Positions 1 to 64,000 of a DNA stretch of 64,000 bases are shown piece by piece. A model generated the notes under the pieces. It saw only the letters and a program-made list of their open reading frames with translations. It was not told the origin of the DNA and made no database searches. The position numbers and the translations under genes were made by a program. Positions within the stretch are counted from its first letter, which is position 1, and every line of letters starts with the position of its first letter. Origin of the DNA: Actinomadura meyerae (GTDB taxonomy: Bacteria > Actinomycetota > Actinomycetes > Streptosporangiales > Streptosporangiaceae); contig NZ_FZOR01000024.1 of the NCBI RefSeq assembly GCF_900188445.1, positions 62,001 through 126,000 on the forward strand, read 5' to 3'.

Positions 1-358
1 ACGCCACCATGATGATCATCAGGACGTACTCGTAGCCCTGCCCGGGGCGGAAGATGAAGAACCCGTTCCGCAGGTGCGCGGTGATGAGCGCGACCGCCAT
101 CGTGCCGACCGCCCCGGCGGCGGCCAGCGGCGTGAGCAGCCCGAGGATCAGCAGGATCCCCGCGCCCAGCTCGGTGCCGGTCGCCATCAGCGCGTGCAGG
201 CGGCCGGGCCGCAGCCCCATCGACTCGAACCAGCCCGCCGTGCCCTCGATCTTCCCCCCGCCGAACGCGTGGTTCCAGCCGTGCGCGAGCAGCGTTCCTC
301 CCACGGAGACCCGCAGCACCAGCGCCGCGATATCGCCACCGACCGCCTCAACAGCCAT
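1..358 (-). CDS. DoxX family membrane protein (3' end outside window)
   Basis: The visible 119 residues start at an ATG and run off the left edge. The protein opens with a hydrophobic helix carrying the LRVSVGGTLLAHGWNHAFGG signature typical of DoxX/DoxD-like four-helix membrane proteins, followed by a second pair of hydrophobic stretches (TELGAGILLILGLLTPLAAAG and the HLRNGFFIFRPG loop). DoxX proteins are small integral membrane proteins associated with thiol/redox stress in actinobacteria; the substrate here is unknown. A GGAAGG-type ribosome site lies just upstream of the start. The family call rests on motif recognition; its partner genes lie outside the window. Confidence 0.85.
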   Translation of the reverse strand, partial: MAVEAVGGDIAALVLRVSVGGTLLAHGWNHAFGGGKIEGTAGWFESMGLRPGRLHALMATGTELGAGILLILGLLTPLAAAGAVGTMAVALITAHLRNGFFIFRPGQGYEYVLMIIMVA

Positions 359-719
359 TACCTTCCTTCCCTCCGCCGTCCCCGCACCGTGCAGACCCCA
401 GGCAGATCCCACTTCACTCGGTTCACCATGTAGGCACCCATCACTACAGCCCCTGAACTCCCGAAGGGAAGAGCCCTGAAGACCGGAAACGCCGGAAAAC
501 GCACGGCGCCCGCGAGCGGCCGCCCGCCTCCGGCCCCGTCTCATGTGTCCGGCTTCGCCGGTTAGACCGGCCGACGTGGGGCACGTCACAAGGGTCAGGC
601 TCCAGATCACGTCACGTTCGGAGGCGTCCCGCGCGTCTACTGTGCGATGGCTGCTCGCGCAAGGGCGCTTGCGTGAGGGCCGTCCTGCGACGGCACGGTG
701 CGGAGGTCGAGGAGGCGGC
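359..719. other. Divergent intergenic region, DoxX / hemerythrin-like
   Basis: About 360 bases separate the divergent DoxX and hemerythrin-like genes. I see no credible coding frame. The octamer CACGTCAC occurs twice in direct orientation at 582-589 and 608-615, 26 bp apart, which could be a regulator site, but no protein can be assigned. The AGGAGG near 709-714 is the ribosome site of the gene on the right. Confidence 0.4.
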
Positions 720-1361
720 ATGGAAGGCGTGGCCAGGAAGTACGACCTCACGATGCTGTACGCCGTGGACGACGCGTTCCGCCGTGACGCGGCCCGCCTG
801 GAGGCCGCGCCGGAGCCGGCCGGAGCGGCCGTCGCGAACACCTGGTCGCTGTTCGCGCGGCACTGGCGGCTCCAGGACAACGCGGAGAAGCGCGCCCTGT
901 GGACGGTGATGTACGCCAAGGACGCGGGTGTCCGCTCTCCCGGACGGCTCGGGCGCGTCAGCACCGTCCTCGACGACCTCTCCACGCGGACGCTGCGCGT
1001 CGTCCCGCTGATCGACGGCGTGGACGCCGCGCTGGAGCACCGCGACCGCCGCACGTTCGCTCGGTGCGCGCGCGACCTCCGCACGCGGCTCGGCGCCCTG
1101 CTGGACTTCAAGGAGTCCGACGTCCTGCCGTTGATCCAAGAGACCCTGACGCCCTACGACTGGGGCACCTACGACGTGGAGCTCCGCCGCGAACTCGGCG
1201 TCCGGGGGCTCGGCGTGTTCCTGCCGTGGCTGCTGGACGACGCTCCCGACGCGACCCGCCGCGCGGTGCTGCGGCTGCTGCCGCCGCCGATCCGGCTCGC
1301 CTACCGGACCACCTGGCGGCCGCGCTACCAGCGGCGCACCCACCTCGCCGTACCCGCCTGA
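720..1361 (+). CDS. Hemerythrin-like helical protein, degenerate metal ligands
   Basis: A 213-residue protein starting at an ATG with a strong AGGAGG six bases upstream. The layout looks like a hemerythrin HHE-type four-helix bundle (first helix with FARHWRLQDNAEK, a middle helix GVDAALEHRDRRTF, and a last helix LLDFKESDVLPLIQETL resembling the usual HL..EE..VLPLI), but several iron-ligand His/Glu positions are replaced, so diiron binding is doubtful. It stands alone between DoxX and the cytochrome b gene. The fold is inferred from pattern; the function is unknown. It could also be a generic actinobacterial helical protein unrelated to oxygen sensing. Confidence 0.6.
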   Translation: MEGVARKYDLTMLYAVDDAFRRDAARLEAAPEPAGAAVANTWSLFARHWRLQDNAEKRALWTVMYAKDAGVRSPGRLGRVSTVLDDLSTRTLRVVPLIDGVDAALEHRDRRTFARCARDLRTRLGALLDFKESDVLPLIQETLTPYDWGTYDVELRRELGVRGLGVFLPWLLDDAPDATRRAVLRLLPPPIRLAYRTTWRPRYQRRTHLAVPA

Positions 1362-1503
1362 CAAGCCCGCCGCCTGACAGGAGAGGTGCCCTCGTCCGCC
1401 ATGTGACGCGGCGCATAGCCCGGGATGTCACATCCGCCATCAAATCCCCGTCTTATTCGCAGATGCAGAACATCCGCGGATGTGCGACGGAGGGATGCTC
1501 ACG

Positions 1504-3177
1504 ATGGCGGGGACGACGACGCCCCAGTCCCGGGGCGGGGCGGTGGACCGCTCGGCGCGGGCGCTGGACGACCGGCTCGGCACCACCGGCTTCGCGCGCA
1601 GGGCGCTGCGCAAGGCGTTTCCGGACCACTGGAGCTTCCTGCTCGGCGAGATCGCGATGTACTCGTTCGTGATCATCCTGCTCACGGGCGTGTACCTGAC
1701 GCTGTTCTACAAGCCGAGCATGGCGGAGGTCGTCTACGACGGCTCCTACACGAAGCTGCAGGGCGTGGAGATGAGCGAGGCGTACGCGTCCACGCTCAAG
1801 ATCAGCTTCGACGTGCGGGGCGGGCTGCTCGTCCGGCAGCTGCACCACTGGTCGACCCTGCTGTTCATGGCCGCGATCCTGGTGCACATGCTGCGGAACT
1901 TCTTCACCGGGGCGTTCCGCAAGCCGCGCGAGCTGAACTGGCTGATCGGCGTCGCCATGCTGGTGCTCGTCATGTTCAACGGGCTGTTCGGCTACTCGCT
2001 GCCGGACGACCTGCTGTCGGGCACCGGCCTGCGCATCGTGGAGGGCGTCACCGCCTCCATCCCGCTCGTCGGGTCGTACGCGGTGATGTTCCTGTTCGGC
2101 GGGGAGTTCCCGGGGACCGACATCATCCCCCGCCTGTACGTCATCCACGTGCTGCTGGTCCCGGGCGTGCTCGCGGCGCTCATCCCGCTGCACGCCATCG
2201 TGCTGACCTGGCGGCAGACGCACACCCAGTTCCCCGGCAAGGGCAGCGCCAACAACACCGTCCGCGGCTACCCGTTCTTCCCGGTGTTCATCGCCAAGAC
2301 CAGCGCGTTCTTCCTGTGGCTGCTCGGCGTGACGACGCTGCTGGCGGCGTTCGTCCAGATCAACCCGATCTGGCTGTTCGGCCCGTACGACCCCGGTGCG
2401 ATCAGTTCCGGCTCGCAGCCCGACTGGTACATGGGCTGGCTGGAGGGCGCGCTGCGCATCATGCCGTCGTGGGAGATCACCGCCTGGGGGCACACGGTGA
2501 CGCTCAGCGTGATCGTCCCCGCGCTCGTGGTGCCGGGGGTGCTGTTCACGGGCCTCGCCGTCTATCCGTTCCTGGAGCGCTGGGTGACCGGCGACGACCG
2601 GATCCACCACCTGCTGGACCGGCCCCGCGACGTCCCGCCGCGGACCGGCATCGGCGTCGCCGGCATCGTCTTCTACGGGACGCTGTGGCTCGCGGGCGGC
2701 AACGACGTCCTCGCCGACCGGTTCCACGTCTCGCTGTTCTGGACGACCTGGTTCTTCCGCGGCCTGATCGTCCTCGGCCCGGTGCTCGCCTACATCGTCA
2801 CCTACCGGATCTGCGTCGGCCTCCAGCGCCGCGATCTCGGCCTGGCCCGGCACGGGCTGGAGACCGGGATCATCCGGCGGTCGCCGGAGGGCGGGTACAG
2901 CGAGGTGGAGCGGCCGCTTCCGGACGAGGCGATCGGCGCGATCACCGACCCGCGCCCCGCGGTGGCCGTCGACCTGGACGTCCCGCCGCCGGTCGACGGG
3001 ATCGACAGCCCGCGCGGCCGCACCGCGCGGGGACGGCTGCGCGCCGCGCTCAACCGCCGGTTCAGGGCCGATCTGGCGGTCGTCCCCGAACGCCGTCCCG
3101 AACTGGCGTCGGCGAACGGCGGCGGCGGTGACAGCGGCGACCGGGAGGGCGCCGACGAGACCGCCGCGCAGCACTGA
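1504..3177 (+). CDS. qcrB: Cytochrome bc1 complex cytochrome b subunit, orphan copy
   Basis: This 557-residue membrane protein is the QcrB subunit of the actinobacterial cytochrome bcc complex, which oxidises menaquinol in the plasma membrane. Visible marks are the heme-ligating histidine pairs in helix B (H114/H115 and H128) and helix D (H215 and H230), and the Qo-site motif PDWYMG near residue 300, the actinobacterial version of PEWY. About nine transmembrane helices are followed by a hydrophilic tail of roughly 100 residues. I chose the ATG at 1504 because GGAGGG sits nine bases before it; ATGs at 1480 and 1495 are also in frame. No qcrA, qcrC or ctaE flank it, so it is probably a paralogue of the main respiratory copy. 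Confidence 0.88.
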   Translation: MAGTTTPQSRGGAVDRSARALDDRLGTTGFARRALRKAFPDHWSFLLGEIAMYSFVIILLTGVYLTLFYKPSMAEVVYDGSYTKLQGVEMSEAYASTLKISFDVRGGLLVRQLHHWSTLLFMAAILVHMLRNFFTGAFRKPRELNWLIGVAMLVLVMFNGLFGYSLPDDLLSGTGLRIVEGVTASIPLVGSYAVMFLFGGEFPGTDIIPRLYVIHVLLVPGVLAALIPLHAIVLTWRQTHTQFPGKGSANNTVRGYPFFPVFIAKTSAFFLWLLGVTTLLAAFVQINPIWLFGPYDPGAISSGSQPDWYMGWLEGALRIMPSWEITAWGHTVTLSVIVPALVVPGVLFTGLAVYPFLERWVTGDDRIHHLLDRPRDVPPRTGIGVAGIVFYGTLWLAGGNDVLADRFHVSLFWTTWFFRGLIVLGPVLAYIVTYRICVGLQRRDLGLARHGLETGIIRRSPEGGYSEVERPLPDEAIGAITDPRPAVAVDLDVPPPVDGIDSPRGRTARGRLRAALNRRFRADLAVVPERRPELASANGGGGDSGDREGADETAAQH

Positions 3178-3198
3178 CCGCCTGCGGTAGGGCACCGC

Positions 3199-3765
3199 TC
3201 ACGCGGGGAAGAGATGCGCGATCACGGGCGCGGCGGCGGCCACCGGGTCGTCGCCGATCTCGGGCGGGAGCGCGCCGCTCAGCCACAGGTGCGCGAAGCC
3301 GTGCACGATGGACCAGGCCGCGATGCCCCGCGTCCGGTCGTCCGCGTCCCCTCGCCCGCCCTCCCCGGCGGCGCCCCGGACGCTCGCGGCGAGCACCCGG
3401 CCCGCCCGGTCGCGGGCGGCGCTCACCGCCGGGTCGTCGGCGCGGTAGAGGCCGGGGCTGAACATCACCTCGAAGTGCGCCCGGTGCTCGACGGCGAAGC
3501 GGACATAGGCCAGCCCGGCGGAGTGCAGGTCGCCGCCGGCCGCTTCCAGGGCGTCCGCGAACAGCGTGTAGCCCTCGGCGGCGACGGCGGTCAGCAGGCC
3601 CGCCTTGTCGCCGAAGTGGTGGGCGGGCGCGGCGTGCGACACTCCCGCCCGGCGGGCCAGCTCGCGCAGGCTCCACCCGGACGGGCCCGACTCGGCGATC
3701 GCCGCGACGGCGGCGGCCATGACCGTACGCCGCAGATCCCCGTGGTGGTACCCGTCGCCGCTCAC
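3199..3765 (-). CDS. TetR/AcrR family transcriptional regulator
   Basis: A 188-residue regulator starting at GTG. The N-terminal helix-turn-helix reads SLRELARRAGVSHAAPAHHFGDKAGLL (residues about 32-60), a standard TetR DNA-recognition region; the remaining helices form the ligand-binding and dimerisation part, resembling the TetR_C_13/WHG type with the HGFAHLWLSG segment. It converges on the cytochrome b gene with a 21-bp gap and is transcribed in the same direction as the Crp-like gene upstream of it. The target and ligand cannot be read from the sequence. An upstream in-frame extension exists but overlaps the Crp gene and lacks TetR character, so I rejected it. Confidence 0.9.
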   Translation of the reverse strand: MSGDGYHHGDLRRTVMAAAVAAIAESGPSGWSLRELARRAGVSHAAPAHHFGDKAGLLTAVAAEGYTLFADALEAAGGDLHSAGLAYVRFAVEHRAHFEVMFSPGLYRADDPAVSAARDRAGRVLAASVRGAAGEGGRGDADDRTRGIAAWSIVHGFAHLWLSGALPPEIGDDPVAAAAPVIAHLFPA

Positions 3766-3821
3766 CCCGGAGATCCTAGAGCGCCCGCCCCGCGTCGGCC
3801 GTCCGTGTCGGCTGTCCTGTG

Positions 3822-4529
3822 TCAGTCGTCCTCCTTGGCGAGCTCGCGGAGGCCGGGGAGGTCGACCACGGTGATCTTGCGCCAGCCGGTGCGGATCAGC
3901 CCGCGGGCGCGCAGGCCGTTGAGGGCGCGCGCGACGGTCTCCCGGGACGCGTCCATCCAGCTGCCGAGCTCCTCCTGCGACAGCGGCGGGCCGATCTCGA
4001 TCGACCCGTCCGGCGCGGGCGGGGCGTGGTGGGCGGACAGCTCCGCGAGCTCCGCCAGCAGCGCGGCGAGCCGCTGCGGGCCGCGGCTCGCGACGTGCGC
4101 GGTGAGCCGCCGGTCGGAGTCGTCCATCCGCTGGACGAAGGTGCCGGTGACCAGCATCCACACGTCCGGGTGCTCGTCGAGGAAGCCGGTGAAGCGGGCG
4201 GCGGGCACCACCAGCGCGCGGATCGGCGACAGCGCCGTGACGGTCGCGGCGCGGGGCCGCCCGCCGAGCACCGCGCTCTCGGCGATGAGGTCGCCGGGGC
4301 CGCGGACGGCCAGCACCACGTCGTGGCCGTCGGCGGTGGACGAGGTGACCTTCGCCCAGCCGCGCTCGATGACGATCACATGGTCGGACTCGTCGCCCTG
4401 GTAGACCAGCGGCGCCTTCACCGGATACTGGCGGGGGCGTGCGGCGTCGCGCAGGGCCGCCTGCTGAGCGGGGTTGAGCGCGGCCCAGAAACCCGGCCGC
4501 GGGGAGGACGCCGCGTACCCTGCCAACAA
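3822..4529 (-). CDS. Crp/Fnr family transcriptional regulator
   Basis: A 235-residue protein with an N-terminal cyclic-nucleotide-binding beta-roll (residues about 25-130, including GDESDHVIVIERGWAKV and the GPGDLIAESAVLGGRPRAATV phosphate-binding-cassette region) and a C-terminal winged helix (QEELGSWMDASRETVARALNGLRARG, about 175-205). There is no Cys cluster of an Fnr-type iron-sulfur sensor, so the signal is probably a nucleotide or none. It starts at ATG about 140 bp from the divergent-looking DUF427 region and precedes the TetR gene by 56 bp on the same strand. The target genes are unknown. Confidence 0.9.
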   Translation of the reverse strand: MLAGYAASSPRPGFWAALNPAQQAALRDAARPRQYPVKAPLVYQGDESDHVIVIERGWAKVTSSTADGHDVVLAVRGPGDLIAESAVLGGRPRAATVTALSPIRALVVPAARFTGFLDEHPDVWMLVTGTFVQRMDDSDRRLTAHVASRGPQRLAALLAELAELSAHHAPPAPDGSIEIGPPLSQEELGSWMDASRETVARALNGLRARGLIRTGWRKITVVDLPGLRELAKEDD

Positions 4530-4672
4530 CCCGTCTCCTTGCCTGCCGCCGTGCTCACCCGCCGCCGTGACGGTCCGAAGCGGCGCTTGCCCCGGTCACT
4601 GCCCACGGTCATTGGCACTGTAAACCGGGCTGCGGCGGCTTGGGCACCGCGAGAACCCGGAAGCGAGGGCCG

Positions 4673-5461
4673 TCACGCTCCCGGCGGCGGCTGGGACTCG
4701 ATCGTCAGGGCCTCGTGGTCGAAGCTCAGATACCCCGCGATCTTGGCGGCGTCCTCCAGCGGCTCCTCGTACGACCAGGCGGCGTCCTCGGCGCCCTCCA
4801 GGGACCAGTACGTCGTCTCCCCCTTGTACGGGCACACCGTCCGCTTCCGGCTCCGGATCAGCAGCTCGCGGCGAACGTCCTCGGCCGGGATGTAGTACCG
4901 GTTCGGCAGCCCGGTCTCCGACAGCACGATCGGGTGCTCGGTCTCCGCGACGACGTCCCCGTCCCGCAGCACCCGCACGTGGCGGCGCGCGCGCCGCGCG
5001 TCGACCCGGTGGAAGGGGTCGCGCAGGTGCCCGTGGACCTCCTCGTCCTCGTCGTACCAGGCGTCCATCGGCTTCCAGTAGAAGGCCATCAGCCCCCGCA
5101 GCCACTGCGCCTCGGCCTTCGGCTCCGGATACGCCCACACCGCGTTCTCGGCCTCGCGATCGCCGACCCGGATCGTCCAGTACGCGGCGTCGCCCTTGAA
5201 CGGGCAGTGCGTGGTGTGGTCGGTCCGCACCAGCAGGTCGGTCCGCACGTCCTCCTCGGGCACGTACAGCACGGGCAGCAGGCCGGTCTCGTGCAGGAAC
5301 TCGCCCCGCTCGGTGTCGAGGACGATCTCCCCCGCGAACCAGGCGTGCACGCGGCGCGGGAACCGGTGCATGAACAGCCGGTGCTTCGGCCCGTCGATGG
5401 TGTAGTTGACCGCGTCGCCGGGCGAACCCGCGAGCGGTCCCGGCCGCATCGTCAAGGACAT
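4673..5461 (-). CDS. Tandem DUF427 domain protein
   Basis: A 262-residue cytosolic protein with two copies of the DUF427 fold. Each copy shows the same series of motifs: a beta segment ending in ETGLLPVLYVPEEDVRTDLL or ETGLPNRYYIPAEDVRRELL, then a conserved CPFKGDAAYWTI or CPYKGETTYWSL, then a W(A/S)Y-P/EP segment. DUF427 proteins are widespread in actinobacteria and have no proven biochemical role. The start ATG is preceded by a GAGG-like site. It lies just downstream of the erythromycin-esterase-like gene on the same strand with a 54-bp gap, so co-transcription is likely. Confidence 0.9.
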   Translation of the reverse strand: MSLTMRPGPLAGSPGDAVNYTIDGPKHRLFMHRFPRRVHAWFAGEIVLDTERGEFLHETGLLPVLYVPEEDVRTDLLVRTDHTTHCPFKGDAAYWTIRVGDREAENAVWAYPEPKAEAQWLRGLMAFYWKPMDAWYDEDEEVHGHLRDPFHRVDARRARRHVRVLRDGDVVAETEHPIVLSETGLPNRYYIPAEDVRRELLIRSRKRTVCPYKGETTYWSLEGAEDAAWSYEEPLEDAAKIAGYLSFDHEALTIESQPPPGA

Positions 5462-5515
5462 GGACGACTCCTCGTACTCGGTCGGCTCCCTGGGCCGGCC
5501 CGCGCTGGGACCGGC

Positions 5516-6832
5516 TCACACCCCGGTGGGCATCGTCTCCAGTTCACCACGATGCTCCGACTCCGCGTGCAGCGGCTGGAGGGCGGAGGTGATGCGGAAC
5601 CAGCAGAGAGCGTCGTAGCGGTCGGCGAGCCTCGTCGGGACGTACTGGCGCGGGTCGCGGTCCGGGTCGTAGACGACGCCGATCGCGCGGTGCCCGAGCG
5701 TCCGGGTGAGGAACGGCGGCTTGTCCGGTTCGGGCGGGACGATGAACATCCCCCGGTGCAGCTCCGACCCGGCCAGAGCCTCCTCCAGCGACCCGTGTGC
5801 CGGCGGCGGGACCTGCATGACCTCCATGGGGCCGCCCCAGCGCGGCGCCGCGACGACCTCACCGGGACCGCCCGCGAAGCCGACCACGACGACGTCGTCC
5901 CGGCCGTACCGCTCCCGGGCCAGCTGGCCGAGGTTGACCATCCCCGCGCCCGCCATGTCCGTCGCCCGCGCGTCGCCCACATGGGTGTTGTGCGCCCACA
6001 CGACGGCCTTCGCCTCACCTCGCCGCGCCCTGTGGAACTCCAGGAGGCGGTCGAGGGTGTCGGCCATGTGGACGTCCCGCACGTTCCACGACTCGGGCCC
6101 ACCGCCGATCATGGCGCGGTAGTACCGTTCGGCGCCGGCCGCCACCTCGGCGTTCTGCCGGGCGTCGAACTCCTCCGCCGGGTCGCCGCCCCCCGCCGTC
6201 TCGGGGGCCTGGCGCAGCCGGGTCAGCAGCTCCAGGACTTCGTCGGCGCACCCCCGCGGGACGAGCGCGGTGTTCCACCCGTACGCCTGAGGGTCCTCTC
6301 CGTGCGGCTCGAAGCAGCGGTACGCCTCCAGCGCCGTGCCGAGGTACTCCGGCCGGTGCTCGGCCAGGTGGTCGACGACGGCCCGCAGCGACTCCCACAG
6401 GCTGTAGACGTCCAGGCCGTAGAAGCCGACGCGGTCGCCGGACGGCAGGCCGATGTTGTGGTCGCGCAGCCACCGGCAGAACTTGGCGGTCTCCTCGTTC
6501 GCCCACATCCACGTCGGCCAGCGCTCGTAGCCGTCCAGGACGTCGCGCGGGTCGGCGGGCGCGCCCGGTGCCAGCGTCACGCTGCGGCCGACCCGGCGGC
6601 AGTCCGGATAGTCGCCCTCGACCGCGACGAACGAGAACCCGCGCTCGGAGATCAGCCGCCTGGTCAGCGCGGCCCGCCACGCGTAGTACTCGTGCGTGCC
6701 GTGGCTGGCCTCGCCGATCAGCACGCAGCGCGCGTCCCCGATCCGGTCCATGAGCGGGTCGAGGTCGTCCTCGTACTCCAGCGGCAGCACCGCGCCGAGG
6801 ACGTCCCCGGCGTCGGCCGCGTCGTGGTTCAT
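5516..6832 (-). CDS. Erythromycin esterase-like protein
   Basis: A 438-residue member of the erythromycin-esterase/succinoglycan-biosynthesis superfamily. The diagnostic N-terminal motif GEASHGTHEYYAWRAALTRRL carries the conserved Glu and His of the putative metal-free active site; a second conserved stretch VVWAHNTHVGDARATDM holds the catalytic-type His. Enzymes of this fold hydrolyse macrolide lactones, but most chromosomal homologues have no known substrate, so resistance should not be assumed. An upstream TTG is in frame (6844), but the ATG at 6832 is the better start. The gene follows the small basic protein gene almost directly and is probably in one transcript with the DUF427 gene. Confidence 0.85.
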   Translation of the reverse strand: MNHDAADAGDVLGAVLPLEYEDDLDPLMDRIGDARCVLIGEASHGTHEYYAWRAALTRRLISERGFSFVAVEGDYPDCRRVGRSVTLAPGAPADPRDVLDGYERWPTWMWANEETAKFCRWLRDHNIGLPSGDRVGFYGLDVYSLWESLRAVVDHLAEHRPEYLGTALEAYRCFEPHGEDPQAYGWNTALVPRGCADEVLELLTRLRQAPETAGGGDPAEEFDARQNAEVAAGAERYYRAMIGGGPESWNVRDVHMADTLDRLLEFHRARRGEAKAVVWAHNTHVGDARATDMAGAGMVNLGQLARERYGRDDVVVVGFAGGPGEVVAAPRWGGPMEVMQVPPPAHGSLEEALAGSELHRGMFIVPPEPDKPPFLTRTLGHRAIGVVYDPDRDPRQYVPTRLADRYDALCWFRITSALQPLHAESEHRGELETMPTGV

Positions 6833-6840
6833 CGCGGGGC

Positions 6841-7038
6841 TCAACGCGATCCCCTCCGCTCCCCCTTCGGCCCCGCGCCGCGCTCGGTGGCGCGGCGGGG
6901 CCGGTGGTGCTCGTCCAGCTGCAGCTCCCGGTTGGCGCGCTCGCCCGCCTCCCGGTCGCTGGCGATCCCCTGGTCCTCCATCTCCTTGCGGAGCCTGCGG
7001 CGCTCGGCGTCGTACTTGTGGCTTCCCGGTCGTGGCAT
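6841..7038 (-). CDS. Small charged hypothetical protein
   Basis: A 65-residue, very hydrophilic protein beginning MPRPGSHKYDAERRRLRKEM, with an ATG preceded by a G-rich ribosome site. It resembles short phospholipid/plasmid-stabilisation-type actinobacterial proteins in which a K-Y-D-A-E-R-R-R-L core is common, but I know no function. Its stop codon lies eight bases before the start of the esterase-like gene, so the two are likely co-transcribed. High arginine and glutamate content suggests a helical nucleic-acid- or membrane-surface-associated peptide; this is inference only. Confidence 0.65.
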   Translation of the reverse strand: MPRPGSHKYDAERRRLRKEMEDQGIASDREAGERANRELQLDEHHRPRRATERGAGPKGERRGSR

Positions 7039-7615
7039 GCCGCCCCCCTGTCTGCGACGTCCCCTGTTCTCGCTGTCCCTTGTCGCCGTCCCCGTCTCCT
7101 GCGTCTCCCGCGGTCCCTGTTCTGAGCCTCCTTGGGTCCGCCGTTCCCGCGATCCGGGAATCAATGCGGACAAACGGGGCATTTCACGCATGGCGGAACC
7201 GGGCTCGGCGGCGCGGCCGTCGCCACTGGAGGCCGGCGGCGCGCGCTCGCTAGGCGCTGGGCGACTCACCGTAGGCGGCGCGGAACGCGCGACCGAACGC
7301 GCGCCGACGCTTGGCACGCACCGGCAGAACCGGCCGGATCGGCCGCCCCGCTCGGCGGACTATCGCGGCAATTACGACAATTACGGCTACACGCTACGCG
7401 GCATCAATATACGGACACAATGGGATGATTCACCCCCTTTGTCCCGCTCTTTCGCCGCCCGGCCCGCTCGCACCGATCGTTTGCCACACTGTGCCCGGTA
7501 CCTCCCGGAATGCGACCGAGCCGTAACGCGAATCGGCCACGGAACGCCAAAAGAATGGATAGTCTCCCAGGCGATCACTCTTGGTCGGGTAAATAACTCT
7601 GGGAGCACACGCCGC
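7039..7615. other. Long divergent intergenic region before the DUF2637 gene
   Basis: About 577 bases with no convincing gene. The right half (about 7350-7600) is clearly more AT-rich than its surroundings and contains near-direct repeats (AATTACGAC / AATTACGGC at about 7370-7390), as expected for promoter or leader DNA. The last 50 bases can fold so as to cover the ribosome site of the DUF2637 gene (see 7564-7605). Confidence 0.4.
7564..7605 (+). promoter_or_regulatory. Inverted repeat pairing with the ribosome site
   Basis: CTCCCAG (7564-7570) is the exact reverse complement of CTGGGAG (7599-7605). The right arm contains the GGGAG ribosome-binding sequence of the DUF2637 gene, whose ATG is at 7616. 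In the mRNA the two arms could form a 7-bp stem with a 28-nt loop and hide the ribosome site. The complementarity is seen; translational control is inferred. Confidence 0.4.
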
Positions 7616-8761
7616 ATGAGCGCTGCCAACCGGGCACAGGTCATCACACGGTGGGGGGCCATCGCCTTCATGGCGGCCGCGGTCCTGACCGCCACCGCCG
7701 GTGGCTTCGCCCAGTCCTATGCCGGGCTCTACCACTGGGCCCTGGAACACGGCCTGCGGGGCTGGAAGGCCGAATCGTTCCCCCTGCTGGTCGACCTGTT
7801 CATCATCGTCGGGGAGCTCGGGCTCTTCCTGCTGGCCATCGACGCCTTCGTGATAAAGCGCCGCGCCATCATGAGCTGGCTCGACTTCTGCCTGCCGCTC
7901 ACCATCGCCCTCGCCGGCTGGACGGCCAGCCTCATCTTCAACGTGGGCCACGTCGGCAACAAGACATTCTCCTACCAGGCGACGGCCGCCGTCCCGCCCA
8001 TCGTGTCGATGCTCGGCCTGTTCGTCCTCCTGCGGACGCTGCACCGGTACGTGTCGCAGAAGCTGGAGGAAGAGGAGACCACGAAGCCGGAGCCGCAGCC
8101 GCGCGCCATCGCCGGCCCCGTCACGCTGAACCAGATCACGCTGATGCCGCTGCGGACCACCGGCCCGTTCGCGCAGATCCAGGTGCCGGGCCACTCCGGA
8201 AAGGCACTGGAGTCCGGCTCGTCCGCCGAACCGGCGGCCGAGGCCCGGCCCGCGCGGGCCGCGGCCGAGCAGGCCGGATCCGCGCCGGCCCCCAAGGCGG
8301 CGCAGAGCCCGCCCGCCGCCGCTGCCCCCGCACCGGCGCCCGCGCCGGTCGCCGAGACTCCGGCCCCCTCCGCCGAGCCGGAGCCGGAACTGGCCGTCGT
8401 CAGCGCCGCGGCCGCGTCCGGAAGCCCCAACGGGCGCAGCTCCTACGGCGCGGCGACCGAGGCGCCCGCGACGCACGCGGCGCCCTCCCCCGAGAACCTG
8501 CGCTCGCTCGTCATCGACATCCTCGAACGGCGGCACGGCGACGTCGCCGCGACGCTCGCCGAGGTCAGGGCCGAGGGCTACGTCTGCGACGAGGCCGAGA
8601 TCCAGCGGATCAGCGACAACCACTGGTTCCCGTACGCGGTGTACCGGCTGCTCGCCAAGCACCACGGCGACGGCGAGCTCGTCGCCCAGGAGCTGACCGC
8701 GCAGGGGATCGTCTACGACCAGGCCACGCTGGACGCACTCGTCCAGTCCTGGCGCGTCTGA
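7616..8761 (+). CDS. DUF2637 (SpdB-like) membrane protein with C-terminal repeat modules
   Basis: A 381-residue protein. Residues 13-33, 57-78, 90-110 and 124-144 form four transmembrane helices with the DUF2637 character known from Streptomyces Spd plasmid-spread proteins. Residues 150-290 are a long Ala/Pro-rich linker. The C-terminus holds two related modules of about 40 residues (294-335 and 339-379), each with a LL/VI-x-HHGD or RRHGD segment followed by an AExxAEGxxxDxAxI helix pair. The start ATG has GGGAG ten bases upstream. DUF2637 genes often mark integrative elements, but no integrase, Tra or Rep gene is nearby, so this may be a chromosomal family member. Confidence 0.8.
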   Translation: MSAANRAQVITRWGAIAFMAAAVLTATAGGFAQSYAGLYHWALEHGLRGWKAESFPLLVDLFIIVGELGLFLLAIDAFVIKRRAIMSWLDFCLPLTIALAGWTASLIFNVGHVGNKTFSYQATAAVPPIVSMLGLFVLLRTLHRYVSQKLEEEETTKPEPQPRAIAGPVTLNQITLMPLRTTGPFAQIQVPGHSGKALESGSSAEPAAEARPARAAAEQAGSAPAPKAAQSPPAAAAPAPAPAPVAETPAPSAEPEPELAVVSAAAASGSPNGRSSYGAATEAPATHAAPSPENLRSLVIDILERRHGDVAATLAEVRAEGYVCDEAEIQRISDNHWFPYAVYRLLAKHHGDGELVAQELTAQGIVYDQATLDALVQSWRV

Positions 8762-8902
8762 CCCGCCCCGCCCCGGGCCCCCTCGGGCACCGCCGTTCCG
8801 GACCGGCCGCCCCGCTGATTGCGGGCGGCCGGTCGCGGCGTATCCGGGCGATCACGCTCCGTCCGTGCGACGCTGGGGAGACCTGCGACGCCGGGAGAGC
8901 CG

Positions 8903-9901
8903 ATGAAGCCGATCTGGACGCAGCTCGCCGCCGTGGCGCTCGCCGCCGCGCTCGGCGGCGCCGTCACCGGATACCTGATCGCCCCCTCGCCGGGCGATGC
9001 CGCCGCCCGTCCGGCCGCCGGCACGGCCACGCCCCCGCCGGGCGCCACGCTGCACCTCGCGCTCAACATGCCGGCCGGCGACCGCGCCAAGGCGGCGGCC
9101 CTCGGCTACACCCTGTTCGACGTCGACCCCGACGAGGACGACATCGCCTCGCTGCCCCCGGGCGGCCGGGCCCTGCTGTGGGTCGGGAACACCACCTGCG
9201 GCGGCTTCCAGCAAGAGAGCGCGTCCGCGTTCACCAGGACGGTGAAGCGGTTCGCGGGCAACGAGCGGGTTTACGGGTGGTACCTGTCCGACGAGCCGAA
9301 CCCGGACGAGTGCCCCGACATCGCCGGCAAGATCCGGCAGCGCGCCGACATCGTCCACCGGTACGCGCCCGGCCAGCGGGCGTTCGCGTCGCTGACCGAC
9401 TGGCCGATGCGCCCGCTCAAACCGTCCGAGACCCACCTCGACCTCATCGGCCTCGACCCGTACCCCTGCCGCACGGACCGCGCGCGCTGCGACCTCCGCG
9501 CGATCGACGCCATGGTCGCGCAGGCCGCCCGCGCCGGGTTCCCCCGCCGCATGATCGTCCCGGTGTTCCAGACGTTCGGGCAGTCCTGCAATGACGGGGA
9601 GCGGAACTGGCGGATGCCGAGCGAGCGGCAGCTCCGGTCCATCCTCGGCCGGTGGGAGCGGCTCGTCCCCCGGCCCGCGTTCGACATCAGCTACTCGTGG
9701 GGCCGCCAGGACGCCTGGGCGTGCCCGGCGCTGTCGGACGCCAACGGCCGCCGCGGGCTCCCCGACCTGCAGGCCGTCATGAAGGCCCACAACGGACGCC
9801 GGACCGGCCCGGGCCTGCCCTCCCGCCGCCCGGAGAGGTCACCGGCGCCGACGGTATCCGAGACACCGCCGGCGCCGTGCCGTACCACCCCGGCTCGCTA
9901 G
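8903..9901 (+). CDS. Secreted hypothetical protein, GH-like barrel
   Basis: A 332-residue protein starting at ATG after GGGAGAG. An N-terminal hydrophobic segment (IWTQLAAVALAAALGGAVTGYLI) acts as a signal peptide or anchor. The mature part has the order of strands of a glycoside-hydrolase-like TIM barrel: VYGWYLSDEPNP supplies an acidic pair on a strand end, and LDLIGLDPYPC, MIVPVFQTFG and FDISYSWGRQDAW look like later strands. Related proteins are annotated as hypothetical or as calcium-binding in actinomycetes. Four or more cysteines fit an extracytoplasmic protein. A sugar substrate is only a guess. Confidence 0.65.
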   Translation: MKPIWTQLAAVALAAALGGAVTGYLIAPSPGDAAARPAAGTATPPPGATLHLALNMPAGDRAKAAALGYTLFDVDPDEDDIASLPPGGRALLWVGNTTCGGFQQESASAFTRTVKRFAGNERVYGWYLSDEPNPDECPDIAGKIRQRADIVHRYAPGQRAFASLTDWPMRPLKPSETHLDLIGLDPYPCRTDRARCDLRAIDAMVAQAARAGFPRRMIVPVFQTFGQSCNDGERNWRMPSERQLRSILGRWERLVPRPAFDISYSWGRQDAWACPALSDANGRRGLPDLQAVMKAHNGRRTGPGLPSRRPERSPAPTVSETPPAPCRTTPAR

Positions 9902-9950
9902 AGACTACGCCGCATTGAGGTCCCGCACTGCCAGATTCCGCATCTTGTTG

Positions 9951-9972
9951 GACATCGTGTCTACATCATGTC
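9951..9972. promoter_or_regulatory. 22-bp interrupted inverted repeat in a convergent spacer
   Basis: GACAT..TGT..ACA..ATGTC: outer arms GACAT (9951-9955) and ATGTC (9968-9972) and inner arms TGT/ACA are exact complements around a CT centre. It has the size and symmetry of a TetR-type operator but lies between two genes that end here, where no promoter is expected. Confidence 0.3.
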
Positions 9973-10003
9973 GTGCCGGATACCGTGCCGGGCCGGACAC
10001 CGC

Positions 10004-10071
10004 GCCGCGCTCGCCGTCGTGCCGCGCTCGCCGTCGTGCCGCGCTCGCCGTCGTGCCGCGTTGGACGTCGT
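10004..10071. repeat. 17-bp tandem repeat, four copies
   Basis: The unit GCCGCGCTCGCCGTCGT occurs three times perfectly (10004-10020, 10021-10037, 10038-10054) and once with three changes (10055-10071). It lies in the 297-bp spacer between the convergent secreted-protein and transporter genes, which otherwise shows no gene. Confidence 0.85.
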
Positions 10072-10198
10072 GCCGGGTGTCGCGTTGCCGGGCCTGGGCG
10101 GGGCCGGTGCGCAGGCGGGCGTGCAGACCGCCGTCCACCCGCGATCCGCCGCATCCGCTTCCACGGCCCGGCGCCGAGCGTGGGCCGCTCGATCCGGA

Positions 10199-11908
10199 CT
10201 AGGCGGCGTCCCGCCCCGCCCTTTGCAGAGCGGGCTCGCCCGGGACGTCCTCGTGCACGTACCGGCGCCCGCGCAGCAGCGACACCAGCGCCGCGACCAG
10301 CGACATCGCGATCGCCAGGCTGAACACGATGACGAGCCCGCGGTGGAAGGGCTCGGAGATCAGGTGCGGGAAGTACGACCGTCCGGTCAGGGTGGCAACG
10401 TCGTCCGGCGCCAAGCCGCCGAGAACGTGGAACGGCGCGAGCAGGTTCTCGATCGGGTTGTAGCCGAGGAACGCGGCGAACAGCGTGCCGACCGGCGGCA
10501 GCTCGCCGACCTGCGCCGCGGGCCCGGCCGGGACGCCGTGCTCCGTCAGCCCGTACGTCAGCGTCCTCGGCAGCGTGTCCGACAGCCCCGCGATCATCAG
10601 CGAGAAGAACACGCCGATCGACAGGACCATGCCGGCGTTCATGAACGTGGCGCGCATGCCGGAGGCGACCCCGCGCTGGTCCGCCGGGACCGAGTTCATG
10701 ATCGCCGTGGTGTTGGGCGCCGCGAACAGCCCGGAGCCGACCCCGTTCAGGAAGATCAGCAGCGCGAACGTGGGGTACCCGAAGTCGGTCGGGATCAGCA
10801 GCAGCCCGGCGAACGCCGCCGCCGACAGCACCAGCCCGCCGGAGGCGAAGGCGCGCGCCCCATGCCGGTCGGACAGGTGCCCGGAGATCGGCCCGGCCAC
10901 CAGGAATCCGGCGGTGAGCGGCAGCAGGTAGATGCCCGCCCACAGCGGCGTGTCCTCGTAGTCGAAGCCGTGCAGCGGCAGCCAGATGCCCTGCAGCCAG
11001 ATGATCAGCATGAACTGCATGCCGCCGCGGGAGATCGCGGCGAGCAGCCCGGCCGCGTTCCCGGCCGTGAACGCGCGGATGCGGAACAGCCCGAGCTGGA
11101 ACATCGGCTGCTCGACCCTGGTCTCGATCCAGCAGAACAGCGCGAGCACGGCGATGCCGCCGGCGATCCCGCCGATCACCCACGGGTTCGTCCAGCCCAT
11201 GTCGTGCCCGCCGTAGGGCTGGATGCCGTAGGTGATCGCGGCGAGCAGCCCGGTCAGCCCGACCGCGAACGTGGCGTTGCCGAGCCAGTCGATCTTCGCG
11301 GAGACCGCCTTCGTCGCGGTCTCGACCAGGCTGCGGTAGGCCCAGACCGTCCCGATGATCCCGATCGGCGCGGACGCGAAGAACACCAGCCGCCAGTTGA
11401 TCTCGCTGAGCAGCCCGCCCGCCACGAGCCCGATGAACGTCCCGGCGATCCCGGCGACCTGGTTGACGCCCATCGCCATCCCGCGCCGGTGCGCGGGGAA
11501 CGCGTCGGTGAGGATCGCCGCCGAGTTCGCCATCAGCATGGCGCCGCCGATCCCCTGGAACACCCGCCAGCCGATGAGCCAGAGCGCCCCGGCGCCCCCG
11601 TGCAGCGGATCGAGCGCCAGCACCAGCGTCCCGACCGTGAACACCGCGAACCCGGCGTTGTACATCCGCACGCGCCCGAACATGTCGCCGAGCCGGCCGA
11701 GCGTGACCACCAGCACCGCCGAGACGAGCATGTAGCCCATCAGGATCCACAGCAGGTAGCTGACGTTCCCCGGCTCCAGCGGGTTCAGCCGGATGCCCCG
11801 GAAGATCGCCGGCAGCGAAATGATCACGATGGACGAGTTGACCGTGGCCAGCAGCATGCCGAGCGTCGTGTTGCTCAGCGCGATCCACGGATAGTGCTTG
11901 GACGGCAC
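10199..11908 (-). CDS. DHA2-type MFS drug/proton antiporter
   Basis: A 569-residue, 14-helix transporter of the major facilitator superfamily. The N-terminus WIALSNTTLGMLLATVNSSIVIISLPAIF is the DHA2/EmrB-type motif, the loop GRLGDMFGRVRMYNAG is MFS motif A, and WRVFQGIGGAMLMANS is the motif-C-like helix. Such pumps export toxic compounds or antibiotics. I use GTG at 11908; a 90-base longer reading from ATG 11998 would translate an AT-rich promoter-like stretch, which is unlikely. A GGGGG site precedes the GTG. No regulator gene is adjacent. The substrate is unknown. Confidence 0.88.
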   Translation of the reverse strand: MPSKHYPWIALSNTTLGMLLATVNSSIVIISLPAIFRGIRLNPLEPGNVSYLLWILMGYMLVSAVLVVTLGRLGDMFGRVRMYNAGFAVFTVGTLVLALDPLHGGAGALWLIGWRVFQGIGGAMLMANSAAILTDAFPAHRRGMAMGVNQVAGIAGTFIGLVAGGLLSEINWRLVFFASAPIGIIGTVWAYRSLVETATKAVSAKIDWLGNATFAVGLTGLLAAITYGIQPYGGHDMGWTNPWVIGGIAGGIAVLALFCWIETRVEQPMFQLGLFRIRAFTAGNAAGLLAAISRGGMQFMLIIWLQGIWLPLHGFDYEDTPLWAGIYLLPLTAGFLVAGPISGHLSDRHGARAFASGGLVLSAAAFAGLLLIPTDFGYPTFALLIFLNGVGSGLFAAPNTTAIMNSVPADQRGVASGMRATFMNAGMVLSIGVFFSLMIAGLSDTLPRTLTYGLTEHGVPAGPAAQVGELPPVGTLFAAFLGYNPIENLLAPFHVLGGLAPDDVATLTGRSYFPHLISEPFHRGLVIVFSLAIAMSLVAALVSLLRGRRYVHEDVPGEPALQRAGRDAA

Positions 11909-11936
11909 GCCGACCCCCGTCAGGTGGCTTCCCAGG

Positions 11937-11955
11937 TAGTTTCCGTGGCTAACTA
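11937..11955 (-). promoter_or_regulatory. Inverted repeat in front of the DHA2 gene
   Basis: TAGTT (11937-11941) and AACTA (11951-11955) are exact complements with nine bases between, in the only AT-rich patch upstream of the transporter start at 11908. The position and TTAGTTAG-like sequence suit a repressor operator. The protein that would bind it is not in the neighbourhood. Confidence 0.35.
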
Positions 11956-12160
11956 ACCATACGTCCGCATTCCTCGCCAGTCCGAAAAGGAGTCGCATCC
12001 ATCACCATCGCGCCCGTACGTTCTCCCCCATGACGGGACGAATCGATGGCCGAGGCGGTCCCCGAGAGCCATGGGCAACCTCTGACGAACCGGAACAGCC
12101 CGGCCGCACGCGCAGCACGATGATCCGGACATCCGCACCAAGCCGTCTACGGTAGGGCGA

Positions 12161-13438
12161 ATGAGCCTGGAGATCGACGAGGTCGAGGCATGGTTAAGGG
12201 AACGGCTGCCGAGCCTGGCCGAGGAGCACGGGGTACCGGGTGTCGCGGTCGCCGTCGACGCCGGAGGACGGCTGGTCGAGGCGGCGGCGGGGGTACTGAG
12301 CACGGCGACGGGAGTGGAGGCGACGGTCGACTCGGTGTTCCAGATCGGGTCGATCACGAAGACGCTGACGGCGACGCTGGTGATGGGCCTCGTCGCCGAG
12401 GGACTGGTGGAGCTCGACGCGCCGGTGGACAGGTACCTTCCCGGTTTCCGGAGGGCGACCGTCCGGCAGCTGCTGTGCCACACGGCCGGTTTCGAGGGTG
12501 ACGTGTTCACCGACACGGGCAAGGGAGACGACTGCCTGGAAAGGTACATCGAGCTCCTGGCGGACGTACCTCGGCTCTTCGAGCCCGGGGAGATGTTCTC
12601 CTACTGCAACGCGGGCTACAACGTGCTCGGGCGGATCGTCGAGGTCGTGCGGGGCATGCCGTTCGACCGCTGCATGCGGGACCACCTGTTCACACCCCTG
12701 GGCATGACGCACGCGGCGACCGATCCGTACGAGGCGATCCTCCATCGCGCGGCGGTGGGTCATGAGAAGGGACGGCCCTCCCCGGTCTGGGCATTGGCGC
12801 GCTCGAACGCACCCGCCGGGGCGATGCTCGCCATGACCCCGCGGGACCAGCTGGCCTTCGCCCGCATGCATCTCGCCGACGAGGGACTCGCGGCCATGCG
12901 GGAGCCGCAGGTCGCACTGCCGGACATCGGCTGGGGGACGGCCTGGGGCCTGGGCTGGACGCTGCACGACCTGCCCGGCGGCCCGGTGTTCGGCCACGAC
13001 GGCAACACCATCGGGCAGTCCGCCGCCCTGCGGATCGACCCAGGCCGCGATGTGTGCGTAGCGGTCTTCACGAACGGCGGCGACCGCAAGCCGCTGATCA
13101 AGGAGATCCTGGGGAAGGCCATCGAGTCGCCCGCCGAGCCTGTCCCGGATCCCACGGCCCGCCTGGACGCCGGCCGCTGCGCGGGCGTCTACGTGTCGAG
13201 CACGAGCGAGACCACGGTGAGCGCTGACGGGCAGGGGCGGCTGTGGCTCGAGAAGGTCCCCGCCGGCCTGGCGGTTGAGCTCGGCGACGAACCGTTCCGG
13301 ACGGAGTTGCTCGGCTGGCGCGGCGACTCCCTGCTGCCCGCGGAGCCAGGCCACGGCCCCGTAGCGTTTCTCGGGGACGACGGCGAGGGCCGTGCGCGTT
13401 ACCTGCACACGGGCCGCGCCGACGTCCGCGCGTCCTGA
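12161..13438 (+). CDS. Serine hydrolase, class C beta-lactamase/DD-peptidase fold
   Basis: A 425-residue penicillin-binding-protein-like hydrolase. The catalytic SxxK motif is S64-I-T-K67, the second motif is YCN inside FSYCNAGYNVLGRI, and the third KTG-like triad is replaced by HDGNT near residue 285, as in many class C/esterase relatives. There is no signal peptide, so it is probably a cytosolic or non-classical esterase or D-aminopeptidase rather than a beta-lactamase. A C-terminal domain of about 110 residues (from about 315) resembles the DUF3471/lipocalin-like add-on seen in this family. It stands alone, with the TolB-like gene convergent to it. Confidence 0.85.
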   Translation: MSLEIDEVEAWLRERLPSLAEEHGVPGVAVAVDAGGRLVEAAAGVLSTATGVEATVDSVFQIGSITKTLTATLVMGLVAEGLVELDAPVDRYLPGFRRATVRQLLCHTAGFEGDVFTDTGKGDDCLERYIELLADVPRLFEPGEMFSYCNAGYNVLGRIVEVVRGMPFDRCMRDHLFTPLGMTHAATDPYEAILHRAAVGHEKGRPSPVWALARSNAPAGAMLAMTPRDQLAFARMHLADEGLAAMREPQVALPDIGWGTAWGLGWTLHDLPGGPVFGHDGNTIGQSAALRIDPGRDVCVAVFTNGGDRKPLIKEILGKAIESPAEPVPDPTARLDAGRCAGVYVSSTSETTVSADGQGRLWLEKVPAGLAVELGDEPFRTELLGWRGDSLLPAEPGHGPVAFLGDDGEGRARYLHTGRADVRAS

Positions 13439-13565
13439 CCAGCGGTCAGTCCGCCACGGCCACACACCGCCCCACCGCCTCGGCGTCAGGGCCCGGGAGT
13501 TTGCCTGCGGCTCTTGCGGGGTGCGCGGCGGGTGTGGTCGCGGACGACCACTGCCGCAACTCGTC

Positions 13566-14729
13566 CTAGTGGACGTAGCCGCTTCCGCACCCCTCGGTTC
13601 TGGGCGGGTGTGCGGAGAAACCGCCTTCGACCACCCTGCCGAACGAGTCGAGACCGTTCAGGCAGGCATATCGAGGCTCAGTGAAGCCGAAGACGATGCC
13701 CGTTGCGACATTCGGCTTTCGCGGCCTGCTGCTGGTGACGCGTATGGGCTTCCCCTCGGAGAAGGAGAAGATGACCGTGCTCGGCGGCTGTTCCCTTTCC
13801 ATCGCACCGAAGCCGGACCGGCCGTCCGGCTTCATCACCACGGACATGACCGTCCCTGAATCGGCGGACTGGCGGAACAGGAGGCGGCCCTTGCGAAGGT
13901 CCGTGCCCGGCGCTTCGGTGTCGAGCGCGTGGACGGCGACGGCCTGAACCTTGCTCCCGACGGGTCCGACCGGCTGGGCCGGGCGCGCCGGATACGGCGG
14001 CTCCCCTGGCGGGACGTCCTCCCCGGGCAGGGAGCCGATGAGGATGTCGCTCACGGCGTAGCCGAGCGTGCGGCCGTCACGAGCCCAGACGATCTCACCG
14101 ATGACCGATGGGGTGGTCGTCGTCCAGGTACGGCGATGGCCGGAGTCGATGTCCAGCACGGTCACGTTGGCGCGCGGCTCTGGAGGGCGCTCGCCTTCGG
14201 GCGTGCATGGAGCGGTCGTGTAGGCGAGACGATCACCGTCCGGGCTCAGCGCCAGACCGGCGACGAGGGCAGGGACCGTGACCTGGCGGAACGGCTCGAT
14301 TCCTTGCACCCTGCCGTCCGTGCTCACCTTCCCCCGGTAGAACCGCGATTCACACGTTTCCTTCCGGGTGGCGGCGACGACGAACGTGCTCCTGGGACCG
14401 GGGAGGATCATCTGCGCCTCACCGGCGGACGGAGGCCGCTCGACCGAGTCCACCTGCCATGATCGTCCGTCGAGCCGGACCTCGCGCACGACGAACCACG
14501 GCTTGGGGCCCTCGTCCGGCAGGCCATCCGCCATCGGTTGCACGGTGAGCAGGAAGCGCGGGTACCGGTCGGCCCCGTACGGTGCGGACGAGTCAGGGTC
14601 GTCGGCCAGGACCTGCACGGCGGCGATGGACGTCACGACCGCCAACGCCATGGCGGTCGGTGCGGCCCAGCGCCGCACCCGCCATGAGAGCGGCTCGCGT
14701 TCCGGCGAATGATTCCCATCGTCCTCCAT
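13566..14729 (-). CDS. Membrane-anchored TolB/WD40-like beta-propeller protein
   Basis: About 387 residues from the ATG at 14729; a GTG at 14789 would add 20 residues of uncertain value. A single hydrophobic anchor (WAAPTAMALAVVTSIAAVQVLA) follows a short cytoplasmic arginine-rich tail. The remainder has repeated blade-like motifs (LALSPDGDRLAYTT, IVWARDGRTLGYAVS) characteristic of TolB-type propellers. In actinomycetes such proteins usually follow an ECF sigma factor gene; none is present here, the upstream gene being hypF. The role is probably extracytoplasmic binding. The blades are visible, the ligand is not. Confidence 0.65.
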   Translation of the reverse strand: MEDDGNHSPEREPLSWRVRRWAAPTAMALAVVTSIAAVQVLADDPDSSAPYGADRYPRFLLTVQPMADGLPDEGPKPWFVVREVRLDGRSWQVDSVERPPSAGEAQMILPGPRSTFVVAATRKETCESRFYRGKVSTDGRVQGIEPFRQVTVPALVAGLALSPDGDRLAYTTAPCTPEGERPPEPRANVTVLDIDSGHRRTWTTTTPSVIGEIVWARDGRTLGYAVSDILIGSLPGEDVPPGEPPYPARPAQPVGPVGSKVQAVAVHALDTEAPGTDLRKGRLLFRQSADSGTVMSVVMKPDGRSGFGAMEREQPPSTVIFSFSEGKPIRVTSSRPRKPNVATGIVFGFTEPRYACLNGLDSFGRVVEGGFSAHPPRTEGCGSGYVH

Positions 14730-14865
14730 GAGATGATCATGGCGTTCGTCCGTGCCGCCCCGCAGCCCTTCGCGGAAACGGCTCCTCACGCGGACTTACG
14801 CCATGCTTGCAACGAATTCTCGGTGAAAGACGCCGCACGCCACGTCAACGGAGTCAGAGAGCAGA

Positions 14866-17124
14866 TCACGCAGAGGAATGCCGGGCGGTGGCCACGACCG
14901 CCTGACCGAAACTGATACCACCGTCGTTGGGCGGGACGCGGTGATGGGTCAGCACGCCGAAACCGGCGTCCGCAAGGCCCGATACAGTCCGTTCCAGAAG
15001 GAGCATGTTCTGGAACACGCCTCCCGAGAGGGCGACGGCCCCGAGACCGGTCGTCTCGCGTATTCGGGATGCCGCGTCCACCACCAGCGCGGCGACGCCA
15101 TTGTGGAAGCGGGCGGCGATCGCCGGAACGGGCACTTCCGCACGCAGGTCGGTCACGACCGCGTTCACCAGGTCGGCTCCGGCGACGGTGAAGGGCGCCG
15201 ATCCGGTGATGGCGGCCGAGTACGCGGTGCGCTCGGAGGGGTCGGCGCGCTGCTCCAGTTCTATGGCGGCCTGGCCTTCGTAGTTGACGCGGTCGCGGAC
15301 GCCCAGGACTGCGGCGACCGCGTCGAAGAGCCTTCCCATGCTGGACGTGAGCGGTGCGCTGACCCGGCGCCGGGCCATGTCCACCGCGATGGGCCACTCG
15401 GGCCGTCCGGCCACCGGAAGGTCTTCGGGGACGCCGTGAGCGGCCGCCATCCGCCATGGCTCGCGGATCGCCGCGGCCCCTCCCGGCATCGGGACCGGAT
15501 CCAGGTGGCCGGCCCTTTCGAAGCCGTGGAGGTCGGCGACGAGGAACTCGCCACCCCACAGCGTGCCGTCCGTGCCGTATCCGGTGCCGTCGAAGGCGAC
15601 GCCGATCACCGGGCCGTCCACGCCGTTGTCCGCCAGGCAGGAGGCGATGTGCGCGTGGTGGTGCTGGACGGCGACGGACGGCAGATCCTGGTCGAGGGCG
15701 TATTTCGTCGACAGGTACTCGGGATGCGGGTCATAGGCGATGACTTCGGGGTCGATGTCGAAGAGCCGCCGGAAATGCGCGATGCCCTCCTCGAATGCGC
15801 GGAAGGTCTCGTAGTTCTGCAGATCGCCGATGTGGTGGGAGAGGAACGCCCGGCCGTCACGGGTCAGGCAGAACGTGTTCTTCAACTCGGCGCCGCACGC
15901 CAGAACGGATCGCCCCTTCGCGATCGGGAGAGGCTCGGGCGCGTAACCGCGGGACCGGCGCAGCGGCAGCGTCCGCCCCAAGAAGACGCGCACCACGGAG
16001 TCGTCGGTGCGGGTGTGGATGGGACGGTCGTGGAGGAGGAATCCGTCGGCGATCCCGCCGAGGCGTTCGAGGGCGTCGGCGTCCCGGTGGGCGATCGGCT
16101 CGTCCGAGACGTTTCCGCTCGTCAGCACGATCGGCTCGGTGACGAGGAGATGGTGCAGCGGGGTGTAGGGCAGCATGAGGCCGAGGTCCCGGCCACCGGG
16201 TGCGACGGCGTCGGCGACCGCCGCGTCCGGGCGGCGGCGCGCCGGCACGATGGGGCGGCGCGGGCCGGTGAGCAGCGCCTCCTCCGCGCCGGACAACGCG
16301 CACAGGGACCGGGCGGTCGCGAGGTCGGGGACCATGACGGCGAACGGCTTGTCCTCGCGGTGCTTGCGGGCGCGGAGTTCGGCGACCGCGCTTCCGGACG
16401 CCGCCCGCACCGCGAGGTGGTAGCCGCCGAGTCCCTTCACCGCCAGGATCGCGCCCTCGGCAAGCAGCGAACGGGCAGCGACCAGCGGGTCACGAGCGGC
16501 GTCGGCGTCCGGGCCACCGATGGGAGCCGGCTGCGCGCCGGGCGCGTGCAGGACAAGGGTCGGCCCGCAGGCGGGGCAGCACACCGGCTGGGCGTGGAAC
16601 CGGCGGTCGGCCGGGTCCGCGTACTCGGCGGCGCACGCCTCGCACATCGCGAAGCCGGCCATGGTCGTGTTCGGACGGTCGTAGGGGACATCCTGCACGA
16701 TCGTGAAGCGCGGTCCGCAGTTCGTGCAGTTGATGAACGGGTATCCGTACCGCCGGTTGTCCGGGTCGCGCATCTCGCGCAGGCAGTCGTCGCAGGTCGC
16801 GGAGTCCCAGGAGACGAGCGCGCGGCGCTCCCCCGACGCGTCGCTGCCCACGATGGTGAAGCCGGAGCGGCCGCGCACGTCCAGCTCGCGGGTGGTGAGG
16901 CGCTCGACGACCGCGAGCCGCGGCGGGCGCGCGCGCAGCCCGTCCAGGAAGCGTCCGATCTCGTCGGGCGCGCCTTCGACCTCGATGAACACGCCGGCCG
17001 CGTCGTTGCCGACGAGCCCGGACAGCCCGAGGCCGGTGGCGAGCCCGTGCACGAACGGCCGGAACCCGACGCCCTGCACGACCCCCTCGACGCGGACGCC
17101 CATCCTCACGTCCACCCGCGCCAT
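14866..17124 (-). CDS. hypF: Carbamoyltransferase HypF
   Basis: A 752-residue protein with the full HypF order: N-terminal acylphosphatase domain (VEGVVQGVGFRPFVHGLA, residues 1-95), four CxxC zinc-binding pairs (C111/C114, C133/C136, C161/C164, C183/C186), a YrdC-like domain (about 210-390, AVKGLGGYHLAVRA) and a C-terminal Kae1-like domain with the VAVQHHHAHIASCLADNG metal-binding histidines. HypF converts carbamoyl phosphate into the thiocarbamate that HypE turns into the cyanide ligand of NiFe hydrogenases. All catalytic regions look intact. No hydrogenase or other hyp gene occurs in the window, so its partner genes must lie elsewhere. Confidence 0.95.
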   Translation of the reverse strand: MARVDVRMGVRVEGVVQGVGFRPFVHGLATGLGLSGLVGNDAAGVFIEVEGAPDEIGRFLDGLRARPPRLAVVERLTTRELDVRGRSGFTIVGSDASGERRALVSWDSATCDDCLREMRDPDNRRYGYPFINCTNCGPRFTIVQDVPYDRPNTTMAGFAMCEACAAEYADPADRRFHAQPVCCPACGPTLVLHAPGAQPAPIGGPDADAARDPLVAARSLLAEGAILAVKGLGGYHLAVRAASGSAVAELRARKHREDKPFAVMVPDLATARSLCALSGAEEALLTGPRRPIVPARRRPDAAVADAVAPGGRDLGLMLPYTPLHHLLVTEPIVLTSGNVSDEPIAHRDADALERLGGIADGFLLHDRPIHTRTDDSVVRVFLGRTLPLRRSRGYAPEPLPIAKGRSVLACGAELKNTFCLTRDGRAFLSHHIGDLQNYETFRAFEEGIAHFRRLFDIDPEVIAYDPHPEYLSTKYALDQDLPSVAVQHHHAHIASCLADNGVDGPVIGVAFDGTGYGTDGTLWGGEFLVADLHGFERAGHLDPVPMPGGAAAIREPWRMAAAHGVPEDLPVAGRPEWPIAVDMARRRVSAPLTSSMGRLFDAVAAVLGVRDRVNYEGQAAIELEQRADPSERTAYSAAITGSAPFTVAGADLVNAVVTDLRAEVPVPAIAARFHNGVAALVVDAASRIRETTGLGAVALSGGVFQNMLLLERTVSGLADAGFGVLTHHRVPPNDGGISFGQAVVATARHSSA

Positions 17125-17228
17125 TCTGCCGAGCCGCCCGCCAAGGTCCGGGAAAGCCGGGGCAGAGCCCGTTCCAGGGCGGGCGGGCGCCGGGCCGGGG
17201 ACGCCGGAGCGGCGTCATGTCCGGAAGG

Positions 17229-17864
17229 TCACTCCTCCTCGCCGGTGTACATGGCGATGGTGCGGTCCGCGGCGGCGCGGGCGGCGGCCTCGTCGGCGCC
17301 GGAGGCGACGTGGGCCTTGAACCAGAGCTCGCCGCTCTGCCGGGTGAACTCCTTGCCCTCGTCCGACAGGGACCACTCGGGGCCGACCTCGTCCGGGGCG
17401 CTCGCGCCGGTCGCGAGGTGCATGGCGAGGCCGAGGAGGCCCTGGTCCCAGCCGATGCCGACGGCGCTGGGGCCGTACTGCTCCCAGATGTCGTCGCCGA
17501 CGTGGGCGATGTGCTCCAGCTCGAACCGCGCCCGGCCGTCCGCCTCCGGCGCGAGGCGGACCTCGATCCAGGACGTCTGGCCGCCGTACTCCCAGGTGGC
17601 GGCGAAGCTCTTGGGCGGGTCGCAGCGCTCGATCGTCCCGCTCGCGTTGCCCTCGAGCTGGTAGCGGCCGCCGAGCCGGAGGTCGCCGGAGACGGGCAGG
17701 AACCAGCGCGGGATGCGCTCGGCGCTGGTGACGGCGTCCCAGAGGTCCTCGACGTCGGTGTCGTAGACCTGGCTGACGATCGCGGTGCGCGCGGTCCCGG
17801 CCTCCAGGACCCGTTCGCCGACCGTGCGCCGGACCGCGTTGATCTGCCCCGTGACTTCGATCAT
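17229..17864 (-). CDS. SRPBCC (AHSA1-like) protein
   Basis: A 211-residue protein of the START/Bet v1-like SRPBCC superfamily. The helix-grip pattern is visible in DVEDLWDAVTSAERIPRWFLPVSGDLRLGGRYQLEG followed by beta strands ending in a long C-terminal helix (IGWDQGLLGLAMHLATG). The gene overlaps the stop of the ArsR gene by 4 nt (its ATG lies in the ArsR TGA), the frequent ArsR-SRPBCC pairing of actinobacteria, in which the regulator senses stress or a hydrophobic ligand. The ligand is unknown. Confidence 0.9.
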   Translation of the reverse strand: MIEVTGQINAVRRTVGERVLEAGTARTAIVSQVYDTDVEDLWDAVTSAERIPRWFLPVSGDLRLGGRYQLEGNASGTIERCDPPKSFAATWEYGGQTSWIEVRLAPEADGRARFELEHIAHVGDDIWEQYGPSAVGIGWDQGLLGLAMHLATGASAPDEVGPEWSLSDEGKEFTRQSGELWFKAHVASGADEAAARAAADRTIAMYTGEEE

Positions 17865-18208
17865 GGCTCGCTCCCTGAGTCGTTTCGGCGTGCGCGCCTG
17901 CCGCGGGCGATCTCGGTCGCCAGGGCGTCCAGGTGCGGGGTCCAGAACCGGCGGAACCGGTCGAGCCAGGCGTCGATCTCCCGCAGCGGAGCGGAGTCGA
18001 CGGCGTAGAGCCGGCGCGTCCCCTCCGCCCGCACCACCGCGAACCCGCCGTCGCGGAGCACCTTCAGATGCTGCGACACCGCGGGCTGGGAGATCCCGAA
18101 CTCCTCCCGGACGACGGCCGTGATCTCACCGGAGGACCGCTCGCCGTCGGCGAGCAGCTCCAGGATCCGGCGCCGTACGGGGTCACCCAGGACGTCGAAG
18201 GCGTGCAC
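17861..18208 (-). CDS. ArsR-family transcriptional repressor
   Basis: A 115-residue winged-helix repressor starting at GTG 18208 with VHAFDVLGDPVRRRILELL, the standard ArsR opening. The recognition helix is ISQPAVSQHLKVLRDGGFAVV. There are no metal-binding cysteine pairs, so it is a non-metal member. A TTG 36 bases further upstream is in frame but would put the operator inside the coding region, so I rejected it. The 4-nt overlap couples it to the SRPBCC gene. Autoregulation through the palindrome at 18230-18241 is likely. Confidence 0.88.
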   Translation of the reverse strand: MHAFDVLGDPVRRRILELLADGERSSGEITAVVREEFGISQPAVSQHLKVLRDGGFAVVRAEGTRRLYAVDSAPLREIDAWLDRFRRFWTPHLDALATEIARGRRARRNDSGSEP

Positions 18209-18229
18209 GGATCCCAAGCTACAGCCTTC

Positions 18230-18241
18230 GCTTATATAAGC
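18230..18241. promoter_or_regulatory. Probable ArsR operator GCTTATATAAGC
   Basis: A perfect 12-bp palindrome 21 bp upstream of the ArsR start in a 52-bp gap between two genes. The AT-rich core (TATATA) stands out from the GC-rich background. ArsR-SRPBCC regulators usually bind such short palindromes over their own promoter. The palindrome is seen; binding is inferred. Confidence 0.6.
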
Positions 18242-18243
18242 CA

Positions 18244-18258
18244 ACCCTTAAATAGGGT
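18244..18258. promoter_or_regulatory. Second inverted repeat ACCCT-N5-AGGGT
   Basis: Arms ACCCT (18244-18248) and AGGGT (18254-18258) are exact complements around TAAAT. It lies between the ArsR operator and the stop codon of the flavin reductase gene; it may be part of the same promoter or a weak terminator of the upstream gene. Confidence 0.35.
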
Positions 18259-18260
18259 GA

Positions 18261-18854
18261 TCAGCGACCGGAGAGGAGTTGCTCGAAGGGCACGGGGTTC
18301 TCGTACAGGTCCTCCCGGGCCGGGGCGGGGCGGGCCCGGACCAGCGCGGCCAGCTCGGCGCCGGCGCGGGCGATGCGGTCGGGCAGGCCGGTCTCGCCGC
18401 TCCCCCAGTCCTCCGACGCCGCGTAGACGGCGGTCGGGGCCGCGGTCGCGCGCAGGTAGGCGAACAGCGGCCGCATCGCGTAGTCGATGGCCAGCGAATG
18501 CCGGCCCGTGCCGCCGGTCGCGCCGAGCAGCACGGGCTTGCCCTCCATCGAGTCCCGCTCGATGACGTCGAAGAACGTCTTGAACAGCCCGCTGTAGGAC
18601 GCGTTGAACACGGGCGTCACGGCGATGAGGCCGTCGGCGCCCTCCACCGTCTTCACGGCGTCGCGGAACGCCCCGGACGGGAAGCCCGTCAGGGTCGCGT
18701 CGACCATGGCGTGCGCGTGGTCGCGCAGCTCGATCGTCTCGACGGCGGTGTCCGCGCCGAGCGCCCCGGCCGCCGCGGCGGCGAGGCGGTCGGCGAGGAG
18801 CCGGGTCGAGGACGGCTGCCCGAGCCCGGCGGAGACGACGGCGAGGGTGGTCAT
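18261..18854 (-). CDS. NADPH-dependent FMN reductase
   Basis: A 197-residue flavodoxin-like protein of the FMN_red family (CE1759 type). The phosphate-binding loop SAGLGQPSSTRLLADRLA sits near residues 8-25, and the flavin-contact loop TPVFNASYSGLFKTFFDVIE is typical. It supplies reduced FMN. Its ATG overlaps the stop codon of the LLM-class monooxygenase gene by 4 nt, so the two are translationally coupled and very likely form a two-component flavin monooxygenase. The family call is firm; the organic substrate is not visible. Confidence 0.92.
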   Translation of the reverse strand: MTTLAVVSAGLGQPSSTRLLADRLAAAAAGALGADTAVETIELRDHAHAMVDATLTGFPSGAFRDAVKTVEGADGLIAVTPVFNASYSGLFKTFFDVIERDSMEGKPVLLGATGGTGRHSLAIDYAMRPLFAYLRATAAPTAVYAASEDWGSGETGLPDRIARAGAELAALVRARPAPAREDLYENPVPFEQLLSGR

Positions 18855-19930
18855 CGAACCTCCTCGGTGAGGCGGGACGCGTGGGTCGGGGCGGCCGCCG
18901 GGACGTGCGCCGGGCGCAGCGCCTCGAACTCCTTGCGCAGCACCGGGACGACCTCCTCGCCCAGCATGTCGATCTGCTCCAGGACGGTCTTCAGCGGCAG
19001 CCCGGCGTGGTCCATGAGGAACAGCTGGCGCTGGTAGTCGCCGAAGTGGTCGCGGAACGTCAGGGTCTTGTCGATGACCTGCTGGGGGCTGCCGACCGTC
19101 AGGGGCGTCTCGGAGGTGAACTCCTCCAGCGACGGGCCGTGCCCGTAGACGGGCGCGTTGTCGAAGTACGGGCGGAACTCGCGGACGGCGTCCTGGGAGT
19201 TCCTGCGCATGAACACCTGCCCGCCGAGGCCGACGATCGCCTGGTCGGCGGAGCCGTGCCCGTAATGCTCGAAGCGCTGCCGGTAGAGGCCGATGAGCCG
19301 CTGGAAGTGCTCGGTCGGCCAGAAGATGTGGTTGGCGAAGAAGCCGTCGCCGTAGTAGGCGGCCTGCTCGGCGATCTCCGGGCTGCGGATCGAGCCGTGC
19401 CAGACGAACGGCGGGACGCCGTCCAGCGGGCGCGGCGTCGAGGTGAACGACTGGAGCGGCGTGCGGAACCTGCCCTCCCAGTCGACGACGTCCTCGCGCC
19501 AGAGCCGGTGCAGCAGGTGGTAGTTCTCGATCGCGAGCGCGATGCCGTCCCGGATGTCCTTGCCGAACCAGGGGTAGACGGGGCCGGTGTTGCCGCGTCC
19601 CATCATCAGGTCCACCCGGCCGTCGGCGAGGTGCTGGAGCATCGCGAAGTCCTCGGCGATCTTCACCGGGTCGTTGGTGGTGATCAGCGTGGTCGCGGTG
19701 GACAGGATGAGCCGGTCGGTGCGGGCCGCGATGTAGCCGAGCATCGTCGTCGGGGAGGACGGCACGAACGGCGGGTTGTGGTGCTCGCCGGTCGCGAACA
19801 CGTCCAGGCCGGCCTCCTCGGCCTTGAGCGCGATCGCCACCATGGCCTTGATCCGCTCCGCCTCCGTCGGCACCCGGCCGCTGGTCGGGTCGGGCGTGAC
19901 GTCGCCGACCGTGAAGATCCCGAACTGCAT
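18851..19930 (-). CDS. LLM-class flavin-dependent monooxygenase (CE1758 family)
   Basis: A 359-residue luciferase-like monooxygenase. It opens with MQFGIFTVGDVTPDPTSGR and shows GEHHNPPFVPSSPTTMLGYIA and the LMMGRGNTGPVYPWFGKD region characteristic of the group that works with a CE1759-type reductase. It uses reduced FMN from the coupled reductase gene to oxygenate a substrate. The ATG at 19930 has CGGAGG five bases upstream; an in-frame ATG 33 bases earlier lacks such a site. The conserved barrel segments are intact. The natural substrate is unknown; alkane, sulfonate and amine oxidation all occur in the superfamily. Confidence 0.92.
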   Translation of the reverse strand: MQFGIFTVGDVTPDPTSGRVPTEAERIKAMVAIALKAEEAGLDVFATGEHHNPPFVPSSPTTMLGYIAARTDRLILSTATTLITTNDPVKIAEDFAMLQHLADGRVDLMMGRGNTGPVYPWFGKDIRDGIALAIENYHLLHRLWREDVVDWEGRFRTPLQSFTSTPRPLDGVPPFVWHGSIRSPEIAEQAAYYGDGFFANHIFWPTEHFQRLIGLYRQRFEHYGHGSADQAIVGLGGQVFMRRNSQDAVREFRPYFDNAPVYGHGPSLEEFTSETPLTVGSPQQVIDKTLTFRDHFGDYQRQLFLMDHAGLPLKTVLEQIDMLGEEVVPVLRKEFEALRPAHVPAAAPTHASRLTEEVR

Positions 19931-20006
19931 GCCGGCCTCCGAAGTAGTAGAACGTTCAACCATTCTAGCGGAACCCCGCCGGGCGGTCTCCTATTCCGTC
20001 CGCGAC

Positions 20007-20086
20007 CAGTGCGTCCGGGGGCCAGTGCGTCCGGGGGCCAGTGCGTCCGGGGGCCAGTGCGTCCGGGGGCCAGTGCGTCCGGGAGC
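20007..20086. repeat. 16-bp tandem repeat, five copies
   Basis: The unit CAGTGCGTCCGGGGGC is repeated four times perfectly in register from 20007 and once with a single change (20071-20086), ending eight bases before the stop codon of the MerR gene. It lies between the MerR gene's 3' end and the LLM gene's promoter. In RNA the units do not fold into an obvious terminator. It may be a variable-number repeat. Confidence 0.9.
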
Positions 20087-20093
20087 CGGAGCG

Positions 20094-21014
20094 TCAGGCG
20101 GCGGCGCGCGCGACGTCGCGTTCGAGCGCGTCGACCAGCCAGGTGTTGATCGTTCCGGCGGTGGCGGGCTCGCCGGTCACCTCGCCGAACAGCGTCCAGT
20201 ACCGGCGGAGCCGCGCGTCCTGCTCCATGGCGACGGCGGGCAGCAGGTCGCGGCGGAAGCGGGGAGTGTCGCGCTCGTCCCGGCCGGCCGCGTGCGCCGC
20301 GACGAACAGGTCGAGGGCGTGGCCGGGGCGGGGCTCGGCGCCCTCGGCGACCAGCGGGGCGGCCAGCGCCACGGCCTCGCCGAGGCCGGTGATCAGGGTC
20401 GGCTCGTCGCGCACCCGGTCGGCGTTCACCCGGCCGAGGGCGCGCAGCTCGCGCAGCAGGGGCCGGTCGCTCGCGACCGCGACCATCCCGGCGTAGGCGA
20501 CGACCTGCTCCGCCGTCGGGTCGGCGGGCGGCTCCGGCACGCTGCGCTCCAGGAACTCGCGCACCGCCGCGTCCGGCAGCGGGACCAGGATGCGGCGGCG
20601 CCAGAAGTCCAGCAGGACGTCCCTCGCGGCGGGGCCGTCGTGGACGGCGGCGAGCAGGTCCAGGCGCGCCGCGCGGTCGGCCGGCGCGGTCCGCTCGACG
20701 GCGCGGAGGGAGGCGCGGCGCCAGGCGAGCGCGGCCAGCTCGGTGTCGACCGAGCGGCGCTCGGCGGCGACGGCCTCCTCCAGCGAGCGCTCCCCGGCGA
20801 GGACGGACGTGACGGCGGGCAGGCCGAGCCCGAGGGCGCGCAGCCGCCGGACGAACCGGAGCCGGTCCACCGCGGCGGCGTCGAAGCGCCGGTGCCCGCC
20901 CGCGCTGCGTCCCGGCTCCAGGAGCCCCTCGTCGCAGTAGAAGCGGATCGTGCGCACGGACACCCCGGTCAGCGCCGCCAGGTCGCCGATCCCCAGCGTT
21001 GTGTCTTCGCTCAC
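20094..21014 (-). CDS. MerR-family regulator with large C-terminal domain
   Basis: A 306-residue protein starting at GTG. The N-terminus has the MerR winged helix (IGDLAALTGVSVRTIRFYCDEGLLEP, wing GGHRRFD, residues 8-45) and dimerisation coiled coil (about 80-120). The 180-residue C-terminal domain is helical and long for a metal sensor; no Cys metal site is visible, so a drug-like or organic ligand is more plausible (TipA-like logic). It is transcribed divergently from the maleylpyruvate-isomerase-fold gene, with a classic MerR operator in the 75-bp gap. The ligand is unknown. Confidence 0.9.
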   Translation of the reverse strand: MSEDTTLGIGDLAALTGVSVRTIRFYCDEGLLEPGRSAGGHRRFDAAAVDRLRFVRRLRALGLGLPAVTSVLAGERSLEEAVAAERRSVDTELAALAWRRASLRAVERTAPADRAARLDLLAAVHDGPAARDVLLDFWRRRILVPLPDAAVREFLERSVPEPPADPTAEQVVAYAGMVAVASDRPLLRELRALGRVNADRVRDEPTLITGLGEAVALAAPLVAEGAEPRPGHALDLFVAAHAAGRDERDTPRFRRDLLPAVAMEQDARLRRYWTLFGEVTGEPATAGTINTWLVDALERDVARAAA

Positions 21015-21020
21015 AACCAG

Positions 21021-21052
21021 TTGAACCTCCAGCAGGCTGGAGGTCCTACCTT
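21021..21052 (+). promoter_or_regulatory. MerR-type promoter with 20-bp spacer
   Basis: TTGAAC (21021-21026) as the -35 element and TACCTT (21047-21052) as the -10 element are separated by 20 bp, longer than the optimal 17. This overlong spacing is the hallmark of promoters that MerR proteins activate by twisting DNA. It reads towards the gene at 21090. Confidence 0.65.
21025..21044. promoter_or_regulatory. MerR operator, perfect 9-bp inverted repeat
   Basis: ACCTCCAGC (21025-21033) and GCTGGAGGT (21036-21044) are exact complements with a 2-bp centre (AG). The operator fills the spacer between the -35 and -10 elements, exactly where MerR regulators bind, and serves the divergent merR-like gene as well. 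Confidence 0.75.
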
Positions 21053-21089
21053 ACGAGCGCCCAAGGGAGACCCGCGGAGAGGAGACGAC

Positions 21090-21887
21090 GTGCTGGAGGC
21101 CGGACGCATCAAGGAGGGCCTGCGCGAGCATGCCCGGGGGCTCGCGGAGGCCGCGTCGGGACCGGTCCCGTCCACGCGGGTGCCGACCTGTCCGGAATGG
21201 ACGTTGCAGGACCTGGTCGGGCATGTCGGCCAGGCGTACCTGTGGGCGGCCGATCTGGTGCGGACCGGGCGCACCGACGTCGTCGACGGCCTGCCCCGCA
21301 CGGTCCCGGACTCCCCGGCCGCCTGGTCCGGCTGGCTGCGCGGCGGCGCGGAGGAGCTGATCGCCGCCGTCGAGGCGAAGCCGGACGAGACCGTCGCCCA
21401 TCCCATGCTCGGACCGTGGCCGACCGTCAGGTGGCTGCGGCGGATGGCGAACGAGTCCGTCGTCCACCATGCCGACGCGGCGCTGGCCGCGGGCGCGCCG
21501 TTCACGGTGGCGCCCGACCTCGCCGCGGACGTGATCACCGAGTTCCTCGGGCTGCTGACGGCGCCGACGGCGGCCGAGTACAAGCCGGAGCTGGCGGAGC
21601 TGCGCGGGACGGGCGAGACGCTGCACCTGCGCCCCGCGGAGGCGTCCCTGCCGGGCTGGCTGGTCACCCGCACTCCGGACGGGCCGGTTTTCACGGAAGG
21701 CCCGGAAGGCCCGGAAGGCGAGAGCGTCAGGGGCGGCGAGAAGGGCGCGGACGTGACCGTCGCTGGGCCCGTCCGGGACCTCCTGCTGGTGTTCGCCCGG
21801 CGGCTCGCTCCGGCCGAAGCGGACGAGCTGAAGGTGACCGGCGACGCGTCCCTGCTGGATCACTGGCTCGCCCGGACGGCCGTCTAG
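21090..21887 (+). CDS. Maleylpyruvate isomerase family mycothiol-dependent enzyme
   Basis: A 265-residue protein with the DinB/MDMPI fold. The N-terminal domain shows VPTCPEWTLQDLVGHVGQAY and the NESVVHHADA motif with the His residues that bind metal in mycothiol-dependent enzymes; the C-terminus (about 195-265) is the MDMPI_C/SCP2-like domain. Many family members transfer mycothiol to toxic substrates. It starts at GTG after GGAGAGGAG. The MerR-controlled promoter directly upstream suggests induction by the same compound the MerR protein senses. An acidic, repetitive insertion (EGPEGPEGES) sits before the C-terminal domain. Confidence 0.88.
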   Translation: MLEAGRIKEGLREHARGLAEAASGPVPSTRVPTCPEWTLQDLVGHVGQAYLWAADLVRTGRTDVVDGLPRTVPDSPAAWSGWLRGGAEELIAAVEAKPDETVAHPMLGPWPTVRWLRRMANESVVHHADAALAAGAPFTVAPDLAADVITEFLGLLTAPTAAEYKPELAELRGTGETLHLRPAEASLPGWLVTRTPDGPVFTEGPEGPEGESVRGGEKGADVTVAGPVRDLLLVFARRLAPAEADELKVTGDASLLDHWLARTAV

Positions 21888-21904
21888 GCCGGGTACTCCC
21901 GCGT

Positions 21905-21928
21905 CCCGGCCTCGCGGGGGCGGCCGGG
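21905..21928. terminator. Hairpin between convergent genes
   Basis: CCCGGCC (21905-21911) and GGCCGGG (21922-21928) pair perfectly across a 10-nt loop, between the isomerase-family gene and the convergent YceI gene. There is no U-tract, as is usual for actinomycete terminators. Confidence 0.5.
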
Positions 21929-21934
21929 GCGCGG

Positions 21935-22516
21935 TCAGGCGGGGGTGTCGGCCGTGGCGAGGACGGCCTGGATCTCCAGCCCGATGGTGATCTCGTCGCC
22001 GAGCATGACCCGGTCGCCCTGCAGCGGCACGTTGAACTCGATGCCGAAGTCGCGGCGGCTGATGGCGGCCGTCGCGGTGAAGCCCGCGCGGGTGCCGCCC
22101 CACGGGTCGGAGCCGACGCCGTGGAACTCGGTCAGCAGCCGGACCGGGCGGGTCACGTCCTTGATCGTCAGCTCGCCGTCCAGGTGGTAGCGGGGCGAGC
22201 GGGCGCGGCGGCCGACGGTGGCGGGCTCGACCCCGGTGGCGGTGAACATCATCACGGGGTGGCGCTTGACGTCCAGGATGTCGGCGGAGCGGACGTGCTC
22301 GTCGCGCTCGGCGCTGCGGGTGTCGATCGAGGCCATCCGGATCTCCGCGCGCGCGGTGGAGTCCAGCGGGTCCTCGCCGATCACGACCTCGCCCCCGAAG
22401 TCGAGGAACGAGCCCCGCACCGTGGTCATCAGGTGCCGGATCGTGAAGGTGATCTCGGAATGGACCGGATCGATGCTCCAGCGGCCGGCTTCGAGGTCCG
22501 AAACCTCGACACCCAT
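21935..22516 (-). CDS. YceI family lipid-binding protein
   Basis: A 193-residue YceI protein. The family opening GRWSIDPVHSEITFTIRHLMTTVRG and the pattern DVKRHPVMMFTATGVEP, LTIKDVTRPVRLLTEF and the YNVPL-like FNVPLQGDRVMLGDEITIGLEI strands of the extended lipocalin-like barrel are all present. YceI proteins bind isoprenoid quinones or similar amphiphiles. There is no signal peptide, so this is a cytoplasmic member. The ATG at 22516 follows a GGGGGGA ribosome site; a TTG eight codons upstream is in frame but would include that site. It is divergent from the Usp gene. Confidence 0.95.
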   Translation of the reverse strand: MGVEVSDLEAGRWSIDPVHSEITFTIRHLMTTVRGSFLDFGGEVVIGEDPLDSTARAEIRMASIDTRSAERDEHVRSADILDVKRHPVMMFTATGVEPATVGRRARSPRYHLDGELTIKDVTRPVRLLTEFHGVGSDPWGGTRAGFTATAAISRRDFGIEFNVPLQGDRVMLGDEITIGLEIQAVLATADTPA

Positions 22517-22592
22517 GAAAATCCCCCCAAAGAGTGACAACCAGGAAAAACTACCTCAAATCCCATCTGGTCTGAGGGGCCGCCCCGGGGGA

Positions 22593-23408
22593 ATGCTCGG
22601 GTACATGATCGGTGAACACGTCCTGGCCGGCTACGTGCCCGACGCGGGCGGCCGGGAGGCCCTGGACCTCGCGCGCGGCATCGTCGCGCTGACCGGCGGC
22701 CGGCTCAGCGTGGCGACCGTCCACCCGCCGGACCTGCCCGCCGCCGCCGGCGAGGCCAGGGCCGCGCTGGACCAGCTCGCCGACCAGCTGGACGACCAGC
22801 CCGCCGACCTGATCGTCCAGGAGGGGCGCAGCGTCGGCCGCGGGCTCACCGTGCTGGCCAGCCGGATCGGCGCCGACCTGATCGTCGTCGGCTCCCCCGA
22901 GGGCGGCGCCCGCGGCCGCATCGGCGTCGGCGCCGCCGCGGACCACCTGCTGCACTCGGCGACCGAGGCCGTGATGCTCGCCCCGTCCGGCTACACCCCG
23001 CCGGACGAGCCGAGCCGGATCACGGTCATGTACGTCCGGCGGCCCCAGTGCGAGGAGGCGGTGATCCGCGCCGCGCAGGCCGCCGAGCGCCTGGAGGTGC
23101 CGCTCCGCCTCGTCACCCTCGCCGTCGGGGACGTGGCCGGCGAGCCGCTCCGCGACGACCTGGCGCTCGCCATCCGGCTCGCCCTCGACTCCGCCGACCT
23201 CCTCCCGGAGGAGGTGTCCGCCGAGCTCGCCGAGGGCGACGACGTGGCCGACGCGCTGGACGACGTCGACTGGTCCGAGGGCGAGCTGCTCGTGTGCGCG
23301 TCCAGCGAGGACGCCGCCGCCCACCGCGTCTTCCTGGGCGAGGTGGCGCTCAAGGTGCTGCGCGCGGCGCCGTGTCCGGTCACCGTCCTCCCGCGTGGCT
23401 ACTACTGA
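22593..23408 (+). CDS. Universal stress protein (tandem Usp domains)
   Basis: A 271-residue cytosolic protein with two Usp-like folds. The first domain has GADLIVVGSPEGGARGRIGVGAAADHLLHSATEAVMLAP, matching the GxxG-x9-G(S/T) ATP-loop region of UspA. The second half (from about residue 140) is a more degenerate copy ending DAAAHRVFLGEVALKVLRAAPCPVTVLPRG. A GGGGGA site overlaps the region just before ATG 22593; the ATG at 22605 (MIGEHV) has better spacing and may be the true start. The stress signal is unknown. Confidence 0.9.
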   Translation: MLGYMIGEHVLAGYVPDAGGREALDLARGIVALTGGRLSVATVHPPDLPAAAGEARAALDQLADQLDDQPADLIVQEGRSVGRGLTVLASRIGADLIVVGSPEGGARGRIGVGAAADHLLHSATEAVMLAPSGYTPPDEPSRITVMYVRRPQCEEAVIRAAQAAERLEVPLRLVTLAVGDVAGEPLRDDLALAIRLALDSADLLPEEVSAELAEGDDVADALDDVDWSEGELLVCASSEDAAAHRVFLGEVALKVLRAAPCPVTVLPRGYY

Positions 23409-23592
23409 GTAGTCCGTTTTGACCGTTTGCCGGGAACCGCTTGCCGCCCCTCGTTTACCTCGGCTACATTCCGTCGAGATCGGAACGTGACCATTGGAGC
23501 GGGGCGCGTGCAGCAGGGCACGTGGAGCAGGGCGCGTTCCGTCCCCCGGTCGGGCGCACCCCTGCCCGAACGAGCGAGGCGCAGGGAGCGAG

Positions 23593-24561
23593 ATGGACCC
23601 GATCGGCAAGAAGCTGCTCGACATCGCCAAGACCGAACTCGGCTACACCGAGAAAGGCGACGGGTACACCAAGTTCGGCGAGTGGTACCGCAAGAACGTC
23701 GACGGCGACCACGACGAGTACTTCTCCACCGCCCCCTGGTGCGACATGTTCCTCGCCTGGGCCGCCGACAAGGCCCACGTCACCGACCAGGCCGGCCAGT
23801 TCGCCTCCACCGTCGACCACGCCCAGTGGTTCAAGAAGAACGGCGCCTGGGGCCACGACCCCGAACCCGGCGCCATCGTCTTCTACGACTGGAACGGCTC
23901 CGGCGACATCGACCAGATCGACCACGTCGGCATCGTCGAGAAGGTCGACGGCCGCACCCTCCACACCATCGAGGGCAACGCCGACGGCTACAAGCTCATG
24001 CGCAAGACCCGCGACATGGACACCGTCGTCGGCTTCGGCTACCCGTCCAAGATCAAGGTCGCGGCGAAGTACACCCCCAAGCACGCCGCGCCCGCCCCCA
24101 CCGTCGACAAGGTCGGCGCCCCCGCCACCGGCGCCCAGGCGCACGAGACCGAGCACAACGCGCCCGCCGAGCAGCTCCCCACCCAGGACGTCGTCCTCGG
24201 CGGCATCCTCGCCTTCATCCTCTGCGGCACCGTCGCCCTCGCCGCTGGACGCGCCGCCGCGGCCAAGGCCCCCACCGCCCCGCCGATCCGCGTCCGCAAG
24301 CGCGGCAAGCACCACCGCCCCTCCACCCCCGTCGCCCTCCCCGCCGGCGTCACCCCCGCCGACCTCGACGCCGCCGACGCCGGCACCACCCTCATGCCCG
24401 CCCTCTCCCTCGCCGCCGCCCACGAAGCCGAGGACCGCGAGTTCTGGGGCCGCATCGCCCACCTCGAAGAGGACAAGGAACTCGACTTCTGGAACACCCT
24501 CCACGCCGAGCTCACCGAGTCCGACGCCGCTCCGTACGCAAACGCTCCGGGATTCCGCTAG
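23593..24561 (+). CDS. CHAP-domain (NlpC/P60-like) protein with internal membrane helix
   Basis: A 322-residue protein. Residues 1-150 form a CHAP amidase/peptidase domain: catalytic Cys in APWCDMFLAW (C50), His in DQIDHVGIVEK (H111), and the polar third residue in TIEGNADGYK (E127/N129). A TM helix (VVLGGILAFILCGTVALAAG, about 200-219) follows a Pro/Ala linker, and a positively charged, acidic-ended cytoplasmic-like tail completes it. There is no N-terminal signal peptide, so export would need a non-Sec route or the C-terminal helix as an anchor. The gene ends 43 bp before three tRNA genes. Peptidoglycan cleavage is inferred from the motif. Confidence 0.85.
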   Translation: MDPIGKKLLDIAKTELGYTEKGDGYTKFGEWYRKNVDGDHDEYFSTAPWCDMFLAWAADKAHVTDQAGQFASTVDHAQWFKKNGAWGHDPEPGAIVFYDWNGSGDIDQIDHVGIVEKVDGRTLHTIEGNADGYKLMRKTRDMDTVVGFGYPSKIKVAAKYTPKHAAPAPTVDKVGAPATGAQAHETEHNAPAEQLPTQDVVLGGILAFILCGTVALAAGRAAAAKAPTAPPIRVRKRGKHHRPSTPVALPAGVTPADLDAADAGTTLMPALSLAAAHEAEDREFWGRIAHLEEDKELDFWNTLHAELTESDAAPYANAPGFR

Positions 24562-24603
24562 AGTTGTCCATGCGAGCCCGGGAGGCGACTCCCGGACCGG
24601 CAC

Positions 24604-24676
24604 GCGGACGTGGCTCAGTTGGTAGAGCATCACCTTGCCAAGGTGAGGGTCGCGGGTTCGAATCCCGTCGTCCGCT
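24604..24676 (+). tRNA. tRNA-Gly (GCC anticodon)
   Basis: Cloverleaf folds completely: acceptor stem GCGGACG/CGTCCGC with discriminator T, anticodon stem TCACC/GGTGA, seven-base loop TTGCCAA with anticodon GCC at 24637-24639, and T arm GGGTTCGAATCCC. The CCA end is not encoded. Confidence 0.98.
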
Positions 24677-24703
24677 CTGAGAGGCCCCATCAGGTCTCGC
24701 TCT

Positions 24704-24774
24704 GGTGGAGTGGCCGAGAGGCGAGGCAACGGCCTGCAAAGCCGTGTACACGGGTTCAAATCCCGTCTCCACCT
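24704..24774 (+). tRNA. tRNA-Cys (GCA anticodon)
   Basis: Acceptor stem GGTGGAG/CTCCACC with discriminator T (as tRNA-Cys requires), anticodon GCA at 24736-24738 in loop CTGCAAA, and T arm with GGGTTCAAATCCC. CCA is not encoded. It lies 27 bp after tRNA-Gly. Confidence 0.97.
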
Positions 24775-24788
24775 CGCAGCACGCACAA

Positions 24789-24860
24789 GGGCGATTAGCT
24801 CAGTGGGAGAGCGCTACCTTGACACGGTAGAGGCCACTGGTTCAATCCCAGTATCGCCCA
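24789..24860 (+). tRNA. tRNA-Val (GAC anticodon)
   Basis: Acceptor stem GGGCGAT/ATCGCCC with discriminator A, anticodon stem CTACC/GGTAG, loop TTGACAC with anticodon GAC at 24821-24823, and T arm TGGTTCAATCCCA. The Gly-Cys-Val order is the conserved cluster of actinobacteria. Confidence 0.97.
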
Positions 24861-24927
24861 CTTCGGAGTGGGAGTGGTGTGCTCGGAGCCTGGGGGCTCC
24901 TCGCCGCCACTCCTTCGTCGTGTTTGC

Positions 24928-24945
24928 CCGGGGGGCGACCCCCGG
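24928..24945. terminator. GC hairpin after tRNA cluster (first)
   Basis: CCGGGGG (24928-24934) pairs with CCCCCGG (24939-24945) around a GCGA loop. Confidence 0.5.
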
Positions 24946-24954
24946 ACCCCCGAT

Positions 24955-24975
24955 GTGGGGGGCTCCGCCCCCCAC
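24955..24975. terminator. GC hairpin after tRNA cluster (second)
   Basis: GTGGGGGG (24955-24962) pairs with CCCCCCAC (24968-24975) around CTCCG, a perfect 8-bp stem about 95 bp after tRNA-Val. Together with the preceding hairpin it is a likely end of the tRNA transcript. Confidence 0.55.
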
Positions 24976-25063
24976 ACCCCCTTGTCGGCTCAGCTCGTCG
25001 TCAATCGCTGGGGTGGGTTGGGGCTTCTTCTTTTCTGCCGGCTCAGGTTCTTGGTGAGGCTGA

Positions 25064-25200
25064 GCTCGGGTGCGTTTTGGGGCTTCGCCCCTTGCCCCCT
25101 GCCAGCTCAGGTTTCTGGGAACGGTGGGCTCGGGTGCGTGGTTTGGGGCTTCGCCCCTTGCCCCCTGCCGGCTCAGCTTCCTGGGAACGGTGGGCTCGGG
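25064..25200. repeat. 64-66-bp imperfect tandem repeat
   Basis: The anchor GCTCGGG recurs at 25064, 25128 and 25194, and the intervening DNA repeats the same string of blocks (TTTGGGGCTTCGCCCCTTG, CCCCCTGCC, GCTCAG, CTGGGAACGGTGG) with a few changes. GGGGCTTCGCCCC inside each unit is itself a short hairpin. Confidence 0.75.
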
Positions 25201-25216
25201 TGCGTGGTTTGGGGCG

Positions 25217-25825
25217 CTATTGAGCTTGGGTGTCCTTGTTGCCGGGGGCTAGTAGGCGGTCCATCAGGACGTGTAGGTGGTGGCGGAACTCGGCCACGGT
25301 TTCCGGGTCGTCGGAGCGGCGCATGCCCATCTTGGGCCCTAGGACGCCTGAGCCCAGGAAGCCGTGGACGCACCAGACCATCGTGCCCAGCAGGTAGTAC
25401 GGGTTGACGTCCGGGGGAACCGCGTCGCGGATCTTGCGGGCTGCCAAGTGCAGGAGGGGGCGGGCGTAGCGGTCCTCCAGTTCCGTGATGTCGGCGGCGT
25501 CGTCGATCCAGCGGTGCGCCCACAGGGAACGGTTCGGGTGCGAGACGTGGAAGTCCAGGTACGCGTCGACGATCTGATGGACGGCGGTCCGGCCCGGTTC
25601 CGCCCGCGCCACGACCGCCTCGAGCATCGCCCGCTCCGACTCGAACGCCTGGTCCATCACCTCCAGGTAGAGCGCGCGCTTGTCGCCGACCGCCTCCACG
25701 ATCGCCGCGGGCTCGGTGCCCATGGCGTCCGCGATGAGGCGCATCGACGTGCCGTCATAGCCGAGTTCGCTGAACAGGCGGGTCGCCACATCGAGGACCC
25801 GCTGCCGGTGGATGGCGTTCGCCAT
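25217..25825 (-). CDS. TetR/AcrR family transcriptional regulator
   Basis: A 202-residue regulator from ATG 25825. The DNA-binding region is VLDVATRLFSELGYDGTSMRLIADAMGTEPAAIVEAVGDKRALYLEVM (residues about 9-58). The C-terminal half is a helical ligand-binding domain with YLDFHVSHPNRSLWAHRWIDDA. It faces a DUF6230/DUF6114 pair across about 145 bp of comparatively AT-rich promoter DNA, so it may control those genes or itself. An ATG-less upstream extension was not used. Confidence 0.9.
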   Translation of the reverse strand: MANAIHRQRVLDVATRLFSELGYDGTSMRLIADAMGTEPAAIVEAVGDKRALYLEVMDQAFESERAMLEAVVARAEPGRTAVHQIVDAYLDFHVSHPNRSLWAHRWIDDAADITELEDRYARPLLHLAARKIRDAVPPDVNPYYLLGTMVWCVHGFLGSGVLGPKMGMRRSDDPETVAEFRHHLHVLMDRLLAPGNKDTQAQ

Positions 25826-25968
25826 CCCGTCACCGTATGCAAGTTCGGGGGCGCGTTCTGCAAAGGGCGCCACAAGTCGTGATAAAGCGCACGTCTTTCC
25901 ACTTTGATTACTCTGAGTTGTTCTCTGATTGCTCGTTGTTGTACCTTCGGCGCGGGAGGCGGTGCCGG

Positions 25969-26538
25969 ATGGGCAATGTCAGGTGGCGCCGGTTCGTGCT
26001 GATGCTGGTTCCCTCGCTGGGTGCGCTGGGCGTGCTGGGGGTGGGGATGGCGCAGGGGACGGTGCCGGTGTCGTTCGCGCTGTCGGGGCGAAGCATGCAG
26101 GTCTCCGCGGAACGGCTGTCCGGGCAGGGGTTCGGGCTGTATCCCGCCGTGGTGCGGACGGCGGACGGTGAGCGGCACCAGGTGCTGTCGCTGACCATGC
26201 GGTCGGCCGCCGTCTACGGGCTGTGCCAGTCGTCGGTCGTGGACACTCCGCTCGGGCGCTACGTCGTGCGGCTCAGTGCTGGAGATTCCGCGCGGCCGGC
26301 GCAAGTGAAGGGCCTGACGATCTCGGCGCGGAGCATCGACGCCGATGTCGACTTCGGGTCTCTGGTGCTCAACAAGGACGCGGGGACGCTGGGCGGGCGG
26401 GCCGGTGACTACGGTGTCGGGGCGCAGGGGTTCACGGTGGAGCACGTGAAGGTCGACTCGTGGATGGTGGCCGGCGGGACGTTCCAGGTGACGGGGCTGA
26501 AGGTCGCCATCGGGCGGGACGTCCCGGCATGCTTCTGA
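25969..26538 (+). CDS. DUF6230 family secreted/membrane protein
   Basis: A 189-residue protein starting at ATG after GGGAGGCGG. An N-terminal signal/anchor (FVLMLVPSLGALGVLGVGMAQG) precedes a beta-rich domain with the family features VPVSFALSGRSMQVSAERLSGQGFGLYP and two internal cysteines. DUF6230 and DUF6114 genes form conserved neighbours in streptomycetes and relatives, sometimes annotated cholesterol esterase, without proof. The downstream DUF6114 gene overlaps its 3' end by 10 bases, so they are translationally coupled. The role is unknown, probably in the envelope. Confidence 0.85.
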   Translation: MGNVRWRRFVLMLVPSLGALGVLGVGMAQGTVPVSFALSGRSMQVSAERLSGQGFGLYPAVVRTADGERHQVLSLTMRSAAVYGLCQSSVVDTPLGRYVVRLSAGDSARPAQVKGLTISARSIDADVDFGSLVLNKDAGTLGGRAGDYGVGAQGFTVEHVKVDSWMVAGGTFQVTGLKVAIGRDVPACF

Positions 26539-26870
26539 CGCGGTGGCGGAGGGCGCGGCCGTTCGGGGCGAGTTGCCTGGTCGCGGCGGCCGGGCTGGAG
26601 ATCCTGCTGGTGCCGGTGGCGGGCGTGGGACTGGTGGTGAACGGCGGCGCGGGCGGGTACGGGGGCTTCCTCGTGGGGGTGTTCCTGATCGCGATGGGCG
26701 CGGGGCTGTGCTGGGGCGGTCCGCGCGACGTGATCGCCGTGCTGGTGGTGATGGCCGCGCTCGTCGCGTTCGTGCTGTCGAACCTGGGCGGGCTGCTGCT
26801 CGGGTCGCTGATGGCGATCGTCGGCGCTGCCTGGGGGTTCGCCTGGACGCCGCCGGTCATTCGAGCATGA
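26529..26870 (+). CDS. DUF6114 family membrane protein
   Basis: A 113-residue polytopic membrane protein with about four hydrophobic helices (for example LVAAAGLEILLVPVAGVGLVV, VGVFLIAMGAGLCWG, VIAVLVVMAALVAFVLSNLGGLLLGSLMAIVGAAWGF). It starts inside the DUF6230 gene and is read in the same direction, the usual DUF6230-DUF6114 pair. Its last 14 bases overlap the end of the convergent oleB-like gene. Function unknown. Confidence 0.85.
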   Translation: MLLTRWRRARPFGASCLVAAAGLEILLVPVAGVGLVVNGGAGGYGGFLVGVFLIAMGAGLCWGGPRDVIAVLVVMAALVAFVLSNLGGLLLGSLMAIVGAAWGFAWTPPVIRA

Positions 26871-27762
26871 AGCGGCGCAGCGCGATCAGCAGGTCGTCGC
26901 CGGCGTCCTCCACGACGAGATGGCCCGCGTGCGGATACAGGCGGACGCGGGCGCCCGGCAGGCGGGTCCGCCACTCGCGCAGGAACGCGGGGTCGAAGAC
27001 GGGGTCGTGGCGCCCCCAGGCGATCAGTGCCGGCAGGTCGGCGAACCGGTCCAGGGAGTCGCCGATCCCGCATAGCAGCGACCAGGACGGGTCACCGGGC
27101 TTCAGCGGTATGTCGTGCACGAACCGCTGGATCGCGAGGCGTCCGCCCTGCTGGTCGGACGGTGCGAGGTAGGCCGCGCGGACGGCGCGCGGGAGCGGTC
27201 TCCGGACGCCGAAGGGCGGGACGGTCGCCAGCCTGACGAACGCGTTGTGCCGGAGGAAGAGGGCACCTCCGAGGCCGCCGCGCAGTACTCCTAACGGGAT
27301 GCGGAGCGCTGGGCGGACCCTGGTGCCGTGCGGGTTGGGGAAGGCGGCCGTGTTCAGGACGACGAGGCGGGACACCCGCCCCGGATGGCGGGCCGCCCAG
27401 CCCATGCCGATCGGCCCGCCCCAGTCGTGCATCACCAGCGTCCAGCCGGTGGCGGGGGCGCCCTGGTCGGCGATGAGGTGGGTGGTGAGGGCGTCGAGGT
27501 CGTCGATGCGCGCGGCGAGGGTGTGGGCGTAGCGGTCGCCGTCGGGCTTGTCGGACAGGCCCATGCCGATGTGGTCGGGCGCGATGCACCGGAACCGGTC
27601 GCGTAAGGCCAGGACCGGGCGGCGCCACATGTAGCTCCAGGTGGGGTTGCCGTGGACGAACAGCACCGGTGCCCCCTCCCCCACGTCCACGTAGTGCTGG
27701 TCGAGGCCTCCGGGGTGGGTGAACCAGTGCGAGTCGAACCGGTAGCCGGGGAAGAAGCTCAC
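26857..27762 (-). CDS. oleB: OleB-type alpha/beta hydrolase (beta-lactone decarboxylase)
   Basis: A 301-residue alpha/beta hydrolase close to haloalkane dehalogenases. The nucleophile is an Asp, D113 in MHDWGGPIG, not the usual Ser; N39 in VHGNPTWSYMWR and W114 give the halide-type pocket, with acid D253 (WGRHDPVF) and base H281 (PHAGH). In Ole systems this enzyme removes CO2 from the cis-beta-lactone to give a cis-olefin. Its GTG overlaps the oleD stop by 4 nt, the last of the five-gene operon. Stand-alone dehalogenases look similar; the ole context decides the call. No signal peptide. Confidence 0.82.
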   Translation of the reverse strand: MSFFPGYRFDSHWFTHPGGLDQHYVDVGEGAPVLFVHGNPTWSYMWRRPVLALRDRFRCIAPDHIGMGLSDKPDGDRYAHTLAARIDDLDALTTHLIADQGAPATGWTLVMHDWGGPIGMGWAARHPGRVSRLVVLNTAAFPNPHGTRVRPALRIPLGVLRGGLGGALFLRHNAFVRLATVPPFGVRRPLPRAVRAAYLAPSDQQGGRLAIQRFVHDIPLKPGDPSWSLLCGIGDSLDRFADLPALIAWGRHDPVFDPAFLREWRTRLPGARVRLYPHAGHLVVEDAGDDLLIALRRFMLE

Positions 27763-28757
27763 CTGACTGCTCCCAGGGGATGCTCGGCCAGGTGATCGGC
27801 GAGGCGCGCCAATCCCTGCGCGGTGCTGACGGACGGGGTGTAGCCGAGGTCGCGGCGGGCCGCGGAGATGTCGAACCAGTGCGCCGTGGACGCCTGCCCG
27901 ACCAGGAAGCGGGTCAGCGGCGGTTCGGCGCGGACGGCGGGCAGCGCGCAGAGCAGTTCCAGCGCCGTGGCGGCCAGCATCGCGGCGGCCACCGGCACGC
28001 GGCGGGTCACGGGCGGGAGTCCGGCGGCCTCCAGCAGCCCGTTGATCCATCGCTCGAAGGGGGCCGGTTCGCCCTGGGTGATGAAGTAGGCGCGGCCGTT
28101 GACCGGTGAGTCGGGGGCGAGCCGGTCGAGAGCGAGCACGTGCGCGTCGGCGGCGTTGTCGATGTGGACGGTGTCGATTCTCTTGTCGCCTGCTCCTATC
28201 AGGCGCAGGCGGGAGCGTGCGGCGGCGAGGCCGGGGAGGAAGTGCGGGTCGCCCGGGCCCCAGATGAGGTGCGGGCGCAGCGCGGCGGCGGGGATCCCCC
28301 GGCCCGCGGCGCCCAGGACGAGTCCCTCGGCGGCGGCCTTGGTGCGGGGATAATGCGCCGGGAAGCGGCGGGCGTAGGGCAGCGACTCGGCCGCGCCTTC
28401 GAGGTCGCGCCCGTCGTGCACCACGCTGGGCGAGGACGTGTAGACCAGGCGGGCGCCCACGCGCGCGCACGCCGCCAGGACGTGCCGGGTCCCGTCCACG
28501 TTGATCTGCTCGTACTCGCGGCGCCGCCCGCCCACCCCGGCCTTGGCGGCGCAGTGGACGATCGCGTCGCACCAGTCGGCGGCGGCCACGACCGCCTCCC
28601 GGTCGCGGATGTCGGCCAGGTGCTGGACGACGCCGAGTTCGTCCAGCTCCCGCGAGCGGCGGCGCTGCAGCGCGTGGACGGTGTCGCCGCGTGCCGCGAG
28701 CCGCCGGCAGACCGCCGCGCCGAGGAACCCTCCGCCGCCGGTGACCAGGACCTTCAT
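27759..28757 (-). CDS. oleD: OleD-type NAD(P)H-dependent ketoreductase, extended SDR
   Basis: A 332-residue extended short-chain dehydrogenase. The Rossmann motif is GGGGFLG (residues 7-13); catalysis uses Y136 and K140 in HYPRTKAAAEG, with the preceding TSSPSVVHDG strand holding the Ser. OleD reduces the beta-keto acid made by OleA to the beta-hydroxy acid used by OleC. It overlaps oleC by 4 nt upstream and oleB downstream. A steroid 3-beta-HSD-like sequence is also compatible, but position between oleC and oleB supports OleD. Confidence 0.84.
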   Translation of the reverse strand: MKVLVTGGGGFLGAAVCRRLAARGDTVHALQRRRSRELDELGVVQHLADIRDREAVVAAADWCDAIVHCAAKAGVGGRRREYEQINVDGTRHVLAACARVGARLVYTSSPSVVHDGRDLEGAAESLPYARRFPAHYPRTKAAAEGLVLGAAGRGIPAAALRPHLIWGPGDPHFLPGLAAARSRLRLIGAGDKRIDTVHIDNAADAHVLALDRLAPDSPVNGRAYFITQGEPAPFERWINGLLEAAGLPPVTRRVPVAAAMLAATALELLCALPAVRAEPPLTRFLVGQASTAHWFDISAARRDLGYTPSVSTAQGLARLADHLAEHPLGAVR

Positions 28758-30403
28758 CGGCCGCTCCCCTCCAGCCTGCGGGCGGCCCAGCGGGCCAGCT
28801 CATGCCGGCGGATCTTGCTGTGGTGGCGGGCGTCCATGGGGAGGTCGCGGCGCAGCAGGACGTCGCGGATCCCGGCGTCCGGCGCCCGCTCCCCCGCCGC
28901 GTCCAGTACCGCCTCGATCAGGCCGGGGCGTTCCCGGCGGCCGAGTCCGGGCACGGGTTCGACGACCAGCACCGGGCGCTGCGCCCCGGCGGCCCCGACC
29001 CCGACCAGCGCGGCCCGCCGCAGCCCCGGGACGTCGGCGAAGAGCGGTTCGACCTGCTCGGTGCACAGGTCGCCGCGGGCGGTCCGGACCCGTTCGGACT
29101 TGCGGCCCGCGAACCACAGCCGGCCCTGCTCGTCGATATGGCCCAGGTCGCCCGTGCGGTGCCAGTCGCCCCCGCTGGGGATGCGCGCAAGGGCGGTCGC
29201 GGCGGGATCGTCCAGGTAGGGGTCGGCGACCGTGGGGGCCGACACGGCGATCTCGCCGAGGGCGCCCGGCGGCACGGGCAGGCACTCGCTCCAGCGGCGG
29301 ATCACACCGTCGCTGACCGGGATGACGCGCACCCGGACGCCGGGCAGCGGCATCCCCAGGCAGGTCCCGGCCCCGGCGGCGGTGGCCGCGTCGGTGCCGG
29401 CGTGCTCGCGGCTCTCGATCGCCGCGACCGGCAGGCACTCGGTCGCCCCGTACACCGACAGCAGCCGCGCCCGGTCGCGGATCACCGCGCGCATCCGCTC
29501 GCGGGTGCCGGCGGGCAGCGGCGCGCCCGCGGCCAGCACGTGCCGGAGCGGCTCCAGGACGATGCCGCGGTCCAGGCAGTGGCGGGCCAGCCGGTCCAGC
29601 ACCGCGGGCGGCGCGAACATCGCGGTCACCCCGTGGCGCAGGACGGCGGTGCTGAGCGCCGCCGGGTCGGCGCGGCCCGGATGCCGCGGATCGGTGTCCG
29701 GGACGAGCGCGGCCGCGCCGAACGCGGTCGCGGCCAGGGCGAACGGCGCGAACGCCGACAGCATCACCGAGCCGGGCGACAGGACGTCCAGCGCCGCGAG
29801 CGCGTCGAGCTGCGCGGCGAGCTGCCGGTGCCGCAGCGGCACCCCCTTGGGCGGCCCGGTCGAGCCGGAGGTGAAGCCGATCAGCGCGACGTCGTCCAGC
29901 CGCGGCTCCGGCCACTCCCGCGGGTCACCGGACGCGGCCTCGCGCAGGGCGTCCATGCGGGCTCCCCACGACAGCCACCGGGGGCCGACGGTCACGACGA
30001 TGCGTGCGCTCCTGGCCCAGCCCAGCAGCAGCCGCGCGGCCTGGGCGCGCGGTATCGCGATGTACGCCTCCGGCCGGGCCCGCCGCAGGCACCGGCGGAT
30101 CTCGCCGAACGGCAGGCCCGGGTCCACCAGGACCGGGACGGCCCGCAGGCGGGCCAGGGCCAGCACGGCCGCCCAGAGCTGCGGCCCCGGCGGCACCATC
30201 ACCGCCGTGCGGGTGCCCTCGCGCACCCCGGCGCGGGCCAGCGCCGCCGCGGTCTCGGTGACCAGGTCCGACAGCTGCGCGAACGTCGTCGTCTCGCCGC
30301 CGGGGCAGCGGCAGGCGACCGCGTCCGGCCGCCGGTGGCGCCACCAGCCCGCGCGCAGGTACAGCGGGCTGACGGCCGGGGACCGCTCCTGGATCACGGT
30401 CAC
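28754..30403 (-). CDS. oleC: OleC-type AMP-forming beta-lactone synthetase
   Basis: A 549-residue ANL-superfamily enzyme. The adenylate-forming motif GFTSGSTGPPKG is at residues 176-187, the A5-type segment LLSVYGATECLP near 330, and the conserved GDWHRTGDLGHIDEQGRLWFAGRKSERV near 430. The usual C-terminal catalytic Lys region ends MDARHHSKIRRHELARW. OleC activates the beta-hydroxy acid with ATP and cyclises it to a cis-beta-lactone. It starts at GTG in a 4-nt overlap with oleA. A plain fatty-acyl-AMP ligase is the alternative; the ole neighbours favour OleC. Confidence 0.85.
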   Translation of the reverse strand: MTVIQERSPAVSPLYLRAGWWRHRRPDAVACRCPGGETTTFAQLSDLVTETAAALARAGVREGTRTAVMVPPGPQLWAAVLALARLRAVPVLVDPGLPFGEIRRCLRRARPEAYIAIPRAQAARLLLGWARSARIVVTVGPRWLSWGARMDALREAASGDPREWPEPRLDDVALIGFTSGSTGPPKGVPLRHRQLAAQLDALAALDVLSPGSVMLSAFAPFALAATAFGAAALVPDTDPRHPGRADPAALSTAVLRHGVTAMFAPPAVLDRLARHCLDRGIVLEPLRHVLAAGAPLPAGTRERMRAVIRDRARLLSVYGATECLPVAAIESREHAGTDAATAAGAGTCLGMPLPGVRVRVIPVSDGVIRRWSECLPVPPGALGEIAVSAPTVADPYLDDPAATALARIPSGGDWHRTGDLGHIDEQGRLWFAGRKSERVRTARGDLCTEQVEPLFADVPGLRRAALVGVGAAGAQRPVLVVEPVPGLGRRERPGLIEAVLDAAGERAPDAGIRDVLLRRDLPMDARHHSKIRRHELARWAARRLEGSGR

Positions 30404-31428
30404 CACCTCGCCAGGACGATTCCGGCGCTGACCCCGCTGGCCAGGCCCACGAGGGCGACGAGGTCCCCGCGCCGCACGCGGCCGGACTCCACCGCCATGG
30501 CCAGCTGGACGGGCAGGGTGGCGGAGACCATGTTGCCGTGCTGGACGATGGAGACCACGACCTTGCCCGGCGGGATCCCGGCGTGGTCGCAGAACTTCCA
30601 CAGCATGGGCAGCGACGCCTGGTGGACGCAGACGGCCGCGCAGTCGTCCCAGGTGAGGCCGAGGTCGGTGAGCGGCTTGCGGAACAGGGCCGGGTCGATG
30701 CTCTCGATGCCCCGCAGGAGGGTGCGGGCGTCGACCATGAGCGGGCCGTAGTGCGGCGGCGGCGTCGCCGGGTCGCTGGAGGCGTCCAGCACGCGGACCA
30801 CGGCGCCCTCCCACGCGGCGGAGTGGGCGGCGGAGCGGTGCGCCAGCACGCCGGGTTCGGACCCCGCCTCCAGCAGCAGGGCGGCGCCGACGTCGCTGAC
30901 GGTGTAGCCGGCCGCGACGGCGTAAAACTCCTCGGCGCTCCCGACGCGCCACGGGGTGATGGCGCTGGGCAGTTCGCCGCAGCAGACCAGCACGCGCCGG
31001 TACCGGCCGCCGGTGATGAGCGCGTCGGCCAGCTCGATGGCCGTCAGCACGCCGTTGCAGGCGTTGCGCACGTCGAAGACGGGGCAGCGGGCGCCGAGCG
31101 CCGCCGCGACGAGGTGCGCGGCGGCGGGCTCCACGACGTCGGCCGACACCCCCGCGTAGATCAGCAGGTCCACGTCGGCGGGGGCGACTCCGGCGCCGTC
31201 CAGCAGCTTGCGGCAGGCCCGGACGGCCAGGTCGCACGGCCCGTCCTCCGGGGCGGCGACATGCCTGCGCCTCACCCCGCTGGCCTTGAGGATCAGGCCG
31301 CGCGGGACGTCAAGACCCGGGTTGCGCTCGGCGAGCCGGTCCTCCAGCTCGGCCGTGGCCAGTGTGGTCTCCGGCAGGTACGCGGCCACGGCCGCCAGGC
31401 GAGTCCATGGCGCGCCCACGCCGGTCAC
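30400..31428 (-). CDS. oleA: OleA-type head-to-head acyl condensing enzyme (KAS III fold)
   Basis: A 342-residue thiolase-fold ketosynthase III. The catalytic triad is C124 (VRNACNGVLTA), H269 (VCVHQASLP) and N299 (VQHGNMVS). E100 lies in a VVEPA segment, about where OleA enzymes carry the Glu that deprotonates the second acyl chain, unlike FabH. OleA joins two acyl thioesters by non-decarboxylative Claisen condensation to a 2-alkyl-3-keto acid. It overlaps the PKS stop by 4 nt, suggesting that one donor may be the PKS product. Start GTG. Confidence 0.84.
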   Translation of the reverse strand: MTGVGAPWTRLAAVAAYLPETTLATAELEDRLAERNPGLDVPRGLILKASGVRRRHVAAPEDGPCDLAVRACRKLLDGAGVAPADVDLLIYAGVSADVVEPAAAHLVAAALGARCPVFDVRNACNGVLTAIELADALITGGRYRRVLVCCGELPSAITPWRVGSAEEFYAVAAGYTVSDVGAALLLEAGSEPGVLAHRSAAHSAAWEGAVVRVLDASSDPATPPPHYGPLMVDARTLLRGIESIDPALFRKPLTDLGLTWDDCAAVCVHQASLPMLWKFCDHAGIPPGKVVVSIVQHGNMVSATLPVQLAMAVESGRVRRGDLVALVGLASGVSAGIVLARW

Positions 31429-34400
31429 TTCGTCCCGCCCGTCGGGACCGCCGCGAGCGAGGCCGTTTCCGGGGTCTCGTCCAGGTCGGGCTCGGGCTGC
31501 CTTGGGCGGGGTGGCGGTGGTGCCGCCGTTTCGGTGGCGGAGAGGCCCAGGCGGACCAGGACGATCTGGGCGATGTCGGCGATGGTTCCGCCGCTGCGGA
31601 GGAGCTCCAGGGGCGGGATGTCGATCCCGTACCGGGTCCGTACGGAGGCCATCAGCTCCCCGCCCATCAGGGAGTCCATGCCGTACTCGTCGAGCCGGCG
31701 GTCGACCGCGATCTGCTCGGCCGGCAGGAGCAGAACGTCCGAGAGCACCTGCCTGATCTCCGCGACGAGGAAGGTGAGGGCCTCCTCGCGGTCCATGGCG
31801 GCGAGCTCCTCCAGGACCCGCGTCCGGTCGGTGCCCTCCTCGTCCAGGCCGGCGGGCAGGAGCGAGGCCGTCATCGGGCGCCGCAGGCCGGGCATGACCT
31901 GGCTGAGCCGTCCCCAGTCGCAGCGGGCGACCATGGCCACGGCGGCCTGCTCGGCCAGCATGTCCTCGATGGCGGCGAGCGCCTCCGCCGGGCGGGTCGC
32001 CTCGCCGCCGAACACCGCCGCCAGCGTCCCGCCCTGGGCATCGCGCGCCAGCACGCCGGTCTCACCGAGCGCGCCCAGCGCCACCGTGAGCGCGGTCCTG
32101 CCGCGCCGGCGGCGGTGGCGGGCAAGCGCCTCCAGGTACAGGTTGGCCGCCGCGTACGCCGACTGGCCGATGTTGCCGAGCGCGGAGATGGAGGAGTACA
32201 TGACGAACATGTCGAGGTCGCGGTCGCCGGCGAGGTCGTCCAGCACCAGCGCCCCGGCGATCTTGGGGTGCAGGACGGCGCGGATCCGGTCGTCGGGCAG
32301 TTCGGCGAGCGGCGCGTCGTCCAGGTGCATCGCCGCGTGGACGACCCCGCGCAGCGGGTGGCCTCGGGCGTCCATGCCGTGCACGATCCGCTCCATCGCG
32401 GCGCGGTCGGCGGCGTCCGCGGCGTGGGCGCGCGCGTCGGCGCCGAGGGCGCGCAGGTCGGCGAGCAGGCCGGGCGCCTCGGGCGACTCGGCGCCGCGGC
32501 GGCCGACCAGGGCCAGGTGGCGGGCGCCGCGGCGGGCCAGCCAGCGGGCGGTGGCGGCGCCGAACCCGCTCAGCCCGCCGGTGACCAGGTAGGTGCCCTC
32601 CGGGTCCAGGGCCGGCACCGTCCGCCGGGGCCGCACCCCGAACGGCTCGTCGTGCTCGGCGAACGAGATGACGATCTTCCCGAGGTGGCGGGACGAGGCC
32701 ATCAGCGCGAACGCCTCGTCCACCCGGGCGGCGGGGAACACCGTGTGCGGCAGCGCGGTGACGCCGCCGCTCCGCAGCAGCGGCCGGCAGGCGGCCATCT
32801 CCCGGGCCGCGCGTTCGGGGTCCTTCCACTGCAGGGTGCCCACGTCCACCCCGAACATCGAGATGTTGTCGCCGAACGGGCGCAGCAGCAGCGGCCTGTT
32901 CTCGAAGATGTCGCGCTTGCCGAGCTCGATGAACCGGCCGCCGTGCCGCAGCACCTCCAGGCCGCGGGTGATCGCCTCCCCGGCGAGGGAGTTGAGCACG
33001 ACGTCGACGCCGCGCCCGTCCGTCAGCTCCATGACCCGGTCGGCGAAGCGCAGGCTCCGCGAGTCCAGCACGTGCTCGGCGCCCAGGGCGCGCAGCAGGT
33101 CGCGCTTGGCGGTCGAACCGGCCGTGGCGATCACGCGGGCCCCGCAGGCGCGGGCGACCTGGAGCGCGGCCAGGCCGACGCCGCCGGCGCCGCCGTGCAC
33201 CAGGACGGTCTCGCCGGTCCGCACGCGCGCGCAGTGGATGAGCGAGTGGGTCGCCGTCACGAACGCCATCGGCAGGGTGGCCCCCTGGGTGAAGGTCAGC
33301 CCGTCGGGGATCGGCATGGCCATCCAGGCGGGGACGACGGTGTGGCCGCCGATGCCGACGGGGCCGGCGGTCAGCACCCGGTCGCCGGGCTCGACGCCGG
33401 TGACGCCGTCGCCGACCGCGGCGACGACCCCGGCGCACTCCAGCCCGAGCTCGTGCCATCCGTGCACCGCCTCGACGGCCTCCACGGGCAGCAGGCCGCT
33501 CGCGCGCATCACGTCGCGGTAGTTGAGCCCGGCCGCGCGGACCTCGATCGCGATCTCGCCGGCGGCGGGCTCCGGCCTGCGGACCTGCCGCCAGTCGAGG
33601 GTGAACGTCCGTCCCGGGTCGTGGACCGCGAGCTCGAAGCCGTCCCCGGGAGCGGTGGGCGGGGGTGGGGACGGGATGGTCGCCGCCGGCGCTTCTCGCA
33701 GGCGCGGGACGAATCGGCCGCCGGGGGTCAGGACGATCTCGTCCTCGTCATCCGGCGCGAGCAGTTCCGCCGCCAGGCGATCGGCGTCCCGGACGGGGTC
33801 GCCGGTGGGGGTCAGGCAGACGCGCCGGACCCGCAGGTTCGGGTGCTCGTTGCCGAGGGAGCGTGCGGCGCCCCAGAGGGCGGCGTCCTGCGGATGCGTC
33901 TCGGCTCGCGGCTCGCCCGTGTCCGGGAGGGCGCCGCTGGGGCGGGTGGCGAGCCACACCGAGACGTCCAGGTCGTGGGGCAGTTGCTCGCAGGCCAGCA
34001 CGATGGCGCGGAGCGCCGCTATCCGCCGGGTGATCCGCTCCACCTCCGCGGCCGGGTCGGGAGGGGATCCGGTGGTCTCTTGTGCGCCGTCCAGGACGAC
34101 GCAGAAGGCAGCCCTTCGTGCGCCTGCCGGCACTCTCAGCGCCCAGTCTCCGGGGTCGGTGCCGAGGCCGGACCGGGCGACCAGGGCGCCGCGGTCCCGC
34201 AGAACGTCCGCGAGCGCGCCGGGCACGCCGGTGCCGTCCTCGGCGGCGATGATCCAGGCGTCCCCCTCCTCGGCCCGCGGCGGCCGGTCCTGCGCCACCG
34301 GCCGCGGGGCCGCCGATTGCGGGGCCGCCGCCAGCAGGACGGAGAAGTCTCCGGCATCGGACTCTCCTCCGTCGTCTGCTGCGGCGATGGCGGTGAAGCC

Positions 34401-37400
34401 CGCGTCGACCAGCAGCCCCGACCACTGCTCACGCGGCAGCAGCGGCGAGTCGGGGCGCACGTCGCGGTCGGTGAAGCGCCAGAAGTCGGTCAGGAGGCCG
34501 AAGACCGGCAGCAGCGCGCCCAGCCGGTGCGGTTCGGCGGCCAGCAGGAGCCCGCCCGGTGCCAGGAGGGAGCGCGCGTGGTCGAGTGCGGCGGTGACGT
34601 CCGCCGCCAGGTGCAGCACGTTCACCGCGACCACGAGGTCGAACGCGCCCTCGGCCACGCCCTGCTCGGCGGGCGGGCGGTCGATGTCCAGGACGGCGCA
34701 TTCGACCAGCTCGGACGCGGCATGATCGGGCGCGCTGAACCTTTGGCGCAGCCGGGTGACGACCGACTCGTCCGCGTCGGTGGCCGTGTAGCGGGTGCGG
34801 TCTGCGGGCAGCACCGGCAGCAGCGCGCCGGTGGTCCCGCCGGTTCCGGCGCCCACCTCCAGGACGCGCAGCGGCCGGTCGGCGGGCCACCGCCGGACGA
34901 TCCGCTCCGCCACCGCCCGCACGGCGCGGTTGGCGGCGGCGCACAGCGGCCCCGCGCGGTGGAACTGCTCCAGCAGGTCGGCGCCGCCCCCGGAGAGGAG
35001 GTCGGACGCGGTCTCGCGACCGGCGAGCAGCTCGGGCAGGTGCGTGCCGGCGAGGACCGTCAGCGCGGCGTGCGCGGCGAAGGCGTTCCCGCGCCACACC
35101 AGCTTCGCGTGCAGGGCGTCCAGGTCGGCCGGCGGGGCCGCCCAGCGGAGCTGCCGGGGGCCCAGCCCGCCGAGCAGGCCGTGCCGTTCCAGCAGCGGCA
35201 GCGCGGCTTCGAGGACCCGCCGGTGCTCCGGCGCGGGAAAGGACCGGAGGAGTTCGCGCGGGTCGAACGGCCGGGCGCGGCCCCCGGCGTCCACCGCCCG
35301 CAGCGCGTGGGCGACCGCGTGCGCGAACGCCTCCTCCGCCTGCGCGGCGAACCCGGGGTAGTCGAGTTCGCGCCACGCCTCCAGGGCCCGGCCGGCGGTT
35401 CCGGCCGCCTCGTCGAGGAGCAGGCGCGGCTCCGCCACGGGGGCCTCGCCGGTCGCCGCGCTCCGGTCGCCGGGACGGGGCGCGGCGCGCAGCACCGTCT
35501 CGTACCGGGTCACCCGGGTCGCGATGCCCCGGACGGCGCGCAGCCGGCAGCCGAGGATCTCGGCGCTGACATTGCCGTCGCGGTCGGTGATGGTGATGTC
35601 CCAGCAGACCTCGTCCTCGTACCGCGAACGTTCCCGGACGTGCAGGAGGCCCTGCGGGGAAGGGCGCCTCCACAGCCGCAGCGACGCGATCGCCGCGGGC
35701 ATGTAGTGCCTGCCCCCGAGCATCTCGTCCACCAGCCACACCACTCCGGCCTGGAGCGCGCTGTCCAGGACGACGGGATGCGCCCCGTAGGAGCCGTCCT
35801 CCTGCGCGTCGCACGAATAGGAGCCGAGGATCTCCTTGCCTGCTCGCCACAGGCCGGTCAGAACGCGGAACTGCGGCCCCCACTCCATGTGGCCTCTGGC
35901 GGCGCGCGCGTAGAAGTCGGCGACGTCGACCGGTTCGCTGATACGGGCGCGCAGGTCCGCGACGTCCACCGGCGGCGGGGCCGGGCGCAGCAGGCGGCGG
36001 ACGCGTCCCCGGCAGTTCTCCCGCGGCTGCCTGACGCGGTCCTCGGCGCCCGCCACGACGACCACGCCGGTCTCCGGGTGCAGCGTGGTGCTCGCACGCG
36101 TCGGCTCGGTGCCGGTCGCCGCCGACAGCACCAGTGCCCGGCCGATGTCGACCCGGTCGACCTCGACCGCGCCGGACGCCTCCGGCAGCCCCAGCCGTCC
36201 CGCCGCGGCCATCATCTCCAGGTAGCCCGTCGCGGGCATGACGGGGGCGCCGCCCGCCTTGTGGTCCAGCAGCCAGCCGATCCGCCCCGGGTCGAGTTCC
36301 GCCGCCCACGCGGGGTGCGGCATCGGCAGCCGCTCGCCCAGCAGCGGATGCTGGACCGCCGGGTCGCCGAGCCGGGCGATCCAGGTGGACGGGCCGCCGA
36401 TCCAGTACCGCTCGCGCTGCCACGGGTAGGCGGGCAGCGGCCGGACGCGGCCGGGGCGCGGGAAGTGGCGGTCCCAGTCCAGGCGGGCACCCGACGCGAC
36501 CAGGTGCGCGACCGCCGCCCGCATGCCGGACGGGCCGGGCTCCCCGCGCCGCAGCGTCGCGGTGACGGCCGTCCGGTGGCCCGTCCTGCCGGCGACGCGG
36601 CGCAGGTAGGACCGCAGCACCGGATGCGGCCCGACCTCCACCAGCACGTCGCAGCCCTCGTCCGCCACACGCTCGACGGCGGCGGCGAACCGGACGGGTT
36701 CGCGGACGTTCCGCCACCAGTACGCGGCGGTCAGGCCGGACCCGTCCATCAGGCCGCCGGTCACCGTCGACACCAGCGGGATCCGGGTGCGGCCGGGCCG
36801 CAGCCCGGAGAGGGCCTCCAGCAGGTCGTCTCGGACGGGGTCCATGGCCGAGCTGTGGAAGGGGTACTCCAGGTCGAGCATCCGGAAGAAGACACCGCCG
36901 GCGGCGAGTTCCTCGCCGAGCGCGGCCAGCGCGTCCTCCGGACCGGCGAGGGTGACGTCGCGGTCGGTGTTGACCGCCGCGACCTCCACCCCGGGACGGC
37001 CGTCCAGCAGGCGCCGGGCGGCGTCCTCGGACAGGCCGGCGGCCGCCATCCGCCCCCGGCCGCGCGCCCGCGCCTGCGCCGCGCTCCGCTCGGCGATCAC
37101 CTGGGCCGCCTGCGCGGGCGACAGCGCCCCCGACGCGTAGGCGGCGGCGACCTCGCCGACGCTGTGCCCCAGCACGCAGCCCGGCCGCACGCCCGCCGCC
37201 TTCAGCATCTCCGTGAGCCCGGCCTGCACGGCGAACAGCAGGGGCTGCGCGACCTCCGTCGCCGCCAGGCACCACCGCTCGGCGGGGACGGCCAGCTCCT
37301 CCAGGACCGACCAGCCCAGCCGCGGCGCCAGCTCGGCGTCCAGCGCCTCGACCGCCTCGCGGAAGACCGGCTCGTCGAGAAGGTCGGCGGCCATTCCCGC

Positions 37401-39110
37401 CCACTGCGCGCCGTTCCCCGAGAACACCAGCGCGACGCGGCCGTGCTCCACCGCTTCGGCGAACGCCGCCTCCCCGCCGGCCGCCTCCCCGTCCGAGGCC
37501 GCGCCGTCCTCGGCTTCCGACGCTTCGGTTCCGCCGGTTTCGTCGCCGTCCAGCAGGCGGGTCAGCGCGTGCGCGGCGGAGGCGGGAGAGTCCGCGACGA
37601 CCGCCGCGCGGTGCGGGTGCATGCCGCGGCGCCGGCACGAGGTGTAGGCGAGGTCGTAGAAGTCGTGATCGGGGGCCGACGCGAGCGCCCCGGCGGACCG
37701 GCGGACCGCCTCGCGCAGCGCGGTCGGCGTCCGCGCCGACACCACCAGCGGCAGCGCCCGCACCGGAGCCCCGCCGTGCTCGTCGCCCTCCTCGGGCGGC
37801 GGCGGGACGGTCAGCGCGACATGGACGTTGGCGCCCCCGAACCCGAAGGAGTTCACCCCGGCGACCGGGCGGGCGGCGGCGCCGTCCAGGGGCACCGGCC
37901 GCGTCGCCACGCGCAGCCCCAGCCCGTCGAAGTCGATGGCCGGGTTCAGCGTGCCGGCGTGCAGGGTCGGCGGCACCACCCGCTTCCGCAGCACCAGCAT
38001 GGCCTTGAACAGGCCCGGCATGCCGGACGCCGGCTCCAGATGCCCCATGTTCGACTTCACCGACCCGATCGGCAGCGGGCCGCCGGAGCGGGCCGCGCCG
38101 AGGGCCCGGCCGAGGGACAGGCACTCGGCCGGGTCCCCCGCCGGCGTCCCGGTGCCGTGCGCCTCGACGTACACGACGTCGTCGGGCGAGACGCCGGCGT
38201 CGGCGTACACCTGCCGCAGCAGCTGCTCCTGCGCGTCCGGGCTGGGCAGCGACAGCCCGAACGTGCGGCCGTCGTTGTTGGTGCCCGCCCCCACGATCAC
38301 CCCGTGGACGCGGTCGCCGTCGGCGAGCGCGTCGTCCAGCCGCTTCAGCACGACCAGGCCCCCGCCCTCGGCCCGGACGAACCCGTCGGCGTCCGCGGAG
38401 AACGCCCGGCACCGGCCGGTCGGCGACAGCATCGACGCCTGGCTGAACCCCACGAACGAGCCGGGGCTCAGCAGGAGGTGCATCCCGCCGGCCAGCACCA
38501 CCCGGCTCCGGCCCTCGACGAGCGTCCGCCAGCCGCGCTCCACCGCCAGCAGCGACGACGAGCACGCGGTGTCGATGCTCATGCTGGGGCCGCGCAGGTC
38601 GAACACCTGCGACAGCCGGTTCGACGCGATCGACAGCGTCGACCCCGACATCGTGTACGGGCCGATCCCGCACGGCTCCAGCATCTGCATCACCCCGTAG
38701 GCGGGGTCGGAGATGCCGATGAACACCCCCGTGTCGGACCCGGCCAGGGACGCCGGGTCGATGCCGGCGTCGTCCAGCGCCTCCACCGCCGTCTCCAGCA
38801 GCAGCCGCTGCTGCGGGTCCATCGCCGCGGCCTCCTTGGGCGAGATGCCGAAGAAGGCCGCGTCGAAGCCGCCCGGGTCCTCGGCCAGGAAGCCCCCGGC
38901 GCGGGTGTAGCTGCGGCTCGCCCGCGGCATCCGCTCGTCGACGAACCGGTCGGCGTCGAACCGCTCCGGCGGCACCTGCCCGACCAGGTCGTCGCCGCGC
39001 TCCAGCGCGGCCCACAGGCCGTCCAGGCCGGTGATGCCGCCCGGCAGCCGGCACCCCACCCCGACGATCGCGACCGCGCGGCCGCCGATCCCGCCAGGCC
39101 GTTCGCCCAT
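31425..39110 (-). CDS. Highly reducing iterative-type type I polyketide synthase
   Basis: About 2561 residues in one module: KS (11-435; C183, H318, H357, with DTACSSS, HGTGT and KSNMGH motifs), AT (about 560-860; S650 in GHSVGE, malonyl-type FH at 751-752), DH (about 915-1195; H950 in HxxxGxxxxP, D1116 in DSALQ), C-methyltransferase (about 1410-1530; LEVGAGTGG), structural spacer, ER (about 1825-2150; GGAGGVG), KR (about 2170-2350; S2306, Y2319, LDD so B-type) and ACP (S2480 in YGMDSL). There is no thioesterase. All active sites look intact. The ATG at 39110 has GAGGGG six bases before it; a GTG at 39170 would add 20 residues. It overlaps oleA, so the chain probably leaves by OleA. Confidence 0.93.
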   Translation of the reverse strand: MGERPGGIGGRAVAIVGVGCRLPGGITGLDGLWAALERGDDLVGQVPPERFDADRFVDERMPRASRSYTRAGGFLAEDPGGFDAAFFGISPKEAAAMDPQQRLLLETAVEALDDAGIDPASLAGSDTGVFIGISDPAYGVMQMLEPCGIGPYTMSGSTLSIASNRLSQVFDLRGPSMSIDTACSSSLLAVERGWRTLVEGRSRVVLAGGMHLLLSPGSFVGFSQASMLSPTGRCRAFSADADGFVRAEGGGLVVLKRLDDALADGDRVHGVIVGAGTNNDGRTFGLSLPSPDAQEQLLRQVYADAGVSPDDVVYVEAHGTGTPAGDPAECLSLGRALGAARSGGPLPIGSVKSNMGHLEPASGMPGLFKAMLVLRKRVVPPTLHAGTLNPAIDFDGLGLRVATRPVPLDGAAARPVAGVNSFGFGGANVHVALTVPPPPEEGDEHGGAPVRALPLVVSARTPTALREAVRRSAGALASAPDHDFYDLAYTSCRRRGMHPHRAAVVADSPASAAHALTRLLDGDETGGTEASEAEDGAASDGEAAGGEAAFAEAVEHGRVALVFSGNGAQWAGMAADLLDEPVFREAVEALDAELAPRLGWSVLEELAVPAERWCLAATEVAQPLLFAVQAGLTEMLKAAGVRPGCVLGHSVGEVAAAYASGALSPAQAAQVIAERSAAQARARGRGRMAAAGLSEDAARRLLDGRPGVEVAAVNTDRDVTLAGPEDALAALGEELAAGGVFFRMLDLEYPFHSSAMDPVRDDLLEALSGLRPGRTRIPLVSTVTGGLMDGSGLTAAYWWRNVREPVRFAAAVERVADEGCDVLVEVGPHPVLRSYLRRVAGRTGHRTAVTATLRRGEPGPSGMRAAVAHLVASGARLDWDRHFPRPGRVRPLPAYPWQRERYWIGGPSTWIARLGDPAVQHPLLGERLPMPHPAWAAELDPGRIGWLLDHKAGGAPVMPATGYLEMMAAAGRLGLPEASGAVEVDRVDIGRALVLSAATGTEPTRASTTLHPETGVVVVAGAEDRVRQPRENCRGRVRRLLRPAPPPVDVADLRARISEPVDVADFYARAARGHMEWGPQFRVLTGLWRAGKEILGSYSCDAQEDGSYGAHPVVLDSALQAGVVWLVDEMLGGRHYMPAAIASLRLWRRPSPQGLLHVRERSRYEDEVCWDITITDRDGNVSAEILGCRLRAVRGIATRVTRYETVLRAAPRPGDRSAATGEAPVAEPRLLLDEAAGTAGRALEAWRELDYPGFAAQAEEAFAHAVAHALRAVDAGGRARPFDPRELLRSFPAPEHRRVLEAALPLLERHGLLGGLGPRQLRWAAPPADLDALHAKLVWRGNAFAAHAALTVLAGTHLPELLAGRETASDLLSGGGADLLEQFHRAGPLCAAANRAVRAVAERIVRRWPADRPLRVLEVGAGTGGTTGALLPVLPADRTRYTATDADESVVTRLRQRFSAPDHAASELVECAVLDIDRPPAEQGVAEGAFDLVVAVNVLHLAADVTAALDHARSLLAPGGLLLAAEPHRLGALLPVFGLLTDFWRFTDRDVRPDSPLLPREQWSGLLVDAGFTAIAAADDGGESDAGDFSVLLAAAPQSAAPRPVAQDRPPRAEEGDAWIIAAEDGTGVPGALADVLRDRGALVARSGLGTDPGDWALRVPAGARRAAFCVVLDGAQETTGSPPDPAAEVERITRRIAALRAIVLACEQLPHDLDVSVWLATRPSGALPDTGEPRAETHPQDAALWGAARSLGNEHPNLRVRRVCLTPTGDPVRDADRLAAELLAPDDEDEIVLTPGGRFVPRLREAPAATIPSPPPPTAPGDGFELAVHDPGRTFTLDWRQVRRPEPAAGEIAIEVRAAGLNYRDVMRASGLLPVEAVEAVHGWHELGLECAGVVAAVGDGVTGVEPGDRVLTAGPVGIGGHTVVPAWMAMPIPDGLTFTQGATLPMAFVTATHSLIHCARVRTGETVLVHGGAGGVGLAALQVARACGARVIATAGSTAKRDLLRALGAEHVLDSRSLRFADRVMELTDGRGVDVVLNSLAGEAITRGLEVLRHGGRFIELGKRDIFENRPLLLRPFGDNISMFGVDVGTLQWKDPERAAREMAACRPLLRSGGVTALPHTVFPAARVDEAFALMASSRHLGKIVISFAEHDEPFGVRPRRTVPALDPEGTYLVTGGLSGFGAATARWLARRGARHLALVGRRGAESPEAPGLLADLRALGADARAHAADAADRAAMERIVHGMDARGHPLRGVVHAAMHLDDAPLAELPDDRIRAVLHPKIAGALVLDDLAGDRDLDMFVMYSSISALGNIGQSAYAAANLYLEALARHRRRRGRTALTVALGALGETGVLARDAQGGTLAAVFGGEATRPAEALAAIEDMLAEQAAVAMVARCDWGRLSQVMPGLRRPMTASLLPAGLDEEGTDRTRVLEELAAMDREEALTFLVAEIRQVLSDVLLLPAEQIAVDRRLDEYGMDSLMGGELMASVRTRYGIDIPPLELLRSGGTIADIAQIVLVRLGLSATETAAPPPPRPRQPEPDLDETPETASLAAVPTGGTK

Positions 39111-39326
39111 GCGCGTCCCCTCGCCCGGCGGCGCGCCGGACCGGCGCACCGGCCGCGCACCCGCCGTCACATTCGGTAGTCAGATGGCCACTCAAGGCTG
39201 CGACGGGTGTGCCGAGTCGGCAACAGACGCGGCGGCGCATAAGCCCTACCCGCGGGGTAGCGGGGGCGTCACCGCCGGGCGCGCGTGTCAGGTGCCGGGC
39301 TCGGGCGCGGAACTCGGGTGCGGGGG

Positions 39327-40943
39327 CTAGTCGTAGGACGCCAGGGCGCGGGCGTGCAGGCCGAGGACGTGCGCGAACAGGGCGGGGGCCTGCGCGCCGG
39401 CGGCGTCGGGGAGGACGTCGGGGCTGAGCGTCCAGTCGGTGCCGACCCAGGAGTCGGCGATGGCGTCCGGGCTGGACGGGAGGTTGTTGCACGCCTGCCG
39501 GAGCCGGACGGCGCGCACGGACTCGGCGGCCGGGGTGTCGGTCTCCACCAGCAGCACCGGGACGCCGGCCGCCGGGCCGTCCTCCACCAGGCGCAGCAGC
39601 CCGTGCGCGCCGTCGCCGTCGAGCGCGGCGCCGGCGTCGAGGATGACCGCCAGCCGGACGGGCGGGCCGCCGCCGGGCAGGTCCTCGCCGCCGATGCGGC
39701 GCAGGTCGACCAGGTCGAGCAGGCGCCGGACGCGTTCGGCCGCGCCGGTGCCGACGGCCACGCCGCCGCCGAGCAGCCGGGAGGTCACCGCCGGGTCGAA
39801 GCCCTGCAGCCAGCCCGCGCCCGACAGGCCCGGCCCGTCGATGACGTCGAGCCCGACGAGGCCGGGCGGTGCCGCGGCGAGGAACCGGGTCGCCAGCGAC
39901 CAGGCGTAGGCGGCCGAGTCGCCCGGCATGGTGCCCTGGGAGACCCACACGGCGCGGCGCCACGGCAGCCGCAGCACCAGCGGGATGCGCAGGTCCGGCA
40001 GCTCGGCCGTGGACAGCCGGCCGAGCAGCACCCCGCCGGCCAGGTCGGTGCGGGGCCGCCAGGTCAGCCAGGACGGCGCGTCGAACGGCGCGACCTCCGC
40101 CTCGACGTGCGGCTCCACCCGGGCCAGCTCGTCGCGGAGCTGGGCGGCGTCGGCGCGCAGCCGCTGGTCGGCGGTGGCCATCAGCTCGTCGAAGCGGCCG
40201 CGGGGCCGCCGCCCGGAGATCTCCTCGTTGCGGACGGTCAGCGCGTGCTCGGTGGCGGCGCGGAACGCGGCCAGCGAGCGGCTCGCGTCCTCCCAGACGA
40301 GCCAGCACCGTTCGAGGTAGTCGACCTCCGAATCGGGCGGCGGAGGCGGCGGCGGTGCGGGTGGCGGCACGGGTGGCGGCATCGGTGGCGGTACGGCCGC
40401 GGGCGGCGGCTGCGGCGCCCGCGGGGGTGGTGGCTGTGCGGGCGGTGGCTGGGTGCCCGGGTCGTCCACCTCGACGCCGTGCGCGGCGACCAGCTCGGCC
40501 AGGCCGCCGGCGTAGCCCTGGCCCACGGCGCGCACCTTCCACCCGCCGGCGCGGCGGTAGACCTCCAGGCCGATGATCGCCTGCTCGGGGCCGAGGCCGG
40601 CGGCGGTGAACGCGGCGGCCACCGCGCCGCCGGCGGTCAGGACCACCCGCGGCGGCTCCGGGCCGAACGAGGTGCCCCCGGCGAGGCTGACCGCGATGAG
40701 CACCGCGGCGACCTCGGCGGGGACCGCGTCGAGGTCGAGGTCGACGTGCTGGCCGCCGGTGTCCGACCAGCGGACGCCCGCGGCCTGCGGGGCGTTGAAG
40801 AACACCAGGTCGGCGTCGGAGCGGACGCGCAGGTCGGGACCGACGAGCAGAGCGCTGACGTCGACGGGCACGGCGCTGGAGACCGTCGCGGTCACCCGCC
40901 GGGCGGTCAGTGCCGCGTTGGCGCCGCGGGCGAGTTCGGTCAT
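39327..40943 (-). CDS. TerD-domain protein with proline-rich linker and extra C-terminal domain
   Basis: A 538-residue protein. Residues 1-157 are a TerD/CABP domain (HVDLDLDAVPAEVAAVLIAVSL and the closing QAIIGLEVYRRAGGWKVRAVGQGY). Residues 162-204 are nearly all proline. The remaining part from about 210 has a helical segment and an alpha/beta domain (LRIPLVLRLPWRRAVWVS, VRLAVILDAGAAL) that looks like a degenerate FtsK/P-loop-type fold without an obvious Walker A. It starts one codon after the smaller TerD gene and is likely co-transcribed with it. TerD proteins bind calcium and are linked to tellurite or envelope stress; the fused part is unassigned. Confidence 0.78.
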   Translation of the reverse strand: MTELARGANAALTARRVTATVSSAVPVDVSALLVGPDLRVRSDADLVFFNAPQAAGVRWSDTGGQHVDLDLDAVPAEVAAVLIAVSLAGGTSFGPEPPRVVLTAGGAVAAAFTAAGLGPEQAIIGLEVYRRAGGWKVRAVGQGYAGGLAELVAAHGVEVDDPGTQPPPAQPPPPRAPQPPPAAVPPPMPPPVPPPAPPPPPPPDSEVDYLERCWLVWEDASRSLAAFRAATEHALTVRNEEISGRRPRGRFDELMATADQRLRADAAQLRDELARVEPHVEAEVAPFDAPSWLTWRPRTDLAGGVLLGRLSTAELPDLRIPLVLRLPWRRAVWVSQGTMPGDSAAYAWSLATRFLAAAPPGLVGLDVIDGPGLSGAGWLQGFDPAVTSRLLGGGVAVGTGAAERVRRLLDLVDLRRIGGEDLPGGGPPVRLAVILDAGAALDGDGAHGLLRLVEDGPAAGVPVLLVETDTPAAESVRAVRLRQACNNLPSSPDAIADSWVGTDWTLSPDVLPDAAGAQAPALFAHVLGLHARALASYD

Positions 40944-40948
40944 CGGCG

Positions 40949-41518
40949 TCAGGCGTGGGCCGCGATCGCCGGGAGCATGTCCTGGAACGTGCGGCCGTGG
41001 CAGGGCTCGCCGATCGCGTTCATCTTCCAGGCGCCGCCGTGCCGGTAGATGCGGGCCATCACCATCGCGGTGTGGGCGCCGCCGCCGGTCAGCGTGTACC
41101 GGGCGAGCTCACCGCCGTCCATCTCGTTGACCAGCCGGCAGAACGCGTTCTCGACCTCGTTGAACGTCTGGCCGTTGAACGAGCTGACCGTGAACACCAG
41201 CGAGGTGACGTGCACCGGGAGGCGGTTCAGGTCGACGATGACCGACTCGTCGTCGCCGTCGCCCGCGCCGGTCAGGTTGTCGCCGGTATGCCGGACGGAG
41301 CCGTCGTCGCTGACGAGCTTGCCGAAGTACACGACGTCCGCGAGGCTCTGGTCGGCGAACAGGACGCAGGACGCGTCGAGGTCGATGTCCCGCTCGCGGG
41401 AACCGAAGAACCCCTTCTTCTTCACCGCGTCCCAGCCCAGGCCCATCCGGACCATGCTGAGCGCGCCGCCGGGCTTCTCCAGCGAGATCCGCTGGCCCTT
41501 CACCATCGACACCGTCAC
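40949..41518 (-). CDS. terD: TerD family protein
   Basis: A 189-residue TerD/CABP-type stress protein. The opening VKGQRISLEKPGG, the calcium-binding segment DLDASCVLFADQSLADVVYFGKL, the SDDGSVRHTGDNLTGAGDGDDESVIVDLN acidic loop and the closing IYRHGGAWKMNAIGEPCHGRTF are all family hallmarks. TerD proteins form membrane-associated scaffolds with calcium and are linked to metal or phage resistance. The GTG start lies divergently from the cobalamin-riboswitch operon, with about 135 bp between. It precedes the larger TerD-fusion gene by 5 bp. Confidence 0.95.
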   Translation of the reverse strand: MTVSMVKGQRISLEKPGGALSMVRMGLGWDAVKKKGFFGSRERDIDLDASCVLFADQSLADVVYFGKLVSDDGSVRHTGDNLTGAGDGDDESVIVDLNRLPVHVTSLVFTVSSFNGQTFNEVENAFCRLVNEMDGGELARYTLTGGGAHTAMVMARIYRHGGAWKMNAIGEPCHGRTFQDMLPAIAAHA

Positions 41519-41652
41519 AGCCGTCGCCTCCTCGCCGTCCCTGTGCCGCGCTGACCCGAGTGCGCCGGCCCGGACGCAAAGCCTTCCAGCCCGTCCGCCG
41601 TGTTGTCACCTCGTTCCCCGCTTCCCCTGTGAAACCCGCCCGCTCCACTGCG

Positions 41653-41681
41653 TTGACAGGGGTGGGCGCAGACCCTACGGT
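41653..41681 (+). promoter_or_regulatory. Promoter of the riboswitch operon
   Basis: TTGACA (41653-41658) and TACGGT (41676-41681) are separated by 17 bp, an optimal vegetative-type promoter. It predicts transcription from about 41688, just before the riboswitch. Confidence 0.65.
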
Positions 41682-41685
41682 TCGC

Positions 41686-41812
41686 TTGATTCACGGTTGC
41701 CCGAGGGAAATCCGGTTAGATGCCGGTGCGGACGCGCCACTGTATCCGGGACGACGATCCCGGGAGCCAGGTCGCTCGGGTGACCGCGACCTCACTGTCC
41801 GGGACGCGCTAG
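41686..41812 (+). ncRNA. Cobalamin (AdoCbl) riboswitch
   Basis: The leader contains the conserved stretch GGGAAATCC at about 41705 and the signature GCGCCACTGT (41734-41743) of the cobalamin aptamer core, followed by the GAGCCAGG element at 41764-41771. CCGGGA/TCCCGG (about 41746-41763) forms the expected peripheral hairpin. Bound adenosylcobalamin would lower expression of the downstream genes, probably by hiding the GGAGG at 41821. The core match is strong; the exact ends are approximate. Confidence 0.9.
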
Positions 41813-41829
41813 ATCCCCATGGAGGCTCC

Positions 41830-41958
41830 GTGAGCACGCTCAGTGCCCGCACCATCCCCCTTCCCCGATTCGTTCCCCGGCTGCTCGCGCTGCCCGCGCT
41901 GCTGCTGCTCGGCTACCTCGTCCGGACAACGGCGCCGTCTCCTGGGAAGGTGGCCTGA
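41830..41958 (+). CDS. Small CbtB-like membrane peptide
   Basis: A 42-residue peptide starting at GTG after GGAGG. It is a single hydrophobic helix (FVPRLLALPALLLLGYLVRT) with a basic N-terminus. Position directly after the cobalamin riboswitch and before cobO matches CbtB, the small subunit of a cobalt transporter, but CbtB normally has about 60 residues and a His-rich end, which is missing here. It may be a truncated CbtB or only a leader peptide. No cbtA follows. Confidence 0.45.
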   Translation: MSTLSARTIPLPRFVPRLLALPALLLLGYLVRTTAPSPGKVA

Positions 41959-41959
41959 G

Positions 41960-42562
41960 ATGCCTCAGGGGAAGCCGGTGTCCGTCCCCGACGACGGGCT
42001 GACCACCCGGCAGCGCCGCAACCGGCCGCTGCTGATCGTCCACACCGGGCCGGGGAAGGGCAAGTCGACGGCCGCGTTCGGGATGGCGCTGCGGGCGTGG
42101 AACCAGGACTGGCCGGTCGGGGTCTTCCAGTTCGTGAAGTCGGCGAAGTGGCGCACCGGGGAGGAGCGCGCGCTGCGGGTGCTCGGCGACAGCGGCGAGG
42201 GCGGGCCGGTCGCCTGGCACAAGATGGGCGAGGGCTGGTCGTGGATCCAGCGGCCCGGCACCGAGGAGGACCACGCGGCCGCCGCGCGGGAGGGCTGGGC
42301 GCAGATCAAGCGGGACCTCGCCGCGGAGACGTACCGTTTCTACGTGCTCGACGAGTTCACCTACCCGCTCAAGTGGGGCTGGCTGGACCCGGACGACGTG
42401 GTGGAGACGCTCACCTCCCGGCCGGGCGTCCAGCATGTCGTCGTCACCGGGCGGGACGCGCCGGACGCGCTGGTCGGGGCCGCCGACCTGGTGACGGAGA
42501 TGGGCAAGGTCCGGCATCCGATGGACGCCGGGCAGAAGGGCCAGCGGGGCATCGAGTGGTGA
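41960..42562 (+). CDS. cobO: Corrinoid adenosyltransferase
   Basis: A 200-residue CobO/BtuR enzyme. The P-loop is HTGPGKGKSTAAFGMALRAW (residues about 27-46), and family motifs VGVFQFVKSAKWRTGEERAL, ARE-GWAQIKRDL and YVLDEFTYPLKWGWL with GVQHVVVTGRDAP are present. It transfers adenosine from ATP to cob(I)alamin or cob(I)yrinate diamide. It sits under the cobalamin riboswitch, so it is probably shut off when B12 is plentiful. Its stop codon overlaps the GTG of the cobB remnant, as in intact cobO-cobB operons. Confidence 0.95.
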   Translation: MPQGKPVSVPDDGLTTRQRRNRPLLIVHTGPGKGKSTAAFGMALRAWNQDWPVGVFQFVKSAKWRTGEERALRVLGDSGEGGPVAWHKMGEGWSWIQRPGTEEDHAAAAREGWAQIKRDLAAETYRFYVLDEFTYPLKWGWLDPDDVVETLTSRPGVQHVVVTGRDAPDALVGAADLVTEMGKVRHPMDAGQKGQRGIEW

Positions 42563-42664
42563 TCCCGCGCCTGGTGGTCGCGGCCGGTGGTCGCGGCGCC
42601 GTCGCCGGCCGACGGGAAGACGACGGTCGCGACGGGCCTGATGGCGGCGCCGCGCGGCAGGTAG
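42559..42664 (+). pseudogene. cobB remnant (cobyrinate a,c-diamide synthase)
   Basis: GTG overlaps the cobO stop in GTGA and begins VIPRLVVAA like CobB. A 13-bp tandem duplication (42573-42585 and 42586-42598) then breaks the frame. With one copy removed the DNA reads VIPRLVVAAPSPADGKTT and goes on VATGLMAA, matching the N-terminal P-loop of CobB (normally SGSGKTT, here ADGKTT), and then runs into a TAG at 42662. The remaining 400-odd codons are gone. The frame restoration is seen directly; the family match is from knowledge. Confidence 0.75.
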
Positions 42665-42751
42665 CACGCATTTTCGGCAATTCATTGATCGTCGTTACGT
42701 ACGTGCCTAGATTGGGCAGGGCAGGTTCTTCGCCGCGGAAGGAGCACCGTC

Positions 42752-43873
42752 TTGTCTCTGCGCACCCAGCCCCCGTTCCGCGCCGACCACGTCGGCAGCC
42801 TGCTGCGGCCGCCGGAGCTGCTGGCCGCCCGCGCCGACCACGCCGCGGGCCGCATCGACGCCGCGGCGCTGGCCGCGGCGGAGGACGCCGCCATCCGCGA
42901 CGCGGTCGCCATGCAGCGCGAGGCGGGGCTGCGGTCGGCGACCGACGGGGAGTTCCGCCGCACCTCGTGGCACATGGACTTCATCTACCGGCTCGGCGGG
43001 ATCAGCCCGGCGGACGAGAAGATCAAGGTGCGGTTCCACGGCGACGCCGGGGACATCGAGTTCACCACGGCCGCGCTGCGCGTGCACGACCGGGTCCGGC
43101 TGGAGGAGACGATCTTCGCCGACCACTTCGCGTTCCTGCGGGACGCCGCCGGGGACGGGGTGACGCCGAAGCTGACGATCCCGTCGCCGAACATGGTGCA
43201 CTACCGGGGCGGGCCCGCCGCGATCGACCCGGCGGTCTACCCCGACGTCGAGGAGTTCTGGTCCGACCTCGCCGCCGCGTACGCCGAGCAGGTGCGGCGG
43301 CTCGGCGAGCTCGGCTGCCGGTACCTGCAGCTCGACGACACGAGCCTCGCCTACCTCAACGACCCGGCGCAGCGCGCCATGGTCAGCGAGCGCGGCGACG
43401 ACGCCGAGCACCTGCACCTGCGCTACATCCGGCAGATCAACGCCGCGCTGGCGGGGCGCCCCGAGGGGATGAACGTCACCACCCACATGTGCCGGGGCAA
43501 CTTCCGCTCGTCCTGGACGGCCGAGGGCGGCTACGACTTCGTCGCCGAGGCGCTGTTCTCGGAGCTGGACGTGGACGGCTTCTTCCTGGAGTACGACGAC
43601 GAGCGGTCGGGCGGGTTCGAGCCGCTCCGGTTCGTCCCGCCGGGCAAGATGGTCGTGCTCGGGCTGGTCACGACCAAGCGCGGGGAGCTGGAGTCGAACG
43701 ACGACCTCAAGCGCCGCGTCGACGAGGCGTCGCGGTACGTGCCGCTGGAGCAGATCTGCCTGTCGCCGCAGTGCGGGTTCTCCTCCACGGTCGAGGGGAA
43801 CGTGCTGACCGCCGAGCAGCAGGCGGCGAAGCTGCGCCTCATCGCGGAGACCGCCGAGGAGATCTGGGGCTGA
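42752..43873 (+). CDS. MetE-like 5-methyltetrahydropteroyltriglutamate-homocysteine methyltransferase
   Basis: A 373-residue MetE C-terminal-domain-type methyltransferase (YxjG/YxjH group). It starts at TTG after GGAAGGAG. The TIM-barrel motifs FRADHVGSLLRP, ATDGEFRRTSWHMDF, CRYLQLDDTSLAYL, THMCRGNFR and LSPQCGFSSTVEGN carry the His and Cys zinc ligands. It is half the length of full MetE. It lies 87 bp after the cobB remnant and may be partly driven by the riboswitch operon, though an AT-rich stretch upstream (about 42690-42715) may hold its own promoter. Physiological substrate: homocysteine or a related thiol. Confidence 0.88.
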   Translation: MSLRTQPPFRADHVGSLLRPPELLAARADHAAGRIDAAALAAAEDAAIRDAVAMQREAGLRSATDGEFRRTSWHMDFIYRLGGISPADEKIKVRFHGDAGDIEFTTAALRVHDRVRLEETIFADHFAFLRDAAGDGVTPKLTIPSPNMVHYRGGPAAIDPAVYPDVEEFWSDLAAAYAEQVRRLGELGCRYLQLDDTSLAYLNDPAQRAMVSERGDDAEHLHLRYIRQINAALAGRPEGMNVTTHMCRGNFRSSWTAEGGYDFVAEALFSELDVDGFFLEYDDERSGGFEPLRFVPPGKMVVLGLVTTKRGELESNDDLKRRVDEASRYVPLEQICLSPQCGFSSTVEGNVLTAEQQAAKLRLIAETAEEIWG

Positions 43874-43907
43874 GCGCCCCGCCCGCCGGGAGCGCCCCGC
43901 CCGCCGG
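43872..43907. repeat. Two 18-bp direct repeats after the MetE-like gene
   Basis: GAGCGCCCCGCCCGCCGG occurs twice in tandem at 43872-43889 and 43890-43907, beginning in the stop codon region of the MetE-like gene. Confidence 0.85.
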
Positions 43908-43910
43908 GGC
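43894..43910 (+). terminator. Hairpin after the MetE-like gene
   Basis: GCCCCG (43894-43899) pairs with CGGGGC (43905-43910) around CCCGC. It is formed by the second direct repeat and is a plausible terminator 21 bp after the stop codon. Confidence 0.5.
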
Positions 43911-43958
43911 GGCGGCTCGCCAGGGTGACGGCGCGCCGGGGTTTGAGCCTGACCATTC

Positions 43959-43980
43959 GGTGAATGCTGGGTGAAGTCAT
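43959..43980. promoter_or_regulatory. PHO-box-like direct repeats upstream of uppP
   Basis: GGTGAA occurs at 43959-43964 and again at 43970-43975, exactly 11 bp apart. Read on the other strand this is TTCACC-N5-TTCACC, the 11-nt phasing of actinomycete PhoP boxes. Two units only, so the match is suggestive. Confidence 0.4.
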
Positions 43981-44075
43981 CACCTTGATCGCGGGCGGCG
44001 CCCGGCGCCCCGCGTAGCCTCGGTTCGGATCCCGCGGGGCCGGAGCGGGGACGACGGTGCGGGAGGGGAACGCCG

Positions 44076-44912
44076 GTGAGCGTCATCAATGTCGGGCAGG
44101 CGGTCGTCCTCGGCATCGTGGAGGGCCTGACCGAGTTCCTCCCGGTGTCCTCGACCGGGCACCTGAAGATCACCGAGGGGCTGATGGGCGTCCCGGTGGA
44201 CGACAAGGCCGTCGTGGGCTTCACCGCGGTGATCCAGGTCGGCGCGATCGCGGCCGTGCTGGTGTACTTCTTCTCCGACATCGTCCGGATCGTGAAGGCG
44301 TGGGGCCGCGGGATCGCCGACCGGGAGCAGCGGTACCACCACGACTACAGGTTCGGCTGGTGGGTGATCTTCGCGACCGTCCCGGTGGTGGTCGTGGGCG
44401 TCGCCGCCAAGGACCTCATCGAGGGGCCGCTGGCCTCGCTGTGGGTGGTCGCCGGGTCGCTGCTCGGCGGCAGCGTCGTGATGTGGCTCGCCGACCGGCT
44501 CGGCCGGCACAAGCGCGGCGAGGACGACACCTCGTTCGCCGACGCGATGCTGATCGGGTCGGCGCAGATCCTCGCCATGCTGTTCCCCGGCTTCTCCCGG
44601 TCCGGGGCGACGATGTCGGTCGGGCTGATGCTCGGGCTCGACCGGGTCGCCGCCACCCGGCTGTCGTTCTTCCTCGGCATCCCCGCGCTCACCGGCGCCG
44701 GGATCTACGAGCTGCCGTCCGCGCTCGGGACCTCGGTGGACGTGCTGCCGCTCGCCGTCGGCACGGCGGTGTCGTTCGCCGTCGCCTACGCGTCCATCGC
44801 CTGGCTGCTGCGCTTCGTCGCGCGGCACAGCTTCACGTCCTTCGTGGTCTACCGGATCGCGGTCGGGCTGCTGCTGTTCGGGCTCCTCGGCGCCGGCACG
44901 CTGAACGCCTGA
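44076..44912 (+). CDS. uppP: Undecaprenyl-diphosphatase
   Basis: A 278-residue integral membrane enzyme of the BacA/UppP family. The signature VEGLTEFLPVSSTGHL (residues 16-31) carries the catalytic Glu residues, and the second motif FPGFSRSGATMSVGLMLGLDR contains the conserved Arg. About eight membrane helices follow. It dephosphorylates undecaprenyl diphosphate in the membrane to recycle the lipid carrier for peptidoglycan; it can confer bacitracin tolerance. GTG start. Lone gene, possibly phosphate-responsive through the site upstream. Confidence 0.97.
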   Translation: MSVINVGQAVVLGIVEGLTEFLPVSSTGHLKITEGLMGVPVDDKAVVGFTAVIQVGAIAAVLVYFFSDIVRIVKAWGRGIADREQRYHHDYRFGWWVIFATVPVVVVGVAAKDLIEGPLASLWVVAGSLLGGSVVMWLADRLGRHKRGEDDTSFADAMLIGSAQILAMLFPGFSRSGATMSVGLMLGLDRVAATRLSFFLGIPALTGAGIYELPSALGTSVDVLPLAVGTAVSFAVAYASIAWLLRFVARHSFTSFVVYRIAVGLLLFGLLGAGTLNA

Positions 44913-44940
44913 GACCCGGCGCGGATGGGGAAGACTGTCA

Positions 44941-44954
44941 CGGTCCACGGACCG
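44941..44954. promoter_or_regulatory. Inverted repeat before the dienelactone hydrolase gene
   Basis: CGGTCC (44941-44946) and GGACCG (44949-44954) are exact complements with a 2-bp centre, 25 bp before the ATG at 44980. It may be an operator; the regulator is unknown. Confidence 0.4.
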
Positions 44955-44979
44955 ATATGAGAGTGGAGCACCGACAGTC

Positions 44980-45723
44980 ATGAACGATGCGATGTGGGCC
45001 GGGACCGTCGCGTTCCCCGGGCACGAGGGCGCCGAGCTGGAGGGCTACCTGGCGCGCCCGCTGAGCGACGCTCCGCGGGGCGGCGTGGTGCTGATCCACC
45101 ACCTGCCCGGCTACGACGCCGGGACGAAGGAGTTCGCCCGCACGTTCGCCGCGCACGGGTACGCGGCGGTCGTCCCGAACCTGTACTCGCGGGAGGGCGC
45201 GGGCGTCAGTCCCGACGACCAGGCCGCCGCGGCCCGCGCGAAGGGCGGCGTGCCGGACGAGCAGCTCGTCGGCGACGTCGCCGGGGCCGCCGCCTACCTG
45301 AACTCGCTGGAGCACGCGAACGGGAAGATCGGCGTCATCGGGTACTGCTCCGGCGGGCGGCAGGCGTTCCTCGCCGCGTGCTCGCTGGACATCGACGCCG
45401 CCGTCGACTGCTACGGCGCGTTCGTCGTCAGCGAGCCGCCGAAGGACGCCGGGCTGAAGATGACGCCGCTGCTGCACAGGGCGCCGGACCTGTCGTGCCC
45501 GCTGCTCGGCCTGTTCGGCGAGGACGACAAGGCCCCGCCGCCGGACGAGGTCGCCGCCCTGGACGCGGAGCTGACCCGGCTCGGCAAGGAGCACGAGTTC
45601 CACACCTACCCGGGCGCCGGGCACGCGTTCTTCGCCGTCGAGCGGCCCGCGTTCCGGCCCGCCGCCGCCAAGGACGGCTGGGAGAAGATCTTCGCGTTCT
45701 TCGGCCGCCACCTGGCCGCCTGA
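44980..45723 (+). CDS. Dienelactone hydrolase family protein
   Basis: A 247-residue alpha/beta hydrolase of the DLH type. The nucleophile is C123 in GYCSGGRQAF, as in true dienelactone hydrolases, with the acid among E181-D182-D183 (FGEDDKAPP) and H215 in PGAGHAFFAV. It hydrolyses lactones such as those from aromatic ring cleavage; the actual substrate is unproven. ATG start, followed 33 bp later by the DUF6295 gene on the same strand. It may serve the aromatic catabolic genes at 46-57 kb, but it is not linked to them by operon structure. Confidence 0.93.
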   Translation: MNDAMWAGTVAFPGHEGAELEGYLARPLSDAPRGGVVLIHHLPGYDAGTKEFARTFAAHGYAAVVPNLYSREGAGVSPDDQAAAARAKGGVPDEQLVGDVAGAAAYLNSLEHANGKIGVIGYCSGGRQAFLAACSLDIDAAVDCYGAFVVSEPPKDAGLKMTPLLHRAPDLSCPLLGLFGEDDKAPPPDEVAALDAELTRLGKEHEFHTYPGAGHAFFAVERPAFRPAAAKDGWEKIFAFFGRHLAA

Positions 45724-45756
45724 GCACCGCCCGAGAACCGCCTGAGAGGGGACGCC

Positions 45757-46041
45757 ATGTGCACCTACCAGACCGTCAAGGTCGAGCTGGACGGCGCGGC
45801 GAAGGGCGCGACCGGATGGTTCACGCTGACCGACGGCGCCGTCTACGTCGACCACCCGTACCACGCGTGCCACGAGCACACGGTGAACATCGACTTCACC
45901 AACCCGGGCGCCGGGCCGTCCGCGCGCGTCGCGGTCGAGCTGACCGAGGAGGCGGCGCTGGCGCTGGTCGCGGCGATCCAGGAGGCCCTCGCGGCCGCCC
46001 CGCCCGGTCTCGCCTCCGGGCGCGGCTCCACCGCGGCCTGA
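45757..46041 (+). CDS. DUF6295 family small protein
   Basis: A 94-residue protein starting MCTYQTVKVELDGAAKGATG with GGGGACG-type sequence before the ATG. Two His/Cys-rich segments (YVDHPYHACHEHTVNIDF) and a clean beta pattern suggest a metal-coordinating small beta domain. DUF6295 is found widely in actinobacteria and has no assigned function. It follows the dienelactone hydrolase gene and may be co-transcribed. Confidence 0.75.
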   Translation: MCTYQTVKVELDGAAKGATGWFTLTDGAVYVDHPYHACHEHTVNIDFTNPGAGPSARVAVELTEEAALALVAAIQEALAAAPPGLASGRGSTAA

Positions 46042-46050
46042 CGCCTCCGC

Positions 46051-46082
46051 GGGGCGGCGCGGCCACCGTGCCGCGCCGCCCC
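46051..46082. terminator. Bidirectional terminator, perfect 13-bp stem
   Basis: GGGGCGGCGCGGC (46051-46063) and GCCGCGCCGCCCC (46070-46082) pair perfectly with a 6-nt loop. It lies between the convergent DUF6295 and amidohydrolase genes. Confidence 0.75.
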
Positions 46083-46139
46083 CGCGCCGCTTCACCGGCG
46101 GCAGGCGGGGACGGGTGGAACCGGGCGGCGGCGGGGCGC

Positions 46140-47576
46140 TCAGGCGGTGCGGGTGGCGTCGCTGCGGTAGTCGGTGTAGGTGTACGGGTTGTCGAGGATC
46201 TTGGTCTCGGGGATGTCGGGGTTCATGCCCGCCGCCCACGCCTCCTCCCCCATCGACCCGCGCAGGTACTCCACCGTGGCCTCCGCCTCGCGGCGCGCGG
46301 CGGCCAGGTCGACGCCCACCAGCCGGTGGTCGTGCTTGACCACGCGCCCGTTCACCACGACCGTGTGGACGTCCCCGCGCTGCGCCTGGAACGCGACGTG
46401 CCCGTAGGGGTTGAGGACGGGGAACGACACCGGCGAGTGGTCGTTCTTGATCAGGACGACGTCGGCCTTCTTCCCGGGTTCGAGGGTGCCCAGGTCGTCG
46501 CGGCCGAGCGCGCGGGCGCCGCCGCGGGTCGCCCAGTCCACGACCTGGTCGGCGCGCAGGCTGCAATGGGTGACGGTGTCGCCGTTGCCGTGCGCTTCCA
46601 GGTGCATGCGGGAGCGGTCGGCGCCGAGCGTGGCGCGCATCGCGGAGAACAGGTCGCCGCTCCACCACACGCTCGTGTCCATCGACAGCGACACGGGGAT
46701 GCCGTGCGTGCGCAGCGTCCAGGTGGGCGGGTAGCCCTGCCCGGCGCTCTGCTCGCTCTCGGTCGACACCGAGATGGAGCCGCCGGTGGCGGCGATGCGG
46801 TGGTAGGAGTCCGCGGACAGGGACGCGGCGTGCACGTACACCGTCTCGGGCGTCATGAAGCCGTTGTCGTGCATCTGCCGGATGCCCTCGTCGCTGGTCG
46901 CGCCCCAGACCCCGGCGTGGGTGGTGACGGGGACGCCGAGGTCGCGGGCGGCCTCGAAGGCGGGCCGCTCCGGGAAGGACGGGTCGCCGAGCACGTCGAA
47001 CGCGACCTGGAAGCCGAGCATGTCGCCGCCGGCGAGCCTGCCCGCCAGGTCGCGGAACTCCGGCGTGGCCGTCCATTCGGCGGGCGGCGCCTGGATGTTG
47101 CCGTAAGCGAGGACGTACCGCCCGGGTACGGAGCGCAGCGCGTCCACGGCGGCGTCGGCGTGGCCGGGGGTCTGCAGGCCGTGCGACCAGTCGACGACCG
47201 TGGTGACCCCGGCGTCGACCGCCTCGATCGCCGCGAGCAGGTTCCCGGCGTGCACGTCCTCGGGCCGGAACCGCTTGCCGTGCTCCAGGTAGTACCAGAC
47301 GAAGTACTGGGTCAGCGTCCAGTCGGCGCCGTAGCCGCGCATCGCGGTCTGCCACATGTGCCGGTGGGTGTCGATCATCCCGGGCATGACGATGCCGCCG
47401 GACGCGTCGATCTCGGCGGTGCCGTCCGGTACCGGGAGGCCGGGCCCGACCGCGGTGATCCGGTCGCCCTCGATGAGGACGTCGGCGCCGTCCAGGACCG
47501 CGCGGCCGTCGGTCATCGGCAGCACCGTGCCGCCGCGCAGCACCAGGGGGCGCCCCGGCTCGAACTCGCTCATCAT
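46140..47576 (-). CDS. Amidohydrolase family protein (subtype III-like)
   Basis: A 478-residue metal-dependent hydrolase related to chlorohydrolases and aminohydrolases. The HxH metal site is H71/H73 in GMIDTHRHMWQTAMRGYG; later ligand positions VTTHAGVWGA and the SMDTSVWWSGDLF segment are present, and LEPGKKADVVLIKNDHS closes the fold. It deaminates, dechlorinates or hydrolyses a ring compound in the cytosol. It is divergent from the CoA-transferase operon, sharing a 220-bp control region with matching inverted repeats, so the two are likely co-regulated. Confidence 0.9.
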   Translation of the reverse strand: MMSEFEPGRPLVLRGGTVLPMTDGRAVLDGADVLIEGDRITAVGPGLPVPDGTAEIDASGGIVMPGMIDTHRHMWQTAMRGYGADWTLTQYFVWYYLEHGKRFRPEDVHAGNLLAAIEAVDAGVTTVVDWSHGLQTPGHADAAVDALRSVPGRYVLAYGNIQAPPAEWTATPEFRDLAGRLAGGDMLGFQVAFDVLGDPSFPERPAFEAARDLGVPVTTHAGVWGATSDEGIRQMHDNGFMTPETVYVHAASLSADSYHRIAATGGSISVSTESEQSAGQGYPPTWTLRTHGIPVSLSMDTSVWWSGDLFSAMRATLGADRSRMHLEAHGNGDTVTHCSLRADQVVDWATRGGARALGRDDLGTLEPGKKADVVLIKNDHSPVSFPVLNPYGHVAFQAQRGDVHTVVVNGRVVKHDHRLVGVDLAAARREAEATVEYLRGSMGEEAWAAGMNPDIPETKILDNPYTYTDYRSDATRTA

Positions 47577-47614
47577 CGCTCTCCTCGTCTGTGACCCGAC
47601 CGCCGGGAGCTGTA

Positions 47615-47628
47615 CGGACCGATGTCCG
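47615..47628. promoter_or_regulatory. Inverted repeat CGGAC-N4-GTCCG, copy 1
   Basis: CGGAC (47615-47619) and GTCCG (47624-47628) are exact complements around CGAT. It is 39 bp upstream of the amidohydrolase start, with the same arms as the site at 47727. Confidence 0.6.
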
Positions 47629-47670
47629 CTCTACGGTCAAACTCGCATGCCGTCACTCTCGCCACATGTA

Positions 47671-47692
47671 GTCAAAGTGTCAACCACTTGAC
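47671..47692. promoter_or_regulatory. Imperfect inverted repeat GTCAAAGTG / CACTTGAC
   Basis: Left arm GTCAAAGTG and right arm CACTTGAC differ by one extra A, with TCAAC between them, in the middle of the divergent control region. AT content is locally high. It could be a promoter/operator core for both directions. Confidence 0.4.
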
Positions 47693-47726
47693 CACCGCGG
47701 ATGCGGGCATGCCAGAATCGCGATGA

Positions 47727-47740
47727 CGGACGAGTGTCCG
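47727..47740. promoter_or_regulatory. Inverted repeat CGGAC-N4-GTCCG, copy 2
   Basis: CGGAC (47727-47731) and GTCCG (47736-47740) around GAGT, extended by A/T to a 16-bp palindrome (47726-47741), 56 bp upstream of the CoA-transferase start. Same arms as copy 1. Confidence 0.6.
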
Positions 47741-47796
47741 TGCAACGGACGACCAGGCGCGCCCGCACGGCGGGAACGCCGGAGCAAGGGAGCCGG

Positions 47797-49017
47797 ATGA
47801 CTGACGACACCGCGCGCGGCGGGCCGCTCTCGGGGGTGCTGGTGGCGGACTTCTCCCGGATCCTGGCCGGGCCCTACGCCACCATGCTGCTGGCCGACCT
47901 CGGCGCGGACGTGATCAAGGTCGAGGGACCGCGCGGCGACGACACCCGCACCTGGACGCCGCCCGCGCGCGGCGACACGGCGACCTACTACCTCGGCGTC
48001 AACCGCGGCAAGCGCTCGATCGCGCTGGACCTCGGCGACCCGCGGGACGCCGCCGCCGCCCGCGAGCTGGCCCGCCGCGCCGACGTCCTGATCGAGAACT
48101 TCAAGCCCGGCGGCCTCGCCCGCTTCGGCCTGGACTACGAGGCCGTCCGCGCCGCCAACCCCGGCATCGTCTACGGCTCCATCACCGGGTTCGGGTCGGG
48201 CGCCGGGCGCGCGGTCCCCGGCTACGACCTGATGGTGCAGGCGATCTCCGGGCTGATGAGCCTGACCGGCGACCCCGCCGGCCCGCCGTACCGGGCGGGC
48301 ATCTCGGTGTTCGACGTGATGGCCGGCAACCACGCGGCGATCGGCATCCTGGCGGCGCTGCGGCACCGGGACGCGACCGGCGAGGGCCAGCTCGTCGAGG
48401 TGAACCTGCTGTCGTCGGCGCTGACCGGGCTCGTCAACCACAGCTCCGCCTACGTCGCCGGCGGCACCGTCCCGTACCGGATGGGCAACGCGCACCCCAG
48501 CGTGTTCCCCTACGAGCCGCTGCCGACCGCCGACAACGACCTGATCGTCACGGCGGCGAACGACGGGCAGTTCCGCCGGCTGTGCGGCGTGCTCGGGATC
48601 CCGGACGTCGCCGACGACCCGCGCTTCGCGACCAACGCCGCCCGGACCGCCAACCGCGACGCGCTGCGGCCCCTCCTGGTGGAGCGGCTGAAGCGGCGCG
48701 GGGCGGTCGAGTGGTTCGAGCTGCTGGTGGACGCGGGCGTGCCGAGCGGGCCGATCAACACCATCGACGGCGGCTTCGCGATGGCCGAGCGGTTCGAGCT
48801 GGACCCGGTCGTGGTCGTCGGCGAGGGCGGCCGCGCGGTGCCGACGACCCGGCACCCGATCCGCTTCTCCAGGACGCCCGCGACGTACCGGCTCCCGCCG
48901 CCGGACCTGGACGAACACGGCGCCGAGCTGCGTCGATGGCTGTCCGAGCCGCGGGACGCGCAGCGGAACGAGGGGCGATTCGAGGGGGACATCGAGGGGG
49001 ACGACGACCGTGGCTGA
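47797..49017 (+). CDS. Class III CoA-transferase (CaiB/BaiF)
   Basis: A 406-residue formyl-CoA-transferase-like enzyme. The opening LSGVLVADFSRILAGPYATMLLADLGADVIKVE and RGKRSIALDL are diagnostic, and the catalytic Asp is D173 in GISVFDVMAG. It moves CoA between two acids. The ATG at 47797 follows AAGGGAG. It is the first gene of an operon with a citrate-synthase-like lyase, an extradiol dioxygenase pair and a quinone oxidoreductase, overlapping the next gene by 8 bases. The acid substrate is likely a ring-cleavage product, by context. Confidence 0.95.
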   Translation: MTDDTARGGPLSGVLVADFSRILAGPYATMLLADLGADVIKVEGPRGDDTRTWTPPARGDTATYYLGVNRGKRSIALDLGDPRDAAAARELARRADVLIENFKPGGLARFGLDYEAVRAANPGIVYGSITGFGSGAGRAVPGYDLMVQAISGLMSLTGDPAGPPYRAGISVFDVMAGNHAAIGILAALRHRDATGEGQLVEVNLLSSALTGLVNHSSAYVAGGTVPYRMGNAHPSVFPYEPLPTADNDLIVTAANDGQFRRLCGVLGIPDVADDPRFATNAARTANRDALRPLLVERLKRRGAVEWFELLVDAGVPSGPINTIDGGFAMAERFELDPVVVVGEGGRAVPTTRHPIRFSRTPATYRLPPPDLDEHGAELRRWLSEPRDAQRNEGRFEGDIEGDDDRG

Positions 49018-49846
49018 GACACCCGAGTACCCGACGGCGCTGGGCGCGTCCACCCGGGAGACGATCACGCTGCTCGGCCGCGACCTGGCCGCGGACGTGA
49101 TGGGCGAGGTCGGGTTCGGCGAGCTGGCGTTCTGGCTGGCGGCGCAGCGGCGCCCGGCCTCCGGCGAGACGCGCGTCTTCGAGGCGGTCCTCGCCGCGCT
49201 CGCCGACCACGGCTTCACCCCCACCGCGATCGTCACCCGGCTGACGTACCTGTCGGCGCCCGACTCGGTGCAGGGCGCGCTCGCCGCCGGGCTGCTGGGC
49301 GGCGGGTCCCGGTTCCTCGGCGTCACCGAGGACACCGGCCGCTTCCTCCACGGCGTCCTGGCCTCGGTCGAGGGCGGGCTCCCGTCCGACGACGCCGGAT
49401 GGGACGCGCTGGCGCTGCGAACCCTGCGGGTGGAGCGGGAGGCGAGGCGGTTCGTCCCGGGCCTCGGCCACCACGTGCACAAGGACGGCGACCCGCGCAC
49501 CCCCCGGCTGGTGGAGATCGCCACCGAGGAGGGGCTGTTCGGCCCGCACCTGTCGCTGTTCGCCGCGATCGGCCGCGTCCACCCCGAGGTGCTCGGCAGG
49601 ACGCTGCCGCTGAACGGCGCGGGCGTGTGCGGCGCCGCGCTCGCCGACCTCGGCCTGCCGCTGGAGCTGCTGCGCGGGTTCGCGCTGCTCGCCCGCACCG
49701 CCGGGCTGATCGGGCAGCTCGCCGAGGAGCTGCGCCGCCCCGTCGGCAACGAGATCTTCCTGTCGGTGGACCTCAACAACCGGTCCATCGCACCCGACCC
49801 CTACACCCCCACCTCCACCCCCACCCCCGGAGACCGTCATGGCTGA
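49010..49846 (+). CDS. Citrate synthase-like protein (citryl-CoA lyase type)
   Basis: A 278-residue protein with the small citrate-synthase fold. GLGHHVHKDGDPR (153-163) is the CoA-binding His motif (usually GFGHxVYKxxDPR). Where citrate synthase has the first catalytic His (xLHGGAxE) this protein has GGGSRFLGVTED (about 97-107), so a retro-Claisen lyase or a non-classical reaction is more likely than citrate synthesis. GTG start in an 8-base overlap with the CoA-transferase gene. It could cleave the CoA ester made by that enzyme. Substrate unproven. Confidence 0.8.
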   Translation: MAETPEYPTALGASTRETITLLGRDLAADVMGEVGFGELAFWLAAQRRPASGETRVFEAVLAALADHGFTPTAIVTRLTYLSAPDSVQGALAAGLLGGGSRFLGVTEDTGRFLHGVLASVEGGLPSDDAGWDALALRTLRVEREARRFVPGLGHHVHKDGDPRTPRLVEIATEEGLFGPHLSLFAAIGRVHPEVLGRTLPLNGAGVCGAALADLGLPLELLRGFALLARTAGLIGQLAEELRRPVGNEIFLSVDLNNRSIAPDPYTPTSTPTPGDRHG

Positions 49847-50702
49847 ACTGGTCGCTGTGATCGCTTCGACCCACCACCCCTTCTACTACCGCGCGAGCAC
49901 CGCGACCGGCGAGGACCGCCCCGACTTCGCCGACGAGTGGGGCCGCAAGGTCGAGGCGTTCCGCGCGACGCTGACCAGGGCCCGCCCGGACGTCCTGGTG
50001 ATGGTCGGCTCCGACCACTTCCACCAGCTGTGGCTGGACAACATGCCGCAGTTCCTCATCGGCAAGGCGCCGTTCTACGACGCGAACTGGTACAACGAGG
50101 AACGCGAGTTCGGGCTGCCGCGCATGCTGCTGAAGGGCCAGGAGGACCTGTCGGCCCACCTGCTGCGCGAGGGCATCGACGCGGGGTTCGACCTGGCGTT
50201 CTCCAACGAGCTGCGGATCGACCACTCGATCACCTGCCCGATCATCACGCTGCGCCCGCAGAACGACCTGCCGATCGTCCCCGTCTACACCAACATCTTC
50301 GCGCCGCCGCTGCCGCGGCCGGAGCGCTTCGTCCGGCTCGGGCGGACGATCCGCGAGCTGGTCGAGTCGTGGCCCGGCGAGCAGCGCGTCGCGGTCATCG
50401 GCACCGGGCACCTGTCGCTGGAGCTCGGCGGCCCGCGCCAGTTCGGCCCGCACGGCCCCGACCCGGAGTTCGACGCGAAGGCCGTCGAATGGATCTCCTC
50501 CGGGGACATCGAGGGCTGCCTGTCGGAGGTCACCCTCGACAGCCTGCACGCCCCCGGGAACGCCACCCACGGGTTCATGGACTTCATGCTTATGATGGGC
50601 GTCGCCGGGGACGACCAGAAGGCCGACTACGTCGACACGTACGACCTGTTCCACACGATGGAGGCCTACTTCACCTGGTACCCGAACGGAGCGGACGCGT
50701 GA
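49839..50702 (+). CDS. Class III extradiol ring-cleavage dioxygenase, large subunit (LigB-type)
   Basis: A 287-residue class III extradiol dioxygenase. The iron ligands are expected in IASTHHPFYY (H12/H13) and in the VGSDHFHQLW loop, with DHSITCPIITLRP later. It opens a catecholic ring next to a hydroxyl using Fe(II) and O2, as protocatechuate 4,5-dioxygenase does. ATG start in an 8-base overlap with the preceding gene. The small subunit gene follows with a 4-nt overlap. Protocatechuate, gallate and related substrates are all possible. Confidence 0.93.
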   Translation: MAELVAVIASTHHPFYYRASTATGEDRPDFADEWGRKVEAFRATLTRARPDVLVMVGSDHFHQLWLDNMPQFLIGKAPFYDANWYNEEREFGLPRMLLKGQEDLSAHLLREGIDAGFDLAFSNELRIDHSITCPIITLRPQNDLPIVPVYTNIFAPPLPRPERFVRLGRTIRELVESWPGEQRVAVIGTGHLSLELGGPRQFGPHGPDPEFDAKAVEWISSGDIEGCLSEVTLDSLHAPGNATHGFMDFMLMMGVAGDDQKADYVDTYDLFHTMEAYFTWYPNGADA

Positions 50703-51061
50703 GCAAGTACTTGCTGAACAAGTTCCTCTACACTGTCGACCGCGACCCCGGCCTCGTCGAGCGCTACCGGACCGACCCGGAGGCGACCGTGGCGTGGTGG
50801 GAGGACGAGCAGGCCAACCGCATCATCAACTGCCACGGCGGCGAGTCGTCCACCTGGCTGCGGTTCGAGGACGACGAGCGGGCGGCGCTGGCCGGGCACG
50901 ACTACCCCAGGCTGTTCGAGCTGGGCGCGCATCCGTTCCTGACGCTGACGCTGTTCATCGCGATGTTCGAGCGCGACTACGCCGAGCCCCTGGGCTTCCA
51001 GCTGGAGTACGCGCGGCGGCTCGGGCACTTCGCGCTCCCCTACCCCGACATCGCGACCTGA
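50699..51061 (+). CDS. Extradiol dioxygenase small subunit (LigA-type)
   Basis: A 120-residue LigA-type subunit. The family pattern YLLNKFLYTVDRDPGLVERYRTDPEATVAWW (residues 3-33) and the LFELGAHPFLTLTLFIAMF helix are clear. It packs onto the LigB-type large subunit and closes its active site. GTG start overlaps the large-subunit stop (GTGA), and the order B then A is reversed from the Sphingobium ligAB. It precedes the quinone oxidoreductase gene by 2 bases. Confidence 0.92.
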   Translation: MSKYLLNKFLYTVDRDPGLVERYRTDPEATVAWWEDEQANRIINCHGGESSTWLRFEDDERAALAGHDYPRLFELGAHPFLTLTLFIAMFERDYAEPLGFQLEYARRLGHFALPYPDIAT

Positions 51062-51063
51062 GC

Positions 51064-52032
51064 ATGCGCGCCGCGGAGATCGTGGAGACCGGGCGACCGC
51101 CCGTGGTGGCCGACCGGAAGGCCCCCGCGCCGGGGGACGGCGAGGTCCTGGTCGACGTCCTCGCCGCGCCCATCACGCCGCTCGACCTGCTGTGCGCGAC
51201 CGGGACGTCCTACTTCGGGGCGCCCGCGACCCCGTACGTGCCCGGCGTCCAGGGCGTCGGGACGCACGGCGGGCGGACGGTCTGGTTCCCGACGCGGGCG
51301 GGGATGGCGCCGGGCGACGGCAGCATGGCCGAGGTCGCGTCCGTCCCGGAGGCGTCCCTCGTCGAGCTGCCGGACGGCGCCGACCCGGTGCAGCTCGCGG
51401 CGCTCGGCCTGTCGGCGGTCGCCGCGCACATGGCGCTGACCTGGCGCGGCGGGCTCACCGCCGGCGAGCAGGTGATCGTGCTGGGCGCGGGCGGGATCGT
51501 CGGCCAGGCCGCCGTGCAGCTCGCGCGGACGGCGGGCGCCCGGCGCGTCATCGCGGGCGCACGGTCGCCGGCCGCCCGGGAGCGGGCGGTCGCGGCCGGC
51601 GCGGACGCGGCCGTCGCCCTCGACACCGGCGACGTCGACGAGCTGGCCCGGCGGTTCGCCGCCGCCGCCGACGGGCGGCCCGTGGACCTCGTCCTCGACC
51701 CGCTGTTCGGCGTCCCGGCGGCGGCAGCGGCGCGGACGCTGCGCTCCGGCGGGCGGCTGGTCAACCTCGGCGGCTCGGCGGGCGAGACGTGCCCGATCGA
51801 GTCGGCGCTGCTGCGGGGCAAGTCGCTGCGGCTGCTCGGCTACACCAACAACGAGCTGACGGGCGGGCAGCTTGCGGAGTCGATCGGGTACGTCGCGGCG
51901 CAGGCCGCGTCCGGCCGGCTCGCGGTCGCCCACGAGACCGTGCCGCTGGCCGACGCGGAGGCGGCGTGGCGGCGGCAGGGCGAGGGGACGGCGACCGGCC
52001 GGATCGTCCTCACCCCGCGGCCGGGCGGGTGA
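51064..52032 (+). CDS. Zinc-independent quinone oxidoreductase-like MDR enzyme
   Basis: A 322-residue medium-chain dehydrogenase/reductase. The nucleotide fold is VIVLGAGGIVGQAAVQLARTAGARRVIAGA (about 137-166), followed by GRPVDLVLDPLFGVPAAAA. No structural-zinc cysteines are present, so it resembles zeta-crystallin-like quinone reductases. It uses NADPH. Last gene of the operon, two bases after the small subunit; it overlaps the IclR gene's 3' end by 23 bases. Probably a reductive step on a ring-cleavage or quinone product. Confidence 0.88.
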   Translation: MRAAEIVETGRPPVVADRKAPAPGDGEVLVDVLAAPITPLDLLCATGTSYFGAPATPYVPGVQGVGTHGGRTVWFPTRAGMAPGDGSMAEVASVPEASLVELPDGADPVQLAALGLSAVAAHMALTWRGGLTAGEQVIVLGAGGIVGQAAVQLARTAGARRVIAGARSPAARERAVAAGADAAVALDTGDVDELARRFAAAADGRPVDLVLDPLFGVPAAAAARTLRSGGRLVNLGGSAGETCPIESALLRGKSLRLLGYTNNELTGGQLAESIGYVAAQAASGRLAVAHETVPLADAEAAWRRQGEGTATGRIVLTPRPGG

Positions 52033-52819
52033 CCTGCGGGACGCTCTCCAGCCGCGCGAAGTCGGCGCTGATCTCCCCCGCCGTGTGCAGCAGCAGCGGC
52101 AGGTACTCCTCCAGCAGCCGCTCGACGGGCGTCTCGGCGGCGTGGGTGTTGACGTTGATGCCCGCGATGACGCGGCCGGAGCCGTCCCGCAGCGGCGCCG
52201 CGACCGAGCGGATGCCGCGGGCGAGCTGCTCGTCGGTCAGCGCCCAGCCGCGCGCCCGCACCTCGCGCAGCTCGGCGTCCCGCTCCGCCTTGCTCGGCTG
52301 GACGCGCGGCTCCAGCCCGGACCGGGTCGGCTCGGCGAGGATCCGGTCGACCTCGGCGGGGTCGAGCGCGGCGAGCTGCACCTTGCCGAGCGAGGTCTGC
52401 AGCGCCGGGAACCGGGTGCCGATCTGCACCGCCAGCGCGACGATCTTCGGGACGGCGACCCGCGCGACGTAGACGATGTCGGACCCGTCGAGCTGCGCGA
52501 TCGAGCACGACTCGTTCGTCCGGGCGACGAGTCGCTCCATGTGCGGGCGCGCCACGTCCCACAGGCCCATGGACCGGACGTAGGCGACGCCGAGGTCGAG
52601 CACGCGCGGGGTGAGCGCGTAGCCGCCCTCGCCCGCCCGGACGTAGCCGAGCTCCCGCAGCGTGAGCAGGACGCGCCGCGCGGTCGGCCGGGCGAGCCCC
52701 GCGGCCTCGGCGACCTGCGCGAGGGTCATCACCGGCCGCCGCGCCTCGAAGGCGGTGATGACGTCAAGGCCCCGGGCCAGCGCCTCGATGAAATCCGGTC
52801 CGGTGCCTTCCCGTGGCAT
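52010..52819 (-). CDS. IclR-family regulator (PcaR/PcaU type)
   Basis: A 269-residue IclR protein. The N-terminal wing TLAQVAEAAGLARPTARRVLLTLRELGYV (residues 31-59) binds DNA; the C-terminal GAF-like effector domain contains YVARVAVPKIVALAVQIGTRFPALQTSLGKVQLAAL. The PcaR/PcaU group controls protocatechuate-type catabolism. It converges on the extradiol operon, so it is the natural candidate to regulate the 47.6-kb control region. ATG start; upstream DNA holds another ACGGAC half-site (about 52865-52870). Confidence 0.93.
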   Translation of the reverse strand: MPREGTGPDFIEALARGLDVITAFEARRPVMTLAQVAEAAGLARPTARRVLLTLRELGYVRAGEGGYALTPRVLDLGVAYVRSMGLWDVARPHMERLVARTNESCSIAQLDGSDIVYVARVAVPKIVALAVQIGTRFPALQTSLGKVQLAALDPAEVDRILAEPTRSGLEPRVQPSKAERDAELREVRARGWALTDEQLARGIRSVAAPLRDGSGRVIAGINVNTHAAETPVERLLEEYLPLLLHTAGEISADFARLESVPQVTRPAAG

Positions 52820-52932
52820 CGATCATCCCCTCGCCGTCGTTCCGGTCACTCGGCCGTCCATCATACGGACACCTGACCGGAGACCCGGCGCCGCCACGGC
52901 ATCTTGGCGCGGACCTGCGCCAAGGCCTTATG

Positions 52933-52958
52933 CAAGAGATGTTGCGCAACAGTTCTTG
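52933..52958. promoter_or_regulatory. 26-bp ArsR-type operator palindrome
   Basis: The core TGTTGCGCAACA (52940-52951) is a perfect 12-bp palindrome; flanking arms CAAGA (52933-52937) and TCTTG (52954-52958) extend the same symmetry. It ends 20 bases before the ArsR-like start and fits the HTH_20/ArsR operators built on TTGCGCAA. It should control the ArsR-MFS operon. Confidence 0.7.
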
Positions 52959-52977
52959 TGGATGCCATCATCCCCGC

Positions 52978-53550
52978 ATGACCGATGACGACGCCTCCAA
53001 GGTGACCGACTCCCGGGTGCTGGCCGCGATGTCGCATCCGCTCCGCCGCCGGCTGCTGGACGTCCTCAAGGTGTACGGCCCGGCCACCGCGTCCGCCCTC
53101 GCCGGGCGGACGGACCAGGCCGTCGCCAACATCAGCCACCACCTGAAGGTGCTCGGCGCCGCGGGCCTGATCGTGGAGGCGCCGGAGCTCGCCAAGGACC
53201 GCCGCGAACGCTGGTGGCGGCTCGCCGAACCGGAGCTGCGCTGGGTCACCGGCGACTTCGACGACGACCCCGCGCGCCAGGCGGTCGCGGGTGCGGCGGC
53301 CTCCCTCGCCCTCGACCGGCAGGTCGGCCTCGTCCGCGCCTGGCACGCCGTCAGGGAGGAGCGGCAGGACTGGAACGGGGCGGCCTTCTCCGTCGACACG
53401 TGGCTGCACCTGACGCCCGCCGAACTCGGCGAATTCGAGCGTGAGCTCCTGGCGCTGCTCGGCCGGTGGGAGGAGCGGGCCGTCCCGGACGACGGGCGGC
53501 AGCGCGAACCGGTCTTCTTCTTCGCGCACGGCGTTCCGGCGCAACCGTGA
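52978..53550 (+). CDS. ArsR-like winged-helix regulator (HTH_20)
   Basis: A 190-residue regulator starting at ATG. The winged helix is LAAMSHPLRRRLLDVLKVYGPATASALAGRTDQAVANISHHLKVLGAAGLI (about 15-65). The C-terminal part (WHAVREERQDWNGAAFSVDTWLHLTP) is the extra domain typical of these MFS-linked regulators. It overlaps the transporter gene by 4 nt (GTGA). The palindrome just upstream is its probable autoregulatory site. Likely a drug-responsive repressor. Confidence 0.9.
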   Translation: MTDDDASKVTDSRVLAAMSHPLRRRLLDVLKVYGPATASALAGRTDQAVANISHHLKVLGAAGLIVEAPELAKDRRERWWRLAEPELRWVTGDFDDDPARQAVAGAAASLALDRQVGLVRAWHAVREERQDWNGAAFSVDTWLHLTPAELGEFERELLALLGRWEERAVPDDGRQREPVFFFAHGVPAQP

Positions 53551-54851
53551 CCGTGCCTGTGCCCGAAGGCTCGATGGGCCGCCCGCTACGGCACCGCGAC
53601 TTCCGCCTGCTCTGGATCGGGCAGACGGCCGGGAAGCTGGGAAGCAGCGTGACCGGCCTGGCCCTGCCGCTGGCCGCGATCGCCCTCGACGCGAGCACGT
53701 TCCAGGTGACGCTGCTGTCCGCGGCGCCCTGGCTGCCCTGGCTGCTCATCGGCCTGCCCGCCGGCGCCTGGGTGGACCGCCTCCCGCGCCGGCCGGTGAT
53801 GCTCGCCTGCGACCTGACCTCCCTGCTCCTGCTCACCAGCGTCCCGGCCGCCGCGTGGCTGCACCACCTGACCTTCCCCCACCTGCTGGCCGTGGCCCTT
53901 GGCTCCGGCTGCGCGGGCGTGGTGTTCCAGACGGCGTACCAGGTCTACCTGCCGTCCCTGCTGGCGCCGGGCGATCTGGCGGCGGGCAACGCCCGGATCC
54001 AGGCCGGCGAGGCCGCCGCCCAGGTCGGCGGTCCGGGCGTCGCCGGGCTGGTCGCCCGGGTCGCGGGCGCGGTCAATGCGCTGGTGGTCGACGCTGCGAG
54101 CTTCCTGATCTCGGCGGTCTGCGTGCTGGCCATCCGCACCCGCGAACCTCCCGTCGACCGCAGGCGCCGCGGCGGCACGCTGCGCCGGGAGATCGGGGAC
54201 GGCCTGCGCTTCGTGGCACGCGACCCCTACCTGCGCGTGCTGACGCTGTTCTCCGCCGCGAGCAACATCGCGCTCTTCGGGTACCAGTCGATCCTGGTCC
54301 CGTTCCTCGTGCGCGAGGTGGGGGCGAGCCCCGGGACGGTCGGCCTCCTCGTCTCGGCGACGAGCCTCGGCGGCCTGCTCGGCGCCGCCTCGGCCACGGC
54401 CCCCGCCCGGCGCTTCGGCTCGGCGCGGACCCTGCTGGCCGCCGAGATCGGCGCGGCCCCGTTCGGCCTGCTGATCCCGCTCACCACCGCCGGGCCGGGT
54501 CTGGCCCTGGCGGTCGCGGGCGGGTTCGCCGTCGGGGCGGGGGCGGCGGTCGGCAACGTCCTCAAGGGGACCTTCCGGCAGGCGTACACGCCGCGCGCCC
54601 TTCTCGGCCGCGTCACGGTCACGATGCAGCTGGTCAGCTACGGGACGATCCCGCTGGGCGCCCTGCTCGGCGGCGCGCTCGCCACGGCCGTCGGCGTCCG
54701 GCCCGCCATGTGGATCACGACGGGAGCGCTGGCCGCCTCGGGGCTGGTCCTCCTCCCCGGCCCGCTGACCCGCCACCGCGACCTCCCGAGCGGCGCTGTC
54801 CACCACCGGGAGGCCGCGCCGGCGGAGCCGCCGGCGGGCGCCTACGGGTAG
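53547..54851 (+). CDS. MFS transporter (MFS_3 / DHA3-like efflux pump)
   Basis: A 434-residue, 12-helix transporter. It opens RHRDFRLLWIGQTAGKLGSSVTGLALPL, the typical DHA3 start, with MFS-like loop GAWVDRLPRRPVMLACDL. It is translationally coupled to the ArsR-like regulator (GTG in a 4-nt overlap; an ATG at 53574 is also possible). Such pairs usually export macrolide-like or other antibiotics, but the substrate cannot be read. Its 3' end overlaps the convergent MaoC gene by 10 bases. Confidence 0.9.
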   Translation: MTVPVPEGSMGRPLRHRDFRLLWIGQTAGKLGSSVTGLALPLAAIALDASTFQVTLLSAAPWLPWLLIGLPAGAWVDRLPRRPVMLACDLTSLLLLTSVPAAAWLHHLTFPHLLAVALGSGCAGVVFQTAYQVYLPSLLAPGDLAAGNARIQAGEAAAQVGGPGVAGLVARVAGAVNALVVDAASFLISAVCVLAIRTREPPVDRRRRGGTLRREIGDGLRFVARDPYLRVLTLFSAASNIALFGYQSILVPFLVREVGASPGTVGLLVSATSLGGLLGAASATAPARRFGSARTLLAAEIGAAPFGLLIPLTTAGPGLALAVAGGFAVGAGAAVGNVLKGTFRQAYTPRALLGRVTVTMQLVSYGTIPLGALLGGALATAVGVRPAMWITTGALAASGLVLLPGPLTRHRDLPSGAVHHREAAPAEPPAGAYG

Positions 54852-55297
54852 AAGCGGAAGATCGGCCGCAGGACGCAGGCCGGCTTGTCGCCGTTCTCGA
54901 TCTCGACGACCAGGTCGGGAATCACCTGGAGGCCGCCGCCGGAGACGTCCGAGACGTCGGCGAGGGTCCCGGCGAGCCGGATGCGGGCACCGGCCGGGAC
55001 CGGAGCCGGGAACCGCACCTTGTCGAGCCCGTAGTTGACCTTGGTGGTGACGCCGGTGACGTCGAGGAGCTCCGTCCACAGCGGGATGACCAGCGACAGC
55101 GTCAGGTACCCGTGCGCGATCGGGCCGCCGAACGGGCCGTCCTTCGCGCGCTCGGGATCGACGTGGATCCACTGGTGGTCGCCGGTCGCGTCGGCGAACG
55201 TGTTGATGCGGGCCTGGTCCACGTCCAGCCAGCGGCTGGTGCCGAGCGACCCGCCCACCAGGCTCTTCAGGTCCTCGAACGCGACGGTGGTGCTCAT
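54842..55297 (-). CDS. MaoC-like hot-dog dehydratase
   Basis: A 151-residue MaoC dehydratase. The hydratase motif INTFADATGDHQWIHVDPERAKDGPFGGPIAHGYLTLSLV has the catalytic Asp (D of FADATGDHQ) and His (H of DHQWIH). It hydrates or dehydrates acyl-CoA enoyl chains. The start ATG overlaps the stop of the amidohydrolase gene (ATGA). Together with the SDR it suggests beta-oxidation-like processing of an acid. Confidence 0.93.
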   Translation of the reverse strand: MSTTVAFEDLKSLVGGSLGTSRWLDVDQARINTFADATGDHQWIHVDPERAKDGPFGGPIAHGYLTLSLVIPLWTELLDVTGVTTKVNYGLDKVRFPAPVPAGARIRLAGTLADVSDVSGGGLQVIPDLVVEIENGDKPACVLRPIFRFYP

Positions 55298-56184
55298 GCC
55301 TTCTCCTTTCCGCCCCGCAGGCCGAGGGCCCGGACGGCGTTGTCCTTGAGGATCTTGGGGCGGACGTGCGGCTTGATCTCCAGCTTCGCGAAGTCGTCCC
55401 GCCACCGGTCGGGGGTGATGACCGGATAGTCGGAGCCGAACAGCACCTTGTCCTGCAGCAGGCCCCCGGCGTACCGGACGAGCTGCGGCGGGAAGTACTT
55501 CGGCGACCACCCGGACAGGTCGATGTAGACGTTCGGCTTGTGCGTGGCGACGGCGAGGGCCTCGTCCTGCCAGGGGAACGACGGGTGCGCCATGATGATC
55601 GTCAGATCCGGGAGGTCGGCCGCGACGTCGTCCAGCAGCATCGGGTTCGACAGGCCGAGCCGGATGCCGCCGCCGCCCGGCATGCCGGCGCCGATCCCGG
55701 TCTGCCCGGTGTGGAACAGCGCCGGGACGCCGTGCTCGGCGGCGGCCTCCAGCAGCGGGTAGGCGCTGCGGTCGTTCGGCGCGAAGCCCTGCAGCGACGG
55801 GTGGAACTTGATGCCGCGGACGCCGCGCTCCTCGATCAGCCGCCGGAACGTGCGGGCCCCGGCACGGCCCTTGGCCGGGTCGATGCTCGCGAACGGGATG
55901 AGGACGTCGGGGTGCTCGGCGGCGGCGTCGGCGATCTCCTCGTTCGACAGCGCCGGATGCCCGGTGGCCTTCTCGGTGTCGACGGTGAAGACGACGGCGG
56001 CCGTCCGGCGCTCGCGGTAGTAGGCCGCGATCTCGTGGACGCCGGGCGTGGGGTGCGCGCCGCCGAAGTACTTCGCGGACGCTTCGAGGAACTCGTCCGG
56101 AAGGGAGAGGTGGCCGTGCGCGTCGCTCTCCACATGGACGTGGACGTCGATGGCCTCCAGGGCGTCGAGGTCGAGGCCGCTCAT
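55294..56184 (-). CDS. Amidohydrolase-2 family decarboxylase/hydrolase (ACMSD-like)
   Basis: A 296-residue TIM-barrel amidohydrolase. The metal HxH is in EAIDVHVHVESDAHGH, followed by GIKFHPSLQGFAPND, LFHTGQTGIGAGMPG, IIMAHPSFPWQDE and the catalytic-type FGSDYPVI. Relatives decarboxylate or hydrolyse ring-cleavage products such as 2-amino-3-carboxymuconate semialdehyde or pyrone dicarboxylate. It overlaps the SDR gene upstream (ATGA) and the MaoC gene downstream, a three-gene operon. The exact reaction is inferred. Confidence 0.9.
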   Translation of the reverse strand: MSGLDLDALEAIDVHVHVESDAHGHLSLPDEFLEASAKYFGGAHPTPGVHEIAAYYRERRTAAVVFTVDTEKATGHPALSNEEIADAAAEHPDVLIPFASIDPAKGRAGARTFRRLIEERGVRGIKFHPSLQGFAPNDRSAYPLLEAAAEHGVPALFHTGQTGIGAGMPGGGGIRLGLSNPMLLDDVAADLPDLTIIMAHPSFPWQDEALAVATHKPNVYIDLSGWSPKYFPPQLVRYAGGLLQDKVLFGSDYPVITPDRWRDDFAKLEIKPHVRPKILKDNAVRALGLRGGKEKA

Positions 56185-57086
56185 CGGGGCTCCTCCGGGA
56201 GGTTCTCCCCCACGCTCTGCTCGTGCTCGGCGAAGACGGTCGGCCAGGCGGCGGCGATGTCGTCCGCGGTCCAGCCGCCGTCCCGGTAGGCGGCGACGGC
56301 CTGGGTCGGGTGCGTCCACAGCGAGAGGCGGTCGCCGCCGATCCCGATGGCCTGCCCGGTGATGCCGGACGCGGCGTCGGACGCCAGGAACGCGACCAGC
56401 CCGGCCGCGTCCTCCGGAGTGCCGAAGGCGAGGGCGCGGCGCGCGAACGGCGGCATCTCGCGTCCCTCCCGCATCGCCTCGACGTAGGGCGCGAGCGCGG
56501 GGATCGTCTCGGTCATCGCGGTCGCCGCGACCGGGACGACCGCGTTCACGGTGACGTTCGCGCGGGCCAGCTCCATGGCCCAGGTCCGGACGAACCCGAC
56601 GATCCCCGCCTTGGCCGCGGAGTAGTTCGTCTGGCCGAAGTTGCCGCGCTGCCCGGCCGGCGAGCCGACCAGGATGAGCCGCCCGCCCTCGCCCTGCTCG
56701 CGGAACCGGACCGCCGCCGCGCGGGCGCAGGTGAACGTGCCCTTCAGGTGCACCTGGACGACGGTGTCGAAGTCGTCGTCGGACATCTTCCACAGCACCC
56801 GGTCGCGCAGGACCCCGGCGTTGGTCACCATCACGTCGAGCCGGCCGAACTCCGCCACGGCCCGCGCGACCAGCGCGTCCGCGGCCTCGGCCGGGCCGAC
56901 CGCGGCGGGGTGGGCGACGGCCCGCCCGCCCGCGGCGGCGATCCGCGCCGCGGCCGCCTCGGCGGCGCCGGCGTCCGCGTCGTTGACGACGACGGCCGCG
57001 CCGGCGCGGGCGAGTTCCCCGGCGTAGGCGAGGCCGAGGCCCCGGCCGGCCCCGGTGACCACCGCCACCTTCCCGTTCAGCTCCAT
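56181..57086 (-). CDS. Short-chain dehydrogenase (FabG/HSD17B4-like)
   Basis: A 301-residue classical SDR. Motifs: TGAGRGLG (residues 11-18), VTNAGVLRD, SPAGQRGNFGQTNYSAAKAGIVGF with Tyr and Lys of the active site. The C-terminal extension is longer than in simple FabG and resembles the (3R)-hydroxyacyl-CoA dehydrogenase part of peroxisomal multifunctional enzymes, matching its MaoC neighbour. First gene of the minus-strand operon; GGAAGGGTGG precedes the ATG at 57086. It oxidises a hydroxyacyl-CoA or related alcohol with NAD(P). Confidence 0.93.
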   Translation of the reverse strand: MELNGKVAVVTGAGRGLGLAYAGELARAGAAVVVNDADAGAAEAAAARIAAAGGRAVAHPAAVGPAEAADALVARAVAEFGRLDVMVTNAGVLRDRVLWKMSDDDFDTVVQVHLKGTFTCARAAAVRFREQGEGGRLILVGSPAGQRGNFGQTNYSAAKAGIVGFVRTWAMELARANVTVNAVVPVAATAMTETIPALAPYVEAMREGREMPPFARRALAFGTPEDAAGLVAFLASDAASGITGQAIGIGGDRLSLWTHPTQAVAAYRDGGWTADDIAAAWPTVFAEHEQSVGENLPEEPR

Positions 57087-57151
57087 TGCCACCCTTCCGC
57101 TCCGCGTCGCGCGCCCGAAGGCTCCGCGCTGTGCCCTAGAAGCTAGATTCA

Positions 57152-57168
57152 TTGATGTCGCTCGTCAA
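57152..57168. promoter_or_regulatory. TTGA-N9-TCAA inverted repeat in a divergent promoter
   Basis: TTGA (57152-57155) and TCAA (57165-57168) face each other 65 bp upstream of the SDR start, in an AT-rich stretch between divergent SDR and PaaX genes. It may be a binding site for the PaaX protein. Confidence 0.35.
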
Positions 57169-57310
57169 GATTTGTTCGAATAAACTGGGAGGGGCACCGG
57201 GCACCGTGCCCGTCGTGGTGGGATGTCCCGGTAGCGGTGACCGCCGATGGGGTGTCCCGGCCAAGGCATGACCAGCAGGGCGACGACCGGCGACGACGGA
57301 GGGACGGGGC

Positions 57311-58162
57311 ATGACCGCCGAGCAGGACGAGGCGTCCGCGAGCGCACGGCCGCGCCGGCGCGCTCCGCAGCAGCTGCTGTTCAGCTTCCTCGGCTCGCTC
57401 GTCCTCGACCGCGGCCTCCCGCCGATCAGCTCCCGGGTCTTCCTCCACCTGCTGGAGGACCTCGGCGTCGCGGAGGCGGCCGGTCGCGCCACGCTCGCCC
57501 GCATGACCCGCAAGGGGCTGCTCGTCCGCGTCCGGGAGGGCCGCACCGCGCGGTTCTCGCTCACCCCGTGGGCCGAGGAGCTGCTCCGCGAGGCCACCCC
57601 GCGGGTCCGCTCGCCGGAACCGTTCGCCCACCCCGGCGGCGAGTGGACGCTGCTCAGCTACTCCATGCCGGAGAGCCGCCGCGACCTGCGCCACCAGATC
57701 CGCGCCCGGCTGATCTGGGCGGGCTTCGGCGGGCTGCGGGACGGGCTGTGGATCGCGCCCGGCCGGGTCGACATCGACGCGATCTTCGCCGGCCCCGAGT
57801 TCGCCGGGCTGGCGGAGCTGGCCGACGCGTTCTACTCCGTCCCGGTGGAGGGGACCGACGTGCCGCGGCTGCTGCGCCGCGCCTGGGACGTCGAGGCGAT
57901 CCGCGCCGAGCACGAGTCGTTCATCGCGACCTGGACGCCGGACCAGGAGCGGCGCGGCAGCCCGCTCAGCCGGCTCACCCTGCTCGGCGCCGACTGGCTG
58001 CAGCTGCTGCGCACCGACCCCGGCCTGCCCGCCGGGCACCTGCCCGCCGATTGGCCCGCGCCCGCGTCCACCGCGCTGTACCGGGAGCGGTTCGCCGCCC
58101 TCGAACCGGACGCCGCCGACCAGCTCCGCACGCTGCTCGCCGCCGACGCCGGCCGCCGCTGA
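57311..58162 (+). CDS. PaaX-family transcriptional regulator
   Basis: A 283-residue PaaX-type repressor. The N-terminal winged helix is LLFSFLGSLVLDRGLPPISSRVFLHLLEDLGVAEAAGRATLARMTRKGLLVRVREGR (about 21-77), then WTLLSYSMPESRRDLRHQIRARLIWAGFGGLRDGLWIAPG, a PaaX core. PaaX proteins respond to CoA thioesters. It diverges from the SDR-amidohydrolase-MaoC operon and is its likely regulator. ATG after GGACGGGG-like sequence. Confidence 0.93.
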   Translation: MTAEQDEASASARPRRRAPQQLLFSFLGSLVLDRGLPPISSRVFLHLLEDLGVAEAAGRATLARMTRKGLLVRVREGRTARFSLTPWAEELLREATPRVRSPEPFAHPGGEWTLLSYSMPESRRDLRHQIRARLIWAGFGGLRDGLWIAPGRVDIDAIFAGPEFAGLAELADAFYSVPVEGTDVPRLLRRAWDVEAIRAEHESFIATWTPDQERRGSPLSRLTLLGADWLQLLRTDPGLPAGHLPADWPAPASTALYRERFAALEPDAADQLRTLLAADAGRR

Positions 58163-58342
58163 ACCCGAATCCCGCGGCGAGGATTTCCGCGCCGCCATTT
58201 AAGGAATGGCCGAAAAACGCGGCCGAGGGACGAGTCCGCGCGATGATCTAGCGGCATGGCGCGGGGCCCCGTACGTTGGCTGGGTCCGTCATTGCGGAGC
58301 CGCCCGCGGGCGCGCTCCGACGCGTCCGTGGAAAGGGCCACA

Positions 58343-59557
58343 ATGGAGAATCCGCTCGTCCTCGACCCCTCCGGCGGCGACGTCCAGGGGGAGGCCGCGA
58401 AACTGCGGGCGCGCGGGCCGGTGACGCTCGCGGAACTGCCCGGCGGCGTCGTCGCGTGGGCGGTCACCGGCCAGGAGCAGCTGAAACGGCTGCTCGCCGA
58501 TCCGCGGGTGTCGAAGGACCCGAACCTGCACTGGACGAAGTACATCGACGGCGAGATATCCGAGGACTGGCCACTGCGCCTGTGGGTCTCGGTGCGCAAC
58601 ATGTTCACCGCCTACGGCGAGGACCACCGCCGGCTGCGCACCATCATCTCCCGGGCGTTCACGCCGCGCCGCACCGAGGCGCTCCGGCCCGACGTCGAGC
58701 GGATCACCGCCGGCCTGCTGGACGGGCTCGCCGCCTCCCCCGGCGGCCGCGCCGACCTGCGCGAGGCGTTCGCCTACCCGCTGCCGATCGAGGTGATCTG
58801 CCGGCTGTTCGGCGTCCCGGACGAGACGCGGCCGAGCCTGCGCCGGTGCGTGGACGGCATCTTCAACACCGCGCTCACGGCGGAGGAGGCGATCGCCAAC
58901 CAGACCGAGATGTACGGCATCCTGCAGGACTTCGTCGCGTTCCGGCGCCGCGAGCCCGCCGACGACCTGGCCGGGGTGCTGATCTCCTCGCGCGACGAGG
59001 ACGGGTCGCAGCTCAGCGAGCAGGAGCTGGTCGACACGCTGATCCTGATGATCTCGGCCGGGCACGAGACCACGGTGAACCTGCTCGACCAGGCGATCAC
59101 CGCGCTGCTGACGCATCCGGAGCAGTACGCGCTCGTGCGGTCCGGCGAGGTGCCGTGGGCGGAGGTGATCGAGGAGGCGCTGCGCTGGCAGGCGCCCGTC
59201 GCGAACCTGCCGCTGCGCTACGCGGTCGAGGACATCGACGTCGACGGCGTCACGATCGGCAAGGGCGAGGCGATCCTCGCCGCCTACGCCGCGGCCGGGC
59301 GCGACCTGTCCCTGCACGGCGACGACGCCGACGTCTTCGACATCACGCGGGCCGACAAGGAGCACATCTCCTTCGGCCACGGCGTGCACTTCTGCGTGGG
59401 TTCGCATCTCGCGCGGATGGAGGCCGAGATCTCGCTTCCGGCGCTTTTCGGCCGCTTCCCGGATATGGAGCTCGCCGTCGATCCGGGCGAGTTGCGGCCG
59501 GTCGAGTCGTTCATCTCCAACGGGCACCGGTCACTGCCGGTCAGGCTGAATTCCTGA
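58343..59557 (+). CDS. Cytochrome P450
   Basis: A 404-residue bacterial P450 (class I, CYP107/CYP105-like). The I-helix is ISAGHETTVNLL, the ExxR is in EEALRWQAP, and the heme-binding Cys is C351 in FGHGVHFCVGSHLARMEAE. It hydroxylates a hydrophobic substrate in the cytosol with electrons from ferredoxin; no ferredoxin gene is adjacent. The ATG at 58343 fits the usual short N-terminus; an upstream ATG at 58256 adds an Arg-rich, unlikely stretch. It ends at a strong bidirectional terminator. Confidence 0.95.
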   Translation: MENPLVLDPSGGDVQGEAAKLRARGPVTLAELPGGVVAWAVTGQEQLKRLLADPRVSKDPNLHWTKYIDGEISEDWPLRLWVSVRNMFTAYGEDHRRLRTIISRAFTPRRTEALRPDVERITAGLLDGLAASPGGRADLREAFAYPLPIEVICRLFGVPDETRPSLRRCVDGIFNTALTAEEAIANQTEMYGILQDFVAFRRREPADDLAGVLISSRDEDGSQLSEQELVDTLILMISAGHETTVNLLDQAITALLTHPEQYALVRSGEVPWAEVIEEALRWQAPVANLPLRYAVEDIDVDGVTIGKGEAILAAYAAAGRDLSLHGDDADVFDITRADKEHISFGHGVHFCVGSHLARMEAEISLPALFGRFPDMELAVDPGELRPVESFISNGHRSLPVRLNS

Positions 59558-59564
59558 GTTTTCG

Positions 59565-59610
59565 CCGTGCTTTTCCCCGGGCCGCCTGCGGAGCCCGGGG
59601 AAAAGCACGG
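59565..59610. terminator. Perfect 18-bp bidirectional terminator hairpin
   Basis: CCGTGCTTTTCCCCGGGC (59565-59582) and GCCCGGGGAAAAGCACGG (59593-59610) pair fully with a 10-nt loop. Each strand also gives a short T run near the hairpin, and the site separates convergent P450 and LigD-type genes. Confidence 0.9.
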
Positions 59611-59655
59611 GGCCGCCCGTCGTTTCGTCGGCCGCCCCGCCGGCCGGCCGGCCCG

Positions 59656-60612
59656 TCAGCCGGCTTCGCGGCGCGCCCTGGCCCGGCGCCTGCCCTCGTG
59701 CATCGCCTGGACCCGCGCGATCGGGATCGTGTGCCCCTCCTCGACCAGGTCGGCGGGCAGCGCCTGCGGCGCGGGCATGAGCTCCGCCCACGGGTCGCGG
59801 TCGCCGAGCACCTCGAGCGCGGTCCGGATGGTGAAGTCGGCCGGGGCGACGCCGTCGAGGTCGTCCCACGCGACGGGGAACGAGACGGGCGCGCCGGGGC
59901 GGATCCGCGGGCTGTAGGCGGCGGCGACGGTCGCGCCGCCCGCGCGGGTCGAGTCGAGGAACACCTTGCCGCCCCGGTCCTCGCGGATGAACGCGGTCGT
60001 CGCGAGCGCGGGGTCGAGCCGCTCGGCGCGGGCGCCGAGCGCGCGGGTGGCGGCGGCGACGTCCTCGACCGCGGCCCGCCCGTCCAGCGGGACGAACACG
60101 TGCACGCCCTTGGCGCCGCTGGTCTTCACCGCGCCCGCCAGCCCGGAGTCGCCGAGCGCGCGCCGCACCAGGTGCGCGGCCCGCACCGCGGCGCCGAACG
60201 CGTCCGCCCCCGGCGGATCGATGTCGATCACGAGGTGGGTGGGGCGCTGCGGCGCGTCCGCGCGCAGCAGCGGCGGGTGGTACTCGACGGCGCGCTGGTT
60301 GGCGAACCACAGCAGGGTGCGGCGGTCGTCGCACAGCGCGTACGCCACCTCGCGGCGCGACGTCTCGGCCCACACCCGCACGGTCCGCACCCAGGAGGGG
60401 GCGTACTTCGGGACGTTCTTCTGCATGAACGGCTTCTGGCCGCGCAGCACGCGGACCACCGACAGCGGACGCCCGGCCAGCTGCGGCACGAGGCGGCCGG
60501 CGACGGCGTCCAGGTAGTCGACCAGGTCGCGCTTGGTCGCGTCGGCCCCCTCGAACAGGGGCTGGTCGAGGTTCGTCAGCCGGACCCCGTCACGCTCCTC
60601 ATCGGCGCTCAC
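59656..60612 (-). CDS. LigD-type polymerase/primase domain protein
   Basis: A 318-residue stand-alone LigD polymerase (PolDom). The opening LTNLDQPLFEGADATKRDLVDYL and RVLRGQKPFMQKNVPKYAPSWVRT are typical, the catalytic Asp pair is D130/D132 in LVIDIDPPG, and KTSGAKGVHVFVPL carries the conserved Ser/His. It fills and primes DNA ends during non-homologous end joining. Ligase and Ku genes are not in the window, so they are elsewhere. I use the GTG at 60612 since a longer reading runs into the next gene. Confidence 0.93.
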   Translation of the reverse strand: MSADEERDGVRLTNLDQPLFEGADATKRDLVDYLDAVAGRLVPQLAGRPLSVVRVLRGQKPFMQKNVPKYAPSWVRTVRVWAETSRREVAYALCDDRRTLLWFANQRAVEYHPPLLRADAPQRPTHLVIDIDPPGADAFGAAVRAAHLVRRALGDSGLAGAVKTSGAKGVHVFVPLDGRAAVEDVAAATRALGARAERLDPALATTAFIREDRGGKVFLDSTRAGGATVAAAYSPRIRPGAPVSFPVAWDDLDGVAPADFTIRTALEVLGDRDPWAELMPAPQALPADLVEEGHTIPIARVQAMHEGRRRARARREAG

Positions 60613-60689
60613 CCCACCACCATCGCACGCGCGTCCGACAACCCGCCCGCCCGGCGGCCCACCCGTCCGGCGGCCCGCCCGGCGGCCGG

Positions 60690-61694
60690 TCAGCCCAGCG
60701 GGACCAGGGTCGTGCTCACGCGCGGGACGTGCCCGGCGGCGCAGGTGTGGGAGGCGACGTCGGCGCCCACGCCGAGCGCGGTGGGGACGAGCCGGTTGGT
60801 GCGGAAGGCGATGCCGGGGTCGCGCAGCATCGGGTTCGCGCCCGGGATCACCTCGGCGAGCAGCACGAACGTCGGGTCGATGACCTTGGTGACGCCGTCC
60901 TCGTCCTCGACCTCCACCCAGGCGTGCACGAGGTCGGGCAGGCCGACGACCCAGCCGATCCGCGTCGTCGCGGGGATGCCCTCCTCCCGGCACAGCCGGG
61001 CGATGTAGCGGCTCGCCGCCCCGCAGCTCGCGAACCCGCGCGGCACGAGGGACTCGTCGTCGCGCATGGCCTCGGGGAGGCGCAGCCAGCGCAGCTCCGC
61101 GCCCATGAACTCGCGGAGGATCGCGCGGAGCGCGGGCGAGCGCAGCACGGGGCAGTCGCCGACCGTCCGCAGGACGGCCGAGAGGGTGAGCGCCGGCCCG
61201 GACCCGCGGGCGGTCGCCGCCGTCCCGGCGTGCGCGTTGCGCGCCGCTCCGGCCGGGTGGGCGCGGACGTGCCGGACCCGGCCGCCGTAGGCGCCGGTCC
61301 GCGGCCGGGCGAGCGTGTTGCGGGCGCCGGGGCGGCAGCCGTCCGGGGAACCGCAGGCGACCCGCAGCTCGAACCGGGAGACGCGCGGCGCGATGAGGTC
61401 CTCGCAGGACGCGCGGGTCCAGCCGAGGGCGGAGGCGACGGTCCGCTCGATTCCGGTGCGGCCGGAGCCGGAGTAGAGGGCGATGTTGAAGATGTCGCGG
61501 GAGTCGAAGCGCTCCCGGCCGCGCTCGCCGGTGGCCGGCAGGCCGTGCCGGACGAGGTCGGTCAGGGTGTCCTCGGAGCAGGCGAGCATCGCGGCGGCGT
61601 CCGCGCGGCCGGTGTCCGGCCGGTGGTGCTCGGGCGGGATGAACAGGAGGCCGTCCAGGGTGCGCAGCAGCGGATGTGCGGTGGCCCGGCCCAT
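60690..61694 (-). CDS. Transglutaminase-like protein with extra N-terminal region
   Basis: A 334-residue protein. The last 120 residues form a transglutaminase-like core with the triad C224 (GFASCGAASRY), H257 (DLVHAWVEVED) and D273 (KVIDPTF). The first 190 residues are unusual: a helix-turn-helix-like LACSEDTLTDLVRHGLPATGERGRERFDSRDIFNIALYSG and an arginine-rich, low-complexity middle. Function unknown; the core may be a cysteine peptidase or amide-transfer enzyme. It follows the monooxygenase gene by one base, so the two are one transcript. Confidence 0.75.
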   Translation of the reverse strand: MGRATAHPLLRTLDGLLFIPPEHHRPDTGRADAAAMLACSEDTLTDLVRHGLPATGERGRERFDSRDIFNIALYSGSGRTGIERTVASALGWTRASCEDLIAPRVSRFELRVACGSPDGCRPGARNTLARPRTGAYGGRVRHVRAHPAGAARNAHAGTAATARGSGPALTLSAVLRTVGDCPVLRSPALRAILREFMGAELRWLRLPEAMRDDESLVPRGFASCGAASRYIARLCREEGIPATTRIGWVVGLPDLVHAWVEVEDEDGVTKVIDPTFVLLAEVIPGANPMLRDPGIAFRTNRLVPTALGVGADVASHTCAAGHVPRVSTTLVPLG

Positions 61695-61695
61695 G

Positions 61696-63165
61696 TCAGC
61701 GCTTCACGAACCGGTAGTCGGACGGGTCGAGACCGCGGGTTCTGCGGCGGTAGGCGAGCATCGATCCGGGCCAGTTGCTGGCGTTGCGGCGGCCGTCCCC
61801 CACGTACCAGCTGGTGCAGCCGCCGGCGTTCCAGACCGTCCCGTCCAGGCGGCGCTGGAGGCGTTCGTCGAACTCGGAGAGCACCCGCTCGCGGACGTCC
61901 ATGTAGAGCACCTCCGGGTCGCGCAGGGCGCGGACGGCCTGCACGATATAGGCGATCTGGCTCTCCAGCATGTGTACCACCGACCCGGAGCCCACGTTGG
62001 TGTTGGGCCCGTACATCAGGAAGAAGTTCGGGAAACCGGCGACGGCCAGCCCGAGGTAGGCGCGGGGGCCGTCGCGCCAGGCGTCGTCCAGCGCCCGCCC
62101 GTCCAGGCCGGTGACGCGCATGGGGGCGACGAAGTCGTGCGACCGGAAGCCCGTGCCCATGATGATGGTGTCGACCTGGTGGGCGGTGCCGTCGGCGGTG
62201 ACGACCGCGTCGGGCGTGACCTCGGCGATGGGGCTGGTGACGACGTCCACGTGCGGCAGGTTGAGGGCCGGGTAGTAGTCGCTGGAGACCAGGACGCGCT
62301 TGCAGCCGAGCTCGTAGCGGGGCGTGAGGTCGCGCCGCGTCCGCTCGTCGCGCACCGACCTCCGGGTGGCGCGGCACATCGCCCGGACGTGCGCGGACAG
62401 CACCCGTCGGCCGCGCGGGGAGATCAGCATCGGGTTGAGCAGGACCTCGAACCAGAGGAACACCCCGAGCCGGGACAGCCGCTGAAGAACCGGGAACCGG
62501 CGGTTCAGCCGCGACCGGAGCCGGGGGTACCGGCGGTCCCACTTCCACCCGACCCACTGCGGCTCCCGCTGGAAGACGGTGAGCCGGGCGGCCCGCGGCG
62601 CGATCCGCGGGACGAACTGGACGGCGCTCGCCCCGTTGCCGATGACGGCGATCCGGCGCCCGGCGAGGTCGTGGCCGTGGTCCCAGCGCGCGGAGTGGAA
62701 CGCGGTGCCGGCGAACGTCTCCAGGCCGGGGATGCCGGGCAGGGACGGGCGGCTGAGCTGGCCGCACGCCGACACCAGGACGTCGGCCGTGCAGGCGTCC
62801 CCGCCGGCCGTCCGGACGGTCCAGCGCCCGGTCGCGGCGTCGAAGTCGGCGGCGGTGACCTCCGCCCCGAACCTGATGTGCTCGGTGACGCCGTACTTGC
62901 GCGCGCAGGACCGCAGGTAGTCGAGGATCTCGGGCTGCGGCGCGAACCTGCGCGACCAGTCGTGCTTCGGCTCGAACGAGTAGGAGTACAGGTGCGAGGG
63001 GGCGTCGCACGCGGCGCCGGGGTAGGTGTTCTCCCGCCACACGCCGCCGAGGTCGTCCGCCCGCTCGAACACGGTCAGGTCGGCGCACCCGGCGCGCTTC
63101 AGCGCGATGGCCAGCCCCAGCCCGCTGAACCCGCTTCCGACGATCGCGACAGACGGCCCGCTCAT
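61696..63165 (-). CDS. Baeyer-Villiger-type flavin monooxygenase
   Basis: A 489-residue FAD/NADPH monooxygenase. FAD fingerprint VAIVGSGFSGLGLAIAL (residues 6-22), the Baeyer-Villiger/FMO motif FAGTAFHSARWD (151-162), NADPH loop VIGNGASAVQFVPRIAP (174-190). It inserts oxygen next to a carbonyl or oxidises S or N atoms. The ATG leads a two-gene transcript with the transglutaminase-like gene. Substrate unknown; steroid, cyclic ketone or aldehyde substrates are all plausible in actinomycetes. Confidence 0.92.
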   Translation of the reverse strand: MSGPSVAIVGSGFSGLGLAIALKRAGCADLTVFERADDLGGVWRENTYPGAACDAPSHLYSYSFEPKHDWSRRFAPQPEILDYLRSCARKYGVTEHIRFGAEVTAADFDAATGRWTVRTAGGDACTADVLVSACGQLSRPSLPGIPGLETFAGTAFHSARWDHGHDLAGRRIAVIGNGASAVQFVPRIAPRAARLTVFQREPQWVGWKWDRRYPRLRSRLNRRFPVLQRLSRLGVFLWFEVLLNPMLISPRGRRVLSAHVRAMCRATRRSVRDERTRRDLTPRYELGCKRVLVSSDYYPALNLPHVDVVTSPIAEVTPDAVVTADGTAHQVDTIIMGTGFRSHDFVAPMRVTGLDGRALDDAWRDGPRAYLGLAVAGFPNFFLMYGPNTNVGSGSVVHMLESQIAYIVQAVRALRDPEVLYMDVRERVLSEFDERLQRRLDGTVWNAGGCTSWYVGDGRRNASNWPGSMLAYRRRTRGLDPSDYRFVKR

Positions 63166-63266
63166 CCCAACGTCCCTTCATCGCCACCGCCCGCCACCCT
63201 AACCGCTACCTGGCGCTCCGCCAATAGCGTCCGAACGACGTTCGGTACGGCGCGGCGCCGGTGCGG

Positions 63267-63551
63267 TCAGCGCGGGCGCCAGGGCGACTCCGGGGAGGTC
63301 GGACGGGGGTCGGCGGCCACCTGGAGCGCATAGGTCGGAGACGGGGCCGACGCGACGGGGCCGAGGTAGGAGTGGCCGGTCAGATGGCACCAGGCGGGCA
63401 GGTCGATCGGCGCCGCCGGATCGCCGGCGATCAGGTGCACGACGGTTCCGGGGGCGAGCCCGGCGAGGTGCCCGCGCAACTCCAGCAGCAGCCGCACGCA
63501 GGACCGGTCGCCGCCGTCGATCACCACTGGATCCGCTGGGACCGCGCTCAT
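63267..63551 (-). CDS. TusA-like sulfurtransferase-fold protein
   Basis: A 94-residue protein with the SirA/TusA two-layer fold: VVIDGGDRSCVRLLLELRGHLAGLAPGTVVHLIAGDP then LPAWCHLTGHSYLGP. The catalytic CPxP motif of true TusA is replaced by DRSCVRLL, keeping one Cys but not the proline. A C-terminal low-complexity tail follows. It may be a redox or sulfur-carrier protein. ATG start; AT-rich DNA (about 63585-63600) upstream suits its promoter. Confidence 0.75.
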   Translation of the reverse strand: MSAVPADPVVIDGGDRSCVRLLLELRGHLAGLAPGTVVHLIAGDPAAPIDLPAWCHLTGHSYLGPVASAPSPTYALQVAADPRPTSPESPWRPR

Positions 63552-63860
63552 TCCCCACCCCCGGTGCTAGCAGGCCACAGGGTGAAATATAAGGGTTTGT
63601 CGTGACCTGCCGCCGAGGGACGCCCCATGCGGCCAGGGCGCCGCCCGCACCGGGCCGGACGGGCCTCGGTTACGGGCTCCCGCAGCTCCAGAAGCGACAT
63701 ACCGGGACAAAACCCGAGCGAACGGGTTCCCCGGCGGTATGGGTGAGGGAGGTCCTAGACTTGACCCTTTCTTTCAGGTTCCGCTCAGGATCGGGGCTTA
63801 CAGTCGCAGTGAAGTACCCCCCGTTGTCATCCAGGTGAGGAAATCGATTTGGGGCGGACC
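63552..63860. other. Intergenic region between TusA-like and STAS genes
   Basis: About 309 bases with no credible gene. It contains the hairpin AACCCG-N6-CGGGTT (63711-63728) extended by partly complementary CCGGG arms (63702-63733), and a possible promoter TTGACC (63761-63766) with CAGGAT 19 bp on (63786-63791) reading towards the STAS gene. The promoter is weak evidence. Confidence 0.5.
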
Positions 63861-64000
63861 ATGGAGCTCGGAGTGGCACGTGTCGAGATCACGGACACCT
63901 GCGGGACGCTGACGTTCCCCGACGAGGTCGACCTCAGCAACGGCGAGGCGATCCTCGAGCAGGCCGTGCGGCTCCTCGACTCCGGGACGCCCGCCCTCAT
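63861..64000 (+). CDS. STAS-domain protein (anti-sigma factor antagonist-like), truncated by the window
   Basis: The visible 46 residues begin MELGVARVEITDTCGTLTFP and continue with DEVDLSNGEAILEQAVRLLDSGTP. The pattern of a first beta strand, a D-L-N loop and an amphipathic helix with LxxAVRLLDSG resembles the STAS domain of SpoIIAA-like proteins, which bind anti-sigma factors in the cytosol. The ATG has GGGGCGG just before it. The window ends before the phosphorylated Ser. Confidence 0.7.
   Translation, partial: MELGVARVEITDTCGTLTFPDEVDLSNGEAILEQAVRLLDSGTPAL

Follow-up and report, generated by a model that had tools for sequence, protein, structure and literature searches.

A C-methylating polyketide synthase gene coupled to an oleACDB set in Actinomadura meyerae: a likely route to methyl-branched hydrocarbons

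The 64,000-nucleotide stretch of the Actinomadura meyerae genome analysed here (the window) carries on its minus strand, at 26857-39170, an operon of five genes in the order PKS, OleA, OleC, OleD, and OleB. From the sequences we consider it rather likely that this is a dedicated hydrocarbon operon, in which the chain made by the polyketide synthase (PKS) is joined head-to-head by OleA and then converted by OleD, OleC, and OleB to an internal olefin, and the hydrocarbons made by the operon are probably methyl-branched. The five-gene arrangement itself is, judging from the genomes compared, not a matter of chance: the same order, whose conservation the first-pass annotation had proposed to check, recurs in other genera at about 53-74% protein identity. 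If the proposed route is right, it would be a natural path from a methyl-branching PKS directly to hydrocarbons, in which OleA releases the chain by coupling it to a second one, and both the route and this mode of release would be of interest to lipid biology and fuel chemistry.

The operon and its gene products

Gene calls and Pfam place all five genes on the minus strand in the order first claimed for them; the PKS domain coordinates below were computed from Pfam residue ranges.

39171..39326, minus strand: intergenic stretch 5' of the PKS gene, presumed operon promoter region, from the gene ends
31425..39170, minus strand: PKS of the highly reducing type with a C-methyltransferase; GTG start, with the ATG at 39110 as an alternative start
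37806-39080, minus strand: PKS KS domain
36486-37427, minus strand: PKS AT domain
35529-36350, minus strand: PKS DH domain
34545-34862, minus strand: PKS methyltransferase core
32664-33626, minus strand: PKS ER domain
32067-32597, minus strand: PKS KR domain
31563-31760, minus strand: PKS ACP domain
30400..31428, minus strand: OleA-like thiolase/KAS III with Glu100, Cys124, His269, and Asn299; probable PKS off-loader
28754..30403, minus strand: OleC-like beta-lactone synthetase (AMP-binding), from Pfam, NCBIfam, and motifs
27759..28757, minus strand: OleD-like 2-alkyl-3-oxoalkanoate reductase (3beta-HSD/SDR; YxxxK), from Pfam, NCBIfam, and motifs
26857..27762, minus strand: OleB-like beta-lactone decarboxylase (haloalkane dehalogenase-type alpha/beta hydrolase; HDWGG), from fold family and context

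The four junctions read, in the order reported, GTGA, GTGA, ATGA, and GTGA, which makes every one of them a 4-bp overlap of a start and a stop codon, and the arrangement is gapless as had been claimed. The PKS had also been described as fused into the ole operon; it is indeed a coupled neighbour, but as a separate gene and not as part of a fused protein. The end then given to the span, 39110, is an in-frame ATG, whereas the GTG start of the PKS puts it at 39170.

By Pfam the PKS has KS, AT, DH, methyltransferase, ER, KR, and PP-binding domains in this order in one protein with intact motifs, which agrees with its earlier description as highly reducing and C-methylating. Active-site motifs, present in the window genes as the first-pass annotation had stated, are also largely conserved in relatives. 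In the 21 full-length family PKSs (rows shorter than 2400 aa were omitted from this motif table), the KS Cys/His/His, AT Ser, DH His/Asp, and ACP Ser motifs were found in all 21, the ER motif GGAGGVG in 20, and the methyltransferase His and Glu, residues that have roles in C-methyltransferases, in 20 and 19, respectively; methyltransferase positions are altered in three relatives. As a rule, an HAFH-like motif in an AT domain indicates malonyl specificity. When compared to the close relative G053, the dN/dS of the ER was 0.47, which is above that of KS, AT, DH, and KR (0.20-0.23). A multi-module assembly line was rejected because only one module is present in the operon and there is no second PKS gene there, and we infer that the single module is used iteratively. 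As claimed earlier, no thioesterase was found in the window PKS by Pfam (E <= 0.001), nor in L133-L135 (E <= 1e-8), these being the loci in which its absence was checked.

All four of oleA, oleB, oleC, and oleD are together in the window, oleB by fold family and context. The top NCBIfam models, both matched nearly full length, are olefin beta-lactone synthetase NF045786 for OleC (510 bits against a cut-off of 900) and 2-alkyl-3-oxoalkanoate reductase OleD NF042422 for OleD (377.5 bits against 580); since the two proteins are homologous to these families yet fall under the equivalog cut-offs, we refer to them as Ole-like. OleC does score above the cut-off of a broader model, NF006754 (fatty acid CoA ligase family). 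The models listed for OleB were all of the haloalkane dehalogenase type or of other hydrolases, none passing its cut-off, and no OleA-specific NCBIfam model was listed for OleA. The window OleA, which shares about 25% of its residues with X. campestris OleA in the structural alignment, has the OleA-type residues (E117, C143, and H285 in X. campestris, names that agree with the PDB titles), and in the alignment its Glu coincides with E117 while FabH from Burkholderia and Neisseria lacks that Glu.

Recurrence of the pairing and other neighbours of the PKS

Window-type OleA was found in 40 of 341 family genomes, in 43 copies, and the PKS-ole pairing occurs in all 8 genera where this OleA was found, in about two dozen related genomes. 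Near 33 of the copies there is a complete ole set, accompanied by a window-type PKS in 24, by a stand-alone FabF-like ketosynthase in 8, and by neither in 1, a partner being a match on either strand within the same locus, which spans up to 20 kb. Locus counts are from the G-numbered genome set, a second locus set that shares genomes with it being left out; G013, whose PKS lies on another contig and is 86% identical over the part searched, is counted as linked, and for G064, whose PKS is split over several frames, only the best pieces were compared. The link would have been accidental had relatives routinely kept the ole genes without the PKS, and these counts speak against that. Inheritance of the cluster without any chain maker was also considered and rejected, as only G052 fits it among the 33 complete ole sets. 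Five of the 29 PKS-linked OleA copies have no complete ole set nearby: those of G038 and G240, the second copy of G207, and those of G214 and G225, which are both near contig ends. The PKS slot is replaced by Pfa-like genes in Streptoalloteichus, and at L118, a locus with the FabF-like KS, Pfam returned nothing for three small frames from the KS-OleC gap.

Related PKSs also occur beside genes other than ole. At 23 loci of same-type PKSs without an adjacent OleA, a sample that is not random (20 were hand-picked from the better matches not adjoining OleA, and 3 were added), the neighbour was MMPL in 6, an acyl reductase in 4, DUF6230-DUF6114 in 3, a wax-ester synthase in 1, FabF with a wax-ester synthase in 1, and OleC with a partial OleD match in 1; none was found in 7, one of these, L147, matching an AMP-ligase weakly (27%). 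Because related PKSs adjoin other genes for the handling of lipids (MMPL, wax-ester synthase, acyl reductase, and DUF6230-DUF6114), the ole set appears to be one off-loading module among several. We tentatively suggest, with some reservation, that in actinobacteria of this family C-methylating iterative PKSs lacking a release domain of their own serve as exchangeable sources of lipid chains, that each of them is combined with a different module for off-loading or export, be it Ole head-to-head coupling, a wax-ester synthase together with MMPL, an acyl reductase, or DUF6230-DUF6114, and that the window holds the Ole version, whose methyl-branched polyketide olefin, of a hydrocarbon class for which we found no described pathway, would be handled at the surface by DUF6230-DUF6114. 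That a single OleA clade is found with different chain makers (PKS, FabF-like KS, or Pfa-like genes), and a single PKS family with different neighbours, would provide natural experiments on ACP-thiolase recognition.

Beyond the end of oleB there are three further genes.

26529..26870, plus strand: DUF6114 protein; its gene converges on oleB, and the two gene ends overlap by 14 bp
25969..26538, plus strand: DUF6230 protein, a recurrent cluster neighbour with a predicted N-terminal helix and a beta-rich domain
25217..25873, minus strand: TetR-type regulator, a possible cluster regulator

The DUF6230 and DUF6114 genes, which were absent from the first-pass annotation, are convergent downstream genes that recur in the PKS-ole neighbourhood, and this would tie both to polyketide lipids. 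The structure model of the DUF6230 protein is middling (pLDDT 75.5), and since it had no Foldseek match at E <= 0.001 and none at Z >= 5 by VIA-align, no function was drawn from its fold; the pair might, speculatively, serve in lipid placement or export at the envelope. Among the 25 loci compared, the TetR-type regulator is present only in the two loci of the close relative G053.

The proposed pathway and its alternatives

Judging from its intact domains, the iterative single-module PKS would draw on malonyl-CoA, S-adenosylmethionine, and NADPH and assemble on its own ACP an acyl chain that is methyl-branched and for the most part saturated. As the PKS has no thioesterase, the chain would then be handed from the ACP to OleA, a transfer for which Pfa synthase and OleA are a precedent (PMC6463001). 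OleA would couple it head-to-head with a second chain, from the PKS again or in the form of a fatty acyl-CoA/ACP, and so yield a 2-alkyl-3-keto acid. The step chemistry of OleD, OleC, and OleB is established for the Ole families; here OleD would reduce the ketone, OleC would close the beta-lactone, and OleB would expel CO2, leaving an internal olefin with one or more methyl-branched polyketide arms.

The HDWGG, acid, and His motifs, which we take to be the catalytic residues of OleB, are present in 25 of 25 aligned OleBs, and the dN/dS of OleB against G053 (0.12) is the lowest among the five operon genes. An OleB with intact motifs favours the predicted olefin over a beta-lactone, and it is unlikely that the same route has a beta-lactone as its relevant product, with OleB slow, hydrolase-like, or regulated and a methyl-branched polyketide beta-lactone secreted. 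Actinobacterial oleACD clusters without oleB are described as making beta-lactones (PMC7064751), and a second cluster in the same A. meyerae genome has OleA, P450, OleC-like, and OleD-like genes, but A, C, and D without B were found in none of the 43 OleA loci.

That the PKS and the ole genes are chance or co-regulated neighbours, with common fatty acyl chains as the OleABCD substrates and an unrelated lipid as the PKS product, we regard as very unlikely. It is true that G052 has a complete oleACDB and no close relative of the window PKS was found in its genome, so such Ole enzymes are apparently able to use other chains, that in G018 the PKS is accompanied by OleC and a partial OleD match and no OleA was found at E <= 1e-40, and that OleA was earlier described as an acyl-CoA user (PMC6463001). 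Against this, the adjacency is conserved in the 8 genera, no other release enzyme is present in the operon, and the PKS slot, where replaced, is taken by a FabF-like KS or Pfa-like genes. KS also co-varies with OleA: in 22 clusters KS distances correlate with those of OleA at r 0.936, the same as with its own AT (0.936) and above those with OleC, OleD, and OleB (0.79-0.85), though common vertical inheritance might by itself account for the KS-OleA correlation.

The predicted fold of the window OleA matches X. campestris OleA best (Z 40.6, rmsd 2.4, 321 aligned) in a tie with FabH (Z 40.2), and the matches include a ketosynthase with a priming role in the R1128 pathway (Z 38.6). KAS III enzymes prime some aromatic polyketide pathways, and the OleA-like protein might similarly prime the PKS while OleC, OleD, and OleB act on a different compound. 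This is highly improbable, since the OleA-type Glu and the NAC motif are found in 32 of 32 family OleAs, as are the Cys and His (the Asn, which has a role in OleA, is in 30), and since C, D, and B are in the same overlapping operon. We give least credence to a pathway that ends at the ketone or beta-hydroxy acid in the window strain, because all four ole genes are in the window with intact motifs, even if there are variants that suggest such an output for their own strains, namely G038 (PKS-OleA-OleD) and G240 (about 27 kb with PKS-OleA and no other ole gene), where C, D, or B may lie elsewhere in the genome.

Comparison with known systems

Pfa synthases are of the pfaABCDE type, with tandem ACPs and FabA-type dehydratases. 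The window PKS has one PP-binding stretch and a PS-DH domain and no FabA domain by Pfam, and the proposed PKS-to-olefin system would work like Pfa-Ole but is not a member of it. In Shewanella, Pfa (PUFA) synthase and oleABCD are described as giving the 31:9 polyunsaturated hydrocarbon (PMC6463001; PMC3098273), and there, as would be the case here, an iterative PKS/FAS-like synthase delivers ACP-bound chains to OleA. Unlike that system, the window has a single-protein KS-AT-DH-cMT-ER-KR-ACP in an actinobacterial five-gene overlapping operon, and its chains are predicted to be methyl-branched and reduced and not polyunsaturated. With this precedent, the earlier statement that no such system has been described is too strong in kind. 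In the open-access full-text literature searched we found no description of a C-methylating highly reducing PKS with an oleACDB operon or of a pathway to methyl-branched polyketide olefins; the principle is already known, and the C-methylating PKS-oleACDB combination, as not found described, is the new part.

The window resembles the oleABCD of Xanthomonas campestris in having homologues of all four enzymes with the same inferred chemistry, and differs in its gene order, A-C-D-B. The X. campestris system condenses the fatty acids of the cell, and its gene region as described contains no PKS (PMC7064751). With the actinobacterial beta-lactone clusters the window shares the OleA, OleC, and OleD types, but it has an oleB with intact motifs, whereas the oleACD clusters of Streptomyces toxytricini, Nocardia brasiliensis, and Actinoplanes atraurantiacus are described as having no oleB; the one detailed there consists of OleA, a glycosyltransferase, OleC, a P450, and OleD, with no PKS among the genes listed (PMC7064751). 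Among solved structures the PKS matches mycocerosic acid synthase (MAS) best (949 bits), and like MAS and related mycobacterial PKSs it would be a lipid maker; unlike MAS it has a methyltransferase domain and, as its likely off-loading partner, OleA. LovB was also matched (640 bits), and the window PKS has the C-methyltransferase-containing domain order of such fungal highly reducing PKSs, but unlike LovB it is bacterial, is nearer to MAS by PDB score, and would have a different release.

The operon and its enzymes

The operon and its flanking genes are arranged in the window as follows.

26857-39170, minus strand: five genes in the order PKS, OleA, OleC, OleD, OleB
39327-41518, minus strand: a pair of TerD-domain genes, immediately upstream of the PKS and also present in the close relative G053
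25969-26870, plus strand: DUF6230-DUF6114 gene pair, convergent to oleB

Start and stop codons overlap by 4 bp at all four junctions of the operon, which suggests translational coupling. The PKS has 2581 aa if translation starts at GTG and 2561 aa if it starts at the ATG (39110). By Pfam its domains are, in order, KS, AT, DH, methyltransferase, ER, KR, and ACP, and no thioesterase was found in it (E <= 0.001). The five minus-strand genes without a thioesterase that the first-pass annotation described were thus borne out, with the operon end at 39170 from GTG, the end of 39110 noted there being the ATG. Among solved structures mycocerosic acid synthase was the closest to the PKS (949 bits) and LovB was also matched (640 bits). 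OleC and OleD matched NCBIfam models of the olefin pathway (NF045786 at 510 bits for OleC, NF042422 at 377.5 bits for OleD) across almost the full length and under the curated cut-offs, and OleC passed the cut-off of the general NCBIfam model NF006754. OleB is a member of the haloalkane dehalogenase-like hydrolases; PMC10503415 assigns XcOleB, putatively, to subfamily III of this group.

The AlphaFold model of the window OleA (pLDDT 91.8) had X. campestris OleA as its best structural match (Z 40.6, rmsd 2.4, 321 aligned, 25% identity) and FabH tied with it at Z 40.2, and therefore the fold alone is undecided between the two. What decides the assignment as OleA is the glutamate together with the gene context. 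Glu100, Cys124, and His269 of the window OleA align with E117, C143, and H285 of X. campestris OleA, as these are named in PDB titles, and the aligned FabH sequences of Burkholderia and Neisseria do not have this Glu. In the OleAs of the family, Glu, Cys, and His were conserved in 32 of 32 and Asn in 30 of 32.

Recurrence and descent of the PKS-ole pairing

Some OleA was found at E <= 1e-40 in 60 of the 65 genus genomes, the window's type (E <= 1e-95) in 8 and a second type, 43-49% identical, in 59. In the family the window's type was present in 40 of 341 genomes and 8 of 68 genera, as 43 copies, and in a class-wide sample it was found in 7 of 394 genomes, all from this same family. When the neighbourhoods of all 43 copies were examined, a PKS adjoined 28 and was on another contig in one (G013), a stand-alone FabF-like ketosynthase was found at 10, and neither at 4. 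All four ole genes were nearby in 33 copies, and 24 of these had the PKS, which shows that the link suspected in the first-pass annotation is not accidental; 8 had the FabF-like ketosynthase and one, in genome G052, had neither, the DH-to-ER part and the methyltransferase region of the PKS giving weak matches only as queries there. The pairing is real, conserved, and beyond chance. The order PKS-A-C-D-B was seen in Microbispora rosea, Sphaerisporangium melleum, Planotetraspora thailandica, Nonomuraea maritima, and Actinomadura rifamycini. The exceptions to the full set were PKS-A-D (G038), PKS-A only (G240), A-PKS-MMPL (second copy of G207), A-PKS close to contig ends (G214 and G225), OleC plus a partial OleD match beside a PKS where OleA was not found (G018), and a P450-OleA-wax-ester-synthase set (G048). 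In G064 the PKS is broken across several reading frames (L042 2670-10458) in an otherwise complete cluster, the result of either decay or assembly errors. The FabF-like ketosynthase occupies the PKS slot at ten loci of genus g40, the Nonomuraea group (L118-L122, L124, L125, L129, L130, and L132), is accompanied by oleC-D-B in 8 of them, and has the Cys and His motifs in the three read (L118-L120).

In the OleA tree all 23 rows around the window were PKS-linked (SH-aLRT 94), the PKS label needed 5 changes compared to a shuffled mean of 19, and G052 was sister to the PKS-bearing A. rifamycini. In the KS tree the ole-linked PKSs formed one large group, which holds the window and has G018 inside, and two smaller ones; they needed 3 changes, 2 of them forced, and therefore there was more than one origin or rearrangement of the pairing. 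Across 22 clusters KS distances correlated equally with those of AT, which is in the same protein, and of OleA (r = 0.936 for both), and at 0.79, 0.85, and 0.83 with OleC, OleD, and OleB, respectively. The KS-OleA correlation is compatible with a direct hand-over from ACP to OleA; shared descent alone could also be its source.

Conserved catalytic motifs and other partners of the PKS

The KS, AT, DH, and ACP catalytic motifs were present in all 21 full-length PKSs, the ER motif GGAGGVG and the methyltransferase His in 20 each, and the methyltransferase Glu in 19. The mean pairwise identity was 0.66 in the methyltransferase, 0.72 in the ER, and 0.53 in the linker. Between the window and G053 the dN/dS was 0.20 for KS, 0.28 for the methyltransferase, 0.47 for ER, 0.12 for OleB, and 0.18 for OleA; in this single pair the ER is the catalytic domain under the weakest constraint, which is given as a caution.

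A search with the methyltransferase region matched 102 of the 341 family genomes (E <= 1e-20), many weaker matches falling within the long reading frames that modular PKSs typically have. At 23 loci examined with a related PKS that did not adjoin an OleA, the partner in the same locus was an MMPL transporter in 6 (2 also with a wax-ester-synthase-like gene), a fatty acyl reductase in 4, DUF6230-DUF6114 in 3, and a wax-ester synthase, FabF plus wax-ester synthase, and OleC with partial OleD in one each; no partner was found in the same locus in 7. Thus, one PKS family is beside several kinds of lipid-handling gene. By Pfam the PKSs of three of these loci (L133-L135) have the same domains as that of the window, and a thioesterase was not found in these three at E <= 1e-8. 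The related C-methylating PKSs at L134, L135, L143, L146, L152, L156, and L157 adjoin genes for a wax-ester synthase, an MMPL protein, or a fatty acyl reductase, and these sets are candidates for making methyl-branched alcohols and wax esters. In Streptoalloteichus hindustanus (L080 9-12034) an OleA of the window's clade (57% identical) and OleD follow large FabA/KR/ACP-domain genes that resemble a Pfa-type synthase. At least three types of chain maker, the PKS, the FabF-like ketosynthase, and the Pfa-like genes, are therefore found next to this one OleA clade.

DUF6230 was present in the flanks examined of 13 of the 29 PKS-linked OleA copies and of the G052 copy, and no more than two copies of it occur in the 8.57 Mb genome that the window comes from. 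The DUF6230-DUF6114 pair, seen also at L057 14939-16916 and L064 14675-16184, adjoins PKS-ole clusters as well as related PKSs without ole genes, and in Sphaerisporangium melleum and N. maritima it follows oleB on the same strand. No convincing structural match was found for the predicted DUF6230 fold. The two are possibly envelope proteins, and that they move or hold the lipid is speculation.

Comparison with known Ole systems

According to PMC7064751, actinobacterial oleACD clusters without oleB make beta-lactones or have these inferred as the product. The second OleA type had OleC-like and OleD-like genes nearby in all 13 loci examined. In the window's genome it is found at L036 (contig C34, 8972-16143), 44% identical to the window OleA, with P450, OleC-like, and OleD-like genes, the P450 match being between genes of the cluster; an OleB match was absent at E 1e-10 and an alpha/beta hydrolase gene is about 0.9 kb beyond the cluster. 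This cluster is probably of the beta-lactone type and kept across the genus.

Anatomy and comparison lend good support to a mechanism in which the PKS would build a methyl-branched chain on its own ACP, OleA would couple it head-to-head with a second acyl chain, and OleD, OleC, and OleB would lead to an internal olefin. The first-pass annotation knew of no described system with such a PKS and a full ole set in one operon. This stood in so far as full-text searches of an open-access library turned up no highly reducing, C-methylating PKS paired with oleACDB. It did not stand in the wider sense, since an iterative synthase feeding Ole is already known from the Pfa synthase and OleABCD of Shewanella (PMC6463001), and the operon of the window is a variant of this and not categorically new.
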